Below the pieces are notes generated by a model, which worked only from the letters and a program-made list of their open reading frames with translations, ran no database searches and was not told the origin of the DNA. A stretch of DNA of 64,000 nucleotides from Sphingobacteriaceae bacterium (GTDB taxonomy: Bacteria > Bacteroidota > Bacteroidia > Sphingobacteriales > Sphingobacteriaceae), in contig CANHCS010000001.1 of the NCBI GenBank assembly GCA_947459195.1, positions 33,391 to 97,390 of the forward strand, given 5' to 3'. This document shows positions 1-64,000 of the stretch, one piece after another (position 1 is the first letter of the stretch; every line of letters begins with the position of its first letter). Both the position numbers and the translations under genes were made by a program.

Positions 1-1
1 C

Positions 2-3000
2 CATCCAAGGGCGCTCAATTTTGCAGGGAATAGAAACGGTACCAGTTATCTGGATGATTTTGAAGCCAGTCGCTCCTTAATAGATTTAAAAAGTGCCATT
101 ACCTGGCAGATTTCGGGCACTCCCCAATTATTCAACATCGATTATAATAGCAATGGGCTGGAGTATGGCTTTAACCGGGCTCGATTGGCTTGGTATAACA
201 TCGATCCTATTTTCTACAACAGAAGCGGCTTGGGTACACCAGAAGATATTAAACTCAATGCTAACGAATTATCGAATCATTACAGCAGAGAGGTGCTGGA
301 GCGGGAAGTATTCCCTTTTAAGGATTCACCAACCGGTCAGCCTTTGTTTTTGAATACCCTCAATATGGCCTTTTACCCAAACATTAGGGGCCCCTATAAC
401 TTTACTACCACCGGGATTGATCCGAACGGTAATTTATTAGATCCCAAAAAGCGCTGGGGTGGTATGTTCAGACGAATAGATAATAATGATTTTGAAGCCC
501 TGAATATTGAATTCATTGAATTGTGGATGCTGGATCCTTTCATCTATAAACCCAATTCACAAGGAGGTGATCTGTATTTTAATCTTGGAAATATATCGGA
601 GGATATCCTGAAAGATGGAAGAAAATCTCTGGAAAATGGCTTGCCTACCGATGGAGATATCAATAAGACAGAACCCACCATTTGGGGGAAGGTGCCCAAA
701 CTGCAACCGGTTATACAGGCATTTGATAATAATCCGGATGCCAGAAAATTACAAGATATCGGGATCGACGGATTGAGTACCGAGGAAGAGAAAAATCCGG
801 CTGCCTTTGATGGCTTTGTGAGTAAAGTAACTCCGCTGCTCAATGCTACTGCCGCTGCTGCCATCGGCCAAGATCCTGCTACTGATGATTATCAATATTT
901 TAGAGGAAATCAATTTACAGACCCGAGCACCCCAATATTAAAGCGTTATGAACGTTTCAATGGTACCGAAGGGAACTCGAAAACACCTGCTCAATCGCTT
1001 GCCGAAACCGGACTCGAGAATACAGCTGCTACTCCCTTGCCAGATGGAGAGGATGTGAACCGGGATAATAATTCCTCTAAAACAGATGAATATTTTGAGT
1101 ATAAATTGTCTATCAGGCCACAAGATCTGGAAATAGGTAAAAACCACATCACCGACATTGTAAAAACTACGGTCAAATTAGCCAATGGCAAACAGGAAAC
1201 CGTTCGCTGGATACAGTTCAGGATTCCGCTCGCAACTGCTTTTGAACCCAAGCCCAACAACCCTCAAGATTTTAAATCGATCAGATTCATGAGGGCCTTT
1301 ATGACCAATTTTGCCGATACTGCTATTTTACGTTTTGCCAAAATGCAATTGGTACGGGGCGAATGGCGGCGTTATAATCCGGAAAAAAATCCGGCCAAGT
1401 CCATTGTAGATCCGAGCATCATCAATCCGGTAGCCGATGATTTTGACCTGGAAGTGAGTGCAGTAAACATTGAAGAAAATGGTAAAAGGAGTCCTATCCC
1501 TTATGTCACGCCACCCGGCATTCTGCGAGAACTCGACTTTAGTGGTTTTAATGGCAATACCCGTCAAAATGAACAATCTTTATCGGTAAGAGTAAAGGGC
1601 CTAAAAGATGGTTATGGACAGGCGGCATTTCGTACTACTTTCAACGATTTCCGTTCTTACCGTCGAATGGAAATGTTTATTCATGCCGAAAGTTCAGCTC
1701 AGGATGCCACGCTAAAAGATAAAGATATCAATGCCTTTATTCGGATCGGTAGTGATAACCAGGATAATTATTACGAGTACAGCATCCCGTTAAAAATTAC
1801 TTCACCCGGTACTTCCGACCCTTCGGCCATTTGGCCTGATCAAAATAGAATGGAAGTATCGCTTATACAGTTACAGGAAGCCAAGGCTGCCAGGAATAAA
1901 GCAATTTTAGATGGCAATTTTCCATCCAGCAGTTTGCCATTTATTTATCCCGTTCCGGGGACAGAAAATACCATTACCGTGATGGGGCAGCCCGATATGA
2001 GTAAGGTGAGGGTGTTTATGTTAGGGGTATTCAATCCACTCAAAAAACCACTCAATCCTCTAGGAGATGATGGTTTAGAGAAATCGATAGAGGTTTGGTT
2101 CAATGAATTGCGTTTAACCGAATTTGATCAGCGTGGTGGCTGGGCTGCCACTGCAAGGATGAACGCTAAACTGGCTGATTTTGCCGATGTGAGTGTTTCG
2201 GGGAGCAGGAGTACCAATGGTTTCGGTTCTCTGGAGCGACGGGTGAGCGAACGCAACAGGAGTGATAACACCCTGTTCGATGTTTCTTCCAGTATTGAGG
2301 CCGGCAAATTATTCCCGCAACGCAGTGGAATTAAAATTCCGATGTTCGTTAATTTCTCCAGCCAGGTAAACACCCCGATGTTTGATCCTCGTTCGCCCGA
2401 CTTGGAGCTGAACAGTGTGTTAAAAAATAGTAACAAGGCCGAGCAGCAGGAGGTTTTAAATGTAGTTCAGGATTATACCACCCGCAAAAGCATCAATTTT
2501 ACCAATGTGCGTAAAATAAAAACCAATCCCGAAAGCAAAGCTCAGCCATGGGATATCGAGAATTGGAGTGCCACTTATGCATTCACCGAATTCCGTCATC
2601 GCGATTTTATCAATGAACAAAATATTCAGAAAACTTACCGGGCAGCATTGGCCTACAATTTTGCCGGTCAGCCTAAAGTCTATACGCCATTCGCCAAGAT
2701 CATTAAAAACAATACACTGGCATTGTTCAAAGACTTTAATTTTAGTTTATTACCTTCTGTTCTCAATTTCCGGATAGATGTGGACCGAATGTACTCGGAA
2801 AATACCTTGAGGAACAACGATCCGAATAATTTTATTCCGCTACAAAACTTCAATAAAAACTTCCAGATGAACCGTATTTATGGGATCAGCTGGAATTTGA
2901 CCAAATCTATGCAGCTGGATTTTAATGCTACCAATTATGCGATCATTGATGAGCCAGATGGACGAATTAATGGTTTGAAACGAGATACGATTTGGCAAAA

Positions 3001-4633
3001 TTTAATGCGGCTGGGCCGAACAACCGATTATGGCCATACCCTCAATTTAACGTATAACCTCCCCATTAATAAACTACCGGGATTAAGTTGGGTAAATATC
3101 ACCACCCGCTATGGAACTACTTTTAATTGGAGAACAGAGCCCTTGGCTACTTTACGTGATCCTGATGTTAATTTAGGGAACAGCATTCAAAACACTAGAG
3201 TAATTCAGGTGAACCCCAGCCTGAATCTTTCTTCTTTCTATAACCAATTCAAATTCATCAGAAAATTAAGTGCTGGCGACCAACAAAATGGTTTCGCTAA
3301 AGCCTTGATCAATGCCCTTACCGGACTCAAAAATATAGGTGGGGCTTATACCAGAACGGAAGGTATTTTTATGCCCGGCTATTTGCCAAATACTACCGCT
3401 TTTGGACAAGATTTTGATGCCAATGCCCCCGGTTGGGATTTCTTATTTGGCAGTCAGCGTGATATTCGGGTAAGAGCAGTCAATAACTCCTGGATTAGTA
3501 ACGATCCACTCCTCAACCAACTTTATGTAAGCGGTTTAAAAGAAGACCTCAATCTGCGAGGTAGTTTAGAAATCATTAAAGATTTAAGGATTGAGTTAAC
3601 GGCACTCAAAAGCCGCAACTTCAATTATGCTACCACTTTTAAATTTGTTCCGCAGTCAAATAGTTTCGAGAACTTGAATCCCATTACCACTGGTGATTAT
3701 AGTATTTCCTTCTTTAGTTTGAAAACAGCCTTTAAAAACAACACAGAGGTGTTTCGTCAATTTGAAGCAAACAGGGCGGTGGTTTCTCAGCGTTTAGGAG
3801 CACTCAACCCCAATTCTGTGGGGCAGTTGGACGGTTATGCCAATGGCTACGGAAAAAATTCGCAAGATGTGGTGATGTCTGCATTCTTGGCAGCCTTCAG
3901 CGGTAAAAGTCCGCAGCAAATTAGCCTTAATTCTTTCCCACGGATTCCGGTACCTAACTGGCGCTTGAATTATAATGGCCTGAACAAAATCCCAATTTTA
4001 AGCGATCTGTTCTCTTCTATTGATATTAACCATACCTACCGTTCGGTTTATAACATCAATGGCTTTAATACTTTAGCCCGCTTTGAAGAAAAAGATGGTT
4101 ATGTCAACATCAAAGATGCAGTGGGCAATTTCTTGCCTCGTTATCAGTTCAATCAGGTAACATTGGTGGAGCAATTTGTTCCTTTTATAGGGCTAGATAT
4201 GCGTTTCAAAAACAACATGACTAGTAATTTTGAATACCGAAAATCCCGAACTATGAGTTTAAGTTTAGCCAACAGTCAACTGGCGCTTCAAACCGACGAT
4301 GCCCTGGTGTTTGGTTTGGGTTATCGGACCACCCAATTCCGTTTCCCCTTTGGCTTGTTCAGCAGCCTTAAAATGAATAATGATTTGAATTTTAAATTAG
4401 ACATCGCCATCAACGACCGTAAAACGGTGATCTACCGTGCCGATGTTGGCGATCCGGAAGTGTCATCAGGAGCGAAAAATATCACTTACCGCCCATCCAT
4501 AGATTATGTTTTGAATCAGCGCTTCAATTTGAGATTATTCTACGATGGCAATATCACCAAACCTTATACTTCCCAAAGTTTCAATACCTCATTTAGTAAT
4601 TTTGGTGCAAGTTTGCGCTTTACCATTCAATAA
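2..4633 (+). CDS. sprA: SprA (T9SS outer-membrane translocon / gliding motility protein), 5' truncated by window edge
   Basis: Frame is open from base 2 (HPRALNFAGNRNGTSYLDDFEASRS...) and continues into the 1482-aa ORF; content and C-terminal beta-barrel-like sequence match SprA/SOV family. Confidence 0.9.
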   Translation, partial: HPRALNFAGNRNGTSYLDDFEASRSLIDLKSAITWQISGTPQLFNIDYNSNGLEYGFNRARLAWYNIDPIFYNRSGLGTPEDIKLNANELSNHYSREVLEREVFPFKDSPTGQPLFLNTLNMAFYPNIRGPYNFTTTGIDPNGNLLDPKKRWGGMFRRIDNNDFEALNIEFIELWMLDPFIYKPNSQGGDLYFNLGNISEDILKDGRKSLENGLPTDGDINKTEPTIWGKVPKLQPVIQAFDNNPDARKLQDIGIDGLSTEEEKNPAAFDGFVSKVTPLLNATAAAAIGQDPATDDYQYFRGNQFTDPSTPILKRYERFNGTEGNSKTPAQSLAETGLENTAATPLPDGEDVNRDNNSSKTDEYFEYKLSIRPQDLEIGKNHITDIVKTTVKLANGKQETVRWIQFRIPLATAFEPKPNNPQDFKSIRFMRAFMTNFADTAILRFAKMQLVRGEWRRYNPEKNPAKSIVDPSIINPVADDFDLEVSAVNIEENGKRSPIPYVTPPGILRELDFSGFNGNTRQNEQSLSVRVKGLKDGYGQAAFRTTFNDFRSYRRMEMFIHAESSAQDATLKDKDINAFIRIGSDNQDNYYEYSIPLKITSPGTSDPSAIWPDQNRMEVSLIQLQEAKAARNKAILDGNFPSSSLPFIYPVPGTENTITVMGQPDMSKVRVFMLGVFNPLKKPLNPLGDDGLEKSIEVWFNELRLTEFDQRGGWAATARMNAKLADFADVSVSGSRSTNGFGSLERRVSERNRSDNTLFDVSSSIEAGKLFPQRSGIKIPMFVNFSSQVNTPMFDPRSPDLELNSVLKNSNKAEQQEVLNVVQDYTTRKSINFTNVRKIKTNPESKAQPWDIENWSATYAFTEFRHRDFINEQNIQKTYRAALAYNFAGQPKVYTPFAKIIKNNTLALFKDFNFSLLPSVLNFRIDVDRMYSENTLRNNDPNNFIPLQNFNKNFQMNRIYGISWNLTKSMQLDFNATNYAIIDEPDGRINGLKRDTIWQNLMRLGRTTDYGHTLNLTYNLPINKLPGLSWVNITTRYGTTFNWRTEPLATLRDPDVNLGNSIQNTRVIQVNPSLNLSSFYNQFKFIRKLSAGDQQNGFAKALINALTGLKNIGGAYTRTEGIFMPGYLPNTTAFGQDFDANAPGWDFLFGSQRDIRVRAVNNSWISNDPLLNQLYVSGLKEDLNLRGSLEIIKDLRIELTALKSRNFNYATTFKFVPQSNSFENLNPITTGDYSISFFSLKTAFKNNTEVFRQFEANRAVVSQRLGALNPNSVGQLDGYANGYGKNSQDVVMSAFLAAFSGKSPQQISLNSFPRIPVPNWRLNYNGLNKIPILSDLFSSIDINHTYRSVYNINGFNTLARFEEKDGYVNIKDAVGNFLPRYQFNQVTLVEQFVPFIGLDMRFKNNMTSNFEYRKSRTMSLSLANSQLALQTDDALVFGLGYRTTQFRFPFGLFSSLKMNNDLNFKLDIAINDRKTVIYRADVGDPEVSSGAKNITYRPSIDYVLNQRFNLRLFYDGNITKPYTSQSFNTSFSNFGASLRFTIQ

Positions 4634-4638
4634 TAACG

Positions 4639-4669
4639 TTGCGATTTTAAACAGATTAAGCTATTTTTG
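4639..4669 (+). promoter_or_regulatory. Bacteroidota-type promoter for gcvH (TTG - 20 nt - TATTTTTG)
   Basis: TTG at 4639-4641 and TATTTTTG at 4662-4669 match the -33/-7 consensus TTG/TAnnTTTG. Confidence 0.55.
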
Positions 4670-4684
4670 AGCAAACGAAATTTT

Positions 4685-5065
4685 ATGAACTTCCCATCCG
4701 AACTTAAATATACCACCGACCACGAATGGATCCGTGTGGAAGGCAACCATGCTTTTGTTGGTATCACCGATTTTGCACAAAGAGAATTGGGCGACATCGT
4801 TTACATCGACATCAACACCATTGGTAAAAATGTAGCTAAAGAAGCAGTTTTTGGAACCGTTGAAGCAGTTAAAACCGTATCAGACTTGTTCATGCCAGTG
4901 AGCGGCACCGTGGTTGAATTCAATAAGAAACTGGATACAAATCCCGAATTGGTAAATCAAGATCCTTATGGAGATGGCTGGATGGTAAAAATCGAATTAA
5001 GCGATGTCGCTGAGGCCGGTCAACTGCTTTCTGCTGCCGACTATGCTGCACAAGTAGGAGCTTAA
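4685..5065 (+). CDS. gcvH: Glycine cleavage system H protein
   Basis: [49 protein letters not shown]-type lipoylation motif; ATG at 4685 preferred over the TTG at 4667 in the ORF track. Confidence 0.95.
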
Positions 5066-5460
5066 TGCTGAAAACACTCCGATATCAATACCTGGCCATT
5101 ATCTGGGCTTTGCTGATATTGATTTTGTGTAATTTGCCTGCTCAGGACCTGCCCGACTCGAGTAGATTTTTCGAAGGCTTTGATAAGCTGGCTCATACCG
5201 GCTTTTTCTTTGTCCTTACGGTGCTCTTGTTTTATGGTAAAATCAGCCAGCAGAACAGTTATAGCTATCGATTATTAACCATCATTAAAATTCTGTTGAT
5301 CAGTTCGGCACTGGGGGCCCTTATCGAGTGGATGCAATGGAAATGGTTCACCTACCGCTCGGCCGAATGGTGGGATTTCATCTGTGATTTAATCGGCGTG
5401 GGCATGGGTGTGTTCAGCTATGTTTTTCTACATCGCTTCCGATTACAAGAAATGAAGTAG
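5065..5460 (+). CDS. VanZ-like family membrane protein
   Basis: Hydrophobic TM segments, DKLAHTGFFFVL and ALIEWMQ...DFICDLIGVGMG motifs; overlaps gcvH stop by 1 nt (TAATG). Confidence 0.75.
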   Translation: MLKTLRYQYLAIIWALLILILCNLPAQDLPDSSRFFEGFDKLAHTGFFFVLTVLLFYGKISQQNSYSYRLLTIIKILLISSALGALIEWMQWKWFTYRSAEWWDFICDLIGVGMGVFSYVFLHRFRLQEMK

Positions 5461-5504
5461 TAAATACGTTAAATTTTACAATACATCCATTTATCGGAAC
5501 GCTC

Positions 5505-5540
5505 CTTATTTGGATTTAATTTAAATAAGACCTACTTTTG
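5505..5540 (+). promoter_or_regulatory. Putative feoAB promoter (TACTTTTG, 5533-5540) with upstream dyad CTTATTT-N11-AAATAAG (5505-5529)
   Basis: Inverted repeat directly read upstream of a TAnnTTTG element and feoA start. Confidence 0.4.
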
Positions 5541-5551
5541 AGATCTAAACT

Positions 5552-5782
5552 GTGAAAAAGGTGAAAACTAAATTATCGCAATTAGCCCCGGGAGAATCTG
5601 GCATCATCAAAGAATTTACTGACCTCGAAATGTCGGTTAAATTAATGGAAATGGGCTGTTTACCAGGCGAAGCCATCCAGGTAGAAAGAATAGCTCCCCT
5701 GGGCGATCCCATTGCGGTAAACATCTCCGGATATCAGTTGAGTCTTCGTAAAAAAGAGGCATCTACCATCATCTTACAATAA
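5552..5782 (+). CDS. feoA: FeoA ferrous iron transport protein A
   Basis: 76-aa FeoA/SH3-like protein (LSQLAPGESGIIKEF...MEMGCLPGE), immediately upstream of feoB. Confidence 0.9.
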   Translation: MKKVKTKLSQLAPGESGIIKEFTDLEMSVKLMEMGCLPGEAIQVERIAPLGDPIAVNISGYQLSLRKKEASTIILQ

Positions 5783-5790
5783 CACATTCC

Positions 5791-7911
5791 GTGAAAACAA
5801 ATTTGAAAGTGGCACTTGTTGGTAATCCCAACACAGGTAAATCGACACTTTTCAATTCTTTAACCGGACTGAATCAAAAAGTTGGCAATTTCCCGGGAGT
5901 TACGGTCGATAAAAAAACCGGACAAAGCAAGCTCAATGACCATCAGGAGGCCATGGTCATCGATTTGCCCGGAGCCTACAGCTTATATCCAAAAAGTAAA
6001 GATGAGGGCATTGTACTCGATGTGTTGGTCGATCCGAGCAACCCGGTTCATCCCGATTTAGTCGTATTTATTGCCGATGCTACCAACCTGAAACGCAATT
6101 TATTGCTTTACACGCAGGTGGCTGATTTGAAGATCCCGGTCATCATTGCCTTGAATATGATGGACCTGGCCAAGCGCTCGGGCTTCCAGATCAAGGTAGA
6201 TGAGCTGTCCGCCAAGTTGGGAGTGAGAATAGTGCCCATCTCTGCTCGTAGTGGAGCAGGCATAGCAGATTTAAAACAAGCCATTGCAGAAGCCGGTACG
6301 ATTCCGCTTCAGGCAGATGTGCTCGACTTGAAAGAATTACTGCCCGACAGCCGTCTCATTGAGGATGTACAGCAAGAATTCTCGCTGAAACAAGCTTATA
6401 CTGCCCTCCAATATCTGCATCATTACCAACACTTATCATTCTTAACTGATTCACAAATTGATGATTTGGCCCAGAGGGCTGAACAGTCTGATTTTAAGTC
6501 GCAACAATTGCAGGCCCGTGAAACCATCGCCCGTTATCAGTTCATTAATGAAACTTTATTCGATACGTTCATCAGCCCCGACAATCCCGTTCAGGAGAGT
6601 TATAGCAATCGGATCGATCATATCTTAACACATAAAATCTGGGGTCTTGCCATTTTTATGGCGGTACTCTTTATCATTTTCCAGTCCATTTATGCCTGGT
6701 CTGAGTACCCGATGAGCCTCATCGAGTCGTTGTTTATTTGGCTGGTGAATGCCGTGCATGATTATTTACCTGCCGGAGCGCTCACCAACCTCTTGGCCGA
6801 TGGTATCCTGGCCGGACTGAGCGGTGTATTGGTATTCATCCCACAAATAGCCATTTTATTTGCTTTTATTGCAGTTTTAGAAGATACGGGCTATATGGCC
6901 CGGGTTACCTTCATGATGGATCGAATCATGAGAAAGGTGGGTTTGAATGGAAAATCGGTAGTGCCCATCATTGGTGGCCTGGCTTGTGCCGTGCCCTCCA
7001 TCATGAGTGCCCGTAACATCGAAAACTGGAAAGACCGCATCATCACCATCATGGTGACCCCCTTGGTCAGCTGCTCGGCCCGCTTGCCCATTTATACTTT
7101 ATTGATTGCCCTTGTAGTGCCCGATGAGCGCCTCTGGGGATTATTCAATTTACAAGGACTGGCCCTCATGGGCATGTACTTGCTCAGCATGCTGAGTGCC
7201 GTTTTGGTGGCCTGGGTCATGAAATACCTCATCAAAGCCCGCGAACGTGGCTATTTCATCATGGAATTGCCGGTATACCGCATGCCCCGCTGGAACAACG
7301 TAGCATTTACCATGTACGAGAAAGTAAAGGCATTTGTGTTGGAGGCGGGCAAGGTAATCATCGCCATCTCAGTAATTTTATGGGTACTGGCTTCCTACGG
7401 ACCTCCGGCTAAATTTAAAGCCATCGATCAGCAGTTTGCATCTCCCGCATATACGGCCAAGTATTCAGTAGAGCAGATTGATCATTTAAAAGCATCCGCC
7501 AAATTAGAGAACTCCTTCGCCGGCATATTAGGCAAGAGCATCGAACCGGTCATTAAACCCCTGGGTTTCGACTGGAAAATCGGAATCGCTCTCATCACTT
7601 CATTTGCTGCCCGCGAAGTTTTTGTGGGTACCATGGCCACACTTTACAGTGTAGAAGGAGATGCCAGCCGTATGGATTCGGTAAAAGAGAAAATGGCATC
7701 TGCCCGAAACCCCGAAACAGGCCAATTGGTATTTACTTTGCCTGTGGCTTTTTCGCTGATGATCTTTTATGCCTACGCCATGCAGTGCATGAGTACGCTG
7801 GCCGTAGTTTATCGCGAAACTAAAAGCTGGAAATGGCCCATTACACAATTCGTTTACATGACGGCCATGGCTTACCTCGCCAGTTTATTGGTGTATCAGT
7901 TTCTGAAATAA
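5791..7911 (+). CDS. feoB: FeoB ferrous iron transporter
   Basis: GNPNTGKSTLFN G-domain plus polytopic membrane Gate motifs. Confidence 0.97.
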   Translation: MKTNLKVALVGNPNTGKSTLFNSLTGLNQKVGNFPGVTVDKKTGQSKLNDHQEAMVIDLPGAYSLYPKSKDEGIVLDVLVDPSNPVHPDLVVFIADATNLKRNLLLYTQVADLKIPVIIALNMMDLAKRSGFQIKVDELSAKLGVRIVPISARSGAGIADLKQAIAEAGTIPLQADVLDLKELLPDSRLIEDVQQEFSLKQAYTALQYLHHYQHLSFLTDSQIDDLAQRAEQSDFKSQQLQARETIARYQFINETLFDTFISPDNPVQESYSNRIDHILTHKIWGLAIFMAVLFIIFQSIYAWSEYPMSLIESLFIWLVNAVHDYLPAGALTNLLADGILAGLSGVLVFIPQIAILFAFIAVLEDTGYMARVTFMMDRIMRKVGLNGKSVVPIIGGLACAVPSIMSARNIENWKDRIITIMVTPLVSCSARLPIYTLLIALVVPDERLWGLFNLQGLALMGMYLLSMLSAVLVAWVMKYLIKARERGYFIMELPVYRMPRWNNVAFTMYEKVKAFVLEAGKVIIAISVILWVLASYGPPAKFKAIDQQFASPAYTAKYSVEQIDHLKASAKLENSFAGILGKSIEPVIKPLGFDWKIGIALITSFAAREVFVGTMATLYSVEGDASRMDSVKEKMASARNPETGQLVFTLPVAFSLMIFYAYAMQCMSTLAVVYRETKSWKWPITQFVYMTAMAYLASLLVYQFLK

Positions 7912-7926
7912 TCACGATATTCAGTC

Positions 7927-8538
7927 GTGGATAAAATCAAAGTACTCGAACAATACCTCCCAGCTCCCTCAGCGCCCATCATTGCCCGCTGGATCGATCA
8001 TTTTCAGTGCGACTTTAAAATTTCCAGAGCCCGTAACACTAAATATGGCGATTACCGACCGCCACATGCCGGTCAGGGCCATCGCATTTCCATAAATTAT
8101 GATTTAAACCCCTTCGCTTTTTTAGTTACCACCGTACACGAGTTTGCACACTTACTTACCTGGAACGAACATCAGCGAAAAGCAAAACCACATGGATCAG
8201 AATGGAAGGCTAATTTCAAGCGGATGATGCGCCCTTTCTTTGAGCAAGAAGTTTTTCCGGCCGACATCCGCCAAGCCATTGTACGATACCTGGAAAACCC
8301 CGCTGCTTCCAGTTGTGCCGATCCGCATTTATTTAAAACACTCAAAAAATACGACCTGCGTTCAGAGCAGGTAGTCCTGCTCGAAACCTTACCCGCAGGT
8401 TCCGTATTTAAGATCAAAGACGGACGTACCTTCCGCAAAGAAGCCAAAATCAGGAAAAGATTTCGATGTACAGAGCTCGCAAGCGGAAGGTTATACTTGT
8501 TTAATCCGCTGGTAGAAGTCGAATCAATAAGCAAGTAA
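7927..8538 (+). CDS. SprT-like domain metalloprotein
   Basis: HEFAHLLTWNEH zinc-binding HExxH motif, SprT-like layout; 3' end overlaps convergent E1 gene by 15 nt. Confidence 0.75.
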   Translation: MDKIKVLEQYLPAPSAPIIARWIDHFQCDFKISRARNTKYGDYRPPHAGQGHRISINYDLNPFAFLVTTVHEFAHLLTWNEHQRKAKPHGSEWKANFKRMMRPFFEQEVFPADIRQAIVRYLENPAASSCADPHLFKTLKKYDLRSEQVVLLETLPAGSVFKIKDGRTFRKEAKIRKRFRCTELASGRLYLFNPLVEVESISK

Positions 8539-10500
8539 TTTTTGTATCGTTTCCTGGAGTCGTGCCTTCGCCAAAAACTGATCTTCCAAGGCCTTGCTCA
8601 TGGGGATGGCGGTATCAAGGCTGGCGCAACGCATCACCGGGGCATCGAGGCTTTCGAAGGCATGTTCGGCAATATAAGCGCTCAATTCCGCTCCAAAGCC
8701 ATTGCAAAGCGTGTCTTCGTGCAGGATGAGTACCTTGCCTGTTTTGTGGACCGTTGTCAATACCGCCTCGGTATCCCAAGGTTGTAAACTTCTCAAATCT
8801 AGCAGATCTGCGCTGATCTCCAGATGCTGATCCAGATACTCGAGCGCCCAGTGTACTCCCAATCCGTAAGTGATGATGGAAACTTGATCGCCACTGCGCA
8901 ACAATCGTGCTTTGCCAATTTCAGTGGTATAGTAATCATCGAAAATAGGTTCTGAAATACCACGGTACAAAAACTTATGCTCAAAATATAAGACCGGATT
9001 GGGGTCTTCAATGGCCGAAAGCAATAAGCCTTTAGCATCCGAAGGGAAGGCAGGGTACACCACTTTTAAACCCGGCGTTTTGGTAAACCAGGCCTCATTG
9101 CTTTGTGAGTGAAAAGGACCGGCCCCGGTACCGGCTCCGGTTGGCATGCGTATTACCACATCGGCCTGTTGGCCCCAGCGGTAATGTGTTTTAGCCAGGT
9201 TGTTTACAATTTGGTTGAAGCCACAGCTTACAAAATCGGCAAACTGCATCTCCATGATGGCCTTGTATCCGTTAATAGACAAGCCCAAAGCCGCCCCCAC
9301 AATGGCCGATTCGCAGATAGGGGTATTCCGCACCCGTTCCTTCCCAAATTCTTCCACAAATCCCTGGGTAATCTTAAAGGCGCCGCCGTACTCTGCAATA
9401 TCTTGTCCCATAATCACCAGTTCCGGAAACTTTTGCATACCTGCTCTTAGCCCATCGCTGATGGCATCGATATAACGTTTCTCGGTTTGAGTTCCGCTTG
9501 CGCTGATGATGGGCGCTCTGCCGGGTGCATACATGTCATCAAGCTCCAATTTTGCATCAGGTTCCACATCGGGCATGGCAAAAACAGCTTCTACATCCTG
9601 CTCTATTTCCTGTTTAAATTGTGCCCGGATGTTTTCAATATCGCTTTCATCAAGAATGCATTCCTCTAACAAATAATCCTCAAAATTTTGGAGTGGATCT
9701 TTCTCTGCCCAAATTTCGAACAACGCTTGCGGAACATATTTGGTACCTGAAGCTTCCTCGTGCCCACGCATGCGGAAGGTTTTGCATTCCACCAATACCG
9801 GCCTCGGATTTTTCCGAATGTCTTCGGCAAGTTCGTGGATGGTATGGTACACTTCGAGTACATTATTACCATCGATGAGTCGACCTTCCATGCCATAGCC
9901 TTTGGCCCGGTCTACCAGATTTTCGCAACGGTATTGCTCATTGGTAGGTGTAGAAAGTCCGTATCCATTGTTTTCAATGATGAATATGACCGGTAAATCC
10001 CAAACCGCTGCTACGTTGAGCGCCTCATGAAAATCACCTTCGCTGGTGGCTCCTTCGCCGGTATATACGAGGGTTACCTTCTCCTGTTGCCGTAATTTAT
10101 CTGCAAGGGCAATCCCATCGGCCAGGGCCATTTGTGGTCCCAGGTGAGAGATCATGCCTATGATTTTATAATCTTGTGTGCCAAAATGGAAAGAGCGGTC
10201 GCGACCTTTGGTAAACCCTGCGGCCTTACCTTGCCATTGAGCCATCAATCTGCTCAGTTGAATACCCCTTGAAGTAAATACACCGAGGTTACGGTGCATG
10301 GGCAGTATGTATTCATCTGCTTTGAGTGCCAGGGTGCTGCCCACGGCGATGGCCTCCTGGCCAATTCCTGAAAACCATTTGCCAATTCTTCCCTGACGCA
10401 AGAGGATGAGCATTTTTTCCTCAATCATGCGTGGTTTGAGGAGCTGCTGGTAGAAGTGCAGCAGTTGCTGGTCGTCTAGGTGCTTGCGGTCGAACTGCAT
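8524..10500 (-). CDS. Thiamine-dependent 2-oxoacid dehydrogenase E1, fused alpha and beta subunits
   Basis: N-terminal E1-alpha (GDGATSEGDFHE-type TPP motif: TGEGATSEGDFHEALN) followed by E1-beta (GQDIAEYGGAFKITQGF, ESAIVGAALG). Confidence 0.92.
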   Translation of the reverse strand: MQFDRKHLDDQQLLHFYQQLLKPRMIEEKMLILLRQGRIGKWFSGIGQEAIAVGSTLALKADEYILPMHRNLGVFTSRGIQLSRLMAQWQGKAAGFTKGRDRSFHFGTQDYKIIGMISHLGPQMALADGIALADKLRQQEKVTLVYTGEGATSEGDFHEALNVAAVWDLPVIFIIENNGYGLSTPTNEQYRCENLVDRAKGYGMEGRLIDGNNVLEVYHTIHELAEDIRKNPRPVLVECKTFRMRGHEEASGTKYVPQALFEIWAEKDPLQNFEDYLLEECILDESDIENIRAQFKQEIEQDVEAVFAMPDVEPDAKLELDDMYAPGRAPIISASGTQTEKRYIDAISDGLRAGMQKFPELVIMGQDIAEYGGAFKITQGFVEEFGKERVRNTPICESAIVGAALGLSINGYKAIMEMQFADFVSCGFNQIVNNLAKTHYRWGQQADVVIRMPTGAGTGAGPFHSQSNEAWFTKTPGLKVVYPAFPSDAKGLLLSAIEDPNPVLYFEHKFLYRGISEPIFDDYYTTEIGKARLLRSGDQVSIITYGLGVHWALEYLDQHLEISADLLDLRSLQPWDTEAVLTTVHKTGKVLILHEDTLCNGFGAELSAYIAEHAFESLDAPVMRCASLDTAIPMSKALEDQFLAKARLQETIQKLLAY

Positions 10501-10532
10501 TTGTTTTTCTTTGGCGTGTTGGCGGTCTAGGC

Positions 10533-11921
10533 TTAGGAGATTTTGTTTTCGTGCTCAGCCAGCCATTGTTTGCTGAAAGATTGGGGTGCTACTTCGGGTA
10601 AACTTCGATGCGTGCCCCAGCCCTTGCTGAAAAACTTTTGCATGATCTTGTTCTTCCACTTTCCGCTCAACAGATCCATGGTTTTGCGTTTGAGCATGCC
10701 TTTTTTCCAGGCAAACCAGGCCCAGCCTTCAATTTTATTATTCAGTCCCTCTTTTACGGCATCTCTGCGATTCAAGAGAAGCATTTTATGAATATCGATC
10801 TTCACCGGACATACTTCCGTACATTTACCGCAGAGGCTCGAAGCATAACTCAAATGCTTGAAAGTTTCCATACCCTGCATGTGCGGGGTAATCACCGATC
10901 CAATGGGGCCGCTGTAGGTAGTTTCGTAAGTGTGTCCGCCAATGTTTTTATAGATGGGGCAAGCGTTTAAACAAGCACCACAGCGAATGCAATACAAACC
11001 CTGACGCTGGTCTTTTTGAGCGAGTAAATCGCTACGACCATTGTCGAGCAAAATCACATACATCTCTTCCGGTCCATCGCTTTCATGTGGCTGTTTGGGT
11101 CCACCCAAAATGGTATTGTAAACAGTCAAATTTTGACCGGTACCATGACTGGAGAGCAGGGGCCAAAAAAGGTCGAGGTCGGCCATGGAGGGAATCATTT
11201 TCTCTATGCCCACCACCGCGATGTGTATTTTGGGGAAGGTGGTGGTTAAGCGGGTATTGCCTTCATTTTCAGTAACTGCAATGCTGCCCGAATCGGCAAT
11301 GAGGAAATTGGCGCCCGTAATGCCCACATCCGCTTGTGTATATTTCTGACGAAGTAATTCCCGGGCCTTTTGCGTGAGTTGTTCAGGAGTAGCGTCTATC
11401 GCAGTGCCAAATTTCTCGTGAAACAGCTTTGCAATGTCTTCCTTGCTTAGGTGCATGGCGGGAGTAACAATGTGATAGGGTTTTTGCCCAAGTAATTGCA
11501 CAATGTATTCACCTAAATCGCTCTCCAGCGCTTCAATTTGATTTTTCTCAAGAAATTCATTGAGGTGAATTTCTTCGGTGGCCATCGATTTTGATTTAAT
11601 GACTGATTTGGAGCCCGATTTTTTGATGATCTGCAAAATTTCCCGACGTGCTTCCTCCGCATCGTTTGCCCAGATCACTTTACCGCCTTTACGCTGGAAA
11701 TTGGCTTCAAACTCCGGCAATAATTTGTCGAGGTTTTCCATCACTTTCCATTTGATCACATGCGATTTGCGTTTAGCGGTTTCGAGGTTCGCAAATTTCG
11801 ACAAGCCCCTGGCCAAGGCGGCATCGTATTTACCAATATTGTAATTGATAATTTTTCGATGGCCTAAATCAAAGGCTTTCTCAGCACTTTTTTCAATGAA
11901 GGAGGCTGCCGGCATTGTCAT
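10533..11921 (-). CDS. LutB/LldF-like iron-sulfur lactate utilization protein
   Basis: LUD domain plus two 4Fe-4S motifs (CIRCGACLNACPIY, CGKCTEVCPVKI). Confidence 0.9.
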   Translation of the reverse strand: MTMPAASFIEKSAEKAFDLGHRKIINYNIGKYDAALARGLSKFANLETAKRKSHVIKWKVMENLDKLLPEFEANFQRKGGKVIWANDAEEARREILQIIKKSGSKSVIKSKSMATEEIHLNEFLEKNQIEALESDLGEYIVQLLGQKPYHIVTPAMHLSKEDIAKLFHEKFGTAIDATPEQLTQKARELLRQKYTQADVGITGANFLIADSGSIAVTENEGNTRLTTTFPKIHIAVVGIEKMIPSMADLDLFWPLLSSHGTGQNLTVYNTILGGPKQPHESDGPEEMYVILLDNGRSDLLAQKDQRQGLYCIRCGACLNACPIYKNIGGHTYETTYSGPIGSVITPHMQGMETFKHLSYASSLCGKCTEVCPVKIDIHKMLLLNRRDAVKEGLNNKIEGWAWFAWKKGMLKRKTMDLLSGKWKNKIMQKFFSKGWGTHRSLPEVAPQSFSKQWLAEHENKIS

Positions 11922-11957
11922 GCAACGAATTTAGGAAAAAGACTGGCAAATGAACAC

Positions 11958-11986
11958 AAAAAAAGCCCCCGGAAAATCCGGAGGCT
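11958..11986 (-). terminator. Rho-independent terminator downstream of the M28 peptidase gene
   Basis: Minus strand AGCCTCCGGATTTTCCGGGGGCTTTTTTT hairpin plus T tract. Confidence 0.75.
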
Positions 11987-12009
11987 GAATGATTATTTTT
12001 TAATGACGA

Positions 12010-13590
12010 TTAGCGGTCGGCAGGGAAATCATTTTTCACATCCACCACCGGGGCTTTATCGCGGTTTACAAGATCCCATCCGGTGTAAAAAACTAGTCGG
12101 GCTCGCTTTGTTAAAGCCTCGAAATTGATTTTACCAATCTCATCGCTGGCTTTGTGGTAATCTTCGTGTACACCGTTAAAATAGAATACAATTGGAATGC
12201 CATGTTTGGCGAAGTTATAATGATCAGAACGGTAGTAAATACGCTCCGGATCGTTTGGATCATTGTATTTGTAATCAAAGTTAAGGCGGGTATAAGTTGC
12301 ATTCACATACTCGCTGATCTTGTGTAAATCGGTGCTCAGTTTATCAGAACCAATCACATAAATATAATCCGGATTGTCTTTGTGAGCATCGTCTACACGG
12401 CCAATCATGTCAATATTCAAATTGGCTACCGTTTTATTCAGCGGGAAAACAGGATTGTCAGAGTACCAATCTGAACCCAATAAGCCTTTCTCTTCGCCTA
12501 CCACGGTAAGGAATAAGATGCTGCGACGTGGTCCATTTCCTTCTGCTTTTGCTTTTACAAAGGCTTCCGCAATTTCCAATACACCGGTTGTTCCAGAACC
12601 ATCATCATCGGCACCATTGTGAATTTTATCTACTCCCTCACCATGTACACCCACGTGGTCGTAGTGCGCACTGATTACGATTATCTCATCTTTCAAATCA
12701 GAACCTTCCAGGAAACCTAAAACGTTTTCAGCTTTAACCGCTGTTACATTTGAAACTAAATTCGCCTCAAAAGAGGTTTTGATGGTTTTGCTATCTGCTT
12801 TACCAGCTGCTGCAATTTTAGCCGTTAAGTCGGTAATGCTGCTTTTCGATTTGGCAAGCATTGCATTGGCTACCGATGCCGAAACGGTCATAACCGGAGC
12901 TTGAGTTGGCTGGTTAGCCTTGTCTAAGACCATTCGGGCATTTTTAAGGTAAGCACCCATGCGCTTCACCGTGTTTTCCATATCTGGGTTGAACATGATG
13001 ATCAATGCCGGGTTTTTACTTTGCAGGTTGCGCATGCGTTTGTTGCTATTCCATGTAGAAGCTTTCTCTGTTCCGGTAATGATAGATTTACCATCTACGA
13101 ATGGTTCTTTTTGAGCAGAAAATAAAACTACTTTACCTTTCAGGTCTAAACCTGCCAGTTCATTGAATTTTTCATCTTCAATACCATAACCAACAAAAAC
13201 AATTTCTTTTACCGCTTTATTGGTGTTGATTTTGGAAGTAGAAGCATAAAAGTCTTTAAAGTTTTCGAAGTTCTGTTTGCCTACTTTCAGCGTTGAGTTG
13301 CCCGGTGCTATTTCATTAAGTCCTACTTTTTGAAAATAAGAACCGTTCACAGGCGCTTTCAAGCCTAAGCTTTTGAAATGTGCAGCAATGTATTCTGCCG
13401 CTTTCCAAGCACCCGATTTACCGGTTTCTCTACCTTCGTAGTCATCAGAAGCTAAAATTGACAAGTGCTTATAGGCATCTTCTTTTGTGATACTGCTCCC
13501 GTATTTCAGAGCATTTTTATCCTGAGCCATGCCGTTACTGCTGAGTAGCAGGGCGGCCGCAAGTATTAAAATGGAACCTTTGTGTTTCAT
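12010..13590 (-). CDS. M28 family metallopeptidase, secreted
   Basis: Signal peptide MKHKGSILILAAALLLSSNGMAQ; VISAHYDHVG...NGADDDGSGT, EEKGLLGS motifs; start moved to 13590 because the longer ORF overlaps rpiB. Confidence 0.9.
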   Translation of the reverse strand: MKHKGSILILAAALLLSSNGMAQDKNALKYGSSITKEDAYKHLSILASDDYEGRETGKSGAWKAAEYIAAHFKSLGLKAPVNGSYFQKVGLNEIAPGNSTLKVGKQNFENFKDFYASTSKINTNKAVKEIVFVGYGIEDEKFNELAGLDLKGKVVLFSAQKEPFVDGKSIITGTEKASTWNSNKRMRNLQSKNPALIIMFNPDMENTVKRMGAYLKNARMVLDKANQPTQAPVMTVSASVANAMLAKSKSSITDLTAKIAAAGKADSKTIKTSFEANLVSNVTAVKAENVLGFLEGSDLKDEIIVISAHYDHVGVHGEGVDKIHNGADDDGSGTTGVLEIAEAFVKAKAEGNGPRRSILFLTVVGEEKGLLGSDWYSDNPVFPLNKTVANLNIDMIGRVDDAHKDNPDYIYVIGSDKLSTDLHKISEYVNATYTRLNFDYKYNDPNDPERIYYRSDHYNFAKHGIPIVFYFNGVHEDYHKASDEIGKINFEALTKRARLVFYTGWDLVNRDKAPVVDVKNDFPADR

Positions 13591-13615
13591 GTTTATGATT
13601 TTGGTTAAGATTGAT

Positions 13616-14056
13616 TTAACAAGAAATTTTATCGACCCGATTTTGGTGTCTTCCACCATCAAAACCGGTATTCAGAAATTTATCGGCGATCTTTATCGCA
13701 GTTTCAGGAGTTACAAAACGGGCCGGGATACAAAGCACATTTGCATTGTTATGCTGACGGGCAAGTTCTGCAATTTCTTCTGTCCAGCAAAGCGCTGCTC
13801 TAATTCCCTGATGTTTATTTGCCGTAATGGCTACACCGTTGGCACTACCGCAGAGGAGAATGCCCAGGTCGTATTCACCATTTTCAACCGCCGCTGCCAC
13901 GGGATGTGAAAAATCAGGATAGTCTACAGAATCTGTGCTGTAGGTTCCGAAATCTTTCAGCTCAAAATGGTGCAAATGTTTTTTAAGCAGTTCTTTGTAA
14001 TCAAAGCCTGCATGGTCTGCTCCAATAGCAATTCTCTGTTTCCAAGTTGACATCAA
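13616..14056 (-). CDS. rpiB: Ribose 5-phosphate isomerase B
   Basis: IAIGADHAGFDYKE, LCGSANGVAITANKHQGIRAALC. Confidence 0.93.
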   Translation of the reverse strand: MMSTWKQRIAIGADHAGFDYKELLKKHLHHFELKDFGTYSTDSVDYPDFSHPVAAAVENGEYDLGILLCGSANGVAITANKHQGIRAALCWTEEIAELARQHNNANVLCIPARFVTPETAIKIADKFLNTGFDGGRHQNRVDKISC

Positions 14057-14112
14057 TCAAATGTATGATTTTCATCGAAATTAAATCGTAAAAATTTTGA
14101 TGGGAGAATCGA

Positions 14113-14982
14113 TTAGTTCTGGTAAAACTCCAATTCTTTTTGCTTCCGTTTCTTCTCTACCTTGCCCGATACGATGATACTGATCTCATAAAGTAAGAAA
14201 AGCGGTAAGCTCACCGTGAACATGGTAAACAAGTCGGGAGTGGGCGTAACTATTGCCGCAATAATAAGGATGATGACCGTAGCATACCTGCGACTGTTGC
14301 GCATGAATTGCGGGGTCATGACGCCCAATTTAGATAGGATGTAAATTACGATGGGCAATTCGAAAATAATACCTGTACCCAGTGTAAGTGTGGCCACTGT
14401 GGAGAGATATGAATCGATGGTAATGTTATTGACGATGTATGCACTCACCGTATAGTTGGCCAGGAAATTGACCGAGAGCGGTGCGATGATGTAGTAACCG
14501 AATAAAATCCCTAAAACAAATAATAAGCTGGCATAAAACACAAAACCACTTGCCGATTTACGTTCATTTTCGTGCAAAGCCGGTTTCACAAATCGCCAGA
14601 GTTCCCAAAGCAGGTAAGGGAAACCGAGTACAATACCGATGATCAACGATGAATTCATTTGCAGGGTAAACTGACCTGCCATTTCGGTATTGATGATGTT
14701 GAAAGGAATTTCTTTGATACAAAAATCGGCTTCCAAGCTGAACTTGTCAGCCAAAACGCACATCATCCGATAAGTCCAAAAGGAAGGATTCTTAGGCCCC
14801 ATCACGATCTGATTAAAGATCACATCGTAATAAATAAAAGCCAGTGCGGTGACAGAAACGATCACGAGAGCGGAACGCACCAAGTGCATTCTCAGCGATG
14901 CCAAGTGGCCAAAAAACGACATTTCCTCTTCGAGATTTGCCCTTACTTTTTTGGGTTTGCTATTGGCCTGCTCTTCGCTCAT
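14113..14982 (-). CDS. tatC: Sec-independent protein translocase TatC
   Basis: MSFFGHLASLRMHLVRSAL, six TM helices, TPTPDLFTM. Confidence 0.95.
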   Translation of the reverse strand: MSEEQANSKPKKVRANLEEEMSFFGHLASLRMHLVRSALVIVSVTALAFIYYDVIFNQIVMGPKNPSFWTYRMMCVLADKFSLEADFCIKEIPFNIINTEMAGQFTLQMNSSLIIGIVLGFPYLLWELWRFVKPALHENERKSASGFVFYASLLFVLGILFGYYIIAPLSVNFLANYTVSAYIVNNITIDSYLSTVATLTLGTGIIFELPIVIYILSKLGVMTPQFMRNSRRYATVIILIIAAIVTPTPDLFTMFTVSLPLFLLYEISIIVSGKVEKKRKQKELEFYQN

Positions 14983-14988
14983 GTTTCC

Positions 14989-16329
14989 TTATTCCTTGAT
15001 TTCGAAGGTCTCCATAAACTTCGTGGTAAACTCACCTTTTCTGAAGTTTGGATCTTTCATTAAACGCTGGTGGAAAGGAATGGTAGTTTTAATACCTTCA
15101 ATTACAAATTCGCTCAAAGCTCTTTCCATCTTGTTGATCGCTTCTTCGCGGGTTTGAGCCACGCAGATCAACTTGGCGATCATGGAATCGTAATTAGGTG
15201 GAATTTGATAACCGGCATACACATGGGTATCTACACGAACCCCATGGCCACCCGGTGAGTGGAAGTTTTTGATGGCTCCAGGTGCCGGGCGGAAACCGTT
15301 AAAAGGATCTTCCGCATTGATACGGCACTCGATGGCGAACATTGCTGGCTCGTAATTTTTCCCACTGATAGGTTCACCGGCAGCCACTTTAATTTGTTCT
15401 TTAATCAAATCGTAATTGATCACCTCTTCAGTTACGGGATGCTCTACCTGAATACGAGTATTCATCTCCATGAAGTAGAAATTTCGGTGTTTGTCGACCA
15501 GGAACTCAATGGTACCAGCACCTTCGTAATTTACGGCTTGCGCACCTTTGATGGCTGCTTCACCCATTTTCTTACGCAATTCTGGCGTCATAAAAGGAGA
15601 AGGAGATTCTTCTACTAGTTTTTGGTGACGACGCTGAATGGAACAATCACGCTCAGAGAGGTGACAAGCTTTACCGAACTGATCACCAACAATTTGTATC
15701 TCTATGTGTCGGGGATCTTCTACAAACTTCTCTAAGTAGATACCGTCGTTACCGAAGGCAGCTCCTGCTTCCTGACGGGCCGAATCCCAGGCTGGTTCAA
15801 ATTCTTCATCTTTCCAAACAATCCGCATCCCTCGGCCACCACCACCGGCAGTCGCTTTGAGGATGATGGGATAACCAATTTCGTTGGCGATTTTAATTCC
15901 CTCTTTCACATCGCTTAGTAAACCATCTGAGCCCGGAATGGTGGGAACGCCCGCCTTTTTCATGGTGTCTTTAGCCGAGGCTTTGTCGCCCATGGCATTG
16001 ATCTGTTCAGGAGTAGCGCCGATAAATTTAATGCCGTAATCGCGGCAAATGGCAGAAAATTTGGCATTTTCAGATAAAAATCCGTAGCCTGGATGGATGG
16101 CATCGGCATTGGTTAGCTCTGCAGCTGCAATGATATTTGGGATACTTAAATAAGAATCTTTACTGGGTGGAGGGCCTATACAAACCGCCTCATCTGCAAA
16201 GCGAACATGTAAACTTTCCCGATCGGCAGTTGAGTAAACTGCAACGGTTTTGATACCCATCTCCTTACAGGTACGGATGATACGTAAAGCAATCTCTCCA
16301 CGGTTGGCAATTAATATTTTCTTGAACAT
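14989..16329 (-). CDS. accC: Acetyl-CoA carboxylase biotin carboxylase subunit
   Basis: [49 protein letters not shown]. Confidence 0.97.
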
Positions 16330-16344
16330 GATATCCGATTAATC

Positions 16345-16424
16345 GATTTGTCGATTTGCCAATTTGTCGATTAGATAATTTGTCAAGTTAATGGACAAAT
16401 GAAAGAATGGACAAATAGACAAAT
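16345..16424. repeat. Array of ten 8-bp units with dyad symmetry (ATTTGTC units then GACAAAT units) between accB and accC
   Basis: Octamers read directly: GATTTGTC GATTTGCC AATTTGTC GATTAGAT AATTTGTC AAGTTAAT GGACAAAT GAAAGAAT GGACAAAT AGACAAAT. Confidence 0.85.
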
Positions 16425-16428
16425 TTAA

Positions 16429-16911
16429 TTAGGCTGGTTCTACCAGGAATAATGGCTGGTCGTATTCAATCGGACTGGCATTATCTACCAGAACTTTTAC
16501 AATACGCCCCGAAACTTCAGATTCAATTTCGTTAAATAATTTCATGGCCTCTACAATGCACAATACCTGACCGGGCTTAATTTCATCACCTACATTAACA
16601 AATACCGGTTTATCGGGGCTCGATGAGCGATAGAAGGTTCCAATCATTGGCGATTTTACGGTAATATAATTACTCTCATCAGCTGCAGGGTTAGCTACTG
16701 GAGCAGCAGGTGCCGGAGCAATGGGCGCAGCCGGTGCAGCAACCTGAGGGGCCATAGCTACCGGAGCAGCAGCAGGAATAGTGGCATTCACTACTGTTGG
16801 TGCCTGGTTGGTTTTTATGGTGATTTTAAAATCCTTTTCCTCAATGGAAACCTCATTTACGCCAGATTTATGTACGAACTTAATGAGTTCCTGAATTTGT
16901 TTGATGTCCAT
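16429..16911 (-). CDS. accB: Acetyl-CoA carboxylase biotin carboxyl carrier protein
   Basis: Ala/Pro-rich linker, EAMKLFNEIESE biotinylation motif. Confidence 0.96.
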   Translation of the reverse strand: MDIKQIQELIKFVHKSGVNEVSIEEKDFKITIKTNQAPTVVNATIPAAAPVAMAPQVAAPAAPIAPAPAAPVANPAADESNYITVKSPMIGTFYRSSSPDKPVFVNVGDEIKPGQVLCIVEAMKLFNEIESEVSGRIVKVLVDNASPIEYDQPLFLVEPA

Positions 16912-16990
16912 GTTTTTGGGATTAATTCAAATTCTTGTTTTGATCAGGATTCAAAAATAGAAATAAATATTAAGAAAACGTTTCGACGGC

Positions 16991-17980
16991 TTAATAAGCC
17001 CATTTCAGGTACACAGAACCCCAGGTAAAACCTCCACCAAAGGCAGCTAATATCAGGGTATCACCTTTTTTCAATTGGCTTTCCCACTCGGCTAAGCACA
17101 AAGGAATGGTCCCATTGGTGGTATTGCCATATTTTTCGATGTTTACCATCACTTTTTCAGGTCCAACGCCCATTCGGTTAGCAGTGGCATCGATGATTCT
17201 TTTATTGGCCTGATGCGGAACTAACCAAGCCACCTCATCGGCTGTCAAGTGGTTGCGTTCCATGATTTCGGCAGCAACATCGGCCATATTAGTTACGGCA
17301 AATTTAAATACCGCCTGGCCTTCCTGGTAGGCAAAATGTTCACGGGCATCCACTGTTGCATGGCTTGCCGGTTTGGCAGATCCACCTGCTTTTTGGTGTA
17401 AATAAACCCGGCCCGATCCATCACTTTTTAAGATGGAGTCCATCACGCCTAAATTTTCGGAATTAGGCTCCAGTAATACAGCTCCGCAGCCGTCGCCAAA
17501 GATGATGCAGGTTTGTCGATCTTCATAGTCGATGATCGACGACATTTTATCGCCACCAATTACTAAAACTTTTTTGTGTTTACCTGTTTCTATGAACTGA
17601 GCGCCAGTGCTTAATCCGTAAATAAAGCCCGAGCAGGCAGCATTTAAATCAAATCCCCAGGCGTTTTTTGCTCCAATTTTATCAGCTAAAATATTCGCGG
17701 TAGCCGGAAAAGGCATATCTGGCGTAGTGGTGCAAAAAATAATGAGCTCAATTTCTTCGGCAGAGATGCCTCTTTTTTTCAGTAAGCCTTCAACTGCCGG
17801 AACGGCCATATCGGAAGTACCTAATCCTTCACCTTTTAAGATGTGACGTTCTTTGATACCTGTACGGGTGGTAATCCATTCATCGTTGGTATCAACCATA
17901 CTTTCCAATTCTTTATTGGTAAGGATATAATCTGGAACGTAAGCATTTACTGCAGTGATGGCAGCATGAATTTTTTGCAT
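16991..17980 (-). CDS. fabH: 3-oxoacyl-ACP synthase III
   Basis: [22 protein letters not shown]...[30 protein letters not shown]; start set to 17980 to clear plsX. Confidence 0.95.
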
Positions 17981-17987
17981 GATTGGT

Positions 17988-18929
17988 TTAGGAATTAAGT
18001 GCTGATTTGATTTTGTCAACCAGCTTTGATTCGATCATGGTTTTGGAAAGCAGCAACATATTTTTGATGGCTTCAGGGCTCGAAATCCCATGCCCGATAA
18101 TCACCGGAGCATTGACACCTAGAATAGGGCTTCCTCCATATTGCTCGTAATTAAATCGGTCAAAAAACTCGTCTTTAAAACCTTTTTTCAGGGTTAAAAC
18201 ATAAAAAGTTTCCGCCAGTTTCAGCATCACGTTACCAGTAAAACCGTCGCAAACAATCACATCTGCTTTGTCGTTAAACAGGTCACGACCTTCCACGTTT
18301 CCAACAAAATTATATTGTTTTTCGGCTTTCATTAATGGGTAGGCACCCATACTCACGATGTTCCCCTTTTCTTCCTCTTCTCCGATATTCATCAAGGCAA
18401 CTTTTGGATTGCTGATACCATATACACTCTCCGCGAAGATGCTACCAAGTAATCCAAATTGAGTAAGCATTTCTGGTTTGCAATCGGCATTGGCACCTAC
18501 ATCGAGCATAATTCCGAAACCACTTTTTAGTTTGGGCACATTGGTGGCGATGGCTGGGCGTAAAACGCCTTCAATGGGTCTTACGCTGAACATAGCACCT
18601 ACCAACATGGCGCCGGTATTTCCAGCCGAAGCAAAAGAATCAATTTTACCTTCTTTCAGGTACTGAAATCCAAGGCTGATACTGGAATTGGGTTTTTGGG
18701 TAATGGCTTTGGTGGGGTGCTCGCCCATACCGATCACCTCGGTGGCATGCACAAATTCAAAGCAGGATGGATCAATTTCGTGCTCGGCTAGAATAGGCAT
18801 GGCCTGTTCTTTGTCGCCAAACAATACAATTTTTTGATCGGGGGATAAGACTTTTTGAGCTGCAATAGCTCCCAAAACGGCTGCTTTGGGAGCGTAATCT
18901 CCGCCCATGAAATCTAAGCCAATTTTCAT
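17988..18929 (-). CDS. plsX: Phosphate acyltransferase PlsX
   Basis: [43 protein letters not shown]. Confidence 0.95.
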
Positions 18930-18944
18930 TTTAGAAAATTAAAC

Positions 18945-19136
18945 TTAAGCGACGCTGGTATTTTCGATCACCAATTTACCTCTGTAATACAAGTTGCCGT
19001 CAACATTGTAAGCACGGTGAGGTAAGTGAACAGCACCTGTAGTTTTGCAGGTGAATAAAGTTGGAGCCTCCGCTTTGTAGTGAGTTCTTCTTTTATCTCT
19101 TCTCGATTTCGAGATCTTCCGTTTTGGATGTGCCAT
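18945..19136 (-). CDS. rpmF: 50S ribosomal protein L32
   Basis: [21 protein letters not shown]; position in plsX-rpmF-DUF177 cluster. Confidence 0.95.
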
Positions 19137-19149
19137 AGCTTCCTATTTG

Positions 19150-19689
19150 TTAATTCTTGTTTTTTATATTCTTAAGGGCTTCCCAACGTGGGTCGGCCGT
19201 ATCTTCATTTTCTGGTTCAGGAACCGAAAGGCTTTTCAGCTTTTCAATCATCTCCTGATCGCACCATTGAGTGTTTCCCTCCTCTTCGCAACGCTTAAAG
19301 AGCGGAACTGCCAGCATGATGTATTCGTAAATCAATCCCGATACATCCAGCTCATGTTCATTTCGGTTCAGCAGGATGATCTCCTCTGTGTTGTCTTCCA
19401 GTAAGTCATCATTACTGAATTTCACAATTTCGTGCTCGGTTAATTCCACTTTCGTGGGATAATCGGACAAACATAAATCGCAAGACTGGAAAATCTCACC
19501 TTTGATTTGGAAATTGAGGAGCATCATGGTCTCCTGTTTATCCAACTCCAGTGAAACCTGCAGTTTCCCGTTTTGAACCAGCGAATATTCAAATTCCTTA
19601 AAAAACGATTCGTCTAGGTCGAAATCGAATGAATGTTTACCAATTTTTAAGCCGGTAAATGGAATTCGGTATTGCTGTAAAGCTTTCAA
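19150..19689 (-). CDS. DUF177 (YceD-like) family protein
   Basis: Position upstream of rpmF; CDLCLSDYP and acidic C-terminal pattern. Confidence 0.8.
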   Translation of the reverse strand: MKALQQYRIPFTGLKIGKHSFDFDLDESFFKEFEYSLVQNGKLQVSLELDKQETMMLLNFQIKGEIFQSCDLCLSDYPTKVELTEHEIVKFSNDDLLEDNTEEIILLNRNEHELDVSGLIYEYIMLAVPLFKRCEEEGNTQWCDQEMIEKLKSLSVPEPENEDTADPRWEALKNIKNKN

Positions 19690-19758
19690 AGCACGACAAT
19701 TAAGCCTGCAAATGTAGAGAAAATTTATTTAAGCGGGAAGTTTTTTTGAAATTGCTGT

Positions 19759-20814
19759 TTAGTCCCGATCTCTAGACAGTTTACTAAATTTCAGGGGATT
19801 GGCCGTTAATTCTGCAGTTTCGCGACGACTTTTAACGATATGAACCGCTGCGAATACCGCTTCGCGGAAAGATCCGGCATCGGCTTCGTTTTTACCGGCA
19901 ATGTCGTACGCGGTCCCGTGATCAGGCGAAGTACGTACAATTGGTAGACCGGCGGTATAATTCACCCCGTTATGGAAGGCCAATTGCTTGAAAGGGATCA
20001 ATCCCTGGTCGTGGTACATGGCCAGTACAGCATCAAACTGTTTCCAGCTTTGCTTGGCAAAAAAGCCATCGGCCGGATAAGGCCCAAATGCCAAGATTCC
20101 TTTTTTATTTGCTTCTTCCACCGCAGGGGCGATGATTTTTTGTTCCTCTTCGCCAATTAAACCTTCATCCCCTGCATGCGGATTTAATCCTAAAACGGCA
20201 ATTTTTGGTTTTTCAACCCAGAAATCGGTTTTAAGCGATTGATTGATCAGTTCCAGTTTTTTAAGGATCTTCTCTTTGGTCACTTTTTTGCTCACTTCGG
20301 CCACCGGAATGTGTCCGGTTACGAGTCCTACCCGCAAATCTTCGCCCATGAGCAACATTAAAGATTCATCTGCTCCAGCTTTTGCCTGTATGTATTCGGT
20401 ATGACCGGCAAATTGGAAGTTTTCGCTTTGGATATTTTGCTTGTTGATGGGCGCAGTTACCAGGGCATCAATTTCGCCTGCAACTAAGTCATTGGTAGCT
20501 CTTTCGAGCGATAAGAAAGCGTATTTGCCGCCAATTTCTGTCGATTGCCCCAATTCAATTTTCACATCTTCCTCCCAGCAATTGATCATATTGGGTCTTT
20601 TAGGGTGCGCATCTGCCGATTTGTTGATCACATTGAAGCTGAAATCATCAATCCCCAAAGTTTTACGATGAAAAGAGGCCACTTTGGTATTCCCGTAAAC
20701 AATTGGCGTACAATAATCGAGGATGCGCTTATCTAACAGGGTTTTGATAATCACTTCCAACCCAATGCCGTTCACATCGCCAATAGAAATACCAATTTTG
20801 ACTTTATCACTCAT
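19759..20814 (-). CDS. pdxA: 4-hydroxythreonine-4-phosphate dehydrogenase
   Basis: KVKIGISIGDVNGIGLEVI, GHTEYIQ, GLNPHAGDEGLIG, TSPDHGTAYDIAGK; start set to internal ATG at 20814. Confidence 0.94.
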   Translation of the reverse strand: MSDKVKIGISIGDVNGIGLEVIIKTLLDKRILDYCTPIVYGNTKVASFHRKTLGIDDFSFNVINKSADAHPKRPNMINCWEEDVKIELGQSTEIGGKYAFLSLERATNDLVAGEIDALVTAPINKQNIQSENFQFAGHTEYIQAKAGADESLMLLMGEDLRVGLVTGHIPVAEVSKKVTKEKILKKLELINQSLKTDFWVEKPKIAVLGLNPHAGDEGLIGEEEQKIIAPAVEEANKKGILAFGPYPADGFFAKQSWKQFDAVLAMYHDQGLIPFKQLAFHNGVNYTAGLPIVRTSPDHGTAYDIAGKNEADAGSFREAVFAAVHIVKSRRETAELTANPLKFSKLSRDRD

Positions 20815-20900
20815 AATTTCCTGCAAAATAAGTAAAAGCGATGGCAAAGCGCCAAATACTGCTTAAACTTTCCTTAATTTGTCCTCAAATTCCCGATTCG

Positions 20901-21683
20901 ATGAGTTTGGTCAGAGCCAAGAAACATTTAGGTCAACACTTTTTAACCGACAAAAATATTGCCGAGAAGATTGTGAACAGCTTGCAGCTGGCGGATCAAT
21001 ATCAGCAAGTGCTGGAGGTGGGACCCGGAATGGGTATTCTTTCTGACTTTTTGTTGCAAAAAACCGCATATGAGACTTGGCTACTAGATATAGATGATGA
21101 ATCGGTAGATTTTTTAGGGAAGAAATATCCGCAGCTTCAACATCGGCTAATTCATGGCGATTTTTTGGAGCTCGATTTTGGCAAGTACTTTAAAGGCCCG
21201 ATGGCGGTGATTGGAAATTTCCCCTACAATATTTCATCGCAAATTTTGTTTAAAGTTTTAGATAATCGGCAGCAGGTAGAAGAGGTGGTGGGCATGTTTC
21301 AGAAAGAAGTAGCCGAGCGATGTGCCGCCAAGCCGGGCAGCAAGGTGTACGGTATTTTGAGCGTTTTTCTGCAAGCCTATTATAAGGTAGAATACTTATT
21401 TACGGTGAAGGCCGGGGTGTTCAATCCACCGCCGAAAGTGCTTTCGGCGGTCATTCGCCTCACTCGCAACGAGGTGGAAACCCTGCCTTGTGATGAGAAG
21501 TTGTTTTGGCAAGTAGTCAAAGCGGCTTTTAATCAGCGACGTAAAACTTTGCGTAATGCCCTTTCGGGAATTTTGGCTAAAGATAAATTAATAGGAGAAA
21601 CGCTACTCGAGCTACGTGCCGAACGTTTAACAGTAGCTGATTTTGTAAAACTGACTCAATTGATCCAAGTAGCAAATGTCTAA
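20901..21683 (+). CDS. rsmA: 16S rRNA (adenine1518-N6/adenine1519-N6) dimethyltransferase
   Basis: MSLVRAKKHLGQHFLTDKNIAEKIV, GNFPYNISSQIL; ATG at 20901. Confidence 0.95.
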   Translation: MSLVRAKKHLGQHFLTDKNIAEKIVNSLQLADQYQQVLEVGPGMGILSDFLLQKTAYETWLLDIDDESVDFLGKKYPQLQHRLIHGDFLELDFGKYFKGPMAVIGNFPYNISSQILFKVLDNRQQVEEVVGMFQKEVAERCAAKPGSKVYGILSVFLQAYYKVEYLFTVKAGVFNPPPKVLSAVIRLTRNEVETLPCDEKLFWQVVKAAFNQRRKTLRNALSGILAKDKLIGETLLELRAERLTVADFVKLTQLIQVANV

Positions 21684-22608
21684 AAAGCAGATTCTGATAG
21701 TTGACGACTTACATCCGGTTTTTAAACAGGAAGCTGAGGCCTTGGGGTATGCTGTAACCGATGAACCGCTCTTTACCCGTGAGCAAACCCTGGCGGCGAT
21801 TAAAGATTACGAGGGTTTGGCAGTACGCACCAAGTTCCAAGTTGACCGCGAAATGATAGATGCTGCGCCGAGGCTCAAATTCATCGCTCGTGCCGGTGCC
21901 GGTATGGATAATGTGGATGAGGCTTATGCCAAAGAAAAGGGGATCACCTGCATAAATGCTCCCGAAGGCAATGCAGATGCCGTAGCCGAACACACCATTG
22001 GGATGTTACTTTCCTTGATGAATCATTTGCGCCAGGCGGATCAACAAGTGCGTCAAGGAATTTGGGATCGCGAAGCAAACCGGGCTTGGGAATTGAAGGG
22101 TCGCACTTTTGGTATTATCGGTTACGGATACATGGGCCAGGCCTTGGCTCAAAAATTACAAGGCTTTGGACTCGATGTGATCGCTTACGATAAATACAAG
22201 ACCGGTTTTTCTGATACTTATGCTCGTGAAGTGAGCATGGAAGAGATCGTAAAGTTTAGCGATGTGCTCAGTTTACACATTCCACTTACCCGTGAAACTC
22301 GTCAGCTGGTAAATCATGAATACCTGTTTCATTTCAGAAAACCTATCTTCTTGCTGAATACTTCGAGAGGGGAGATTGTGCAAACCGAAGCCATACTAAA
22401 AGCAATAGAGGAAGGTAAAATATTGGGAGCAGGTTTGGATGTTTTGGAAGTAGAAAAGTTTCCTGCATTGAGCGAACAAAGCTGGTATCCTTCATTAAAA
22501 GTGAACAATAAAGTATTACTCAGTCCGCATGTAGCTGGCTGGACTTTTGAATCTTACCGAAAAATATCGGAGGTTTTGGCTGCCAAATTGAAAAATTTGG
22601 AAATCTAA
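21676..22608 (+). CDS. D-isomer-specific 2-hydroxyacid dehydrogenase (phosphoglycerate dehydrogenase-like)
   Basis: FGIIGYGYMGQALAQKLQGFG NAD-binding motif, LLNTSRGEIVQTEA. Confidence 0.9.
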   Translation: MSKKQILIVDDLHPVFKQEAEALGYAVTDEPLFTREQTLAAIKDYEGLAVRTKFQVDREMIDAAPRLKFIARAGAGMDNVDEAYAKEKGITCINAPEGNADAVAEHTIGMLLSLMNHLRQADQQVRQGIWDREANRAWELKGRTFGIIGYGYMGQALAQKLQGFGLDVIAYDKYKTGFSDTYAREVSMEEIVKFSDVLSLHIPLTRETRQLVNHEYLFHFRKPIFLLNTSRGEIVQTEAILKAIEEGKILGAGLDVLEVEKFPALSEQSWYPSLKVNNKVLLSPHVAGWTFESYRKISEVLAAKLKNLEI

Positions 22609-22635
22609 AACGGTACTTTTATCTTCGTACTACAC

Positions 22636-22684
22636 CAAGCAAGACTATTTCGGCAGCGCTGATTTAGTCTTGTTTGTTTTTTAT
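22636..22684 (+). terminator. Possible rho-independent terminator upstream of greA
   Basis: CAAGCAAGACTA ... TAGTCTTGTTTG inverted repeat followed by T tract. Confidence 0.55.
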
Positions 22685-22709
22685 ACAGTACCTATAAACA
22701 CAGATAACT

Positions 22710-23183
22710 ATGGCAGATGTAACGTATTATACCAAAGAAGGATTAGAGAAACTGAAACAAGAATTACAGCATTTGCGCACCGAAGGTCGTGCTCAAATTG
22801 CCAAGGCAATTGCCGAAGCTCGTGATAAAGGCGACCTTTCCGAAAATGCCGAATACGATGCCGCTAAAGAAGCGCAGGGACATCACGAAGCTAAAATTGC
22901 CAAGCTGGAAGAAGTATTGGCCAATGCTCGCTTAATTGATGAATCGAAACTCGATACCTCCAAAGTGCTGGCCTTGTCTAAAGTAAAAATTAAAAACACC
23001 AAAAACGGTGCAGAGATGACCTATCAATTGGTTTCTGAAAGCGAAGCCGATTTAAAATCAGGAAAAATTTCTGTAAAATCTCCCATTGCCAAAGGTTTGT
23101 TAGGAAAATCGGTGGGCGATAAAGTGGAAATCACGGTTCCAGCTGGTCAGATTGAATTTGAAATTGTAGAAATCAGCCGATAA
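22710..23183 (+). CDS. greA: Transcription elongation factor GreA
   Basis: TKEGLEKLKQELQHL, ARDKGDLSENAEYDAAKEAQ. Confidence 0.97.
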   Translation: MADVTYYTKEGLEKLKQELQHLRTEGRAQIAKAIAEARDKGDLSENAEYDAAKEAQGHHEAKIAKLEEVLANARLIDESKLDTSKVLALSKVKIKNTKNGAEMTYQLVSESEADLKSGKISVKSPIAKGLLGKSVGDKVEITVPAGQIEFEIVEISR

Positions 23184-23184
23184 G

Positions 23185-23577
23185 ATGAGCATCTTTTCTA
23201 AAATCATTTCTGGAGAAATACCTGCACACAAAGTTGCCGAAACCAACGATTATTTGGCATTTTTAGACATCAGCCCATTAACCAAAGGCCATGTGCTGGT
23301 GATCCCCAAAAAAGAAGTTGATTATATTTTTGATATTGATGATGAGGCTTATGCCGGATTAATGCTTTTCGCCAAAATTGTCGCCGAAGGCGTAAAAAAA
23401 GCCATTCCTTGTAAAAAGGTCGGTGTTTCGGTAATCGGTTTAGAAGTGCCACATGCCCATGTGCACTTGATCCCGATGAACTTGGTGAGTGATATGAATT
23501 TCGCCAAAGAAAAACTAAAACCGAGTCAGGAAGAATTGGCAGCCACCGCTCAAAAAATTAGGGCAGCACTTACTTAA
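23185..23577 (+). CDS. HIT family protein
   Basis: SIFSKIISGEIPAHKVAE, HAHVHLIP HIT motif. Confidence 0.94.
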   Translation: MSIFSKIISGEIPAHKVAETNDYLAFLDISPLTKGHVLVIPKKEVDYIFDIDDEAYAGLMLFAKIVAEGVKKAIPCKKVGVSVIGLEVPHAHVHLIPMNLVSDMNFAKEKLKPSQEELAATAQKIRAALT

Positions 23578-24136
23578 TTCGCTTCTGGTTATCTTTTGCA
23601 AAAGCTGCCCAACCGGAGTAGCTTTTTTTGTTCGAGCCAGTTCCGATGCGTTGAAATGAATGGCAAACCGCAACCGCCAATCCATCAGTTGCATCTAAAA
23701 ATTCTGGTGTTTCTTTAAATGAAAGCAAGGTTTGGAGCATGGCCGCTACCTGTTCTTTTCCAGCATTTCCATTACCCGTAATGGCTTGTTTAATTTTACG
23801 CGGAGAATATTCGGTGATGGGTAAATTTCTGGAAAGTCCGGCAGCCATGGCCACACCCTGCGCCCTGCCCAACTTCAACATCACCTGAATGTTTTTCCCA
23901 TAAAAAGGAGCCTCCAAAGCCATGCAATCGGGGTGGTATTGATCTATCAACTCCAGTGTTTTCTCAAAAATGACCTGCAGTTTGAGCGGATGATCATCCA
24001 GGTGGTTGAGCTTGATCACTCCCAAATTGATCAACTCCATTTTTGTCCCGGTCTCTTTGATCAATCCATAACCCATAATGGCGGTACCCGGGTCTATACC
24101 GAGTATGATTCTTTCTTTGGCCTGTTGGGTCTGCAT
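23570..24136 (-). CDS. ruvC: Crossover junction endodeoxyribonuclease RuvC
   Basis: IILGIDPGTAIMGYGLI, LEAPFYGKNIQVMLKLGRAQG. Confidence 0.95.
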   Translation of the reverse strand: MQTQQAKERIILGIDPGTAIMGYGLIKETGTKMELINLGVIKLNHLDDHPLKLQVIFEKTLELIDQYHPDCMALEAPFYGKNIQVMLKLGRAQGVAMAAGLSRNLPITEYSPRKIKQAITGNGNAGKEQVAAMLQTLLSFKETPEFLDATDGLAVAVCHSFQRIGTGSNKKSYSGWAAFAKDNQKRIK

Positions 24137-24305
24137 AATTACAATTATACATTATTTAGGCTTCTAAATAAAGTCATCCACCAATTCAAGATTAAACAAA
24201 TAAGTTATAACAATTTCTTTAAAATTATAAATACTTCTTAATTATTAATTATTTGGTGATTAATCATTAATTTTGGGGTGCTACCAAATACCTATGAGTT
24301 AAGTT

Positions 24306-25535
24306 GTGGACCTCCAACATCATGATAATGAATTGATCAATTTGTTGTTGAAACGACAAGCTGAACTCAATTCGCTACTCGAATTAACACAAGCTATCAA
24401 TAAAGGTGCCAGTCTGAAGGAGCTATTGGAAATGTTGCACGTGATTTTAAAAGTGCATTTAAAGGTCCATCAATTCAGGTTTTTTTTAAAGCAAGAAGGA
24501 CTTTTCAAAGATTTTTCGGGCTTTGGAGATGCGTATGTTGCACCGCAAAAACGCTTCCGTAAATCTTCGCTCTGCAAACATATTTATGAAATTAAACAGC
24601 AGCAGTTGCCGAGTAAAGATCTTTTTTGGCATTACGATTTTTATGTTCCTATTATCTATTATCGTAAACTTTCTGCTTTTGTATTGGTAAAAAGTTTGGA
24701 TGAGGGAACAGGGTTTTTAAATCACGATTTGCAATTCATCCAGACTTTGGTTGGACAAGTGGTATTTGCCGAAGAGAACAAGCAATTATTGAGGGATAAG
24801 CTCGAAAAAGAACGTTTGGAGCGAGAATTAGAATTGGGCAGGCAAGTGCAATACATGCTGATCCCTGAACAGCTACTCACCGACTCCTCGGTTGAGATCA
24901 ATGCTTGGTATCAGCCGCATGAAAGCGTTGGCGGCGATTATTTTGATTTTGCCAAAATTAATCGAACCGAACTGATGTGGTGTATTGCAGATGTTTCGGG
25001 CAAGGGAGTTGCGGCGGCATTGCTGATGGCCAACCTGCAAGCCAGTTTAAGGGCATGGGTTGCCAATACCCGCAATCCGATGGAGATTATTGAAAGGCTG
25101 AATGAGTTCATTTGGAAAAATACCCGTGGAGAATGGTATATCACACTTTTTTTAGGTATTTATGATACCGAAACCCGCTTGCTCAGCTATGTAAATGCCG
25201 GCCATCATCCGCCTATTTTATTTCATGATCATCAGTATCAAGCCTTAAAATCTGGGACTATTATGTTGGGTGCATTTGAAAAGCTGCCATTTATTGATGT
25301 AGGTCTGCAATACCTCCAAAGCGGCGATTTTATTTTTAATTATACCGACGGCTTGATTGAAAGAAAAAATGTGGCAGAACATTTTTGTGAGCAACAATTG
25401 GCCGATTTTCTGAGGCTGAATTTGCACTTACCCATTTATGAGCTGCACCAGTCTTTATTAAAATATATTGAAGACAGCATCCAAGTAAAAGCGCCTACTG
25501 ATGATTTGACGATGCTTTCTGTAAGGATCAATTAA
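24306..25535 (+). CDS. PP2C/SpoIIE-type (RsbU-like) serine phosphatase with N-terminal sensory region
   Basis: LGRQVQYMLIPEQ, SVGGDYFDF, VSGKGVAAALLMANLQA, NAGHHPPI, TDGLIE; GTG start. Confidence 0.88.
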   Translation: MDLQHHDNELINLLLKRQAELNSLLELTQAINKGASLKELLEMLHVILKVHLKVHQFRFFLKQEGLFKDFSGFGDAYVAPQKRFRKSSLCKHIYEIKQQQLPSKDLFWHYDFYVPIIYYRKLSAFVLVKSLDEGTGFLNHDLQFIQTLVGQVVFAEENKQLLRDKLEKERLERELELGRQVQYMLIPEQLLTDSSVEINAWYQPHESVGGDYFDFAKINRTELMWCIADVSGKGVAAALLMANLQASLRAWVANTRNPMEIIERLNEFIWKNTRGEWYITLFLGIYDTETRLLSYVNAGHHPPILFHDHQYQALKSGTIMLGAFEKLPFIDVGLQYLQSGDFIFNYTDGLIERKNVAEHFCEQQLADFLRLNLHLPIYELHQSLLKYIEDSIQVKAPTDDLTMLSVRIN

Positions 25536-25567
25536 ACCTTTCGGGATATTTTTCTAATTTCAACCCA

Positions 25568-26167
25568 ATGCTTTTACCTTTTTTTCAAGAAGAATTCCTG
25601 GAAGCCGGTTGTGATGAAGCTGGTCGTGGCTGCCTTGCCGGTCCGGTATTTGCCGCTGCGGTGATCTTGCCTAAGGATTTCCATCACCCCTTGCTGAACG
25701 ATTCTAAGCAGCTGAATGAAACGCAGCGAAAGCAACTTCGCATAGAAATAGAAGCGCAAGCCTTGGCCTTTGCAGTTGCGCAGGTAGATCATGAAGAGAT
25801 CGATCGCATCAATATTTTGCAAGCCTCTTTTTTAGCTATGCACCGGGCTTTAGATACCTTAAAAACCAAACCTGAGTTCATCTTAGTAGATGGCAACCGA
25901 TTTAAAAAATACCAGGATTTGTCCCATCAATGTATTATTAAAGGCGATGGCAAGTATTTCTCCATCGCAGCAGCTTCCATATTGGCTAAAACCTACCGGG
26001 ATGATTTTATGGAGCGTATCGCCGTTCAATACCCACAATACGATTGGTCCAGCAATAAAGGTTACCCAACCATTAAACACCGTGAAGCAGTACTTCAATA
26101 CGGTTTTTCCCCTTACCATCGTCGTTCTTTTAAAGTGACCGATCCACAGTTGACATTATTTCAATAA
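25568..26167 (+). CDS. rnhB: Ribonuclease HII
   Basis: EAGCDEAGRGCLAGPVFAAAV, LVDGNRFK, SIAAASILAKTYRD. Confidence 0.96.
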   Translation: MLLPFFQEEFLEAGCDEAGRGCLAGPVFAAAVILPKDFHHPLLNDSKQLNETQRKQLRIEIEAQALAFAVAQVDHEEIDRINILQASFLAMHRALDTLKTKPEFILVDGNRFKKYQDLSHQCIIKGDGKYFSIAAASILAKTYRDDFMERIAVQYPQYDWSSNKGYPTIKHREAVLQYGFSPYHRRSFKVTDPQLTLFQ

Positions 26168-26211
26168 ATCGCTAAGCGCTTTTTTCTTAATTTCGCCTCA
26201 AATAAAGTAAA

Positions 26212-27294
26212 ATGAAAAACACCGCCTTAACCCAAACTCATATCGCCTTAGGTGCCAAAATGGTCCCTTTTGCCGGATACAACATGCCAGTGCAATATGC
26301 CGGTATCAATGTGGAACACGAAACCGTACGCAAAGCTGTGGGCGTATTTGATGTGAGTCACATGGGTGAGTTCATCTTAAAAGGGGAGGGCGCATTAGAT
26401 TTGATTCAAAAGGTGACATCTAACGATGCATCCAAATTATATGACGGGAAGATCCAGTATTCATGCCTGCCAAACGAGCAGGGCGGTATTGTAGACGATT
26501 TGCTGGTATACCGCATCGACGAAAAGACTTACATGCTGGTGGTAAATGCCTCCAATATTCAAAAAGACTGGGACTGGATCTCAAAATATAATTCGTATGG
26601 TGTGGACATGAAAGACATTTCGGACCGTACTTCCTTATTGGCCGTTCAGGGACCTAATGCCGCTCAGGCCTTGCAAAGCTTGACCGATATTGACTTGTCG
26701 GCTATGGAATACTATACTTTTCAGAAAGGCAAATTTGCCGGAGTAGATAATGTATTGATCTCGGCTACGGGCTATACCGGTGCTGGCGGTTTCGAAATTT
26801 ATTTTGACAATGAGCATGCTGATGTGATCTGGAAGGCCATTTTCGAAGCCGGTGCGCCATTTGGTATTCAGCCCATCGGTTTAGGTGCCCGCGATACTTT
26901 GCGCCTGGAAATGGGTTTTTGCTTGTACGGTAATGATATCGACGATACCACTTCGCCATTAGAAGCCGGCCTGGGTTGGATCACCAAATTCACGAAAGAT
27001 TTTGTGAACTCGGCCAATCTTTCGGCTCAAAAGCAGGACGGCGTCAAGCGCAAATTGGTCGGTTTTGAAATGTTGGAACGCGGTATTCCACGTCATGATT
27101 ATGAGATCTGTGACCCAACTGGAAATACCATTGGTAAAGTAACTTCAGGAACTCAATCGCCATCTTTACAAAAAGCCATTGGTCTTGGTTATGTAGCCAC
27201 CGATTTTGCCAAAGAAGACAGCGAAATTTTTATCAAAATCCGTGAACAGCTGGTGAAAGCCCAAGTGGTGAAATTCCCGTTCTATAAAGCTTAA
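26212..27294 (+). CDS. gcvT: Glycine cleavage system aminomethyltransferase T
   Basis: [41 protein letters not shown]. Confidence 0.96.
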
Positions 27295-27295
27295 G

Positions 27296-28018
27296 ATGCA
27301 GCAAAAAAAACTGGAGGTTTGCCTTAGTCCTGCCTTATTACACCTTTACGATATTAAAGATAGCCTGGTGGTGGTGATCGATATTTTTCGGGCCACTTCT
27401 TCCATGTGCTATGGCATTGCCAACGGAGCCGAGGCCATTATTCCGGTGGCTACGGTGGACGCCTGCCGTTCTTATGAGCACACCGATTATTTGCTGGCTG
27501 CCGAGCGCAATGGCGAAGTGGTGGAAGGTTTTGATTTTGGCAATTCACCTTTTTCCTATACTGCCGAAAAAGTTAGTGGCAAAACCGTAGTGGTCACTAC
27601 CACCAACGGTACTCATGCCATTAATAAAAGTCGGGAAGCCCGCAAGGTGTTGATTGGTTCTTTTTTGAATCTCAGCGCTTTGAGCCATTGGTTGAAAAAC
27701 CAGCCACATGATGTTTTGCTCTTATGTGCCGCTTGGAAAAATAAAGTGAACCTGGAAGATACTTTGTTTGCCGGAGCGGTGGCTTACCAGCTGCAAAACG
27801 AAGGCTACAAGTTCGATGATTCAGCCATCTTGTCTGCCGATCTTTATCAAATGGCACAGGGTAATCTGGATGAATTTTTGAAGAAAACATCGCACAGCGA
27901 ACGCCTGAAAGAATTAAAAATTGAGGCCGATATTGCTTTTTGCCTTCAAATAGATCTGATCGATGCTATTCCTGTTTTGGATGGGGATCGCTTGGTGAAA
28001 CTAGTATTGTCGAAATAG
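27296..28018 (+). CDS. comB: 2-phosphosulfolactate phosphatase (ComB family)
   Basis: DSLVVVIDIFRATSSMCYGIANGA, TTTNGTHAI. Confidence 0.88.
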   Translation: MQQKKLEVCLSPALLHLYDIKDSLVVVIDIFRATSSMCYGIANGAEAIIPVATVDACRSYEHTDYLLAAERNGEVVEGFDFGNSPFSYTAEKVSGKTVVVTTTNGTHAINKSREARKVLIGSFLNLSALSHWLKNQPHDVLLLCAAWKNKVNLEDTLFAGAVAYQLQNEGYKFDDSAILSADLYQMAQGNLDEFLKKTSHSERLKELKIEADIAFCLQIDLIDAIPVLDGDRLVKLVLSK

Positions 28019-29274
28019 TTTTTAAGCAAATCTTGGTCAAATCTTTTGAATCCCATCTTTTTCGCTAGACTTGTATATTCTTTTTCTAAGTTCAGCAGAT
28101 TTTCATCAGAGCCAATTTTTAATTCTGCTTGGTAGTGAGCGATTAAATAAAACAATTTAATGTATTCTTTGTAAGAGTCTAAAACATGGTCGAAGTTAAT
28201 GAATTCTAGGTTCTTGAATCCTTGATGTGGCCGATCATTCGCGATATTCACAAAACAATACCCTATCAAATAAATACAATTCTCGGTGTAGGTCACCCAA
28301 TTGGTGTTTTCAAATAATTCTTCGTAATATTTATCGATTATTTTCTCTAATAGACTTATTCTCTTAGTTAAAATACAGGCTGGGAACAGTTCATAAAAAA
28401 ATTGGTTTTTTGCTTTATGTTTTTTTGCCAGGCTGAATATGAATTTTTCTTCTTCCATTATAAATGGCTTTGAAATCAATTGATAGCCGGTCCATCGTCC
28501 CAATAAAAGTGGATGGATTTCGGTTTCATTAAATTGATTCGAAATAATTTTGATCTCTTTTTCTCCTTTTAAATACCTATGATATTCGAAGATCAGACTG
28601 ATAAACAGATAATCACTTGCTACCGACTTCGTTTTGTCAATCAAGTAGTTTATTACCTTGCCGTATGTTCCATTTATCTCGGAGTAATCAATAAACAAAA
28701 AAGTATAAAACTGATTTAACTGCGTTGAATTAAATAGGAAGAGAAAATCTTCAAGGTCTATTTTTCTAAATAATAAACCTAATGAAGATGCCAACTTAAT
28801 TTGGTCTTCGTACTTTATGACTATACGATTTTCATTACTTAACAGCAGTTTTAGGTTGTTTGTGTTTTTCGAGCGGAAATTTGCAGTTAAAACACTAGAC
28901 AAGAAATGAATAAAATCTGGGTGTTTTTGTTGCGCCAACAACCATTGGAGGTCATTTTTTGAGATAAGATTCTCATTTTCGATTCTGTAAACCTGTTTCC
29001 ATAAATACCAATCTATATTCTTTCTACACTTTATTTGAAATTCGGCTACAGATGGGTACCCGCAGAACTCACACAGTGTTTGAAGGGTGTTGTTATTTGG
29101 TTTGCCAGATTTTAGAAACGAAAAAAACCTTCTAAGGGTATTAAAGCCAAGCTTCTTGTTTACAGAAACTTCAATAGCGTTTTGAAGTAGTTTCAAATCC
29201 TTTTGAGATTCGATTCCACCTCCCATTTTCTTTTCTAGTTCTAATTTCAGTAGTTCTAAATCCGATGCGTTCAT
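27946..29274 (-). CDS. Hypothetical protein (N-terminal region resembles Bacteroidota orphan proteins of the NTLRRFF...TLCEFCGY type)
   Basis: 442-aa ORF, AT-rich, 73-nt tail-to-tail overlap with comB; tandem 11-bp repeat immediately upstream of ATG. Confidence 0.75.
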   Translation of the reverse strand: MNASDLELLKLELEKKMGGGIESQKDLKLLQNAIEVSVNKKLGFNTLRRFFSFLKSGKPNNNTLQTLCEFCGYPSVAEFQIKCRKNIDWYLWKQVYRIENENLISKNDLQWLLAQQKHPDFIHFLSSVLTANFRSKNTNNLKLLLSNENRIVIKYEDQIKLASSLGLLFRKIDLEDFLFLFNSTQLNQFYTFLFIDYSEINGTYGKVINYLIDKTKSVASDYLFISLIFEYHRYLKGEKEIKIISNQFNETEIHPLLLGRWTGYQLISKPFIMEEEKFIFSLAKKHKAKNQFFYELFPACILTKRISLLEKIIDKYYEELFENTNWVTYTENCIYLIGYCFVNIANDRPHQGFKNLEFINFDHVLDSYKEYIKLFYLIAHYQAELKIGSDENLLNLEKEYTSLAKKMGFKRFDQDLLKNYFDNTSFTKRSPSKTGIASIRSI

Positions 29275-29295
29275 TTATGGGCTATTTATGGGCTA
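29274..29295. repeat. Perfect tandem 11-bp repeat TTTATGGGCTA x2 abutting the start codon of the 27946-29274 gene
   Basis: tttatgggcta at 29274-29284 and 29285-29295. Confidence 0.95.
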
Positions 29296-29566
29296 ATTTA
29301 TTGATTTTTTTGACTGAAGTTAGCACATCACAATTAAAACAGTTATTCAATGCAACCCAACACTCTTCTTAAAACCACATGTTTATACATTTTTTTGCTT
29401 CAACCAAATGTTAATCGCCTCTAAATACTTTAGTAACTCAACGAGAAGTAGTTTATGCTAAATGCCGAGATGAACCTTTAACTGCGCTCACTCTAAGTCC
29501 CTACATCTACCATACCAATGATATGTCAAACTCTGAACCTATTCATCAAAAAATAATTTAATCCTT

Positions 29567-30454
29567 ATGAAATACATTTATGTAATTATTCTGGCACTTT
29601 TATTTCAAGACTGCTCAAAGTCAGAGCTTGCTACTAAATCATCTGTTCCCGAAAAACCTGAAGTAAAACAAGAGGCCATACCTGTATTTACTGATATTCC
29701 TGATCAGAATTTTGAAAAGGCGCTCATCGAAAGAAAATTAGATACCATTTTAGACGCAAAGGTGAGGACTGTTAACATCATGTACATTGAACAATTGTTT
29801 TTAGATCGGGCCGGAATTACCAATATGACCGGGATTCAGGCCTTCAAAAATTTAAAAAATCTCAGTGTTTATAAAAACTCTGATCTTAAAACTCTGGACG
29901 TTACCCAAAATACGAAGCTCACAAATCTTTGTATCTCAGATTGCGATATCTCCACCATTGATATTTCAAAAAACACGGAATTGGTTGAGATCACTTTTCA
30001 AAATAGTTCGGGACCTACTACTCCATATGGTACTACTAAGGGTCTTATTTCTATAGACTTGACGAAAAATAAAAAGCTTGAGAAAGTTTATTTATGGGCC
30101 AATCGGTTAACCGCTCTGGATGTTAGTATGTGCCCAAATTTGGTAGACTTGTGGATAGGGGCAGGTGAGTCGCTATTAAATAGCGATAAAGGTGGTAATT
30201 TCATTGAATATCTCGATTTAAGTAAAAATCCCAAATTGAATGTGCTTATGGCAGATAATAATAAATTAACTTATCTAAACATTAAGGGTACTGCTAATAA
30301 TGGCCTTCCAAGAACTTGTGTAACCAAAAACAACCCAAATTTGCTTGAAATAAAGGTGACCAATAAAAAACGTGTTGACGATCATGCATATTATCTTAAA
30401 TCCATTGGTAATATTTGGTATACAAAGGATTCTCAAACTCAATATGTAGAATAA
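29567..30454 (+). CDS. Leucine-rich-repeat lipoprotein
   Basis: Lipobox-like MKYIYVIILALLFQDCSKSE; LxxLxVxxNxxL repeats. Confidence 0.8.
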   Translation: MKYIYVIILALLFQDCSKSELATKSSVPEKPEVKQEAIPVFTDIPDQNFEKALIERKLDTILDAKVRTVNIMYIEQLFLDRAGITNMTGIQAFKNLKNLSVYKNSDLKTLDVTQNTKLTNLCISDCDISTIDISKNTELVEITFQNSSGPTTPYGTTKGLISIDLTKNKKLEKVYLWANRLTALDVSMCPNLVDLWIGAGESLLNSDKGGNFIEYLDLSKNPKLNVLMADNNKLTYLNIKGTANNGLPRTCVTKNNPNLLEIKVTNKKRVDDHAYYLKSIGNIWYTKDSQTQYVE

Positions 30455-30781
30455 CTATTTCAGTTTTTCGTTATTCCGATGCCTTTCTGTATCGCGTTTG
30501 GTTTTCTTCTCGAGGTTTTGCTGTAAAGCATGAGTTAAATCAATGCCGGTTTGGTTGGCCAGGCAGATCAATACGAATAGTACATCAGCCATTTCATCAG
30601 CCAGGTTGACTTCCTCATCTGATTTTTTGAAAGATTGCTCTCCGTACTTGCGGGCCATGATGCGGGCCACTTCGCCCACTTCCTCCATCAGGATGGCGGT
30701 ATTGGTCAATTCGTTGAAATAGCGGATGCCCTTGGTTTTTATCCACTCATCTACGGTTTTTTGTGCTTCGGCAATGGTCAT
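30455..30781 (-). CDS. MazG-like nucleotide pyrophosphohydrolase
   Basis: MEEVGEVARIMARKYGEQ ... LADEMADVLFVLICLANQTGIDL EExxE/ExxD pattern. Confidence 0.88.
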   Translation of the reverse strand: MTIAEAQKTVDEWIKTKGIRYFNELTNTAILMEEVGEVARIMARKYGEQSFKKSDEEVNLADEMADVLFVLICLANQTGIDLTHALQQNLEKKTKRDTERHRNNEKLK

Positions 30782-30783
30782 TA

Positions 30784-31236
30784 TTATTCCTTATTTTGGG
30801 TATCGATGAGGATGGTCACCGGACCATCGTTCAATAAACTAATTTTCATATCGGCGCCAAAAATGCCGGTTTCTACCTTGTTTTCGGTCAGTTTTTCCAG
30901 TTCCGCCTGCATGAATTCATACAGCGGGATAGCTTTATCCGGCCGGGCAGCCCTAATGAAACCTGGTCGGTTGCCTTTTTTGGTTTGCGCAAATAAGGTG
31001 AACTGGGAGATGAGCAAAATTCGGCCACCGATATCTGCCAATGAACGGTTCATTTGCCCGTCCTCGTCCGAAAAAATGCGCATGTTCGCAATTTTCTGTG
31101 CTAGCCAAACGACGTCTTCCTGGCTGTCATTTTCTTCTACGCCCAGGAGCACCAAAAATCCAGCTTCAATTTGTCCGGTAATTTGTCCTTCTATAGTACA
31201 GGAAGCGTGGCTGACTCTTTGAATAACGGCTCTCAT
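30784..31236 (-). CDS. dtd: D-aminoacyl-tRNA deacylase
   Basis: MRAVIQRVSHASCTI, LISQFTLFAQTKKGNRPGF, GxFGADMKISLLNDGPVTILID. Confidence 0.96.
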   Translation of the reverse strand: MRAVIQRVSHASCTIEGQITGQIEAGFLVLLGVEENDSQEDVVWLAQKIANMRIFSDEDGQMNRSLADIGGRILLISQFTLFAQTKKGNRPGFIRAARPDKAIPLYEFMQAELEKLTENKVETGIFGADMKISLLNDGPVTILIDTQNKE

Positions 31237-31238
31237 AA

Positions 31239-32159
31239 TTAGTTTCTTGTCTCGTTTCCGTGGTAAATGCTCAAGTAAGAATCGTAACGGCTAGGCTCAA
31301 TTTCACCATTTTCAAGGGCGGTTAAAACCGCACAGCCAGGTTCGTTTATGTGTCTGCAATTGTGGAAGCGGCAATCGCCCATCCGTTCTCTGAACTCGGG
31401 GAAAAGTCGGCCCAGCTCCTGCGGTTCAATATCAAAAACACCCAATTCGCGAATGCCCGGGGTATCGATCAAGTATCCGCCGAAAGGTAAACTATACATT
31501 TCGGCAAAGGTAGTGGTGTGCTGACCTTTATCGCTCCAGTCCGAAACGGCACCGGTTTTCACTTCAGCCTCCGGTAAAATGGCGTTGATGAGCGTTGATT
31601 TCCCCACCCCTGAATGCCCGCTGATGAGCGTGACCTTATCCTTCAATAGGGTTTTAATTTGCTCGATATTTTTCCCTTCCTTTGCGGAAACGTGGTAGCA
31701 GGGATAGCCCAGATCGGTATAGATTTGCTCGTACTCGGCCAGAATTTCGAGTCCCTCATCACTGAACAGATCCAGTTTATTGAAGATTAGACTCGCTGGA
31801 ATGTCGTATGCTTCGGCAGTAACCAGGAAGCGATCGATGAAACCTAGGGAGGTTCTCGGAGAAGCCAAAGTCACGATCAAAAATGCCTGATCGAGGTTGG
31901 CAGCGATGATTTGCGCCTGTTTGCTCAGGTTGACCGACTTACGGATGATGTAATTTTTGCGTTCCTCGAGTTGGGTGATTACGCCGGTTTCGAGCTCGGG
32001 CTCTAATTCAAATTCCACCCGGTCACCCACGGCAATGGGGTTGGTCGTTTTGATGTCTTTCAACCGGAATTTACCCTGAATACGGCAATCCACACGCTGT
32101 CCGGTATCGCTTAATACCTGATACCAGCTCCCGGTTGATTTGATGACAAGCCCTTTCAT
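31239..32159 (-). CDS. rsgA: Ribosome small subunit-dependent GTPase A
   Basis: Circularly permuted G motifs (NKLDL, SGHSGVGKSTLINAI, DTPGIRELG), CxxH zinc motif CRFHNCRHINEPGC. Confidence 0.95.
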   Translation of the reverse strand: MKGLVIKSTGSWYQVLSDTGQRVDCRIQGKFRLKDIKTTNPIAVGDRVEFELEPELETGVITQLEERKNYIIRKSVNLSKQAQIIAANLDQAFLIVTLASPRTSLGFIDRFLVTAEAYDIPASLIFNKLDLFSDEGLEILAEYEQIYTDLGYPCYHVSAKEGKNIEQIKTLLKDKVTLISGHSGVGKSTLINAILPEAEVKTGAVSDWSDKGQHTTTFAEMYSLPFGGYLIDTPGIRELGVFDIEPQELGRLFPEFRERMGDCRFHNCRHINEPGCAVLTALENGEIEPSRYDSYLSIYHGNETRN

Positions 32160-32195
32160 GTAAGGCCTAAATTACAAAAATCTTAGGCCAACGGC

Positions 32196-33152
32196 TTAAA
32201 AAATAGCTTCCGCGATACGTTTGGTCGGACCGGGATTACTCATGGTGTAGAAATGGAGTACCGGAGCCCCAATTTGGATGAGTTCCTTGCACTGGGCAAT
32301 CATCCATTCAATACCAACTTCTTTAACTTCGGCTTCACTTTTGCATTTGCTTACGGCTTCGCTTAAAGCTACGGGAATGTCGATATGGAACATCTTCGGC
32401 AGACTCACCAATTGCTTAGATGAGGTGATGGGTTTCAGCCCCGGGATGATAGGCACATGGATATCGTTTTCGCGACACATCGCCACAAAATCTTTGTATT
32501 TCTGTATATCGTAAAACATCTGGGTTACGATGAAACCGGCACCTAATTCTACCTTTTTCTTCAGGTATTTGAAATCAGTTTTTAGATTTGGCGATTCGAA
32601 ATGCTTTTCTGGATACCCTGCAACACCGATACAAAAATCGGTTTTGTAGGTATGATCGTGATCCTCGTGGAGGTATTTGCCTTGGTTCATGTCCATCACT
32701 TGTTTTAACAAACCAGTAGCGTGACTGTGTCCTCCGGGGGTGGGTACAAAAGCAGCATCCGCTTTACGGGCATCTCCCCGCAACACCAATACGTTATCAA
32801 TCCCTAAAAATTGGAGGTCGATGAGAGCGTTTTCGGTTTCTTCTTTGGTAAAACCACCGCAGATGAGGTGTGGTACCGCATCTACTTTGTAGCGGTTCAT
32901 GATGGCCGCACAAATGGCCACCGTTCCCGGGCGCTTGCGGTAGGATACCTTTTCCAGCAGCCCATCTTCACGCTCTTTGTAAATATAATCTTCGCGATGG
33001 TAGGTCACATCGATAAAAGGCGGGTTGAATTCCATAAGGGGGTCGATGGCATCGTAAATACCATTGATGCTATTTCCTTTAACTGGCGGCAGCAACTCAA
33101 AAGAAAAGAGAGTTTTGCCTTTGGCGTTTTGGATGTGTTCGGTGATTTTCAT
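32196..33152 (-). CDS. metF: Methylenetetrahydrofolate reductase
   Basis: FSFELLPPVKGNSI, PHLICGGFTKEE, FIVTQMFYD, IPGLKPITS. Confidence 0.95.
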   Translation of the reverse strand: MKITEHIQNAKGKTLFSFELLPPVKGNSINGIYDAIDPLMEFNPPFIDVTYHREDYIYKEREDGLLEKVSYRKRPGTVAICAAIMNRYKVDAVPHLICGGFTKEETENALIDLQFLGIDNVLVLRGDARKADAAFVPTPGGHSHATGLLKQVMDMNQGKYLHEDHDHTYKTDFCIGVAGYPEKHFESPNLKTDFKYLKKKVELGAGFIVTQMFYDIQKYKDFVAMCRENDIHVPIIPGLKPITSSKQLVSLPKMFHIDIPVALSEAVSKCKSEAEVKEVGIEWMIAQCKELIQIGAPVLHFYTMSNPGPTKRIAEAIF

Positions 33153-33153
33153 A

Positions 33154-36100
33154 TCAATAAGCTAAATTCGGGCTAAGCCATTTTTCGGCCTCTGCTAGTG
33201 GGATATTTTTTCTTTTGGCGTAATCTTCTACCTGATCGCGACTGATTTTTCCTAATCCAAAATAACGGGCTTCTGGATGGGCGAAATAATAACCGCTTAC
33301 GGCTGCCGCAGGATGCATGGCAAAACTTTCGGTCAATGAAAGTCCAATGGCTTTTTCTGCATCTAGTAATTCAAACAAGGTCTGTTTTTCGGTGTGATCG
33401 GGGCAGGCCGGATAACCCGGTGCCGGACGTATGCCACGGTATTTTTCTTTGATGAGTTCTTCTTTGTCCAGGTTTTCATCTGCGGCATAGCCCCAATAGT
33501 CTTTACGCACCAGTTCATGCATTTTTTCGGCAAAAGCTTCTGCCAGTCGGTCGGCAAGTGCCTTTGCCATGATGCTGTTATAATCGTCGTTTTGTGCTTC
33601 AAACTGAGCCACCAATTCGTCGCAGCCAATACCGGTGGTTACCGCGAAAGCACCGATAAAATCGTTTTTCCCGCTCTCTTTGGGTGCTACAAAATCTGCC
33701 AGACTGTAATAAGGTTCTTCAGCAGGTTTCTCAGCTTGCTGACGGAGGAAATGGAGAGTCCTCAGTCTTGAGTTCTCAGTCATCAGTTCCAAATCATCAT
33801 TAACCGCGTTTGCGGGCCAAAAACCAATTACTCCCTTAGCTTTTAACAATTTTTCGTCGATGATTCGATTTAACAAGACCTGTGCATCTTCGAAAAGTTT
33901 GGCAGCCTCTTGGCCTACTATTTCATCTTTCAAAATTCTCGGGTAACTGCCTCTCAATTCCCAGGTATGGAAGAATGGGGTCCAGTCGATATAAGGAACG
34001 AGGTCTTCCAGCGGAAAATCTTCAAAAACTTTGGTGCCTAAAAATTTCGGTTGGGCCGCTTGGTACCTTGTCCAATCGATGGGATATTTTTTTGCCTGAG
34101 CTGTAGCCAATTTGGTATAAGGTTTTTCCAACTGCTTTTGGAGGTGTGTTTCCCTGGTTTTGGCGTAATCTTCTCTAATTTCTTTGGTATAGCTATCGCG
34201 ATTTTTTTCGTTGAGGAGGTTGCTGCAAACCGTTACGCTTCGGGAGGCATCCAGCACGTGAACGGTTGGTCCGGAATATTGCGGGGCAATTTTGACTGCT
34301 GCATGGATGCGGGAAGTGGTAGCTCCGCCTATAATCAGCGGGATGTTGAACCCTTCGCGTTCCATTTCTTTAGCCAGGTGCACCATTTCATCGAGCGAAG
34401 GGGTGATGAGTCCGCTTAAGCCGATGATGTCAACCTTTTCTTCTTTCGCCCTGCGGATGATCTCTTGGGCGGGTACCATTACGCCTAAATCTATGATTTC
34501 GAAATTATTGCAAGCCAGCACCACACTCACAATGTTTTTGCCGATATCGTGCACATCGCCTTTTACGGTAGCCAACAGGATCTTTCCGGCAGTCTGCTGT
34601 ACACCATTTTTCTCAGCTTCAATGAAAGGCTGCAGGTAGGCCACCGCTTTTTTCATTACCCGGGCAGATTTAACTACTTGCGGTAGGAACATCTTTCCTT
34701 CACCAAACAGATCACCTACTACATTCATACCGGCCATCAGCGGCCCTTCAATCACCTCCAGAGGTTTGGGGTATTTGAGGCGAGCCTCTTCCACATCTTC
34801 ATCGAGGTCATCAATGATACCTTTTACCAGTGCATGCGACAGTCGTTCCTCTACCGGAGCATTGCGCCAGGCTTCATCTTTTACGATCACCTTTCCACTG
34901 GTTTTGATGGTTTCAGCGAACTCCACCAATCTTTCCGTGGCATCGGGACGTCGGTTGAGCAAAACATCTTCCACCAGCTCCAATAAATCTTTCGGAATTT
35001 CCTCGTAAACCTCGAGCATTCCGGCATTCACAATACCCATATCCAGACCGGCTTTGATGGCGTGGTACAAGAAGGCAGAGTGCATGGCTTCGCGAACCAC
35101 GTTATTTCCCCTGAAGGAGAAGGAAATATTGGAAACACCGCCACTTACTTTGGCCAGCGGCAGGTTTTGTTTGATCCATCGGGTAGCTTCGATAAAATCG
35201 ACTGCATAATTGTTATGCTCTTCTAATCCGGTGGCAACTGTTAAAATATTAGGATCGAAAATGATGTCCTGGGCCGGGAATCCGACTTCGTTCACTAAAA
35301 TATTATAAGATCTTTGACAGATTTCGATGCGTCGATCCAAGGAATCGGCCTGGCCTTGTTCATCGAATGCCATGACCACGACTGCCGCACCGTATCTTAA
35401 AATTTTACGGGCATGTTCCTTAAATATTTCCTCGCCTTCCTTTAAAGAGATGGAATTGACGATTCCTTTTCCTTGCAAACATTTCAATCCGCATTCAATT
35501 ACACTCCATTTGGAGGAATCGATCATGATCGGCAGTTTAGAAATATCAGGTTCGGAAGCAATCAGGTTTAGGAATTTGGTCATGGCCGCTTCCGAATCGA
35601 GCATGCCTTCGTCCATGTTTACGTCAATTACCTGTGCTCCGCCTTCTACCTGTTGGCGTGCTACGGTTAAAGCACCTTCATAATCGCCGCTCAAAATGAG
35701 TTTGGCAAATTTGGGTGAACCGGTAATGTTGGTCCTTTCACCAATATTTACAAAGTTGGTTTCGGGCGTAAGTGTGAGCGATTCTAATCCGCTTAAGCGT
35801 AAGTATTTTTCGGGATGGGCTGGTTTTCTTGGTGAATGGTTTTTGGCTTTTTCGGCAATGCATCCGATGTGATCAGGGGTGGTGCCGCAGCATCCGCCCA
35901 CAATATTCACCAATCCCGCTTTCATGAAATCTTCTACTAAATGGGCAGTTTCATGTGCCTGCTCATCGTAGGCGCCAAATTCATTAGGTAATCCGGCATT
36001 GGGATAGGCTGATATAAAACAAGCGGCTTTTTCAGAAAGTTCCTGAATATGTGGCCGCATTTCTTTGGCACCTAATGCACAGTTCAAACCGATGCTCAAT

Positions 36101-36825
36101 AAGTCGGCATGATTCAATGAATTTAAAAAGGCTTCTACGGTTTGTCCGGAGAGGGTACGGCCGCTGGCATCGGTAATGGTACCAGAGATCATGATCTCGA
36201 GGCGCTCGGCTTTTAGTTTTCCGACCTGTTTTAATTCAACTTCATATTTCTTGATCGCAAAGATGGCCGCCTTCGCATTGAGGGTATCGAAAATTGTTTC
36301 AATCAGTAAAGCATCCACGCCGCCATCCACCAATCCTTTCACTTGTTCCAAATATGCTTCCACTAAATCATCGAAAGTAACGGCACGGTAGCCCGGGTCG
36401 TTCACATCGGGCGAAATGGAAGCGGTACGGTTGGTTGGGCCGATGGCACCTGCTACAAAACGCGGTTTAGACGGGTTTTTTTGAGTAAATTCATTAGCTA
36501 CCTCACGGGCCAGACGAGCACCTTCGTAACTCAATTCATAAGCCAAGGGCTCCATCTGGTAATCGGCCAGTGAAATCCGCTGGGTACTGAAGGTGTTGGT
36601 CTCAATAATATCTGCCCCGGCTTTCAGGTATTCGGCATGGATGGCCTTCACCACATCTGGTCGGGTGAGATTCAGCAGGTCATTATTCCCCTTTAAATCA
36701 GAGGGATGATCCTTAAAGCGTTCGCCACGAAAATCTGCTTCACTAAGCTGATAACGCTGTATCATGGTGCCCATGGCACCATCAATCACTAAAATTCGTT
36801 GTTGTAATTCTTCTCGTAAACTCAT
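33154..36825 (-). CDS. metH: Cobalamin-dependent methionine synthase
   Basis: [34 protein letters not shown]12 motif, activation domain; ATG at 36825. Confidence 0.97.
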
Positions 36826-36852
36826 CAATCTGGGCGCTTATTTTACGAGAAG
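36810..36852 (-). promoter_or_regulatory. 11-bp perfect hairpin enclosing the metH start codon (candidate translational expression platform)
   Basis: CTTCTCGTAAA (36810-36820) and TTTACGAGAAG (36842-36852); 21-nt loop includes ATG at 36825-36823. Confidence 0.6.
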
Positions 36853-36871
36853 TCGGTGGAACTGACTGTCG

Positions 36872-36965
36872 CTTATCTTTTCCCTCTCGGGATAGAATGT
36901 AGCACCTTGTGGGTACAGGTTGCTAAGACTTCGTAGGGTCTATTCCCTCCGTCTTTCTCTATAAG
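36872..36965 (-). ncRNA. SAM-I (S-box) riboswitch upstream of metH-metF
   Basis: Minus strand CTTATAGAGAAAGACGGAGGGAATAGACCCTACGAAGTCTTAGCAACCTGTACCCACAAGGTGCTACATTCTATCCCGAGAGGGAAAAGATAAG matches S-box landmarks (GGAGGGA, ACCC.ATGAAG-like, GCAACC, AGGTGCTA.ATTC, P1 CTTAT/ATAAG). Confidence 0.92.
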
Positions 36966-36970
36966 CAGTA

Positions 36971-37001
36971 CAAAAATGCAATTTTTATTGCTGTTTTGCA
37001 A
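36971..37001 (-). promoter_or_regulatory. Candidate promoter for the SAM riboswitch-metH-metF unit (TTG - 20 nt - CATTTTTG)
   Basis: Minus strand TTGcaaaacagcaataaaaattgCATTTTTG, ends a few nt before riboswitch P1. Confidence 0.5.
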
Positions 37002-37068
37002 ATGGATGTACTTATGAATTAATCAGATTTTATTGAATGAGATACTGTACTGAAGAATATCATTAAAC

Positions 37069-38136
37069 TTATTGTTTATAACATTCCAATACGGGTAAAC
37101 TTTTATTGTTAAAATCCCAAAATGCTTGATTCTCGTAAGTTGATCCATTTGTTGATTTGGCGCCATTATAACTAATGAGTTCTGCGCCCCAATAACAAAA
37201 GCCAATGCCTTTTGGGACTTCTTTTACTAGATTGATAATACTACTCAAGTAGTCTTTTTGGCCTTTAGGGCTTGCTTCATATGGCATTAGCAGCTGAGAG
37301 TTTAGGCCAAGTATATTATTGGTCCAATCGTTCCAGCCCAGCGTAAATGGATAGGAGGTTTCAGCGATGAATATGGATTTGTTCTGTGTATTAGAAATGG
37401 TAATTAATGATTTTTTCAAATCTGGTAAACTTTTCCCATGCCACATGGGATAGTAACTCAACCCAATAATGTCATAATCTAAGTCTGAGTTATTTGAATA
37501 AAATGCATTTGCATTTTCAAAACCGGCATAATGCAATATGATCTTGGTTTTCTTATTGGTCGCTCTTACTGCGCTAATCCCCTTCTGCAAAAGCTCTTTC
37601 ATTTGTTGAAAATTGGTTATGCTCCCCTCTGGCCAAAGAAAACCGTTGTTAATTTCGTTTCCAATCTGTACATATTCTGGATCAATCTCTCTTACTATTC
37701 TTTGTGTGTAATTATACACACTATCCTTTAATTGATTGAATGAAACACCCCGCCACTTTGCCGGTTTGGTTTGCTTTGCAGGGTCTGCCCAGCTATCAGA
37801 ATAATGAATGGTGATCATCACCTTTAAACCCATGCTTTTTATTTCATTCGACAGACTTTTAACTGAATTAAAGCTTGAATTTGGGGTATTTGGGCTTTCC
37901 CAAATTCGTAATCTTATGGTATTTACCCCTGCTTTCTTTAATGTCAAAAGCATATCTTCAATTTGATTTTGGTCATTGTAGCAGGATACTCCGCTTTGCC
38001 TCACTTCGGGTAGATTCGAAAGGTCGGTTCCTTTGATCTCCAATTGATTCAAGTTCACCAAAGGGCTGTTTTCGACTTTTTTTGAACAGGAAATGTTAAA
38101 AAAAATCACGATCAATATAATGGATGAAAATCTCAT
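37069..38136 (-). CDS. GH53 endo-beta-1,4-galactanase, predicted lipoprotein
   Basis: MRFSSIILIVIFFNISCSKK lipobox; GADxS-like KGTDLS, VNTIRLRIW, HYSDSWADPAKQ, VQIGNEINNGFLWPEG, AETSYP. Confidence 0.88.
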   Translation of the reverse strand: MRFSSIILIVIFFNISCSKKVENSPLVNLNQLEIKGTDLSNLPEVRQSGVSCYNDQNQIEDMLLTLKKAGVNTIRLRIWESPNTPNSSFNSVKSLSNEIKSMGLKVMITIHYSDSWADPAKQTKPAKWRGVSFNQLKDSVYNYTQRIVREIDPEYVQIGNEINNGFLWPEGSITNFQQMKELLQKGISAVRATNKKTKIILHYAGFENANAFYSNNSDLDYDIIGLSYYPMWHGKSLPDLKKSLITISNTQNKSIFIAETSYPFTLGWNDWTNNILGLNSQLLMPYEASPKGQKDYLSSIINLVKEVPKGIGFCYWGAELISYNGAKSTNGSTYENQAFWDFNNKSLPVLECYKQ

Positions 38137-38150
38137 ACAATTCTTTGTTG

Positions 38151-38717
38151 TCAATTGAGGCGCTTCGTTAATTGTTCTTCTACTTTTTTGAACAACTGCA
38201 TCGGTTTCAGCCCACGCCAGCTTAAATCGTCTAAACTCCCGCCAAAATTGATGTAATAATCAATGTTATTGCGTTTGAATTCTTCGATCACATGTTCGCG
38301 GAAATTGATACCGGCAATCCAGCCATCTTCCACATCCTGAAACCATTCTTCATAGTAGAGATCGTCTGAAGAATGAAAATTGAGCACATTTTCACCAATT
38401 AGGATGAACTTATTGATGCCTTCATCCATCATTAATTCCAAAATCTCCCGTTTGAGGGTCATGATGTCGTTGTGGATGGCATCGTTCCATTCGCCGATGA
38501 ATTCGATAATGGCGTAGCCATGCTCGTAGTCGGCAAATATTACTTTAAGGTATAAGGTTTGTGAGCCGAAATCGTCCCACTGTGGGTGGATGAGGTAATT
38601 GTAAATCTGTTTATCGAAATGAAACTCGTTGTACTGTGTCTCGTAAAAAGGAGATCGCTCGTCTTCGGCGGCTATATAATCATCTCGCCAACGGTAATAA
38701 GGTTCAATCTCATGCAT
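38151..38717 (-). CDS. Conserved hypothetical protein
   Basis: 188-aa intact ORF between murQ and GH53 with 1-nt spacing to murQ. Confidence 0.75.
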   Translation of the reverse strand: MHEIEPYYRWRDDYIAAEDERSPFYETQYNEFHFDKQIYNYLIHPQWDDFGSQTLYLKVIFADYEHGYAIIEFIGEWNDAIHNDIMTLKREILELMMDEGINKFILIGENVLNFHSSDDLYYEEWFQDVEDGWIAGINFREHVIEEFKRNNIDYYINFGGSLDDLSWRGLKPMQLFKKVEEQLTKRLN

Positions 38718-38718
38718 C

Positions 38719-39531
38719 TCAAGCTCCTTTCCTAAATGCTTCCATGGCTTTCCTTACGCTGCCGTACTGCTGAATATATTTTTCGGCCGATGCCTGGTCC
38801 ATAGCTGTTTCCTGCATCAGCATGCGGATGGCCCGGTTAACCAATTTGTGATTGCTCAATTGCATATCGACCATTTTATTGCCTTTCACCCGACCCAGTT
38901 GAATCATCACCGAAGTGCTGATCATGTTTAAAACCAATTTTTGAGCGGTTCCTGCTTTCATACGGGTAGAGCCGGTTACGAATTCGGGGCCAACCACTAC
39001 TTCGATGGGATAGTCGGCTGCAGCGGCCACCGGACTGCCGTCGTTGCATACGATACAACCCGTTACCAAGCCGGCTTGTTTGGCTTTTTGTAAACCACCA
39101 ATCACATATGGAGTACGACCTGAAGCCGCAATGCCTACCAAAACATCTTTGTCAGAGATTTGATATTCCTGCAGATCTTTCCAGGCTTGTTCTTCATTAT
39201 CTTCTGCAAATTCTACCGCCTTCCGAATAGCCCTATCGCCTCCGGCGATGATGCCGATTACCCAGTCGAAAGGTACGCCATAGGTGGGTGGACATTCGGA
39301 GGCGTCTACAATTCCCAAGCGGCCGCTGGTACCGGCACCGATGTAAAACAAACGACCACCAGCTTTCATTTTGGCTACAATTTGCTCAACCAGTGCTTCT
39401 ATTTGCGGAAGGGATTCTTCCACCGCATGGGGTACCGTTTGATCTTCCTGGTTGATGCCACGAAGGATTTCGGTCACAGTCATTTGATCGAGGTTCTGGA
39501 AATTAGAGTCTTGTTCGGTGGTGTTTTTCAT
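38719..39531 (-). CDS. murQ: N-acetylmuramic acid 6-phosphate etherase
   Basis: GGRLFYIGAGTSGRLGIVDASECPPTYG, SGRTPYVIGGL, GSTRMKAGTAQKLVLNM. Confidence 0.96.
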   Translation of the reverse strand: MKNTTEQDSNFQNLDQMTVTEILRGINQEDQTVPHAVEESLPQIEALVEQIVAKMKAGGRLFYIGAGTSGRLGIVDASECPPTYGVPFDWVIGIIAGGDRAIRKAVEFAEDNEEQAWKDLQEYQISDKDVLVGIAASGRTPYVIGGLQKAKQAGLVTGCIVCNDGSPVAAAADYPIEVVVGPEFVTGSTRMKAGTAQKLVLNMISTSVMIQLGRVKGNKMVDMQLSNHKLVNRAIRMLMQETAMDQASAEKYIQQYGSVRKAMEAFRKGA

Positions 39532-39548
39532 CCCCGAAATTTACACAA

Positions 39549-40850
39549 TTATTTCTGGCGGAAATAAATCTGTATCGGCACGCCGCTAAAATCGAAGTTT
39601 TCCCTGAGTTTGTTTTCTACAAAACGTTTGTAGGGATCTTTGATGTATTGCGGCAGGTTACAGAAAAAGGCAAACATGGGTGAACTGCCGCTGATCTGTG
39701 TGGCATACTTAATTTTAATGTATTTCCCTTTAGTTGCCGGAGGTGGATAATTTTCGATGATTGGCAGCATTACATCGTTTAGTTTGGAAGTTGGAATCTT
39801 CTTGAACTTGTTCTCATAAACTTTGGATGCAGCTTCGATGGCCTTAAAAATTCTTTGTTTTTCAACTACCGAAGTGAAAACGATGGGCACGTCGGTAAAA
39901 GGTGCTATTTTTTGTCGGATTTGTTCCTCAAAAACTTTGGTGGTTTTGTGATCTTTTTCAATTAAATCCCATTTATTTACGAGAATCACTACCCCTTTTT
40001 TGTTTTTTTCGGCCAAATGGAAGATGTTGATATCCTGTGATTCGATCCCTTCTACGGCATCAATCATCAAAATTATCACATCAGCTTCTTCCAGGGCTTT
40101 GATGGTACGCATCACCGAATAAAACTCGATGTTTTCCTTAACCTTGGTTTTTTTACGCAGCCCAGCTGTATCAATCAGCATAAATTCGTGACCGAACTGA
40201 TTATAGTGGATATGGATAGAGTCGCGGGTGGTACCGGCAATGGGCGTTACAATATTCCTCTCTTTACCGATGAGCGCATTAATGAGTGATGATTTCCCAA
40301 CATTTGGGCGACCAACAATGGCGTACTTGGGTAAGGTATTTTCGGTTTCTTCAGCTTCACTGAAATGTTTGACCACCTCATCCAGTAATTCGCCGGTCCC
40401 GGAGCCGGTCATGGAAGAAATCAGGTAAATTTCACCCAATCCGAAGCTGTAAAATACAGCTGCATCGTTGCGCAAGTTATTATTATCGACCTTATTGGCA
40501 ACCACAAACACCGGTTTTTTACTACGGCGAAGTATATTCGCGATCTCATCATCCAGATCGGTGACTCCGGTGGTAACATCAACCATGAAAATAATCACGG
40601 TAGCTTCTTCTATCGCTATGCTAACCTGTTCGCGGATGGCTGTTTCAAAAACATCTTCAGAGTAGGCCACATAACCGCCGGTATCTACCACCGTAAAAGG
40701 TTTGCCTAGCCATTCTGCCACGCCGTAGTGGCGGTCGCGGGTAACGCCGCTCATATCGTCTACAATTGCCTTACGGCTTTCTGTTAAACGATTATAGAGG
40801 GTTGATTTGCCCACATTTGGGCGCCCTACGATGGCTACTAAATTGCTCAT
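39549..40850 (-). CDS. der: Ribosome biogenesis GTPase Der (tandem G domains)
   Basis: [19 protein letters not shown] and [20 protein letters not shown]. Confidence 0.97.
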
Positions 40851-40856
40851 GGTGTA

Positions 40857-41735
40857 TTAGTTTTCGTATCCAAAGGTCTTTAGGTAATTTTTCCGGTTTC
40901 GCCAATCGGCAATCACCTTTACAAATAACTCCAGGAATACTTTTTTCTGTAAAAATTCTTCAATGTCCTGTCGGGCATAGGTGCCTACTTTTTTTATCAT
41001 CTCTCCACTTTTGCCAATCAGGATGTTTTTTTGCGAATCGCGTTCAACAATGATTTCGGCGGCAATTCGTATTAATTTTCCTTCTTCTTTAAAGGAGGTC
41101 ACAATCACTTCTGTACTGTACGGAATTTCTTTGTCGTACAGTTTGAATATCTTTTCCCTAACCATTTCCGATATAAAAAAACGTTCGGTTCGGTCGGTGA
41201 GGGTGTCTTTATCGTAATAGGCCGGATGTTCGGGCAGGCGGTCTAAAATGAATTGCATCACGGCAGCCACATTATGTTCATGAAGAGCCGAAACCGCAAA
41301 AATGGCTTCCGGGTTAAGGGTCTCTTGCCAGTAGCTGATTTTCTCTTTTACTTTTTCTTCGTCAGATTTGTCAATTTTATTGATAATGACTGCCACCGGC
41401 GAAGCGGTTTTTTGCAGGCGCTCCAAAACATCGTTTTCGTCGTAGCGCTCGTTAATATCGGTAACAAATAAAATCAGATCTGCATCAACCAAGGAACCGT
41501 TTACAAAACTCATCATCGATTCCTGCAATCCATAATGGGGCTTGATGACGCCCGGAGTGTCTGAAAAAATGATCTGATATTCCGGTTCATTTACAATTCC
41601 TAAAATACGGTGTCGGGTGGTTTGCGCTTTAGAAGTAACGATAGACATTTTCTCGCCCACCAAAGCGTTCATCAGGGTAGATTTACCCGCATTCGGTTTC
41701 CCGATGAGACTCACAAAACCGGCCTTATGCGACAT
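40857..41735 (-). CDS. era: GTPase Era
   Basis: MSHKAGFVSLIGKPNAGKSTLMNALVGEKMSIVTSKAQTTRHRI plus KH-domain C-terminus; start at internal ATG 41735. Confidence 0.96.
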   Translation of the reverse strand: MSHKAGFVSLIGKPNAGKSTLMNALVGEKMSIVTSKAQTTRHRILGIVNEPEYQIIFSDTPGVIKPHYGLQESMMSFVNGSLVDADLILFVTDINERYDENDVLERLQKTASPVAVIINKIDKSDEEKVKEKISYWQETLNPEAIFAVSALHEHNVAAVMQFILDRLPEHPAYYDKDTLTDRTERFFISEMVREKIFKLYDKEIPYSTEVIVTSFKEEGKLIRIAAEIIVERDSQKNILIGKSGEMIKKVGTYARQDIEEFLQKKVFLELFVKVIADWRNRKNYLKTFGYEN

Positions 41736-41842
41736 GGAATTTTTTTTGAAAAAGATTTGGACTGCAAAGAAACGAAATATATCTTTGCAGTCCAATTTAA
41801 AAGCAAGGCATATTGTCGCCAATGCCAATAAATTGTAGAGAG

Positions 41843-41918
<76 letters not shown>

Positions 41919-41950
41919 AGTTGAGTTAAATAGAACTTAACTGATATAAT

Positions 41951-42025
41951 GGCCCGTTCGTCTAGGGGTTAGGACGCAAGATTTTCATTCTTGAAACAGG
42001 GGTTCGATTCCCCTACGGGCTACCA
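41951..42025 (+). tRNA. tRNA-Glu (TTC)
   Basis: GGCCCGTTCGTCTAGGGGTTAGGACGCAAGATTTTCATTCTTGAAACAGGGGTTCGATTCCCCTACGGGCTACCA. Confidence 0.95.
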
Positions 42026-43532
42026 TAAGGGAAAGGTCAGATTTACTCTGACCTTTTTTCATTGTTTTTCCTACAAAAAATTCATTTAAACCATAAATAA
42101 GATTGATTATCTCATTGTCCCCATTGGTTCGATAATTTGAGTTCTCGTAAATTAATTTTTCGGTAAATATCAAACCAAGCAGCTTCTTCCTTATTTCAAT
42201 TGTTGAATTTTTGTAGTATTCCTTAATGTTTCCAATAAGTGTGATGCCGTATTTTAAGTATTTGTCATACCCACTCTCTTGATGTTCAATTTCACTAATC
42301 CTTAATTCCAAAGTCGCGATATTTCTCTTTGTTTTCTCATTGTAATTACGGAATGTATCCTTGTCTATTGTGCCTTGAATCAAATGTTCAGTAGCCTTAT
42401 TTAGATTTTCACGACATTTAACAATATCTTCATCTAACTTTCTTATTTCATCTTGTCTATTTCCCTCGCTCGTTTCGAAAATATCCTTTATAATTGCTAA
42501 ATATAGCTCTATGATTTCTGGTTGAACCTTCAAACTCTCTAAGTAGCTTTCAAAAGCCGAATGAATTTTATTTGCAGAATGTCTTTCTTTACAACCAGGT
42601 TGACAATGGTAGTAATAGTATTTTCCACCATTACCTTTTGAAGCACTTCCTGTTAAATTAGTACTACATTTAGGACAAACCAGGAAACCCCTTAGAGGTA
42701 ATAGTTCGTTAACCTTGACTGATTTTAGAGTTATTTTTGATTTTTTTAGGCTAATTTGTTGTACTCTATTGAATAGTTCTTCGGGAACAATACTATCATG
42801 TACCCCCTTTACAATTTGCATATCCTCATCCCCCAATGCAGGGACCACTACATATCCAGCATAAACATATCTATGAAACATTTTATTAAAGGCTGATTTT
42901 TTCAAGCTCATACCTTCGGGTATTAGCATTTTTCTAACTTCCTCTTTCTCGTAGATACCTTGTGAATATAGTTCGAACGCTTTTCGGATAAGAATGGCTT
43001 TCTCATTTGGAATTAAAATCCGCTTATTAAGTGCGTCATCAGTAAAAGAATAACCAAAAGGAGCGGTAGAAACATAACGACCTTCTTTCATCGCCCTTCG
43101 CATACCATTTGCAGTATTCATTGCCCTTCTATCATTCTCAACTTCGGGAGCAGTCAAGTAAAAACTTAACATAAATTTACTCTCTGGTTTTGTTGGGTCA
43201 ATCCATCCCTCAATAGCATTAACCTCTACACCATAACTTTTCAGTAGTTTGATTTTAGCTAATGCATCAGTTATATTTCTTGAAAATCGGTCCCATCTTG
43301 AAACAAGAAAGTAGTCAATTTTTAACTTCTTTTTAGTTATCAATTGCTCTATTTCTCTAAATTTCGGTCTTTCAAAATTTTTGGCGGAGAAATCTTCTTG
43401 GAAATGACCAACAATATCGATGGAATTAAACTTGCAGAACTGCTCGAGTTTGCTTTTTTGGTCCAGTAAACTATACCCTCTATTAGCCTGTTCGTCTGTA
43501 GAAACTCGGGTATAAATTATTGCATTCTTCAT
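41985..43532 (-). CDS. Large serine recombinase (resolvase + recombinase + zinc-ribbon domains)
   Basis: MKNAIIYTRVSTDEQANRGYSLLDQ, WDRFSRN, CPKCSTNLTGSASKGNGGKYYYYHC; C-terminus RRGIEPLFQE encoded antisense in tRNA-Glu. Confidence 0.93.
   Translation of the reverse strand: MKNAIIYTRVSTDEQANRGYSLLDQKSKLEQFCKFNSIDIVGHFQEDFSAKNFERPKFREIEQLITKKKLKIDYFLVSRWDRFSRNITDALAKIKLLKSYGVEVNAIEGWIDPTKPESKFMLSFYLTAPEVENDRRAMNTANGMRRAMKEGRYVSTAPFGYSFTDDALNKRILIPNEKAILIRKAFELYSQGIYEKEEVRKMLIPEGMSLKKSAFNKMFHRYVYAGYVVVPALGDEDMQIVKGVHDSIVPEELFNRVQQISLKKSKITLKSVKVNELLPLRGFLVCPKCSTNLTGSASKGNGGKYYYYHCQPGCKERHSANKIHSAFESYLESLKVQPEIIELYLAIIKDIFETSEGNRQDEIRKLDEDIVKCRENLNKATEHLIQGTIDKDTFRNYNEKTKRNIATLELRISEIEHQESGYDKYLKYGITLIGNIKEYYKNSTIEIRKKLLGLIFTEKLIYENSNYRTNGDNEIINLIYGLNEFFVGKTMKKGQSKSDLSLMVARRGIEPLFQE
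42032..42059 (+). terminator. Rho-independent terminator after tRNA-Glu
   Basis: AAAGGTCAG ATTTACT CTGACCTTTTTT. Confidence 0.75.
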
Positions 43533-43674
43533 CCTGTTTGGATTTATTTTTAAAAGTCTCGTAATCTAATCTTCCTAAGCAATATAATACTTCTCTTATC
43601 GCTTTAATATTTTCAGTCGAATAAAATTTGCCTGATTTCGTAAGTATTGATTTACAATGTTCGATTGAGAGCAT
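43483..43674 (-). CDS. Small hypothetical protein upstream of and overlapping the recombinase
   Basis: Internal start MLSIEHCKSILTKSGKFYSTENIKAIREVLYCLGRLDYETFKNK; overlaps the recombinase by 50 nt; longer ORF starts at 43752. Confidence 0.6.
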   Translation of the reverse strand: MLSIEHCKSILTKSGKFYSTENIKAIREVLYCLGRLDYETFKNKSKQDEECNNLYPSFYRRTG

Positions 43675-43925
43675 AATATAAACTTGTATCGATTTTAATA
43701 ATTCGATGTAAAGCACGTTAAAATGCTTATGTGAAAAAATCAATGTGGACAACTTTCAATTATCTGGGTGCTTGTTACAATAATTAAATCGCCTTTTTTA
43801 TTTATACACTTTATCATAACTTTATGAGAGATTGAATACAGAAAGTGAAATATTTCATTTTCAAATACTGTTTTAATACTAACTAAGCCTATATCTCACC
43901 AATCTCAAAACAACTAAGTCCCAAT

Positions 43926-44411
43926 ATGAAAAAAACAATTCTAATCTTAATTCTACTCCCATTATTCACATTTGGTCAAAGAGAAAGCAAGGATAGTTTG
44001 CAGATTAATGAAAAAGCTCTTGGTTGGTTTAAATCTAATTATGTAGAAAAGAGTTTCAAGGACCCTTATTCTTTTAAACTAATGAAAATTTCAAATAGTT
44101 CAATTTCATTTAAACAATGGATATTAAATGATTTAGAATCTGCTCAAAGAGCAATTTCTGAATATGAGCAAAAAAAGAAATTAGATAAGTATGAAAAAGA
44201 GTTATATGATGGTACTGTTAAACGAAGAGCTTTATATCAGGAGCAATTAAATACGTTGACTCCGGAAGATTCACAAAAGGTTAAGTGTTACGAAATCTTG
44301 ATAGACTGCTATGGTGCAAATTCATATGGCAACTTGATTTTGAGTAAATATAAATTCAATTTTTTCACTGATAAACTTCCCCCAGTTTCATACGTGCAAA
44401 AAGTTAATTGA
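43926..44411 (+). CDS. Secreted hypothetical protein (island cargo)
   Basis: Signal peptide MKKTILILILLPLFTFGQ; 161 aa. Confidence 0.7.
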   Translation: MKKTILILILLPLFTFGQRESKDSLQINEKALGWFKSNYVEKSFKDPYSFKLMKISNSSISFKQWILNDLESAQRAISEYEQKKKLDKYEKELYDGTVKRRALYQEQLNTLTPEDSQKVKCYEILIDCYGANSYGNLILSKYKFNFFTDKLPPVSYVQKVN

Positions 44412-44466
44412 AGTCTTGATTGTTAAAGGATTATAATATTAGATTTAACTATTAAAACATTTAACC

Positions 44467-44805
44467 ATGAAAGAAAACCAAGACTACACCAAACTCAAAG
44501 ACGACACAATTGAATATTTAGAAACAAATGACGAAAACAACCTAAGGAGAGTTGCAACCTTTGTTTTGTTAATTGGTATAGGAATTTCCATATTATCCTT
44601 TATTTACCTTTCTTTTATTACGGTTCCCCATCGTGACTACCCCCTTACACAAAAGGAATATGTATTTAACCCATCTGGGTTCATTGCAAGTATTGGTACC
44701 CTTATGGGGTCAATTTTACTTTGGTCACTCTTAAGGGTGATTTCTAATATTTCAATATCCCTTAAGGAACTTAATGCAAATTACACAACTAAAAATTTTC
44801 GATAG
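44467..44805 (+). CDS. Two-TM hypothetical membrane protein (island cargo)
   Basis: Hydrophobic segments VATFVLLIGIGISILSFIYLSFI and GFIASIGTLMGSILLWSLL. Confidence 0.65.
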   Translation: MKENQDYTKLKDDTIEYLETNDENNLRRVATFVLLIGIGISILSFIYLSFITVPHRDYPLTQKEYVFNPSGFIASIGTLMGSILLWSLLRVISNISISLKELNANYTTKNFR

Positions 44806-44827
44806 AATTTTAAAAAAGTATTAAAAC

Positions 44828-45046
44828 ATGGGAACAACAACTGAACCCCTCTTTGGGGTTGTATTAGTTATTTTTTTACTTATTGGTATTTTCCTGTTGA
44901 TAAGAGGATTAAATCTTTGGTATTGGAAAATTGAAGAAAGGATTGAAATTGAAAAAGAACAATTACGTGTACAAAGAGAAATATTGAGTAATCTTCAGGA
45001 TTTCATGAGTGAATTAGAAAAACGAAAAAATAATTCTTTTTATTAA
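44828..45046 (+). CDS. Single-TM small protein with C-terminal helical tail (island cargo)
   Basis: LFGVVLVIFLLIGIFLLIRGLNLWYWKIEERIEIEKEQLRVQREIL. Confidence 0.6.
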   Translation: MGTTTEPLFGVVLVIFLLIGIFLLIRGLNLWYWKIEERIEIEKEQLRVQREILSNLQDFMSELEKRKNNSFY

Positions 45047-45159
45047 GTATCCTAATAAAATTATTGTGGTAGCCAAGTGTAGCTACATGCCGTTGGTAGC
45101 AAGTCTAAAGTCAGACGCCCTACAAACAAACCGATACAAATTCAAAAAATTAAAGAGAT

Positions 45160-46077
45160 ATGAACAAATTAAACATTTTACTCTTTTTAACACTGGTTGT
45201 TGTTTTAACTTCTTGCGACAAAACATATAAGTATGTAGAGAAGGTTAGTGAAGAAAGTATTTTAGGTGGGACAGTAATAAAAGAGAAAGATGAAACAATT
45301 ATTATGGCAAAGGACGACTCTACTGCATACTTGGAAGCATTCCGGAAGTTTTGTATTTCGGTTAAAGTTAAAAAGTACATGGATAAATCAATGGGTAAGA
45401 CATATTCTACACCCATAAGTTTTAAACTTTTAAATGACAAGGGTGAAGACATAACAAGCACTACATTATTTGCAAGCCGAACTAAACGTGAAAAAGAAAT
45501 TGAAGAACGAATATTTTCAATGAAAAACAGCGTTCAAGATGCAGTTGACAATAACAGAAAAGAGAGAATAGAAGAATTTAAAAAAACAGCAAAAATTGAT
45601 TCTGCAAAAATTAAAGAATTGAAGAAATTTTTTAGAATTAAAAAAGACGAATTTTCTACAACAGGAAAAACCTGGTATACACCCAAGTCAGCTCCAAGAT
45701 ATACAAATAGAAATGGATTATATTGCTATTTCCAAACGGAGAATGGTATTCCGAGCAATTTTAGATTTAGAATGCAATACTATTCGGACGATTGGTTGTT
45801 TTTTAGTAAAGTGCAATTTTCAATAGATGGGAAAGCATATGAGTATGTACCTATGGACACAGAAACTGATAATGGGGACGGTGGACGTATTTGGGAATGG
45901 TTTGATGAAAGTGTTTCCGAAAGCGACAAAGAATTAATAAATGCTTTAGCGAATGCAAAATCAGCTAAAATGAAACTGATAGGTAGACAATATTTTGATA
46001 TAAAAAATATAACACAGGAACAAATAAAAAGTATTAAACGAACATTAGAATTGTATCAAGCAATGGGTGGAAAATAG
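45160..46077 (+). CDS. Hypothetical lipoprotein (island cargo)
   Basis: Lipobox MNKLNILLFLTLVVVLTSCDK; 305-aa intact ORF. Confidence 0.75.
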   Translation: MNKLNILLFLTLVVVLTSCDKTYKYVEKVSEESILGGTVIKEKDETIIMAKDDSTAYLEAFRKFCISVKVKKYMDKSMGKTYSTPISFKLLNDKGEDITSTTLFASRTKREKEIEERIFSMKNSVQDAVDNNRKERIEEFKKTAKIDSAKIKELKKFFRIKKDEFSTTGKTWYTPKSAPRYTNRNGLYCYFQTENGIPSNFRFRMQYYSDDWLFFSKVQFSIDGKAYEYVPMDTETDNGDGGRIWEWFDESVSESDKELINALANAKSAKMKLIGRQYFDIKNITQEQIKSIKRTLELYQAMGGK

Positions 46078-46274
46078 CAATAATAGCAAAGAGTGTTAGT
46101 TTTTCAATCAATATATTAGTTATAAAAATCAAAAGAAGATAAATCATAAAGAATACATCCCCTTATGAAAAGCTGTTTTTGCATATGAGGACAAAAATGG
46201 GCTTTTCAGATAACAAGCTAAAGGGGAAGGTTTTTATCTAACTGTTAAAATCACATTAATAAAGGAAAGGTATC

Positions 46275-46457
46275 TTGGATGATATATATGTTACCCTTGA
46301 TGGAGGTAGTAATACATTCAGAGAGGTAAAGCGTTACTTTGATAATCCAGAAATTGCAAATGAATTAAGAAGAGGGATTATAGTTACATTTAATGAAAAT
46401 TGGGTTGGATTAATGGGTAATATTTTAATTAAGGAGTTTGAGTTAATACAAGATTGA
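46275..46457 (+). CDS. Small hypothetical ORF, possibly a gene fragment
   Basis: 60 aa, TTG start only, no recognised motif. Confidence 0.3.
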   Translation: MDDIYVTLDGGSNTFREVKRYFDNPEIANELRRGIIVTFNENWVGLMGNILIKEFELIQD

Positions 46458-46459
46458 AT

Positions 46460-46588
46460 ATGAATTTATTCGGAATTACAGGTAGTAAGGTATATGCCGA
46501 TTTAACCCCACTTCCGTCTAAAAATTTGTATAACCCTGAACGATTCTTCAGACATCATATCTTTCCAATTGAGAAAGTTGAAAGTTAA
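46460..46588 (+). CDS. Micro-ORF (42 aa) with NPERFFRHH motif
   Basis: MNLFGITGSKVYADLTPLPSKNLYNPERFFRHHIFPIEKVES; below the ORF-track cutoff. Confidence 0.35.
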   Translation: MNLFGITGSKVYADLTPLPSKNLYNPERFFRHHIFPIEKVES

Positions 46589-46598
46589 AGGACGTATA

Positions 46599-47072
46599 CT
46601 AAGAGAGAACTCCAATTACGAAAATTATAAAAATTATAATTGCAATCCATGCAATTACTATCATAGAATTATCGCTATCATAATTTACTGATGGGTTTTG
46701 TTTTCTATAAGCACTCAAACCACCCGTTTGAATATAGTTCTCCAAATAATCCAAAAATTCTCTTTTTATTTTTTCAGCAGTATTGTGAGTAACCGTTGTG
46801 AGTAACCCATCTGAATTACTAATCTTCAGTTTTAGATTGGTTTTATTAGGTTCTAAACTTACTATTTGACACTCTATGACAAATTTCGAACCGAAAGTTG
46901 GGCTGTAATCAAAGGTTATAGTTTTATACAAAGATTTGATTGCCGGGTTATAGAAGTTTGAATTAGATTGAACAACTATAGAAACCGATGAAAACAGTTT
47001 TTCATCGTCAACATTGAAATTATAATTACCCTCTAATGCTGGTAATTGGTGTCTTTGATAATAAGTTCCCAT
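46599..47072 (-). CDS. Hypothetical protein with C-terminal TM anchor (island cargo)
   Basis: MIVIAWIAIIIFIIFVIGVLS tail; 157 aa. Confidence 0.65.
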   Translation of the reverse strand: MGTYYQRHQLPALEGNYNFNVDDEKLFSSVSIVVQSNSNFYNPAIKSLYKTITFDYSPTFGSKFVIECQIVSLEPNKTNLKLKISNSDGLLTTVTHNTAEKIKREFLDYLENYIQTGGLSAYRKQNPSVNYDSDNSMIVIAWIAIIIFIIFVIGVLS

Positions 47073-47097
47073 GTTCTATTTTTTTATATCTAATCCA

Positions 47098-47289
47098 TCA
47101 AAGCCTGTAAAAAGAATTGATTTGTTCATTCGTCATCTTTGTGCCGTCTTTCTCATACAATAACTTTAAAAGATAGTTTGTTCTTTTTGTGTTCTTGTCA
47201 ATTGATGAGAAAACTAAATAAAACATAATAATTATAATCAGTTGAATTCCTAAAATGATAAATAGTACGGTTGATACATCGTTAGTCAT
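47098..47289 (-). CDS. Single-TM small protein (island cargo)
   Basis: VLFIILGIQLIIIIMFYLVFSS; directly upstream of and co-directional with 46599-47072. Confidence 0.55.
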   Translation of the reverse strand: MTNDVSTVLFIILGIQLIIIIMFYLVFSSIDKNTKRTNYLLKLLYEKDGTKMTNEQINSFYRL

Positions 47290-47460
47290 ATTTTTCTGTT
47301 TTTAAGTTATTTGACTAATCTAAATTTATTATTTTTTAATTGTTTCAAGGGATTGATTTGAAAAATTATTTGAATTATAAATACTTATAACTTGTTATTC
47401 TTTTAGGTTCATTGTTTGTGTGCCAATTTGATAATCCATCAAATTATTCTTTAAAACCAT

Positions 47461-47532
47461 ATGTGTCAAAAAAAGAGTCAGAATCCTGAACAGTTCTTTA
47501 GTCAGCATTTGATTTCATTAGAGAAAGAGTAA
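47461..47532 (+). CDS. Micro-ORF (23 aa) with NPEQFFSQH motif
   Basis: MCQKKSQNPEQFFSQHLISLEKE; resembles 46460-46588 C-terminus. Confidence 0.3.
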   Translation: MCQKKSQNPEQFFSQHLISLEKE

Positions 47533-47661
47533 AAACTAAAAATAATTTACTAAGATTCTTTTGTTGATTTTTTTGAGTCAAATAAGGTCTATATCCTTCT
47601 TTTGCACTTTAAATTGGAAAAATAGTTTACTATTTTTATGCTAATAGATTAAGAAAGTAAA

Positions 47662-48219
47662 ATGAAAAACATTATTGTAACTACTATGGTAGTAGTGCTT
47701 ACAACGACAGCACTTTTGGGTCAAGAATTTTTAGGCGTCAAGGTTGATGGGAAAAAAGAGACGGTTATTGCTGCATTTAAGTCGAAAGGGTTTGCTCCAA
47801 GCGGCGAAATGTCGGACAATGTTGTTACAATGAAAGGTGTTGCTGCAGGCAAAAATATAGAAATCAACATTGTCAGTACTCCATTGACTAAAACAGTCTG
47901 GAAATTTTCTGTTTACCTACCAAAACAAAGTAATTGGTATTCTTTAAAGGCACAATATGAAGAATACTTAAAGCTCTTAACAGAAAAGTACGGGGAACCA
48001 ACGAACATGTATAATTTCTTCTCAAGCCCTTACGAAGAGGGAGATGGTTATGAAATGACTGCAGTGTATGCTGAGAAATGTCATTATGCTGCTTTTTGGA
48101 AGCAGGGGTATGCTATAAATATATCCCAATGGAAACAAGTTAACATTGTCTATGAAAATGATGTTAATAGTGATTTAAATCGCAAAGAAAAAGACCAGGT
48201 GAATAAAAACATATTCTAA
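47662..48219 (+). CDS. Secreted hypothetical protein (island cargo)
   Basis: Signal peptide MKNIIVTTMVVVLTTTALLGQ; 185 aa. Confidence 0.72.
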   Translation: MKNIIVTTMVVVLTTTALLGQEFLGVKVDGKKETVIAAFKSKGFAPSGEMSDNVVTMKGVAAGKNIEINIVSTPLTKTVWKFSVYLPKQSNWYSLKAQYEEYLKLLTEKYGEPTNMYNFFSSPYEEGDGYEMTAVYAEKCHYAAFWKQGYAINISQWKQVNIVYENDVNSDLNRKEKDQVNKNIF

Positions 48220-48430
48220 TCTTCTCCATGCAGTAGTTACAACCAGTACACCTTCTTCCTAATGAAAGTATACAATTAAGGTTGTATTCCCTTATAGGAT
48301 GGATATTGCTTCTCAAATATCTCTGACACCCTTTGTTATTTTTTGCTTTTAGCGTTATAAATAGGTATAATATGTCTTAGTGTATACAATTCCCGTAATT
48401 TCACCTTAGTTCGGTTCGATAATTGAAGCT

Positions 48431-48440
48431 TACGGGCTAC
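48431..48440 (+). repeat. Degraded copy of tRNA-Glu 3' end (candidate att site)
   Basis: ggttcgat-N10-tacgggctac (48413-48440) versus tRNA ggttcgattcccctacgggctac. Confidence 0.65.
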
Positions 48441-48441
48441 T

Positions 48442-48477
48442 AAAAACCTCATTTCTGATTTCAGAGATGAGGTTTTT
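48442..48477 (+). terminator. Rho-independent terminator following the degraded tRNA 3' end
   Basis: AAAAACCTCAT ... ATGAGGTTTTT, 11-bp perfect stem. Confidence 0.8.
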
Positions 48478-48575
48478 TATTTTACGGGTTAAACAAAGTA
48501 AACATTTATTAAACTTCAATACTAGATTTATCCTTGGAGGTGATAGTTATTTTTAGAGTTTTAATTATCATGGAT

Positions 48576-49013
48576 TTATTTTTTGATGGAGTAATAGAAT
48601 GTCCCAACGCCTCCACGATTCATCCCACCAATTAGTACCGTTGTGTCGATTTTACTTAATACTTTATTATTATTTATGTATATAGAAGAAGTTGAACTTC
48701 CTTTCTTGTCTAAGATATAAAAGGTCGTTTCAAATCCAACATCCAATGGTCTTTTGTTACTGGTAATTGTAAACGTAGTATCCCAGGAATTAACTCCACT
48801 TTTAGGGTAAACATATTCTGATAATCCATTTTCTCCCACAATTTTCGTAATTCTAAATGCTGACCTAGGACCAAAGCTAGCGGGAGGTTCGATGATACCT
48901 GTACTAAATTTTAGTTCATATTTTACAGTTATAGGGACAGGACGTGTTGTTTTATCTTTGGAGCAACTACTAAATAAACACACCAAAAACAAAATATTAA
49001 TAATTTCTTTCAT
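48576..49013 (-). CDS. Hypothetical lipoprotein
   Basis: Lipobox MKEIINILFLVCLFSSCSKDK; 145 aa; lies between the two downstream att-like sites. Confidence 0.7.
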   Translation of the reverse strand: MKEIINILFLVCLFSSCSKDKTTRPVPITVKYELKFSTGIIEPPASFGPRSAFRITKIVGENGLSEYVYPKSGVNSWDTTFTITSNKRPLDVGFETTFYILDKKGSSTSSIYINNNKVLSKIDTTVLIGGMNRGGVGTFYYSIKK

Positions 49014-49198
49014 ATGAATCAGTTAATCTATGAATTAAATATTTCCAAATTTAAAATTCTTTAAGGAAACTGTCATTCCTCTATTCTCTATATTTCAATG
49101 AAGGTTCATTGTATAGTATTTAGAACTATATGAGTTCGAAGTCCTGTTAAAAAAGTGCTGTAAAACATTTATAAAAGCACATTATGACTGAGGTGTGT

Positions 49199-49213
49199 TT
49201 CCCCTACGGGCTA
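49199..49213 (+). repeat. Distal copy of tRNA-Glu 3' end (candidate attR)
   Basis: ttcccctacgggcta, 15/15 identical to 42008-42022. Confidence 0.75.
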
Positions 49214-49246
49214 AAAAACCCTTAGCAATTATATTGAGGGTTTTTT
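49213..49246 (+). terminator. Rho-independent terminator following the distal tRNA 3' end copy
   Basis: AAAAAACCC ... GGGTTTTTT. Confidence 0.75.
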
Positions 49247-49324
49247 ATTTTGTAACCTTTCTGTTTGCATCTTTATCCTTTCATGATTTTCTGTAAATTG
49301 CTCTCTTAACCAATTGAATCAATC

Positions 49325-52300
49325 GTGCATATTCACTTTAAGAGATGGTTGCTTGTTGCTTTTTTGTTCAACAGTTTACTTGTAAGGTCACAAACCAAAA
49401 TCAATTTTGATGAGGGATGGAAATTTCATTTCGGCCATGCCGGTGATCCTTCGAAGGATTTCAATTATGGTATTCCAGCCATATTCTCCAAGTCAGGCAA
49501 AACAGATCAAACTGCGCTAGGCATTAATTTTGATGATAAAGCCTGGAGAACGCTCGATTTACCTCATGACTGGGCAGTAGAATTACCTTTTGTAAATACG
49601 CCTAATTTTGATGTGCAGTCGCACGGCTATAAACCAGTGGGCGGTTTGTATCCAGAAACCAGTATCGGCTGGTACCGCAAACATTTTACCGTAGCCAAGG
49701 CCGATTCGGGAAGTCGTTTCAGCATACAGTTTGATGGAATTTTTAGGAATGCCAACATTTGGGTCAATGGATTTTTTCTGGGGAATAATCAAAGTGGCTA
49801 TGTGGGGGCAACTTATGATATTACCGATTATATCCAATTTGATAAAGACAATGTAATTACGGTAAGAGTAGATGCCACACAATACGAAGGTTGGTTTTAT
49901 GAGGGGGCCGGGATCTATAGGCACGTATGGCTAAATAAATTTAACAACCTCCATTTTGAGCAGAATGGCGTGTTTGTTTATTCGGATGTGAAGGATAAGA
50001 GTGCACAAATAAACATTGAAGCCAGCATCCAAAATGAACAATTGAGTGGAGCAAACTTCACAATCTATTCATATCTCACAGACCGGAATGGTAAAAGGCT
50101 GGCCCAAACGAAACCACAAGCTGTTGAACTGGCTTCCAACGCTCAAACAACCGTTAAGCAGCAGATCCATCTCCTGCATCCGCGTTTATGGAGCTTAAAA
50201 GATCCTTATTTATACAAAGTCGTTTCTATCATTAAATCCGGGGATCAGGTGATCGATTCTGTAAAACAACGCATTGGTATCCGTACCATCCGTTTGGATC
50301 CGAAGGAAGGTTTTTTCCTGAATGGCGAATACGTGAAGTTGCAAGGCGTAAACAATCACCAAGATCATGCTGGGGTAGGGAGCGCCTTGCCGGATTATTT
50401 GCAATACTATCGTGTGGCTTTATTAAAAGAAATGGGCGTGAATGCCTATCGTACCAGCCACCACGCACCTACACCCGAACTGTTAGCAGCCTGCGATAGT
50501 TTAGGGATGCTGGTGATGGATGAACAACGTTTATTAAATAGCAGTCCCGAATACATGAGTCAGCTTGAGCGTCTAATTAAACGTGATCGGAATCATCCTT
50601 CCGTTTTTTTATGGTCAATTGGCAACGAGGAAGGTTGGATACAAACTAACTCTACCGGAAAGCGTATTGCTCAAACCCTATTGGCCAAACAACGAGCATT
50701 AGACCCCACCCGCACCAGCACCTATGCGGCCGATGTTCCCAATGTATTTGAAGGGGTAAACGAAGTCATCCCCGTTAGAGGATTTAACTATCGCCAGTTT
50801 GCCGTTGCCGATTATCATCGCGACCACCCCAATCAACCCATTATTGGTACGGAGATGGGGAGTACGGTAACTACTCGGGGAATTTATCAGCTTGATTCAT
50901 TGAAAGCTTATCTGCCCGATCAAGACATCACTGCTCCCTGGTGGGCCAGCCGTGCTGAAGAGTGGTGGCAGCTTGCTGCTCCAAATAAATTTTGGCTAGG
51001 TGGATTCATCTGGACTGGATTTGATTATCGAGGAGAACCCACCCCATTCAAATGGCCTAATATCAATTCGCATTTTGGCGTAATGGACATGTGCGGATTC
51101 CCAAAAAACATTTATTACTACTATCAAAGCTGGTGGACCGATAAAGACGTATTGCATATTTCGCCTCATTGGAATTGGCCCGGCAAAGAGGGACAAGCCA
51201 TGGATGTTTGGGTGAACTCCAATGCCGACGATGTGGAATTGTTTTTAAATGGGAAAAGTTTGGGTAAAAAACAGATGCCACGTAATGGGCATTTGCAATG
51301 GTCAGTTTTGTATGAGCCGGGTAAATTAGCAGCCATTGCTTATAAAAAAGGTAAAAAATTAACCGCACAAGTAGAAACTACCGGTCCGGCTGCCGAAGTG
51401 GTAATTACTCCTTATAAAACAACCATGCTGGCCGATGGCAAGGATGCAGCCGTGATTAATGTGAGTGTAGTGGACAAGGAGGGAAGAGAAGTGCCCAATG
51501 CCAATCAGCTCATTAAATTTATCCTTACGGGAGATGCGAAAATTATTGGCGTTGGCAACGGAGATCCGAGCAGTCATGAACCTGATAAATGTGTAGACGG
51601 TGCCTGGCAACGAAGTCTGTTTAATGGGAAATGTCAGGTAATTATTCAATCGGGTAAAACCGCGGGGAATATCAAGTTCGAAGCAATAGCAGATGGACTG
51701 TGGAAAGGATCAACTGATATTTTAACAGTTTCACCGTCTAATGTATCTACCCTGAGTACGAGCGATAAGAAGTATGAATTGAGAGGTGAAGCCGCCAAAT
51801 CGAGGTCGAGCACCAAGATGCTGGGAGCTGATATTTCTTTTCTACCAGAGTTAGAGGCCAAGGGGATTAAATTTTCGGATCAGGGTATTCAGAAAGATCC
51901 CATTTTGATCATGAAAGACCATGGGATCAATTATGTGCGCTTACGCATTTTTAATGACCCAGCTCATGAAAAAGGCTATGCTCCCGGCCAAGGATTCTGC
52001 GATTTGAACTATACCAAAGCCATGGCGAAACGGGTGAAAGCAGCCGGGATGAAGCTCTTATTAGACTTTCACTATAGCGATTATTGGGCCGACCCGGGAA
52101 AACAATTCAAGCCGGCCGCTTGGGAAAAATTAAATCCGGAGGAGCTCAAGCAAGCTTTATATGATTTTACCAAGAAAGTGATGCAGGAATTGAAAGATCA
52201 GGGCACTACACCCGATATGGTCCAAATTGGAAACGAGATTAACCATGGTATTGTTTGGCCGGAAGGTAGTGTGAGCAATATCGATTATTTGGCACAGCTC

Positions 52301-52726
52301 ATTAAATCAGGTACCGCCGCCGTAAAATCGGTTGATCCGAAAGTGGTGATGATGCTGCACATCGCTTTGGGCGGACAGAACGACGAGTCTGTATTTTTTA
52401 TAGATAATATGGTGGCCCGTGGGGTACACTTCGATGTGATCGGTCAGTCCTATTATCCAAAATGGCATGGAACTTTAGCTGATTTGAATTCGAATTTGAA
52501 TGATTTGGTCAGAAGATATGATAAAGAGGTCATCGTAGTTGAATATTCCCAATTTAAGGATGAAGTAAATAAAATTGCTTTTGAACTTCCTGAAGGCAAG
52601 GGCATGGGTACCTGCATTTGGGAGCCCCTCAATACCTGGGAGGCATTCTTTAACCCAGACGGCCAATCTAATGACTATCTGAAACGCTACGATCAGATCA
52701 GCAAACAATACCTCCAGAAAAAATAG
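49325..52726 (+). CDS. GH2 beta-galactosidase fused to C-terminal GH53 endo-galactanase, secreted
   Basis: GH2 motifs (GWYRKHF, GVNNHQDHAGVG, WSIGNEEGW, GTEMGS) then GH53 motifs from ~51810 (MLGADISFLPELEAKG, YVRLRIFNDP, HYSDYWADPGKQ, VQIGNEINHGIVWPEG); signal peptide; GTG start. Confidence 0.92.
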   Translation: MHIHFKRWLLVAFLFNSLLVRSQTKINFDEGWKFHFGHAGDPSKDFNYGIPAIFSKSGKTDQTALGINFDDKAWRTLDLPHDWAVELPFVNTPNFDVQSHGYKPVGGLYPETSIGWYRKHFTVAKADSGSRFSIQFDGIFRNANIWVNGFFLGNNQSGYVGATYDITDYIQFDKDNVITVRVDATQYEGWFYEGAGIYRHVWLNKFNNLHFEQNGVFVYSDVKDKSAQINIEASIQNEQLSGANFTIYSYLTDRNGKRLAQTKPQAVELASNAQTTVKQQIHLLHPRLWSLKDPYLYKVVSIIKSGDQVIDSVKQRIGIRTIRLDPKEGFFLNGEYVKLQGVNNHQDHAGVGSALPDYLQYYRVALLKEMGVNAYRTSHHAPTPELLAACDSLGMLVMDEQRLLNSSPEYMSQLERLIKRDRNHPSVFLWSIGNEEGWIQTNSTGKRIAQTLLAKQRALDPTRTSTYAADVPNVFEGVNEVIPVRGFNYRQFAVADYHRDHPNQPIIGTEMGSTVTTRGIYQLDSLKAYLPDQDITAPWWASRAEEWWQLAAPNKFWLGGFIWTGFDYRGEPTPFKWPNINSHFGVMDMCGFPKNIYYYYQSWWTDKDVLHISPHWNWPGKEGQAMDVWVNSNADDVELFLNGKSLGKKQMPRNGHLQWSVLYEPGKLAAIAYKKGKKLTAQVETTGPAAEVVITPYKTTMLADGKDAAVINVSVVDKEGREVPNANQLIKFILTGDAKIIGVGNGDPSSHEPDKCVDGAWQRSLFNGKCQVIIQSGKTAGNIKFEAIADGLWKGSTDILTVSPSNVSTLSTSDKKYELRGEAAKSRSSTKMLGADISFLPELEAKGIKFSDQGIQKDPILIMKDHGINYVRLRIFNDPAHEKGYAPGQGFCDLNYTKAMAKRVKAAGMKLLLDFHYSDYWADPGKQFKPAAWEKLNPEELKQALYDFTKKVMQELKDQGTTPDMVQIGNEINHGIVWPEGSVSNIDYLAQLIKSGTAAVKSVDPKVVMMLHIALGGQNDESVFFIDNMVARGVHFDVIGQSYYPKWHGTLADLNSNLNDLVRRYDKEVIVVEYSQFKDEVNKIAFELPEGKGMGTCIWEPLNTWEAFFNPDGQSNDYLKRYDQISKQYLQKK

Positions 52727-52738
52727 TTACAGTTCAGT

Positions 52739-53878
52739 ATGACTCAGATTAGAAGCATTTTCTATCAGCAATTTGCCACAGAGCCAATTGTTATTCAATC
52801 TCCCGGCAGGATCAATATCATAGGAGAGCATACCGATTATAATGAAGGGTTTGTATTGCCGGCATCGATAGACAAATCAATTTATGTGGCCATTTCAAAA
52901 AGGGAGGATCAACAAATCCATTTGTTCTCCTCCAATTATCAAGAGTACATTGAAATAGCACTTGCTGATATCAGGCCAAATCAAAATTGGTCAACTTATA
53001 TCTTAGGAGTAGTAGATCAAGTCCAGAAAAAGGGACATCATTTAAGTGGTTTTAATTTGGTGTTGGATGGGGATGTGCCGATTGGTGCGGGATTATCTTC
53101 TTCTGCAGCTGTGGAATGTGCGGTGGTGTTTGCATTAAACGAATTATTCGGTCTGGGAATCAGTAAGCTCGAAATGGTTCAGATCGCTCAAAAGGCAGAG
53201 CATACTTTTTCTGGCGTATTATGTGGTATCATGGACATGTTCGCCAGCATGTTTGGGCAGCAAGATCAAGTGATCAAACTCGATTGTCGTTCGCTGGATT
53301 ATACATATAAACCTTTGGTTCTCGACGGATATAAACTTGTCCTCTTCAATACCAATGTGAAACATTCATTAGCCAGCTCTGCTTATAATACCCGCAGGCA
53401 GGAATGTGAGCAGGGGGTGAGCTGGGTGCAGCAAAAATATCCGGAAGTAAAAAGTTTAAGAGATGTGAACAGGCAGATGTTGCAAGAATTAGTTGCCCCT
53501 AAGGATCAGCAGGTTTACCGTCGTTGCAATTATGTGGTATCAGAAATTGAGCGCTTACAGCAAGCCTGTGATGATCTGGAAAGGGGAGACCTTTTAGCCT
53601 TGGGTCAAAAAATGTTTCAAACTCACCAAGGGCTGAGTAATGACTACGAAGTAAGCTGCAAAGAATTAGATTTTTTAGTAGATGAAGTCAAAACACAAAA
53701 TGCCGTTTTAGGAGCCAGGATGATGGGGGGAGGTTTTGGCGGATGTACCCTTAATTTAGTGAAAGAAGAATTTATAACTGAAATCTCTGAGAAGCTTTAC
53801 CAAAGCTATCAGCAGAAAATGGGTTTAGAGCTGAGCACTTACATCGTAACTACCGCTCCAGGAACACACAGATTATGA
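52739..53878 (+). CDS. galK: Galactokinase
   Basis: SPGRINIIGEHTDYNEGFVLPASID, GAGLSSSAAVE, RMMGGGFGGCTLNLV. Confidence 0.95.
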   Translation: MTQIRSIFYQQFATEPIVIQSPGRINIIGEHTDYNEGFVLPASIDKSIYVAISKREDQQIHLFSSNYQEYIEIALADIRPNQNWSTYILGVVDQVQKKGHHLSGFNLVLDGDVPIGAGLSSSAAVECAVVFALNELFGLGISKLEMVQIAQKAEHTFSGVLCGIMDMFASMFGQQDQVIKLDCRSLDYTYKPLVLDGYKLVLFNTNVKHSLASSAYNTRRQECEQGVSWVQQKYPEVKSLRDVNRQMLQELVAPKDQQVYRRCNYVVSEIERLQQACDDLERGDLLALGQKMFQTHQGLSNDYEVSCKELDFLVDEVKTQNAVLGARMMGGGFGGCTLNLVKEEFITEISEKLYQSYQQKMGLELSTYIVTTAPGTHRL

Positions 53879-54870
53879 GCTACATTCCTAATATAAACCG
53901 TTACGAGCAAATGGACTACCGTCGCTGTGGTCAAAGTGGGTTGAAATTGCCGGCCATTTCTTTAGGTTTATGGCACAATTTCGGACAGCTTGATGATTTT
54001 GAAAATGCCCGTCAACTTATTCATAGAGCTTTTGATTTGGGTATTACTCATTTCGATCTTGCAAATAATTATGGTCCGCCGCCGGGCAGCGCAGAAGAAA
54101 ATTATGGCAAGATCCTGAAGCAAGATTTTGGTAGATTTCTTCGCGATGAACTCATCATTTCGACCAAGGCGGGCTATCGGATGTGGCCGGGACCTTACGG
54201 CGAATGGGGTTCACGAAAGTATCTGATCAGTAGTCTCGATCAGAGTTTAAAACGCACGGGTTTGAATTATGTAGATATCTTTTACCACCACCGACCCGAT
54301 CCTGAAACGCCCTTGGAAGAGAGTATGCAGGCCCTGCACGATATCGTAAAAAGTGGCAAGGCATTATATGTGGGTATTTCCAATTATCCTGCCGAAGTAG
54401 CTCGAAAAGCGATCCAAATGCTTAAAGAATTGGGTACGCCCTGCCTCCTCCATCAGCCTAAATATTCACTATTTGAACGTTGGGTGGAAGATGGTTTATT
54501 GGACGTTTTAGAAGAAACTGGAACCGGTTGTATCCCTTACTCGCCTCTGGCGCAAGGCTTATTGTCCGACCGTTACCTTAAAGGCATTCCAAAAGATTCT
54601 AGAGTGGCTAAAGGGGTAGGTTTTTTAACTGAATCTCATTTATCACCCGACAAATTGGAAAAAATTAAGCAATTGAATGAGCTGGCAGTTGAACGTAGCA
54701 CCACCTTGGCACAAATGGCATTGGCCTGGGTATTGAAAGATCCTCGAGTTAGTTCGGTACTCATAGGCGCCAGCCGCCCCGAGCAAATTAGCGATGCGGT
54801 TGAGTGTTTGGAGAAATTATATTTTGAGCCAGAAGAGTTGTCCGCCATTGAAAATATCTTGAAGCCCTAA
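53875..54870 (+). CDS. Aldo/keto reductase (YghZ/L-glyceraldehyde-3-phosphate reductase-like)
   Basis: FDLANNYGPPPGSAEENYGKIL, STKAGYRMWPGPYGEWGSRKYL; 4-nt overlap with galK. Confidence 0.88.
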   Translation: MSYIPNINRYEQMDYRRCGQSGLKLPAISLGLWHNFGQLDDFENARQLIHRAFDLGITHFDLANNYGPPPGSAEENYGKILKQDFGRFLRDELIISTKAGYRMWPGPYGEWGSRKYLISSLDQSLKRTGLNYVDIFYHHRPDPETPLEESMQALHDIVKSGKALYVGISNYPAEVARKAIQMLKELGTPCLLHQPKYSLFERWVEDGLLDVLEETGTGCIPYSPLAQGLLSDRYLKGIPKDSRVAKGVGFLTESHLSPDKLEKIKQLNELAVERSTTLAQMALAWVLKDPRVSSVLIGASRPEQISDAVECLEKLYFEPEELSAIENILKP

Positions 54871-54894
54871 TCCTTTCAAAATCCTGAATCAATT

Positions 54895-56589
54895 ATGAAC
54901 AGTAATTTATTACAAACAGCAGATTACATCGTCTTCCTCATTTACTTCTTCATTGTGGCCGGTTATGGATGGTGGATATACACCCGTAAAAAATCTGAAA
55001 AATCGGGTACTAAAGATTATTTTTTAGCAGAGGGCTCGCTTACCTGGGTGGCCATTGGCGCATCGTTGATCGCATCTAATATCTCTGCCGAACAATTCAT
55101 TGGTATGAGTGGCGAAGGATTTTTCAGCGGCATCGCGGTAGCTGCTTACGAATGGATAGCTGCCCTATCACTCATCATTATTGCGGTCTGGTTCATGCCG
55201 GTGTACCTCAAAAATCAAATTTTTACCATGCCGCAGTTTCTCAAGGAGCGATACAACGAAACCGTAGCGATCGTAATGGCTGTTTTCTGGTTATTTCTAT
55301 ACGTTTTTGTCAATCTTACTTCTATTTTATACCTGGGTTCAAAAGCCATTAGCGGATTAGCGGGACAGGAATATTTTCACCTCATTCTCATCTTACTTTC
55401 TCTATTTGCGTTGCTTATTGCCCTTGGCGGGATGAAGGTGATTGGCTATACCGATGTGATTCAAGTGGCCGTATTGATCATCGGTGGATTTGTGGCGGTA
55501 TGGCTGGCATTGGTAAAAGTGGATGAAGTGGTGAACCAAGGTCAGAGTGCGTGGAATGGGTTCCGTACACTGATGACTCAGGCTCCCGACCATTTCCATA
55601 TGATTTTTGACAAACCTACTGCAACGAGTAATGCTGATTTTATTGCCAAATATTTAGCCCTGCCCGGTATTACGATGTATTTTGCCGGCCAATGGGTAGC
55701 CAACCTTAATTATTGGGGCTGTAACCAATACATTACGCAAAGGGCTCTAGGGGCCGATTTACAAACAGCCCGTAATGGGATTCTGTTTGCCGGATTTCTG
55801 AAATTGTTTATGCCGGTAATTGTCATGTTGCCGGGCATTGCAGCTTATGTTTTGTATAAAAACGGTTATTTTGATGCGGCTACCTTTAATGGACAAAAGG
55901 ATGGCGCCTATGCTGCTATTTTGAGTTTATTGCCTGTGGGGATGAAAGGCCTATCTGTTGCTGCCCTTACGGCAGCCATTGTAGCGTCCTTGGCGGGTAA
56001 AGCCAATAGTATTTCAACCATCTTTACTTTAGATGTGTACGAGAAGTATTTTGATAAAGCTGCTGATGAGAAGAAATTAGTGTGGGTAGGTCGCCTCACT
56101 ATTTTGGTTGCCATGCTCATCGCGATAGCAGTTTGTTGGGAAGATTTATTGGGTATTGGCCGAGAAGGCGGATTTACGTTTATTCAGAAATATACCGGAT
56201 TTATCAGTCCGGGAGTTTTTGCATTGTTTATCTTAGGTATGTTCTGGAAGCGTACCACTAGTGCTGCCGCCATTACCGGTTTAATTTCTGGCCTGGTCAT
56301 CGTAATAGTATTTAATAATTTTGCTCCAAGTTGGTTCGGTATGGAGACCTTGCTTTATACTGCCTATTTGAACGGTGCCGGTCAGTATGAGATTCCATTC
56401 ATGGTTAATATGGGTTGGTCGTTTGCTTTCACCGTTTTAATTATGGTACTTGTCAGTTTCGCAGGCCCTAGAGTCAATCCTAAAGCATTCGAATTGGATC
56501 AAGAAATGTTCAAATTAAAGCCATCTACCATTGCACTCATCACTATTATTTTAATGATGGTTTTAGCCTTGTACATCAAGTTTTGGTAA
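54895..56589 (+). CDS. Sodium:solute symporter (SGLT-type sugar transporter)
   Basis: SSS family, polytopic; ASNISAEQFIGMSGEGF, WVANLNYWGCNQYITQRALGA. Confidence 0.92.
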   Translation: MNSNLLQTADYIVFLIYFFIVAGYGWWIYTRKKSEKSGTKDYFLAEGSLTWVAIGASLIASNISAEQFIGMSGEGFFSGIAVAAYEWIAALSLIIIAVWFMPVYLKNQIFTMPQFLKERYNETVAIVMAVFWLFLYVFVNLTSILYLGSKAISGLAGQEYFHLILILLSLFALLIALGGMKVIGYTDVIQVAVLIIGGFVAVWLALVKVDEVVNQGQSAWNGFRTLMTQAPDHFHMIFDKPTATSNADFIAKYLALPGITMYFAGQWVANLNYWGCNQYITQRALGADLQTARNGILFAGFLKLFMPVIVMLPGIAAYVLYKNGYFDAATFNGQKDGAYAAILSLLPVGMKGLSVAALTAAIVASLAGKANSISTIFTLDVYEKYFDKAADEKKLVWVGRLTILVAMLIAIAVCWEDLLGIGREGGFTFIQKYTGFISPGVFALFILGMFWKRTTSAAAITGLISGLVIVIVFNNFAPSWFGMETLLYTAYLNGAGQYEIPFMVNMGWSFAFTVLIMVLVSFAGPRVNPKAFELDQEMFKLKPSTIALITIILMMVLALYIKFW

Positions 56590-56610
56590 AAATCAAATTC
56601 CTATTCAACG

Positions 56611-56643
56611 AAAAAAGTCCTACTCAAAAGAGTAGGACTTTTT
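56611..56643. terminator. Bidirectional rho-independent terminator between convergent genes
   Basis: AAAAAAGTCCTACTC AAAA GAGTAGGACTTTTT. Confidence 0.88.
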
Positions 56644-56651
56644 CATTTGGA

Positions 56652-57353
56652 TCAATTGGTTCTGAATTTGTACAAACCAGAGTCTGAAGAATTATTCTTG
56701 GCATCTTTAGTAATCACCTTCCAGTAGTAGGTAGTTCCTGGATTGGTAGGAACAGCGGTAGATGAGAGGTTTGCTGCAACTGCTCTTAATAAACTACTCG
56801 ATTTATTATTAACGTCTGTCTCAGAAGTGCCAAAATAAACTTCGTAACCAGTGATATCATTATCGGTATCAGCACCTTTCCATTGCAAATTGATATTGCC
56901 AGAACCAACTGCTTGGTTATAGGTTGGACTCACAATTTCTGCCGGGAAAGGGGCATAGTTTGTTTTTCCGGAGCCGGCGTTGTAAAATTTCCAGGTATCA
57001 CTTTCGGCAGTAGCAGAACTTTTGCTCGATTTCGAAATCACATACCAGGAATAGGGCGTGTCTTTCAATAGATTGATATCTATAAAATTTGTATTAACCT
57101 CTTTATTAGTTAAAGTGTTTGTTAGCAGGTTTTTGACGATCACCTCATATCTTTGTGCATTGGCAGCATTTGACCATTCAAACCGTACGGTACTTTCTGT
57201 GTTCGATACCGAAACCCCATTTAAACAAACTTCGTCTTTTGCAGGCAAGCGTAATACTGCTTTCTCTGGGTTCACTTCAGGAGCATCAGAGCCCTTACTG
57301 CAAGCGCCAACAATAGCTGTTAATAATAAAATAGACAATACTAATTTTTTCAT
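56652..57353 (-). CDS. Fibronectin type III-like domain lipoprotein
   Basis: MKKLVLSILLLTAIVGACSKGSD lipobox; two Fn3-like repeats (FEWSNAANAQRYEV, LQWKGADTDNDITGYEVYFG). Confidence 0.82.
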   Translation of the reverse strand: MKKLVLSILLLTAIVGACSKGSDAPEVNPEKAVLRLPAKDEVCLNGVSVSNTESTVRFEWSNAANAQRYEVIVKNLLTNTLTNKEVNTNFIDINLLKDTPYSWYVISKSSKSSATAESDTWKFYNAGSGKTNYAPFPAEIVSPTYNQAVGSGNINLQWKGADTDNDITGYEVYFGTSETDVNNKSSSLLRAVAANLSSTAVPTNPGTTYYWKVITKDAKNNSSDSGLYKFRTN

Positions 57354-60300
57354 TTTTTCAAAATTTTATAGGTTTTGGTGCCCAAATTCAAGAAGTAGAA
57401 TCCAGCTTCTAATGAAGATAGATCTACCTGAACGGTTCTGTTTTGTACCGTATGTAAATTTTTATAGACTACTAATCCGGCACTGTTGAGTACGCTGACT
57501 AGCACCGATTTAGTTTGAGGATCCTCTAATTTAATATTCAGGATATCCTGGAATGGGTTCGGATAAACCAATGCCTTGATATCTACTAAAAACTCTTCTT
57601 CATAGGTACCCTGACACGCTTGATCGGTGCTGACCACCAGTTTATTGGTACCATTCTTTAAATCTAAAGTAATTTCAGATGAACTGGTGAAGTAGAGTTC
57701 ATCATTCAATTTAATTTGATAAGTATTCCCACCATCCAATCTAATGGTCACCGAATTTGTTACCGGATCCACTTTTGAAAAAGCCGTCAGACTTTTCGGT
57801 CCCACAACTAGCGAATATTCAGTTTTAAATTCCTCCTTACCATCTACATAAATGCTGATCTTATAATTACCAGATGTGAGGTTGTTGATATCCAATGTAT
57901 TATTGAACACGAAATCGGCACTAGTGTTATCTGGTCTGGTGAGTTTCAATAAGTAACGTAGGTTTTGAGCAGCGGTAATATTAATCCTTCCATTAATGAT
58001 ATTGGTGCAAGTTGCATCGGTAACCGATACAGAAAAATTATTGGCAGCTAATGGGAAGTTAACGCCCACTACCACGGTTGCTGAGTTTTGAACACATGCT
58101 CCAGAGCTTACCCTAACCGAATAGGAGCCCGCTTGCGTACTGGTATGAGTGTTACCGGTAGCGCCTGGTATGGCCTCGCCATTGAAAAGCCATTGATTGC
58201 CCGTAGCTGCGCTGGAGGTGAGGGTGTTGCCGTTCACGCTGATGGTTGGAAGACTCAACGGAGTTGTGGTTACTGCAGTTCGTTGAGGGGCAGCACATTC
58301 GGCTGATTTGACCACCAGATCATAAAAATAGTAGTAGAAGTTTTTGAAATGTTCGGGGTTAGAAGCATCGGTTGCGGTATTACCGGTGATGCTAAAAATC
58401 CCCCCAATAGTGAATGGATAACCAGTTACACCTGCATTGTTTCGGTAGATAGAAGATCCACCTTCGTAGCTGATGGATATCCTGTAGTTACCGGCAGTTG
58501 GGAGTAAAAGATTGAGGTCGTATACCTGCCCATCGGTATTCTGAATCACATCAAGTGTAACAGAAGAAACCGGCAGGCCTGTGGAGACATTTTCTGCGGT
58601 GAATGTGATTTTACCGGCGCTGCCAATGTAAAGTCTTGCACTTTCGAGGATGACTGGTACTCTGGTGTTGACGAGCACGGCCGGATTGTTGCCATTTAGA
58701 AATCCTCCCCCTGAAAATGCAGTATTTGTTTTTGGTCCTACCGAAGCTTTAAAATCATTCACTCCAGCATGAAAAGTGCTAATGTTGGTATTATTTTCGG
58801 TGTAGTTGGCGGGGCTATTATTGGAAGTAAAAGCCACCGGTACTTGGTCATTGGCATTTTTGTACCAGAATACAGTTCCAGCTCCGCTTGAGCTAAAATT
58901 ATAAACCCCAGTGCTGCCACAACTCACTACAGATGTATTGGACAGAGTTGGTGGGTTACTAATGCTGAAATTAATGATCTTTTGGTTGTTAACCGCGTCT
59001 GCATCATTACCTAACTCTGTGCTGGCAATTAGTTCATAAGTTTGACCTGCCTGGCTGTTGAATGGGGTATTTAATGTAAAATCAACTTCATTGAGTGCAG
59101 CCAAATTTCCGGTATAACTTTCGGTTATGGTTGTCAATACATTATTGTTATTTTTTATGATGACTTTAACAGGTACATTACTAATGGTGGTACTGCCATA
59201 GTTGTTCAAAGTGACGGTTATTCTCTGACCATTAGCAGCACAATTGCCATCCACAGGGTTTAGAATGGCACTTATGCCCACGTCTCTGCTTGGCCTTAAA
59301 AAAGCCACCCTGTAATCCATTACTTCCCCTTTATTGTAAGTTCCGCATGAAGTTATACTGTTTGCATCTGCAGTCTCGCTCAACACCACACGCAGTAAAC
59401 TGAATGCATTTAATGTAACATTACTTGGAATACTGATGTCTTTTTTAAATTCTGCACTACCATTTATGACCGATGTGGTAGCGATTAGTTCGTTGGTTTC
59501 ATTAAAGCTACCATCCTGATTAAAGTCGATGTAAATTTTCGCGATTTTATTGGCATTGGTATTACAAGCGCCTAATTTAATGCTGAGCGGATAAGTAGCT
59601 CCTGCTTCCAAATTGATGAGTTGAGCCGTATTGTCTGTGTAAGCCCTGCAATTAGCATTACTGTAATCGATGTTACTCAATTTAAAGCTTTCAATTTTGG
59701 CATTCTGTGTGCCAGAAATTGTGGGAGCACAATAGGCCGCACCACCTATACCTGAAATGATCAATGAATAAGCTTGTTTACCGCCATCAAGATTGTTTTT
59801 ATGTCTCACATTGATGGTATAAGTTTTTCCGGGAATGGGATCATTGATGATCACCTGCTCCACATTGTCCCTGATATTATCGCCACGGGTGGCATTAGCA
59901 TCGGGGGCATCAGGACTCAAGATCCATGGTCTGTACTCGGTAGACTGATCATTGATTCGTAAGTCGAGATCATTGATCAAACGCGGTGTACGCTCATTGA
60001 GCGGATAAGTATAAGTTTTTTGATTGTTTGATTCAGTGAAGGGAGGAATGCCGGGTGGGTCTGTCCAGCAAATGGTGGCCACAATTGGCCCATTTCCGGA
60101 GCTGGTTACCTGATAGGTTTTATTGGAGGTGGTGACGTTATTAACGGTCCCCAAAATGTCTTCATAAATTCTGCTCTTTGTACCATCCTCCAAGATAAGT
60201 TGAGCAGCTTTTTCAGCATTTAATACTCCCCAGCCAAAAATGTAATCAGGTCCCGGCCGTCCTACATCATCGGCAGTATGAATGGCCAGTCCTTTTAGCG

Positions 60301-61552
60301 TTGCCGAGCGCATTCTTATGTTGTTATTTTTTTGCATGTAAGCTTCCTGGAGAAGTACCAATGACCCGCTCACATTGGGGCTGGACATGGAGGTGCCATT
60401 TAATGCTGCGTAGGATACTGGACTTGTGGTTACCGTAGATGTTACCTGAACCCCCATACCAACAATATCAGGTTTAATCCTTCCATCGTCGGTTGGCCCC
60501 CAGCTACTAAAATCGGAAATCCGGATACTTTCGGCGTTGATAGGGCCATTTTTGATTCCAAATACAGCGCCCACTGTTAAAATATTTTTTGCATTTCCAT
60601 TCAAACTGATCAGATCATACTCTCTCTGGCTGTTCAGGTCTTCGATTTGTCTGGTAAATTCTGTCCATCTTTGGCTGGTAAAACGAAAATACTTCTCACC
60701 CACTGCAGGTCCGGAGGCATTGCGACTATTTCCGGCTGATTTTACCGGCAGGTAATAAGGTGCCTCGAAGGTAATTTTGTCCCACTCTTCGGCATCAACC
60801 CCATAAAATCCAAATTTATAATCCTCTTTATCACCTTCTCTTCCATACCATTCCCATCTGGGAGCACCACCGCCACTAGGAGCCGAATTGAAATGCCAGC
60901 CAGCGAGAAAACCATAAGAGTGATTGGATAATAACATTCCACTGTTGGCCTCAATCGCCATTTCGCTGTCATCATTACCAAAATCATAGGAAATAAGACG
61001 TTGTAGCCCAAATGCCATTCCCTTGGCTACCGGTTCCACACCTGTGGCCATCATGGTTCCGGCCACGTGAGTTGCATGTCTGTCTGTGGCTGCAGTGGCG
61101 TTTTTATTGAGGATCCTACCACCCGCAAATTCCTGGTGACTGGTATAAACCGAGCCGCCATCCCAAATACCAATTTTATCTGTTAATAATGGAGATGATC
61201 CGCTTAAATTCAAACCCAATCCACCTCCGTTATAGAGTCTGTTTGCTCGGGTGGTATTGGCGGCCGTGGCGTTATTTTCGGTAATCAAATATTGAGGCAA
61301 GCCATAGGCATCAACGCCCTGCAGAGACATGATGGTTCCGTTATCAAACTGTTTGAAAGTAATCCAATCATATTTTTTGGCTAATTCGAATGCTCTCTTT
61401 CTCGACTTCTCAGCTAACTCAGTATAGGTTTTAGCTAATTGATCGAGAACAGGCTTGTTGCTTTCTGTTTCTTGCGCAGACAGCCTATTTGCTGTCAATA
61501 AAAATAAAAAACATGCGATGATGCTAAACCCAAATCTTTTTTGAATGGTCAT
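57350..61552 (-). CDS. Subtilisin-like (S8) serine protease with GEVED/CARDB-like modules and T9SS C-terminal sorting domain
   Basis: GIWDGGSVYTSHQEF, RHATHVAGTMMATG, LNGTSMSSPNVSGSLVLL; tail YPNPFQDILNIKLED...AGFYFLNLGTKTYKILKK. Confidence 0.92.
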   Translation of the reverse strand: MTIQKRFGFSIIACFLFLLTANRLSAQETESNKPVLDQLAKTYTELAEKSRKRAFELAKKYDWITFKQFDNGTIMSLQGVDAYGLPQYLITENNATAANTTRANRLYNGGGLGLNLSGSSPLLTDKIGIWDGGSVYTSHQEFAGGRILNKNATAATDRHATHVAGTMMATGVEPVAKGMAFGLQRLISYDFGNDDSEMAIEANSGMLLSNHSYGFLAGWHFNSAPSGGGAPRWEWYGREGDKEDYKFGFYGVDAEEWDKITFEAPYYLPVKSAGNSRNASGPAVGEKYFRFTSQRWTEFTRQIEDLNSQREYDLISLNGNAKNILTVGAVFGIKNGPINAESIRISDFSSWGPTDDGRIKPDIVGMGVQVTSTVTTSPVSYAALNGTSMSSPNVSGSLVLLQEAYMQKNNNIRMRSATLKGLAIHTADDVGRPGPDYIFGWGVLNAEKAAQLILEDGTKSRIYEDILGTVNNVTTSNKTYQVTSSGNGPIVATICWTDPPGIPPFTESNNQKTYTYPLNERTPRLINDLDLRINDQSTEYRPWILSPDAPDANATRGDNIRDNVEQVIINDPIPGKTYTINVRHKNNLDGGKQAYSLIISGIGGAAYCAPTISGTQNAKIESFKLSNIDYSNANCRAYTDNTAQLINLEAGATYPLSIKLGACNTNANKIAKIYIDFNQDGSFNETNELIATTSVINGSAEFKKDISIPSNVTLNAFSLLRVVLSETADANSITSCGTYNKGEVMDYRVAFLRPSRDVGISAILNPVDGNCAANGQRITVTLNNYGSTTISNVPVKVIIKNNNNVLTTITESYTGNLAALNEVDFTLNTPFNSQAGQTYELIASTELGNDADAVNNQKIINFSISNPPTLSNTSVVSCGSTGVYNFSSSGAGTVFWYKNANDQVPVAFTSNNSPANYTENNTNISTFHAGVNDFKASVGPKTNTAFSGGGFLNGNNPAVLVNTRVPVILESARLYIGSAGKITFTAENVSTGLPVSSVTLDVIQNTDGQVYDLNLLLPTAGNYRISISYEGGSSIYRNNAGVTGYPFTIGGIFSITGNTATDASNPEHFKNFYYYFYDLVVKSAECAAPQRTAVTTTPLSLPTISVNGNTLTSSAATGNQWLFNGEAIPGATGNTHTSTQAGSYSVRVSSGACVQNSATVVVGVNFPLAANNFSVSVTDATCTNIINGRINITAAQNLRYLLKLTRPDNTSADFVFNNTLDINNLTSGNYKISIYVDGKEEFKTEYSLVVGPKSLTAFSKVDPVTNSVTIRLDGGNTYQIKLNDELYFTSSSEITLDLKNGTNKLVVSTDQACQGTYEEEFLVDIKALVYPNPFQDILNIKLEDPQTKSVLVSVLNSAGLVVYKNLHTVQNRTVQVDLSSLEAGFYFLNLGTKTYKILKK

Positions 61553-61675
61553 ACATTGTAAGTTTAAGTCGGTTAAACCAACTCGGCAAACCGGCCCCTT
61601 AAATTAGAAATTTAATTGTTAAAACTTCAAAAGATTTAAGGCTTAAAAATAAAATTCTTTAGATGGACTTAATTT

Positions 61676-62068
61676 TTACAATTGTTTGAGAATCTGTGCG
61701 GTAAGTGGCTTACTGATGAAGGTTTCAGCAAATGGATTTTTCTCAATTTTTTTACGGTCTAAGGGGTCAAGAGAGGAGGATAACACGTAAATTTTTAATT
61801 GAGTGATGGAGATATTCTGCAAGTTCCTCAATTCACTTAAAAATCCATAGCCATCTATTTCTGGCATACGAATATCTAAAAAGATCACTAATGGTGGTTC
61901 GGTTTTGAATTCGATTTGCTTTAAAAATTTCAGTGCCAAGCTCGCCGATTCGAAGATGGATACTTCTTTTGCAAATTGGGTACTAAGTATAATTTTTTGA
62001 TGGATGATGTTATCGATATAATTATCATCAACTAAAATAACACGCTCATATTTGTAAAAAGGCTCCAT
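61676..62068 (-). CDS. Single-domain response regulator
   Basis: VILVDDNYIDNIIHQKI, VIFLDIRMPEIDGYGFL, VLSSS, SKPL. Confidence 0.9.
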   Translation of the reverse strand: MEPFYKYERVILVDDNYIDNIIHQKIILSTQFAKEVSIFESASLALKFLKQIEFKTEPPLVIFLDIRMPEIDGYGFLSELRNLQNISITQLKIYVLSSSLDPLDRKKIEKNPFAETFISKPLTAQILKQL

Positions 62069-62111
62069 CCTTCGCCATGATCAATATTTATATCTAAGAT
62101 AAAATATTTAA

Positions 62112-63431
62112 TCATAAAGAAAGAACACCTGCCACTTGTTTTAATCCAATTTCGGCTTGTTTTGCTTGGAACTGCGCATCGGTGTAGCGGGTAAATGCAT
62201 TCAAGAAATTTAATTGAGCTTCTCTAAACTCAACTGTACTCAAACTACCCAAGCGGAGTTTTTCGATGGAAATATCCAAGTTTTGCTTGGCAATCTCCTG
62301 GTTCTCTTTTTCCATTTTTACCAATGCTAAATTGGTTTGATAAGTTTGATAGGCAATTTCCAGCTGTGCACTTATTCTCTGCTGCGTTTGCTTGTATTGT
62401 AGTGCAGCATTATCTATGCCAATCGAGGCATTTTTTTCATTTCGGCTTTGTAAAAAGCCATTAAAAATTGGAATACTGGCAGTTATGCCAATATTGATTC
62501 CTTGTCCGCTGGCCTCTCTGGCAAATCCAAGAGGTGAGGTAGAGTTATTAAAATTATAACCCGTATTGATATTCATCCAAGGATAACGGCTGGATTTTAC
62601 CTGCTTTTGGTTAAGTCGGGCTAGCTGTTGTTCAATGCTGGCCTGTAACAATGCTGGATTTTTAGTTTCTGCCAAATCTTTGAGCTCTGAAAAATTAAGG
62701 TTATCAGTAATATTGATATCCTCTTCAGTGCTAAATGAGGTGTGTACCTCTCTGCCCAATAATTCATTCAATTGGATCTGCACTCTTTTATAATTATCTA
62801 ATTGGCGCATCAGATTGGTAGTATCGGTATTGAGATCTACTTTAGCCGCCAAGACTTCTAATTTGGAAGCTTTACCGATTTTGTAACGGTTATTAGAATT
62901 GTTTAAGCGGAGTTGTGAAATTTCAAGCGCTGTTTTAAGTGTGCGAATTTGTTGCGCTTGTCTCGCCAAATCATAATAGGTATTGATCACATTGGCGATG
63001 GTGTTTTCTACTGTCATCCGGAAAGTCAGTTCATCAGACTTGTTCAGTTTTTGTAAACGCTCATAATTGGCAAACATGCTCATGCCATCGAAAATCCTCC
63101 AGTTTAAGCTGAAGCCATAAACAGTATTGGTGTTACGAACGTTATCTCGCTCTTGCTGCGTGCCGTTGGCAAGTGTTTGGCGGCTATCCTGTATACTCCG
63201 ATTGTTAGAAAAATTACCATTGATGGCAGGAAGAATGCCTGCATTGGCCAGGCTCACATTGTTTTTTGAAACTTTTACCTGATTGCTGCTCAATAAAATA
63301 TCATAATTGTTTTTGAGTGCAGTTTCAATGGCATCCCTCAAACTCATTCTTTCTTGTGCAAACAAGTTGTGCCCCTGTCCAAAAACAAGAGTGAATAAAA
63401 AACATAGGGTATAGATTAATTTGCTCTTCAT
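62112..63431 (-). CDS. TolC-family outer membrane efflux protein
   Basis: RMSLRDAIETALKNNYDILLSSNQ, coiled-coil OEP repeats; 4-nt overlap with RND gene. Confidence 0.92.
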   Translation of the reverse strand: MKSKLIYTLCFLFTLVFGQGHNLFAQERMSLRDAIETALKNNYDILLSSNQVKVSKNNVSLANAGILPAINGNFSNNRSIQDSRQTLANGTQQERDNVRNTNTVYGFSLNWRIFDGMSMFANYERLQKLNKSDELTFRMTVENTIANVINTYYDLARQAQQIRTLKTALEISQLRLNNSNNRYKIGKASKLEVLAAKVDLNTDTTNLMRQLDNYKRVQIQLNELLGREVHTSFSTEEDINITDNLNFSELKDLAETKNPALLQASIEQQLARLNQKQVKSSRYPWMNINTGYNFNNSTSPLGFAREASGQGINIGITASIPIFNGFLQSRNEKNASIGIDNAALQYKQTQQRISAQLEIAYQTYQTNLALVKMEKENQEIAKQNLDISIEKLRLGSLSTVEFREAQLNFLNAFTRYTDAQFQAKQAEIGLKQVAGVLSL

Positions 63432-64000
63432 GCTTTTTTGGTAGAAGTATTTTTAAGGGGTCTTGACCACAATTGATAAATAGCCGGAATTACATACAAT
63501 GTCAAAGCCAGTGAGAACAAAGTACCCCCAATAATTACGATTCCCATTCCCATTCTGCTTTTGGCTGCAGCTCCAATGGCTAAGGCAATTGGTAATGCAC
63601 CGAGTGCAATGGCAAGGCTGGTCATTAAAATAGGGCGGAGCCTAGTTTCGGCAGCTTTTCTGATGGCCTCCGGCACACTCATTCCCTGCTCTTTCAATTG
63701 GTTGGCAAATTCGACGATTAGAATTCCATTTTTTGTTACCAAACCAATGAGCATGATGGTCCCGATCTGGCTAAAAATATTCCAGGTTTGGCCAAATAGC
63801 CAAAGGGAGAAAAAGGCACCGGCAACTGCCATAGGCACTGTCAGAATAATGATTACAGGATCGACGAAACTCTCAAACTGGGCGGAAAGGATCAAATAAA
63901 TTAATAAAAGAGCCAATCCGAAGGCAAACAGGGTGTTCGATGAACTTTCCTTGAAATCTCTGGATTCTCCGCCTAAGTCGGTCGAAAAACGATCATCCAA
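63428..64000 (-). CDS. RND family efflux transporter inner-membrane subunit, truncated by window edge
   Basis: LALLLIYLILSAQFESFVDPVIIILTVPMAVAGAF, GLVTKNGILIVEFANQL. Confidence 0.93.
   Translation of the reverse strand: MDDRFSTDLGGESRDFKESSSNTLFAFGLALLLIYLILSAQFESFVDPVIIILTVPMAVAGAFFSLWLFGQTWNIFSQIGTIMLIGLVTKNGILIVEFANQLKEQGMSVPEAIRKAAETRLRPILMTSLAIALGALPIALAIGAAAKSRMGMGIVIIGGTLFSLALTLYVIPAIYQLWSRPLKNTSTKKA

Follow-up and report, generated by a model that had tools for sequence, protein, structure and literature searches.

We found that one tRNA-Glu gene in the window, a stretch of 64,000 nucleotides from a Sphingobacteriaceae bacterium, very probably carries two stacked integrative elements of different kinds: an inner element with a large serine recombinase (LSR) and an outer one that was probably of the tyrosine-integrase type (Table 1). 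The sequence-only reading had proposed successive insertions at one attachment site and, alternatively, a single 7.2-kb element; the empty site in relatives, the TTCGA-bearing arm of the middle tRNA copy and the arm of the outer copy favor the former. Its boundaries also hold, with the recombinase in an inner element that reaches ~48.44 kb and a remnant at 48.44–49.21 kb with a lipoprotein gene only. The empty site, boundaries, motif positions and gene content were read directly from the sequence.

Table 1. Features of the tRNA-Glu island (window coordinates).
Feature	Position	Strand	Basis or remark
tRNA-Glu(ttc)	41951–42025	+	Attachment target; ARAGORN; identity with empty-site G005 and G003 ends at 42023
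LSR, 515 aa	41985–43532	-	Pfam Resolvase, Recombinase, Zn_ribbon_recom; PHROG integrase
Left core of inner element, CGGGCTAC	42016–42023		Last 7–8 bp of tRNA-Glu
P' arm of inner element (cataagGGAAAGGTCAG...) and element-borne terminator (42029–42059)	42024–42059	+	Absent from empty sites
Small partner gene, 63 aa (MLSIEHCKSILTKSGKFYSTENIKAIREVLY...)	43483–43674	-	Overlaps LSR start
Inner-element cargo: short secreted, membrane or lipoprotein ORFs	43926–48219	.	ORF list; Pfam, PADLOC, PHROGs
Predicted attR of inner element: P arm, TTCGA (48415–48419), core CGGGCTAC (48433–48440)	48395–48440	+	
Left end of outer remnant and terminator (48442–48477)	48441–48477	+	Terminator scan; absent from empty sites
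Lipoprotein-like ORF, 145 aa, only gene of outer remnant	48576–49013	-	
Outer attR: arm TGTAAAACATTTATAAA (49159–49175), core TTCCCCTACGGGCTA (49199–49213)	49159–49214	+	
Ancestral chromosomal tRNA-Glu terminator	49212–49247	+	Aligns with terminator directly behind tRNA-Glu in G005 and G003

Comparison with relatives that lack the island gave its outer limits. In the same-genus genome G005, window positions 38230–42023 and 49199–59997 are contiguous with a 16-bp overlap, and the join in G003 is identical. Genomes G001, G002 and G004 have no insert either, the tRNA-Glu being followed directly by a similar terminator and the GH2-GH53 gene, so that the uninterrupted arrangement predicted from the window alone was recovered in all five. 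The net insertion is 7,191 bp with a right end at 49,214, and its interior was not found in any genus genome compared. With an intact tRNA, a flanking repeat and an empty site in relatives, the island is an integrative element of a tRNA gene. That it is an assembly error, or its repeats a product of chance, is hardly credible: although the draft genome consists of 82 contigs, both flanks are colinear with the five relatives at 75–92% identity, the overlap is a precise 16 bp, and the same architecture occurs in complete genomes.

The terminator at 49212–49247 is the original one of the tRNA-Glu, now 7.2 kb distant. The proposal that each element brought its own terminator thus applies to the left and middle hairpins, both absent from empty sites, and fails for the right one, which is chromosomal.

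ARAGORN places a tRNA-Met (41843–41918) next to the tRNA-Glu, and the terminator scan detects hairpins behind all three tRNA-Glu 3'-end copies; together with the motif positions, this confirms the copies and hairpins at the coordinates first reported. The middle hairpin, with 16 pairs, is the strongest of the region, where the scan gave nine terminator-like sites of any kind, compared with an expectation of 3.3. The stretch from the tRNA to GH2 is AT-rich (GC 0.31 vs 0.43 in the flanks). The 10-mer TACGGGCTAC occurs exactly at 42014–42023 and 48431–48440 and with one mismatch at 49205–49214, while TTCCCCTACGGGCTA is present at 42008–42022 and 49199–49213. In 3,000 simulations of the island, exact TACGGGCTAC was expected 0.0003 times, and no simulation produced it together with TTCGA at the offset seen here.

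The middle copy had been described as a degraded T-loop. This description did not survive: GGTTCGAT lies 10 bp from TACGGGCTAC in the middle copy vs 5 bp in the tRNA and is therefore out of register with the T-loop, and TTCGA matches the attR arms of other LSR elements. The GGTTCGAT at 48,413 would thus be better taken as part of the inner element's arm than as a decayed T-loop.

Right ends of related LSR elements bear directly on this point. Comparison with G193, G244 and G208 shows that the LSR right end in G265 consists of a P arm, a GGGCTAC core and a tRNA-Glu terminator resembling that of the empty genome G208. In loci of Chryseobacterium and Epilithonimonas, TGGGTAC is all that the P arm at the junction has in common with the tRNA-Leu; C. 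indologenes AA5 holds two 95%-identical copies ~97 kb apart in the same orientation. A candidate attR was located for a 7.1-kb element at tRNA-Asn in G047, and L003 has a similar junction. With the core ends superimposed, TTCGA falls in a single alignment column in each of the six other LSR attR or junction sites and in the middle copy (48415–48419). The copy at 49,199 has no TTCGA there, which points to the middle copy as the right end of the LSR element. On sequence grounds, it is the predicted right attachment site, a P arm plus a short tRNA-tip core, giving an inner element of ~6.4 kb (~42,024–48,440). Elements of this clade would generally have a tRNA-tip core of only ~7–8 bp, preceded at constant spacing by TTCGA. 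A search for tRNA-end copies of at least 13 bp within 5–100 kb of other LSR loci yielded no convincing attR, which we attribute to a core of only 7 bp. The exact sequence of the middle copy was absent among 251 family genomes.

The same sites make it unlikely that the island is one 7.2-kb element with attL at 42,008–42,023 and attR at 49,199–49,214, the middle copy being an internal leftover or chance. The net insertion relative to empty-site relatives has exactly this size, and this part of the alternative proposal stands, as does the longer perfect tRNA match of the outer copy (15 bp vs 10 in the middle one). The outer copy is also the more symmetric with the P' arm (GGGGAAA vs GGGAAA), but this symmetry lies in the tRNA itself and is therefore uninformative. 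Against a single element, the outer copy lacks the TTCGA arm of the six LSR sites and carries instead one that in G265 is part of an element of a different kind; a middle copy with its arm at the right offset is improbable by chance in the simulations; and short cores are the rule wherever an LSR right end has been located. The anatomy better fits two tandem elements. It should be noted that the 49,199 copy was at one stage taken as the attR of the LSR, from the empty site and the arm search, and was dropped once the right ends in G265 and Chryseobacterium were located.

The recombinase of the inner element is of the large serine type, with all three Pfam matches above the cut-off and an N-terminal region containing YTRVSTDEQ (catalytic RVS motif). 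NCBIfam matches to CcrA, CcrB, CcrC and XisF are distant and far below the cut-off. The reading frame passes through the left attachment site and stops within the tRNA-Glu, antisense to it (...MVARRGIEPLFQE), and the P' arm (42024–42059) also encodes the C-terminus on the opposite strand. The last residues, GIEPLFQE, are the tRNA-Glu read antisense, and homologous antisense tails are found in relatives.

We examined 59 full-length LSR relatives. An annotated tRNA gene directly adjoins 46 of them, and the C-terminal motif GxEP, an antisense reading of the T-loop in a single frame, is present in 50; several others have a variant motif in the same frame. A GGAAAG/GGACAA-like motif lies ~6 nt past the tRNA end in other LSR loci. 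Targets of the clade include at least nine isotypes (tRNA-Leu, Met, Arg, Asn, Pro, Glu, Lys, Asp and Phe). On the clade tree, we count at least 31 changes of isotype label, where loci with no annotated tRNA form a separate label, and tRNA-Glu appears as target in four separate places, indicating that targets have switched repeatedly. Phage and plasmid collections contained only distant Gram-positive-type recombinases, and a clear free attP was absent from all five relatives that IMG/VR yielded.

In nearly all LSR relatives, an ORF of 50–65 aa directly precedes or overlaps the recombinase start. A profile built from the ORFs of ten relatives, with the window excluded, finds the one at 43483–43674 at E = 2.2e-21; Chryseobacterium-type partner ORFs score weakly or not at all and are likely homologous to the rest. 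The window gene matched no family above the cut-off in Pfam, NCBIfam, PHROGs or PADLOC and is a candidate directionality factor or regulator on its position alone. Within the cargo, the ORF at 47662–48219 has a weak Pfam match to Ntox46, slightly below the cut-off. No relaxase or conjugation/transfer genes were recognised among inner-element ORFs with Pfam, PADLOC or PHROGs, and the element does not qualify as integrative and conjugative or mobilizable.

The outer segment has a different affinity. Among the 251 family genomes, the arm TGTAAAACATTTATAAA with its core occurs only in the window, G008, G177 and G265, before solitary tRNA-Glu 3' ends; a reversed-pattern control gave zero matches, and a looser arm search of 395 genomes of the class gave nothing. 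The order in G265 is tRNA-Glu, terminator, tyrosine integrase, relaxase-like and other genes, outer-type arm with core, and LSR element, where gene names were given from the sequences and only some of them were tested. In G019, a terminator of this type and a tyrosine integrase lie behind two tRNA-Glu loci. G018 has two solitary cores, each with a terminator behind it and then a tyrosine integrase that is broken. The layout of core, terminator and integrase at tRNA-Glu is thus common to G265, G019 and G018. Tandem arrays of both kinds of element recur in G265 and G019, and in G193 with the LSR lost.

The segment 48,441–49,214 is probably the decayed ~0.77-kb remnant of an older tyrosine-integrase-type element, a type that we assign solely from the right arm and core. 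It contains no integrase ORF and so does not itself qualify as a tyrosine-integrase element. Homologs of its 145-aa lipoprotein-like ORF were found only in two same-genus genomes, at other chromosomal places. We consider it quite unlikely that this remnant stems from a second LSR element whose recombinase was lost: tandem LSR elements do have precedents in C. indologenes AA5 (L009, L023) and in L003, and a few residues preceding the middle core resemble an LSR C-terminus, but the P-arm motif of LSR sites is missing from the outer arm, and the outer core includes the T-stem, as at tyrosine-integrase-associated sites.

Several observations count against two elements of different kinds. Beyond TTCGA and the core, the window P arm is unlike the arms of other clades, and a matrix trained on those arms does not score the middle copy. 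The longer tRNA match and better inner symmetry of the outer copy, described above, count in the same direction, as does the loss of any integrase from the outer remnant, and G193, closely related to G265, has a similar arm with no recognisable tyrosine integrase beside its tRNA. No genome with just one of the two elements at this tRNA-Glu site was found.

Taken together, our results support a model of stacking in which we infer the order of events, the type of the older element, current activity and the role of the small gene. First to insert would have been the older element, which probably belonged to the tyrosine-integrase type described for tRNA-Glu sites of the phylum and would since have decayed to ~0.77 kb. 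Later, the 6.4-kb LSR element would have entered between the tRNA and this remnant, at the tRNA-side end of the latter, its recombinase joining the tRNA-tip core (~CGGGCTAC) with a matching core in the element. The LSR element would thereby supply a new tRNA tip and terminator and displace the rest downstream. The small gene overlapping the recombinase start would probably control direction or activity, and an excised 6.4-kb circle would have the junction P arm-CGGGCTAC-cataagGGAAAG.

Since the recombinase gene crosses its own left attachment site, its last residues would differ between the integrated and excised states. The integrated tail is ...VARRGIEPLFQE, encoded by the tRNA, and the P arm would give ...VARKLQLSNRTKVKLRELYTLRHIIP... 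in the circle, residues beyond the first twelve being a hand translation. Similar P-arm-encoded tails occur in two clades (TEQISKHFLEDLEFI in G265, by hand translation, and TEEISKYLIEDLERI in Chryseobacterium). That this tail acts as a switch, host-tRNA-encoded when integrated and P-arm-encoded in the circle, which sets the direction of recombination together with the partner protein, seems improbable; a stop at that place in L022 and the differing tail of the window itself speak against it.

At this locus, a simple search for repeats would merge two elements whose ends can now be placed exactly. A clade of LSRs that targets tRNA tips and switches isotype would find usable attB sites in almost all Bacteroidota and offers a natural series for studying target change in such enzymes. 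Testable leads on direction control are the fixed antisense frame that enters the tRNA and the small gene conserved alongside the recombinase.

Islands at tRNA genes, their tandem accretion and LSRs are all already known. Ends of tRNA genes are usually regarded as targets of tyrosine integrases, and serine integrases, valued as genome-engineering tools, have targets known mostly in protein genes. Phage and SCCmec (Ccr) LSRs share the Resolvase, Recombinase and zinc-ribbon domains of the window enzyme; they are known for targets in protein-coding genes, whereas the clade described here sits at tRNA genes. We found no description of a Bacteroidota LSR clade targeting tRNA tips in the open literature, which does not prove its absence. 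The Elizabethkingia elements at tRNA-Leu-CAA mentioned in PMC8694125 may use the same recombinases.

The ICEs inserted at tRNA-Glu-TTC, ICECspPOL2 and the type II ICECleSHZ29-like elements (PMC8694125, PMC12561888), are conjugative and 75–116 kb long. They share the target and nearly the same repeat (ATTCCCCTACGGGCTAC, 17–18 bp) with the outer copy; the outer remnant itself has 0.77 kb and no integrase. The Riemerella 10K island at tRNA-Arg (PMC6764341) has an NBU1-like integrase and a 53-bp repeat; it resembles the window in using the tRNA 3' end as attB and in its integrase at the tRNA-side end, and differs from the inner element in that its recombinase is a tyrosine, not a serine, enzyme.

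The closest precedent found for the LSR clade is DsiB of the Dehalococcoides ssrA islands (PMC3146451), a serine recombinase whose target is likewise the 3' portion of an RNA gene. As in the window, its gene overlaps attL with the stop beyond the island, and tandem islands repeat the RNA 3' end. The DsiB system differs in that its target is ssrA, where insertion is inferred to occur within the T-loop; its repeat measures 20 bp, and it includes another recombinase, the smaller DsiA. The window island, with tRNA-Glu as target and only one recombinase, is not of the DsiB ssrA type: its core spans ~7–8 bp at the tip of the tRNA, and its single LSR is accompanied by a small partner of a different kind.

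At three loci of related recombinases (L010, L017 and L204), the LSR attL sits on a partial tRNA-Leu, a fragment that begins at the anticodon loop, and these sites look like insertions into an attR left behind by another element. At position 11893 of L163 (genome G193), the tRNA-Glu core and the LSR P' arm (the element side of attL) are both present, and no LSR gene was found within the stretch examined around this position; the locus is apparently a decayed LSR element and is useful as a model for remnants of such elements. Chryseobacterium indologenes AA5 carries two LSR element ends in tandem, 95% identical and ~97 kb apart, and at the second, L023, the reading runs into its own P arm (the element side of attR), not into a tRNA.

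Among the cargo ORFs of the island, one encodes a secreted product of 185 aa with a Pfam Ntox46 match slightly below the cut-off, and a small membrane ORF shares a stretch of 87% identity with a different contig of its genome (G000:C22:20615-20719, L136). GH53 (endo-galactanase family) domains lie on both sides of the region (n = 2).

Coordinates of the features discussed
Feature	Location	Strand
GH53 domain, alone	37069-38154	-
Small ORF upstream of the LSR gene	43483-43674	-
Small membrane ORF	47119-47223	
Secreted ORF	47662-48219	
GH53 domain fused to GH2	49325-52726	+
LSR element end L009	NZ_CP018786.1, around 1392457	
LSR element end L023	NZ_CP018786.1, around 1294961	

A co-conserved family of small ORFs, with one member in the window, lies upstream of tRNA-targeting LSR genes at ~50 loci; it matched no family in the libraries searched (Pfam, NCBIfam, PHROGs and PADLOC) and is a candidate recombination directionality factor. 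The genes of more distant serine recombinases (L077, L182 and L203) likewise run into tRNA-like sequence, and their tails, e.g., DGTRTRDP and PGRIRTCNP, use a different reading frame from that of the LSR clade of the window.
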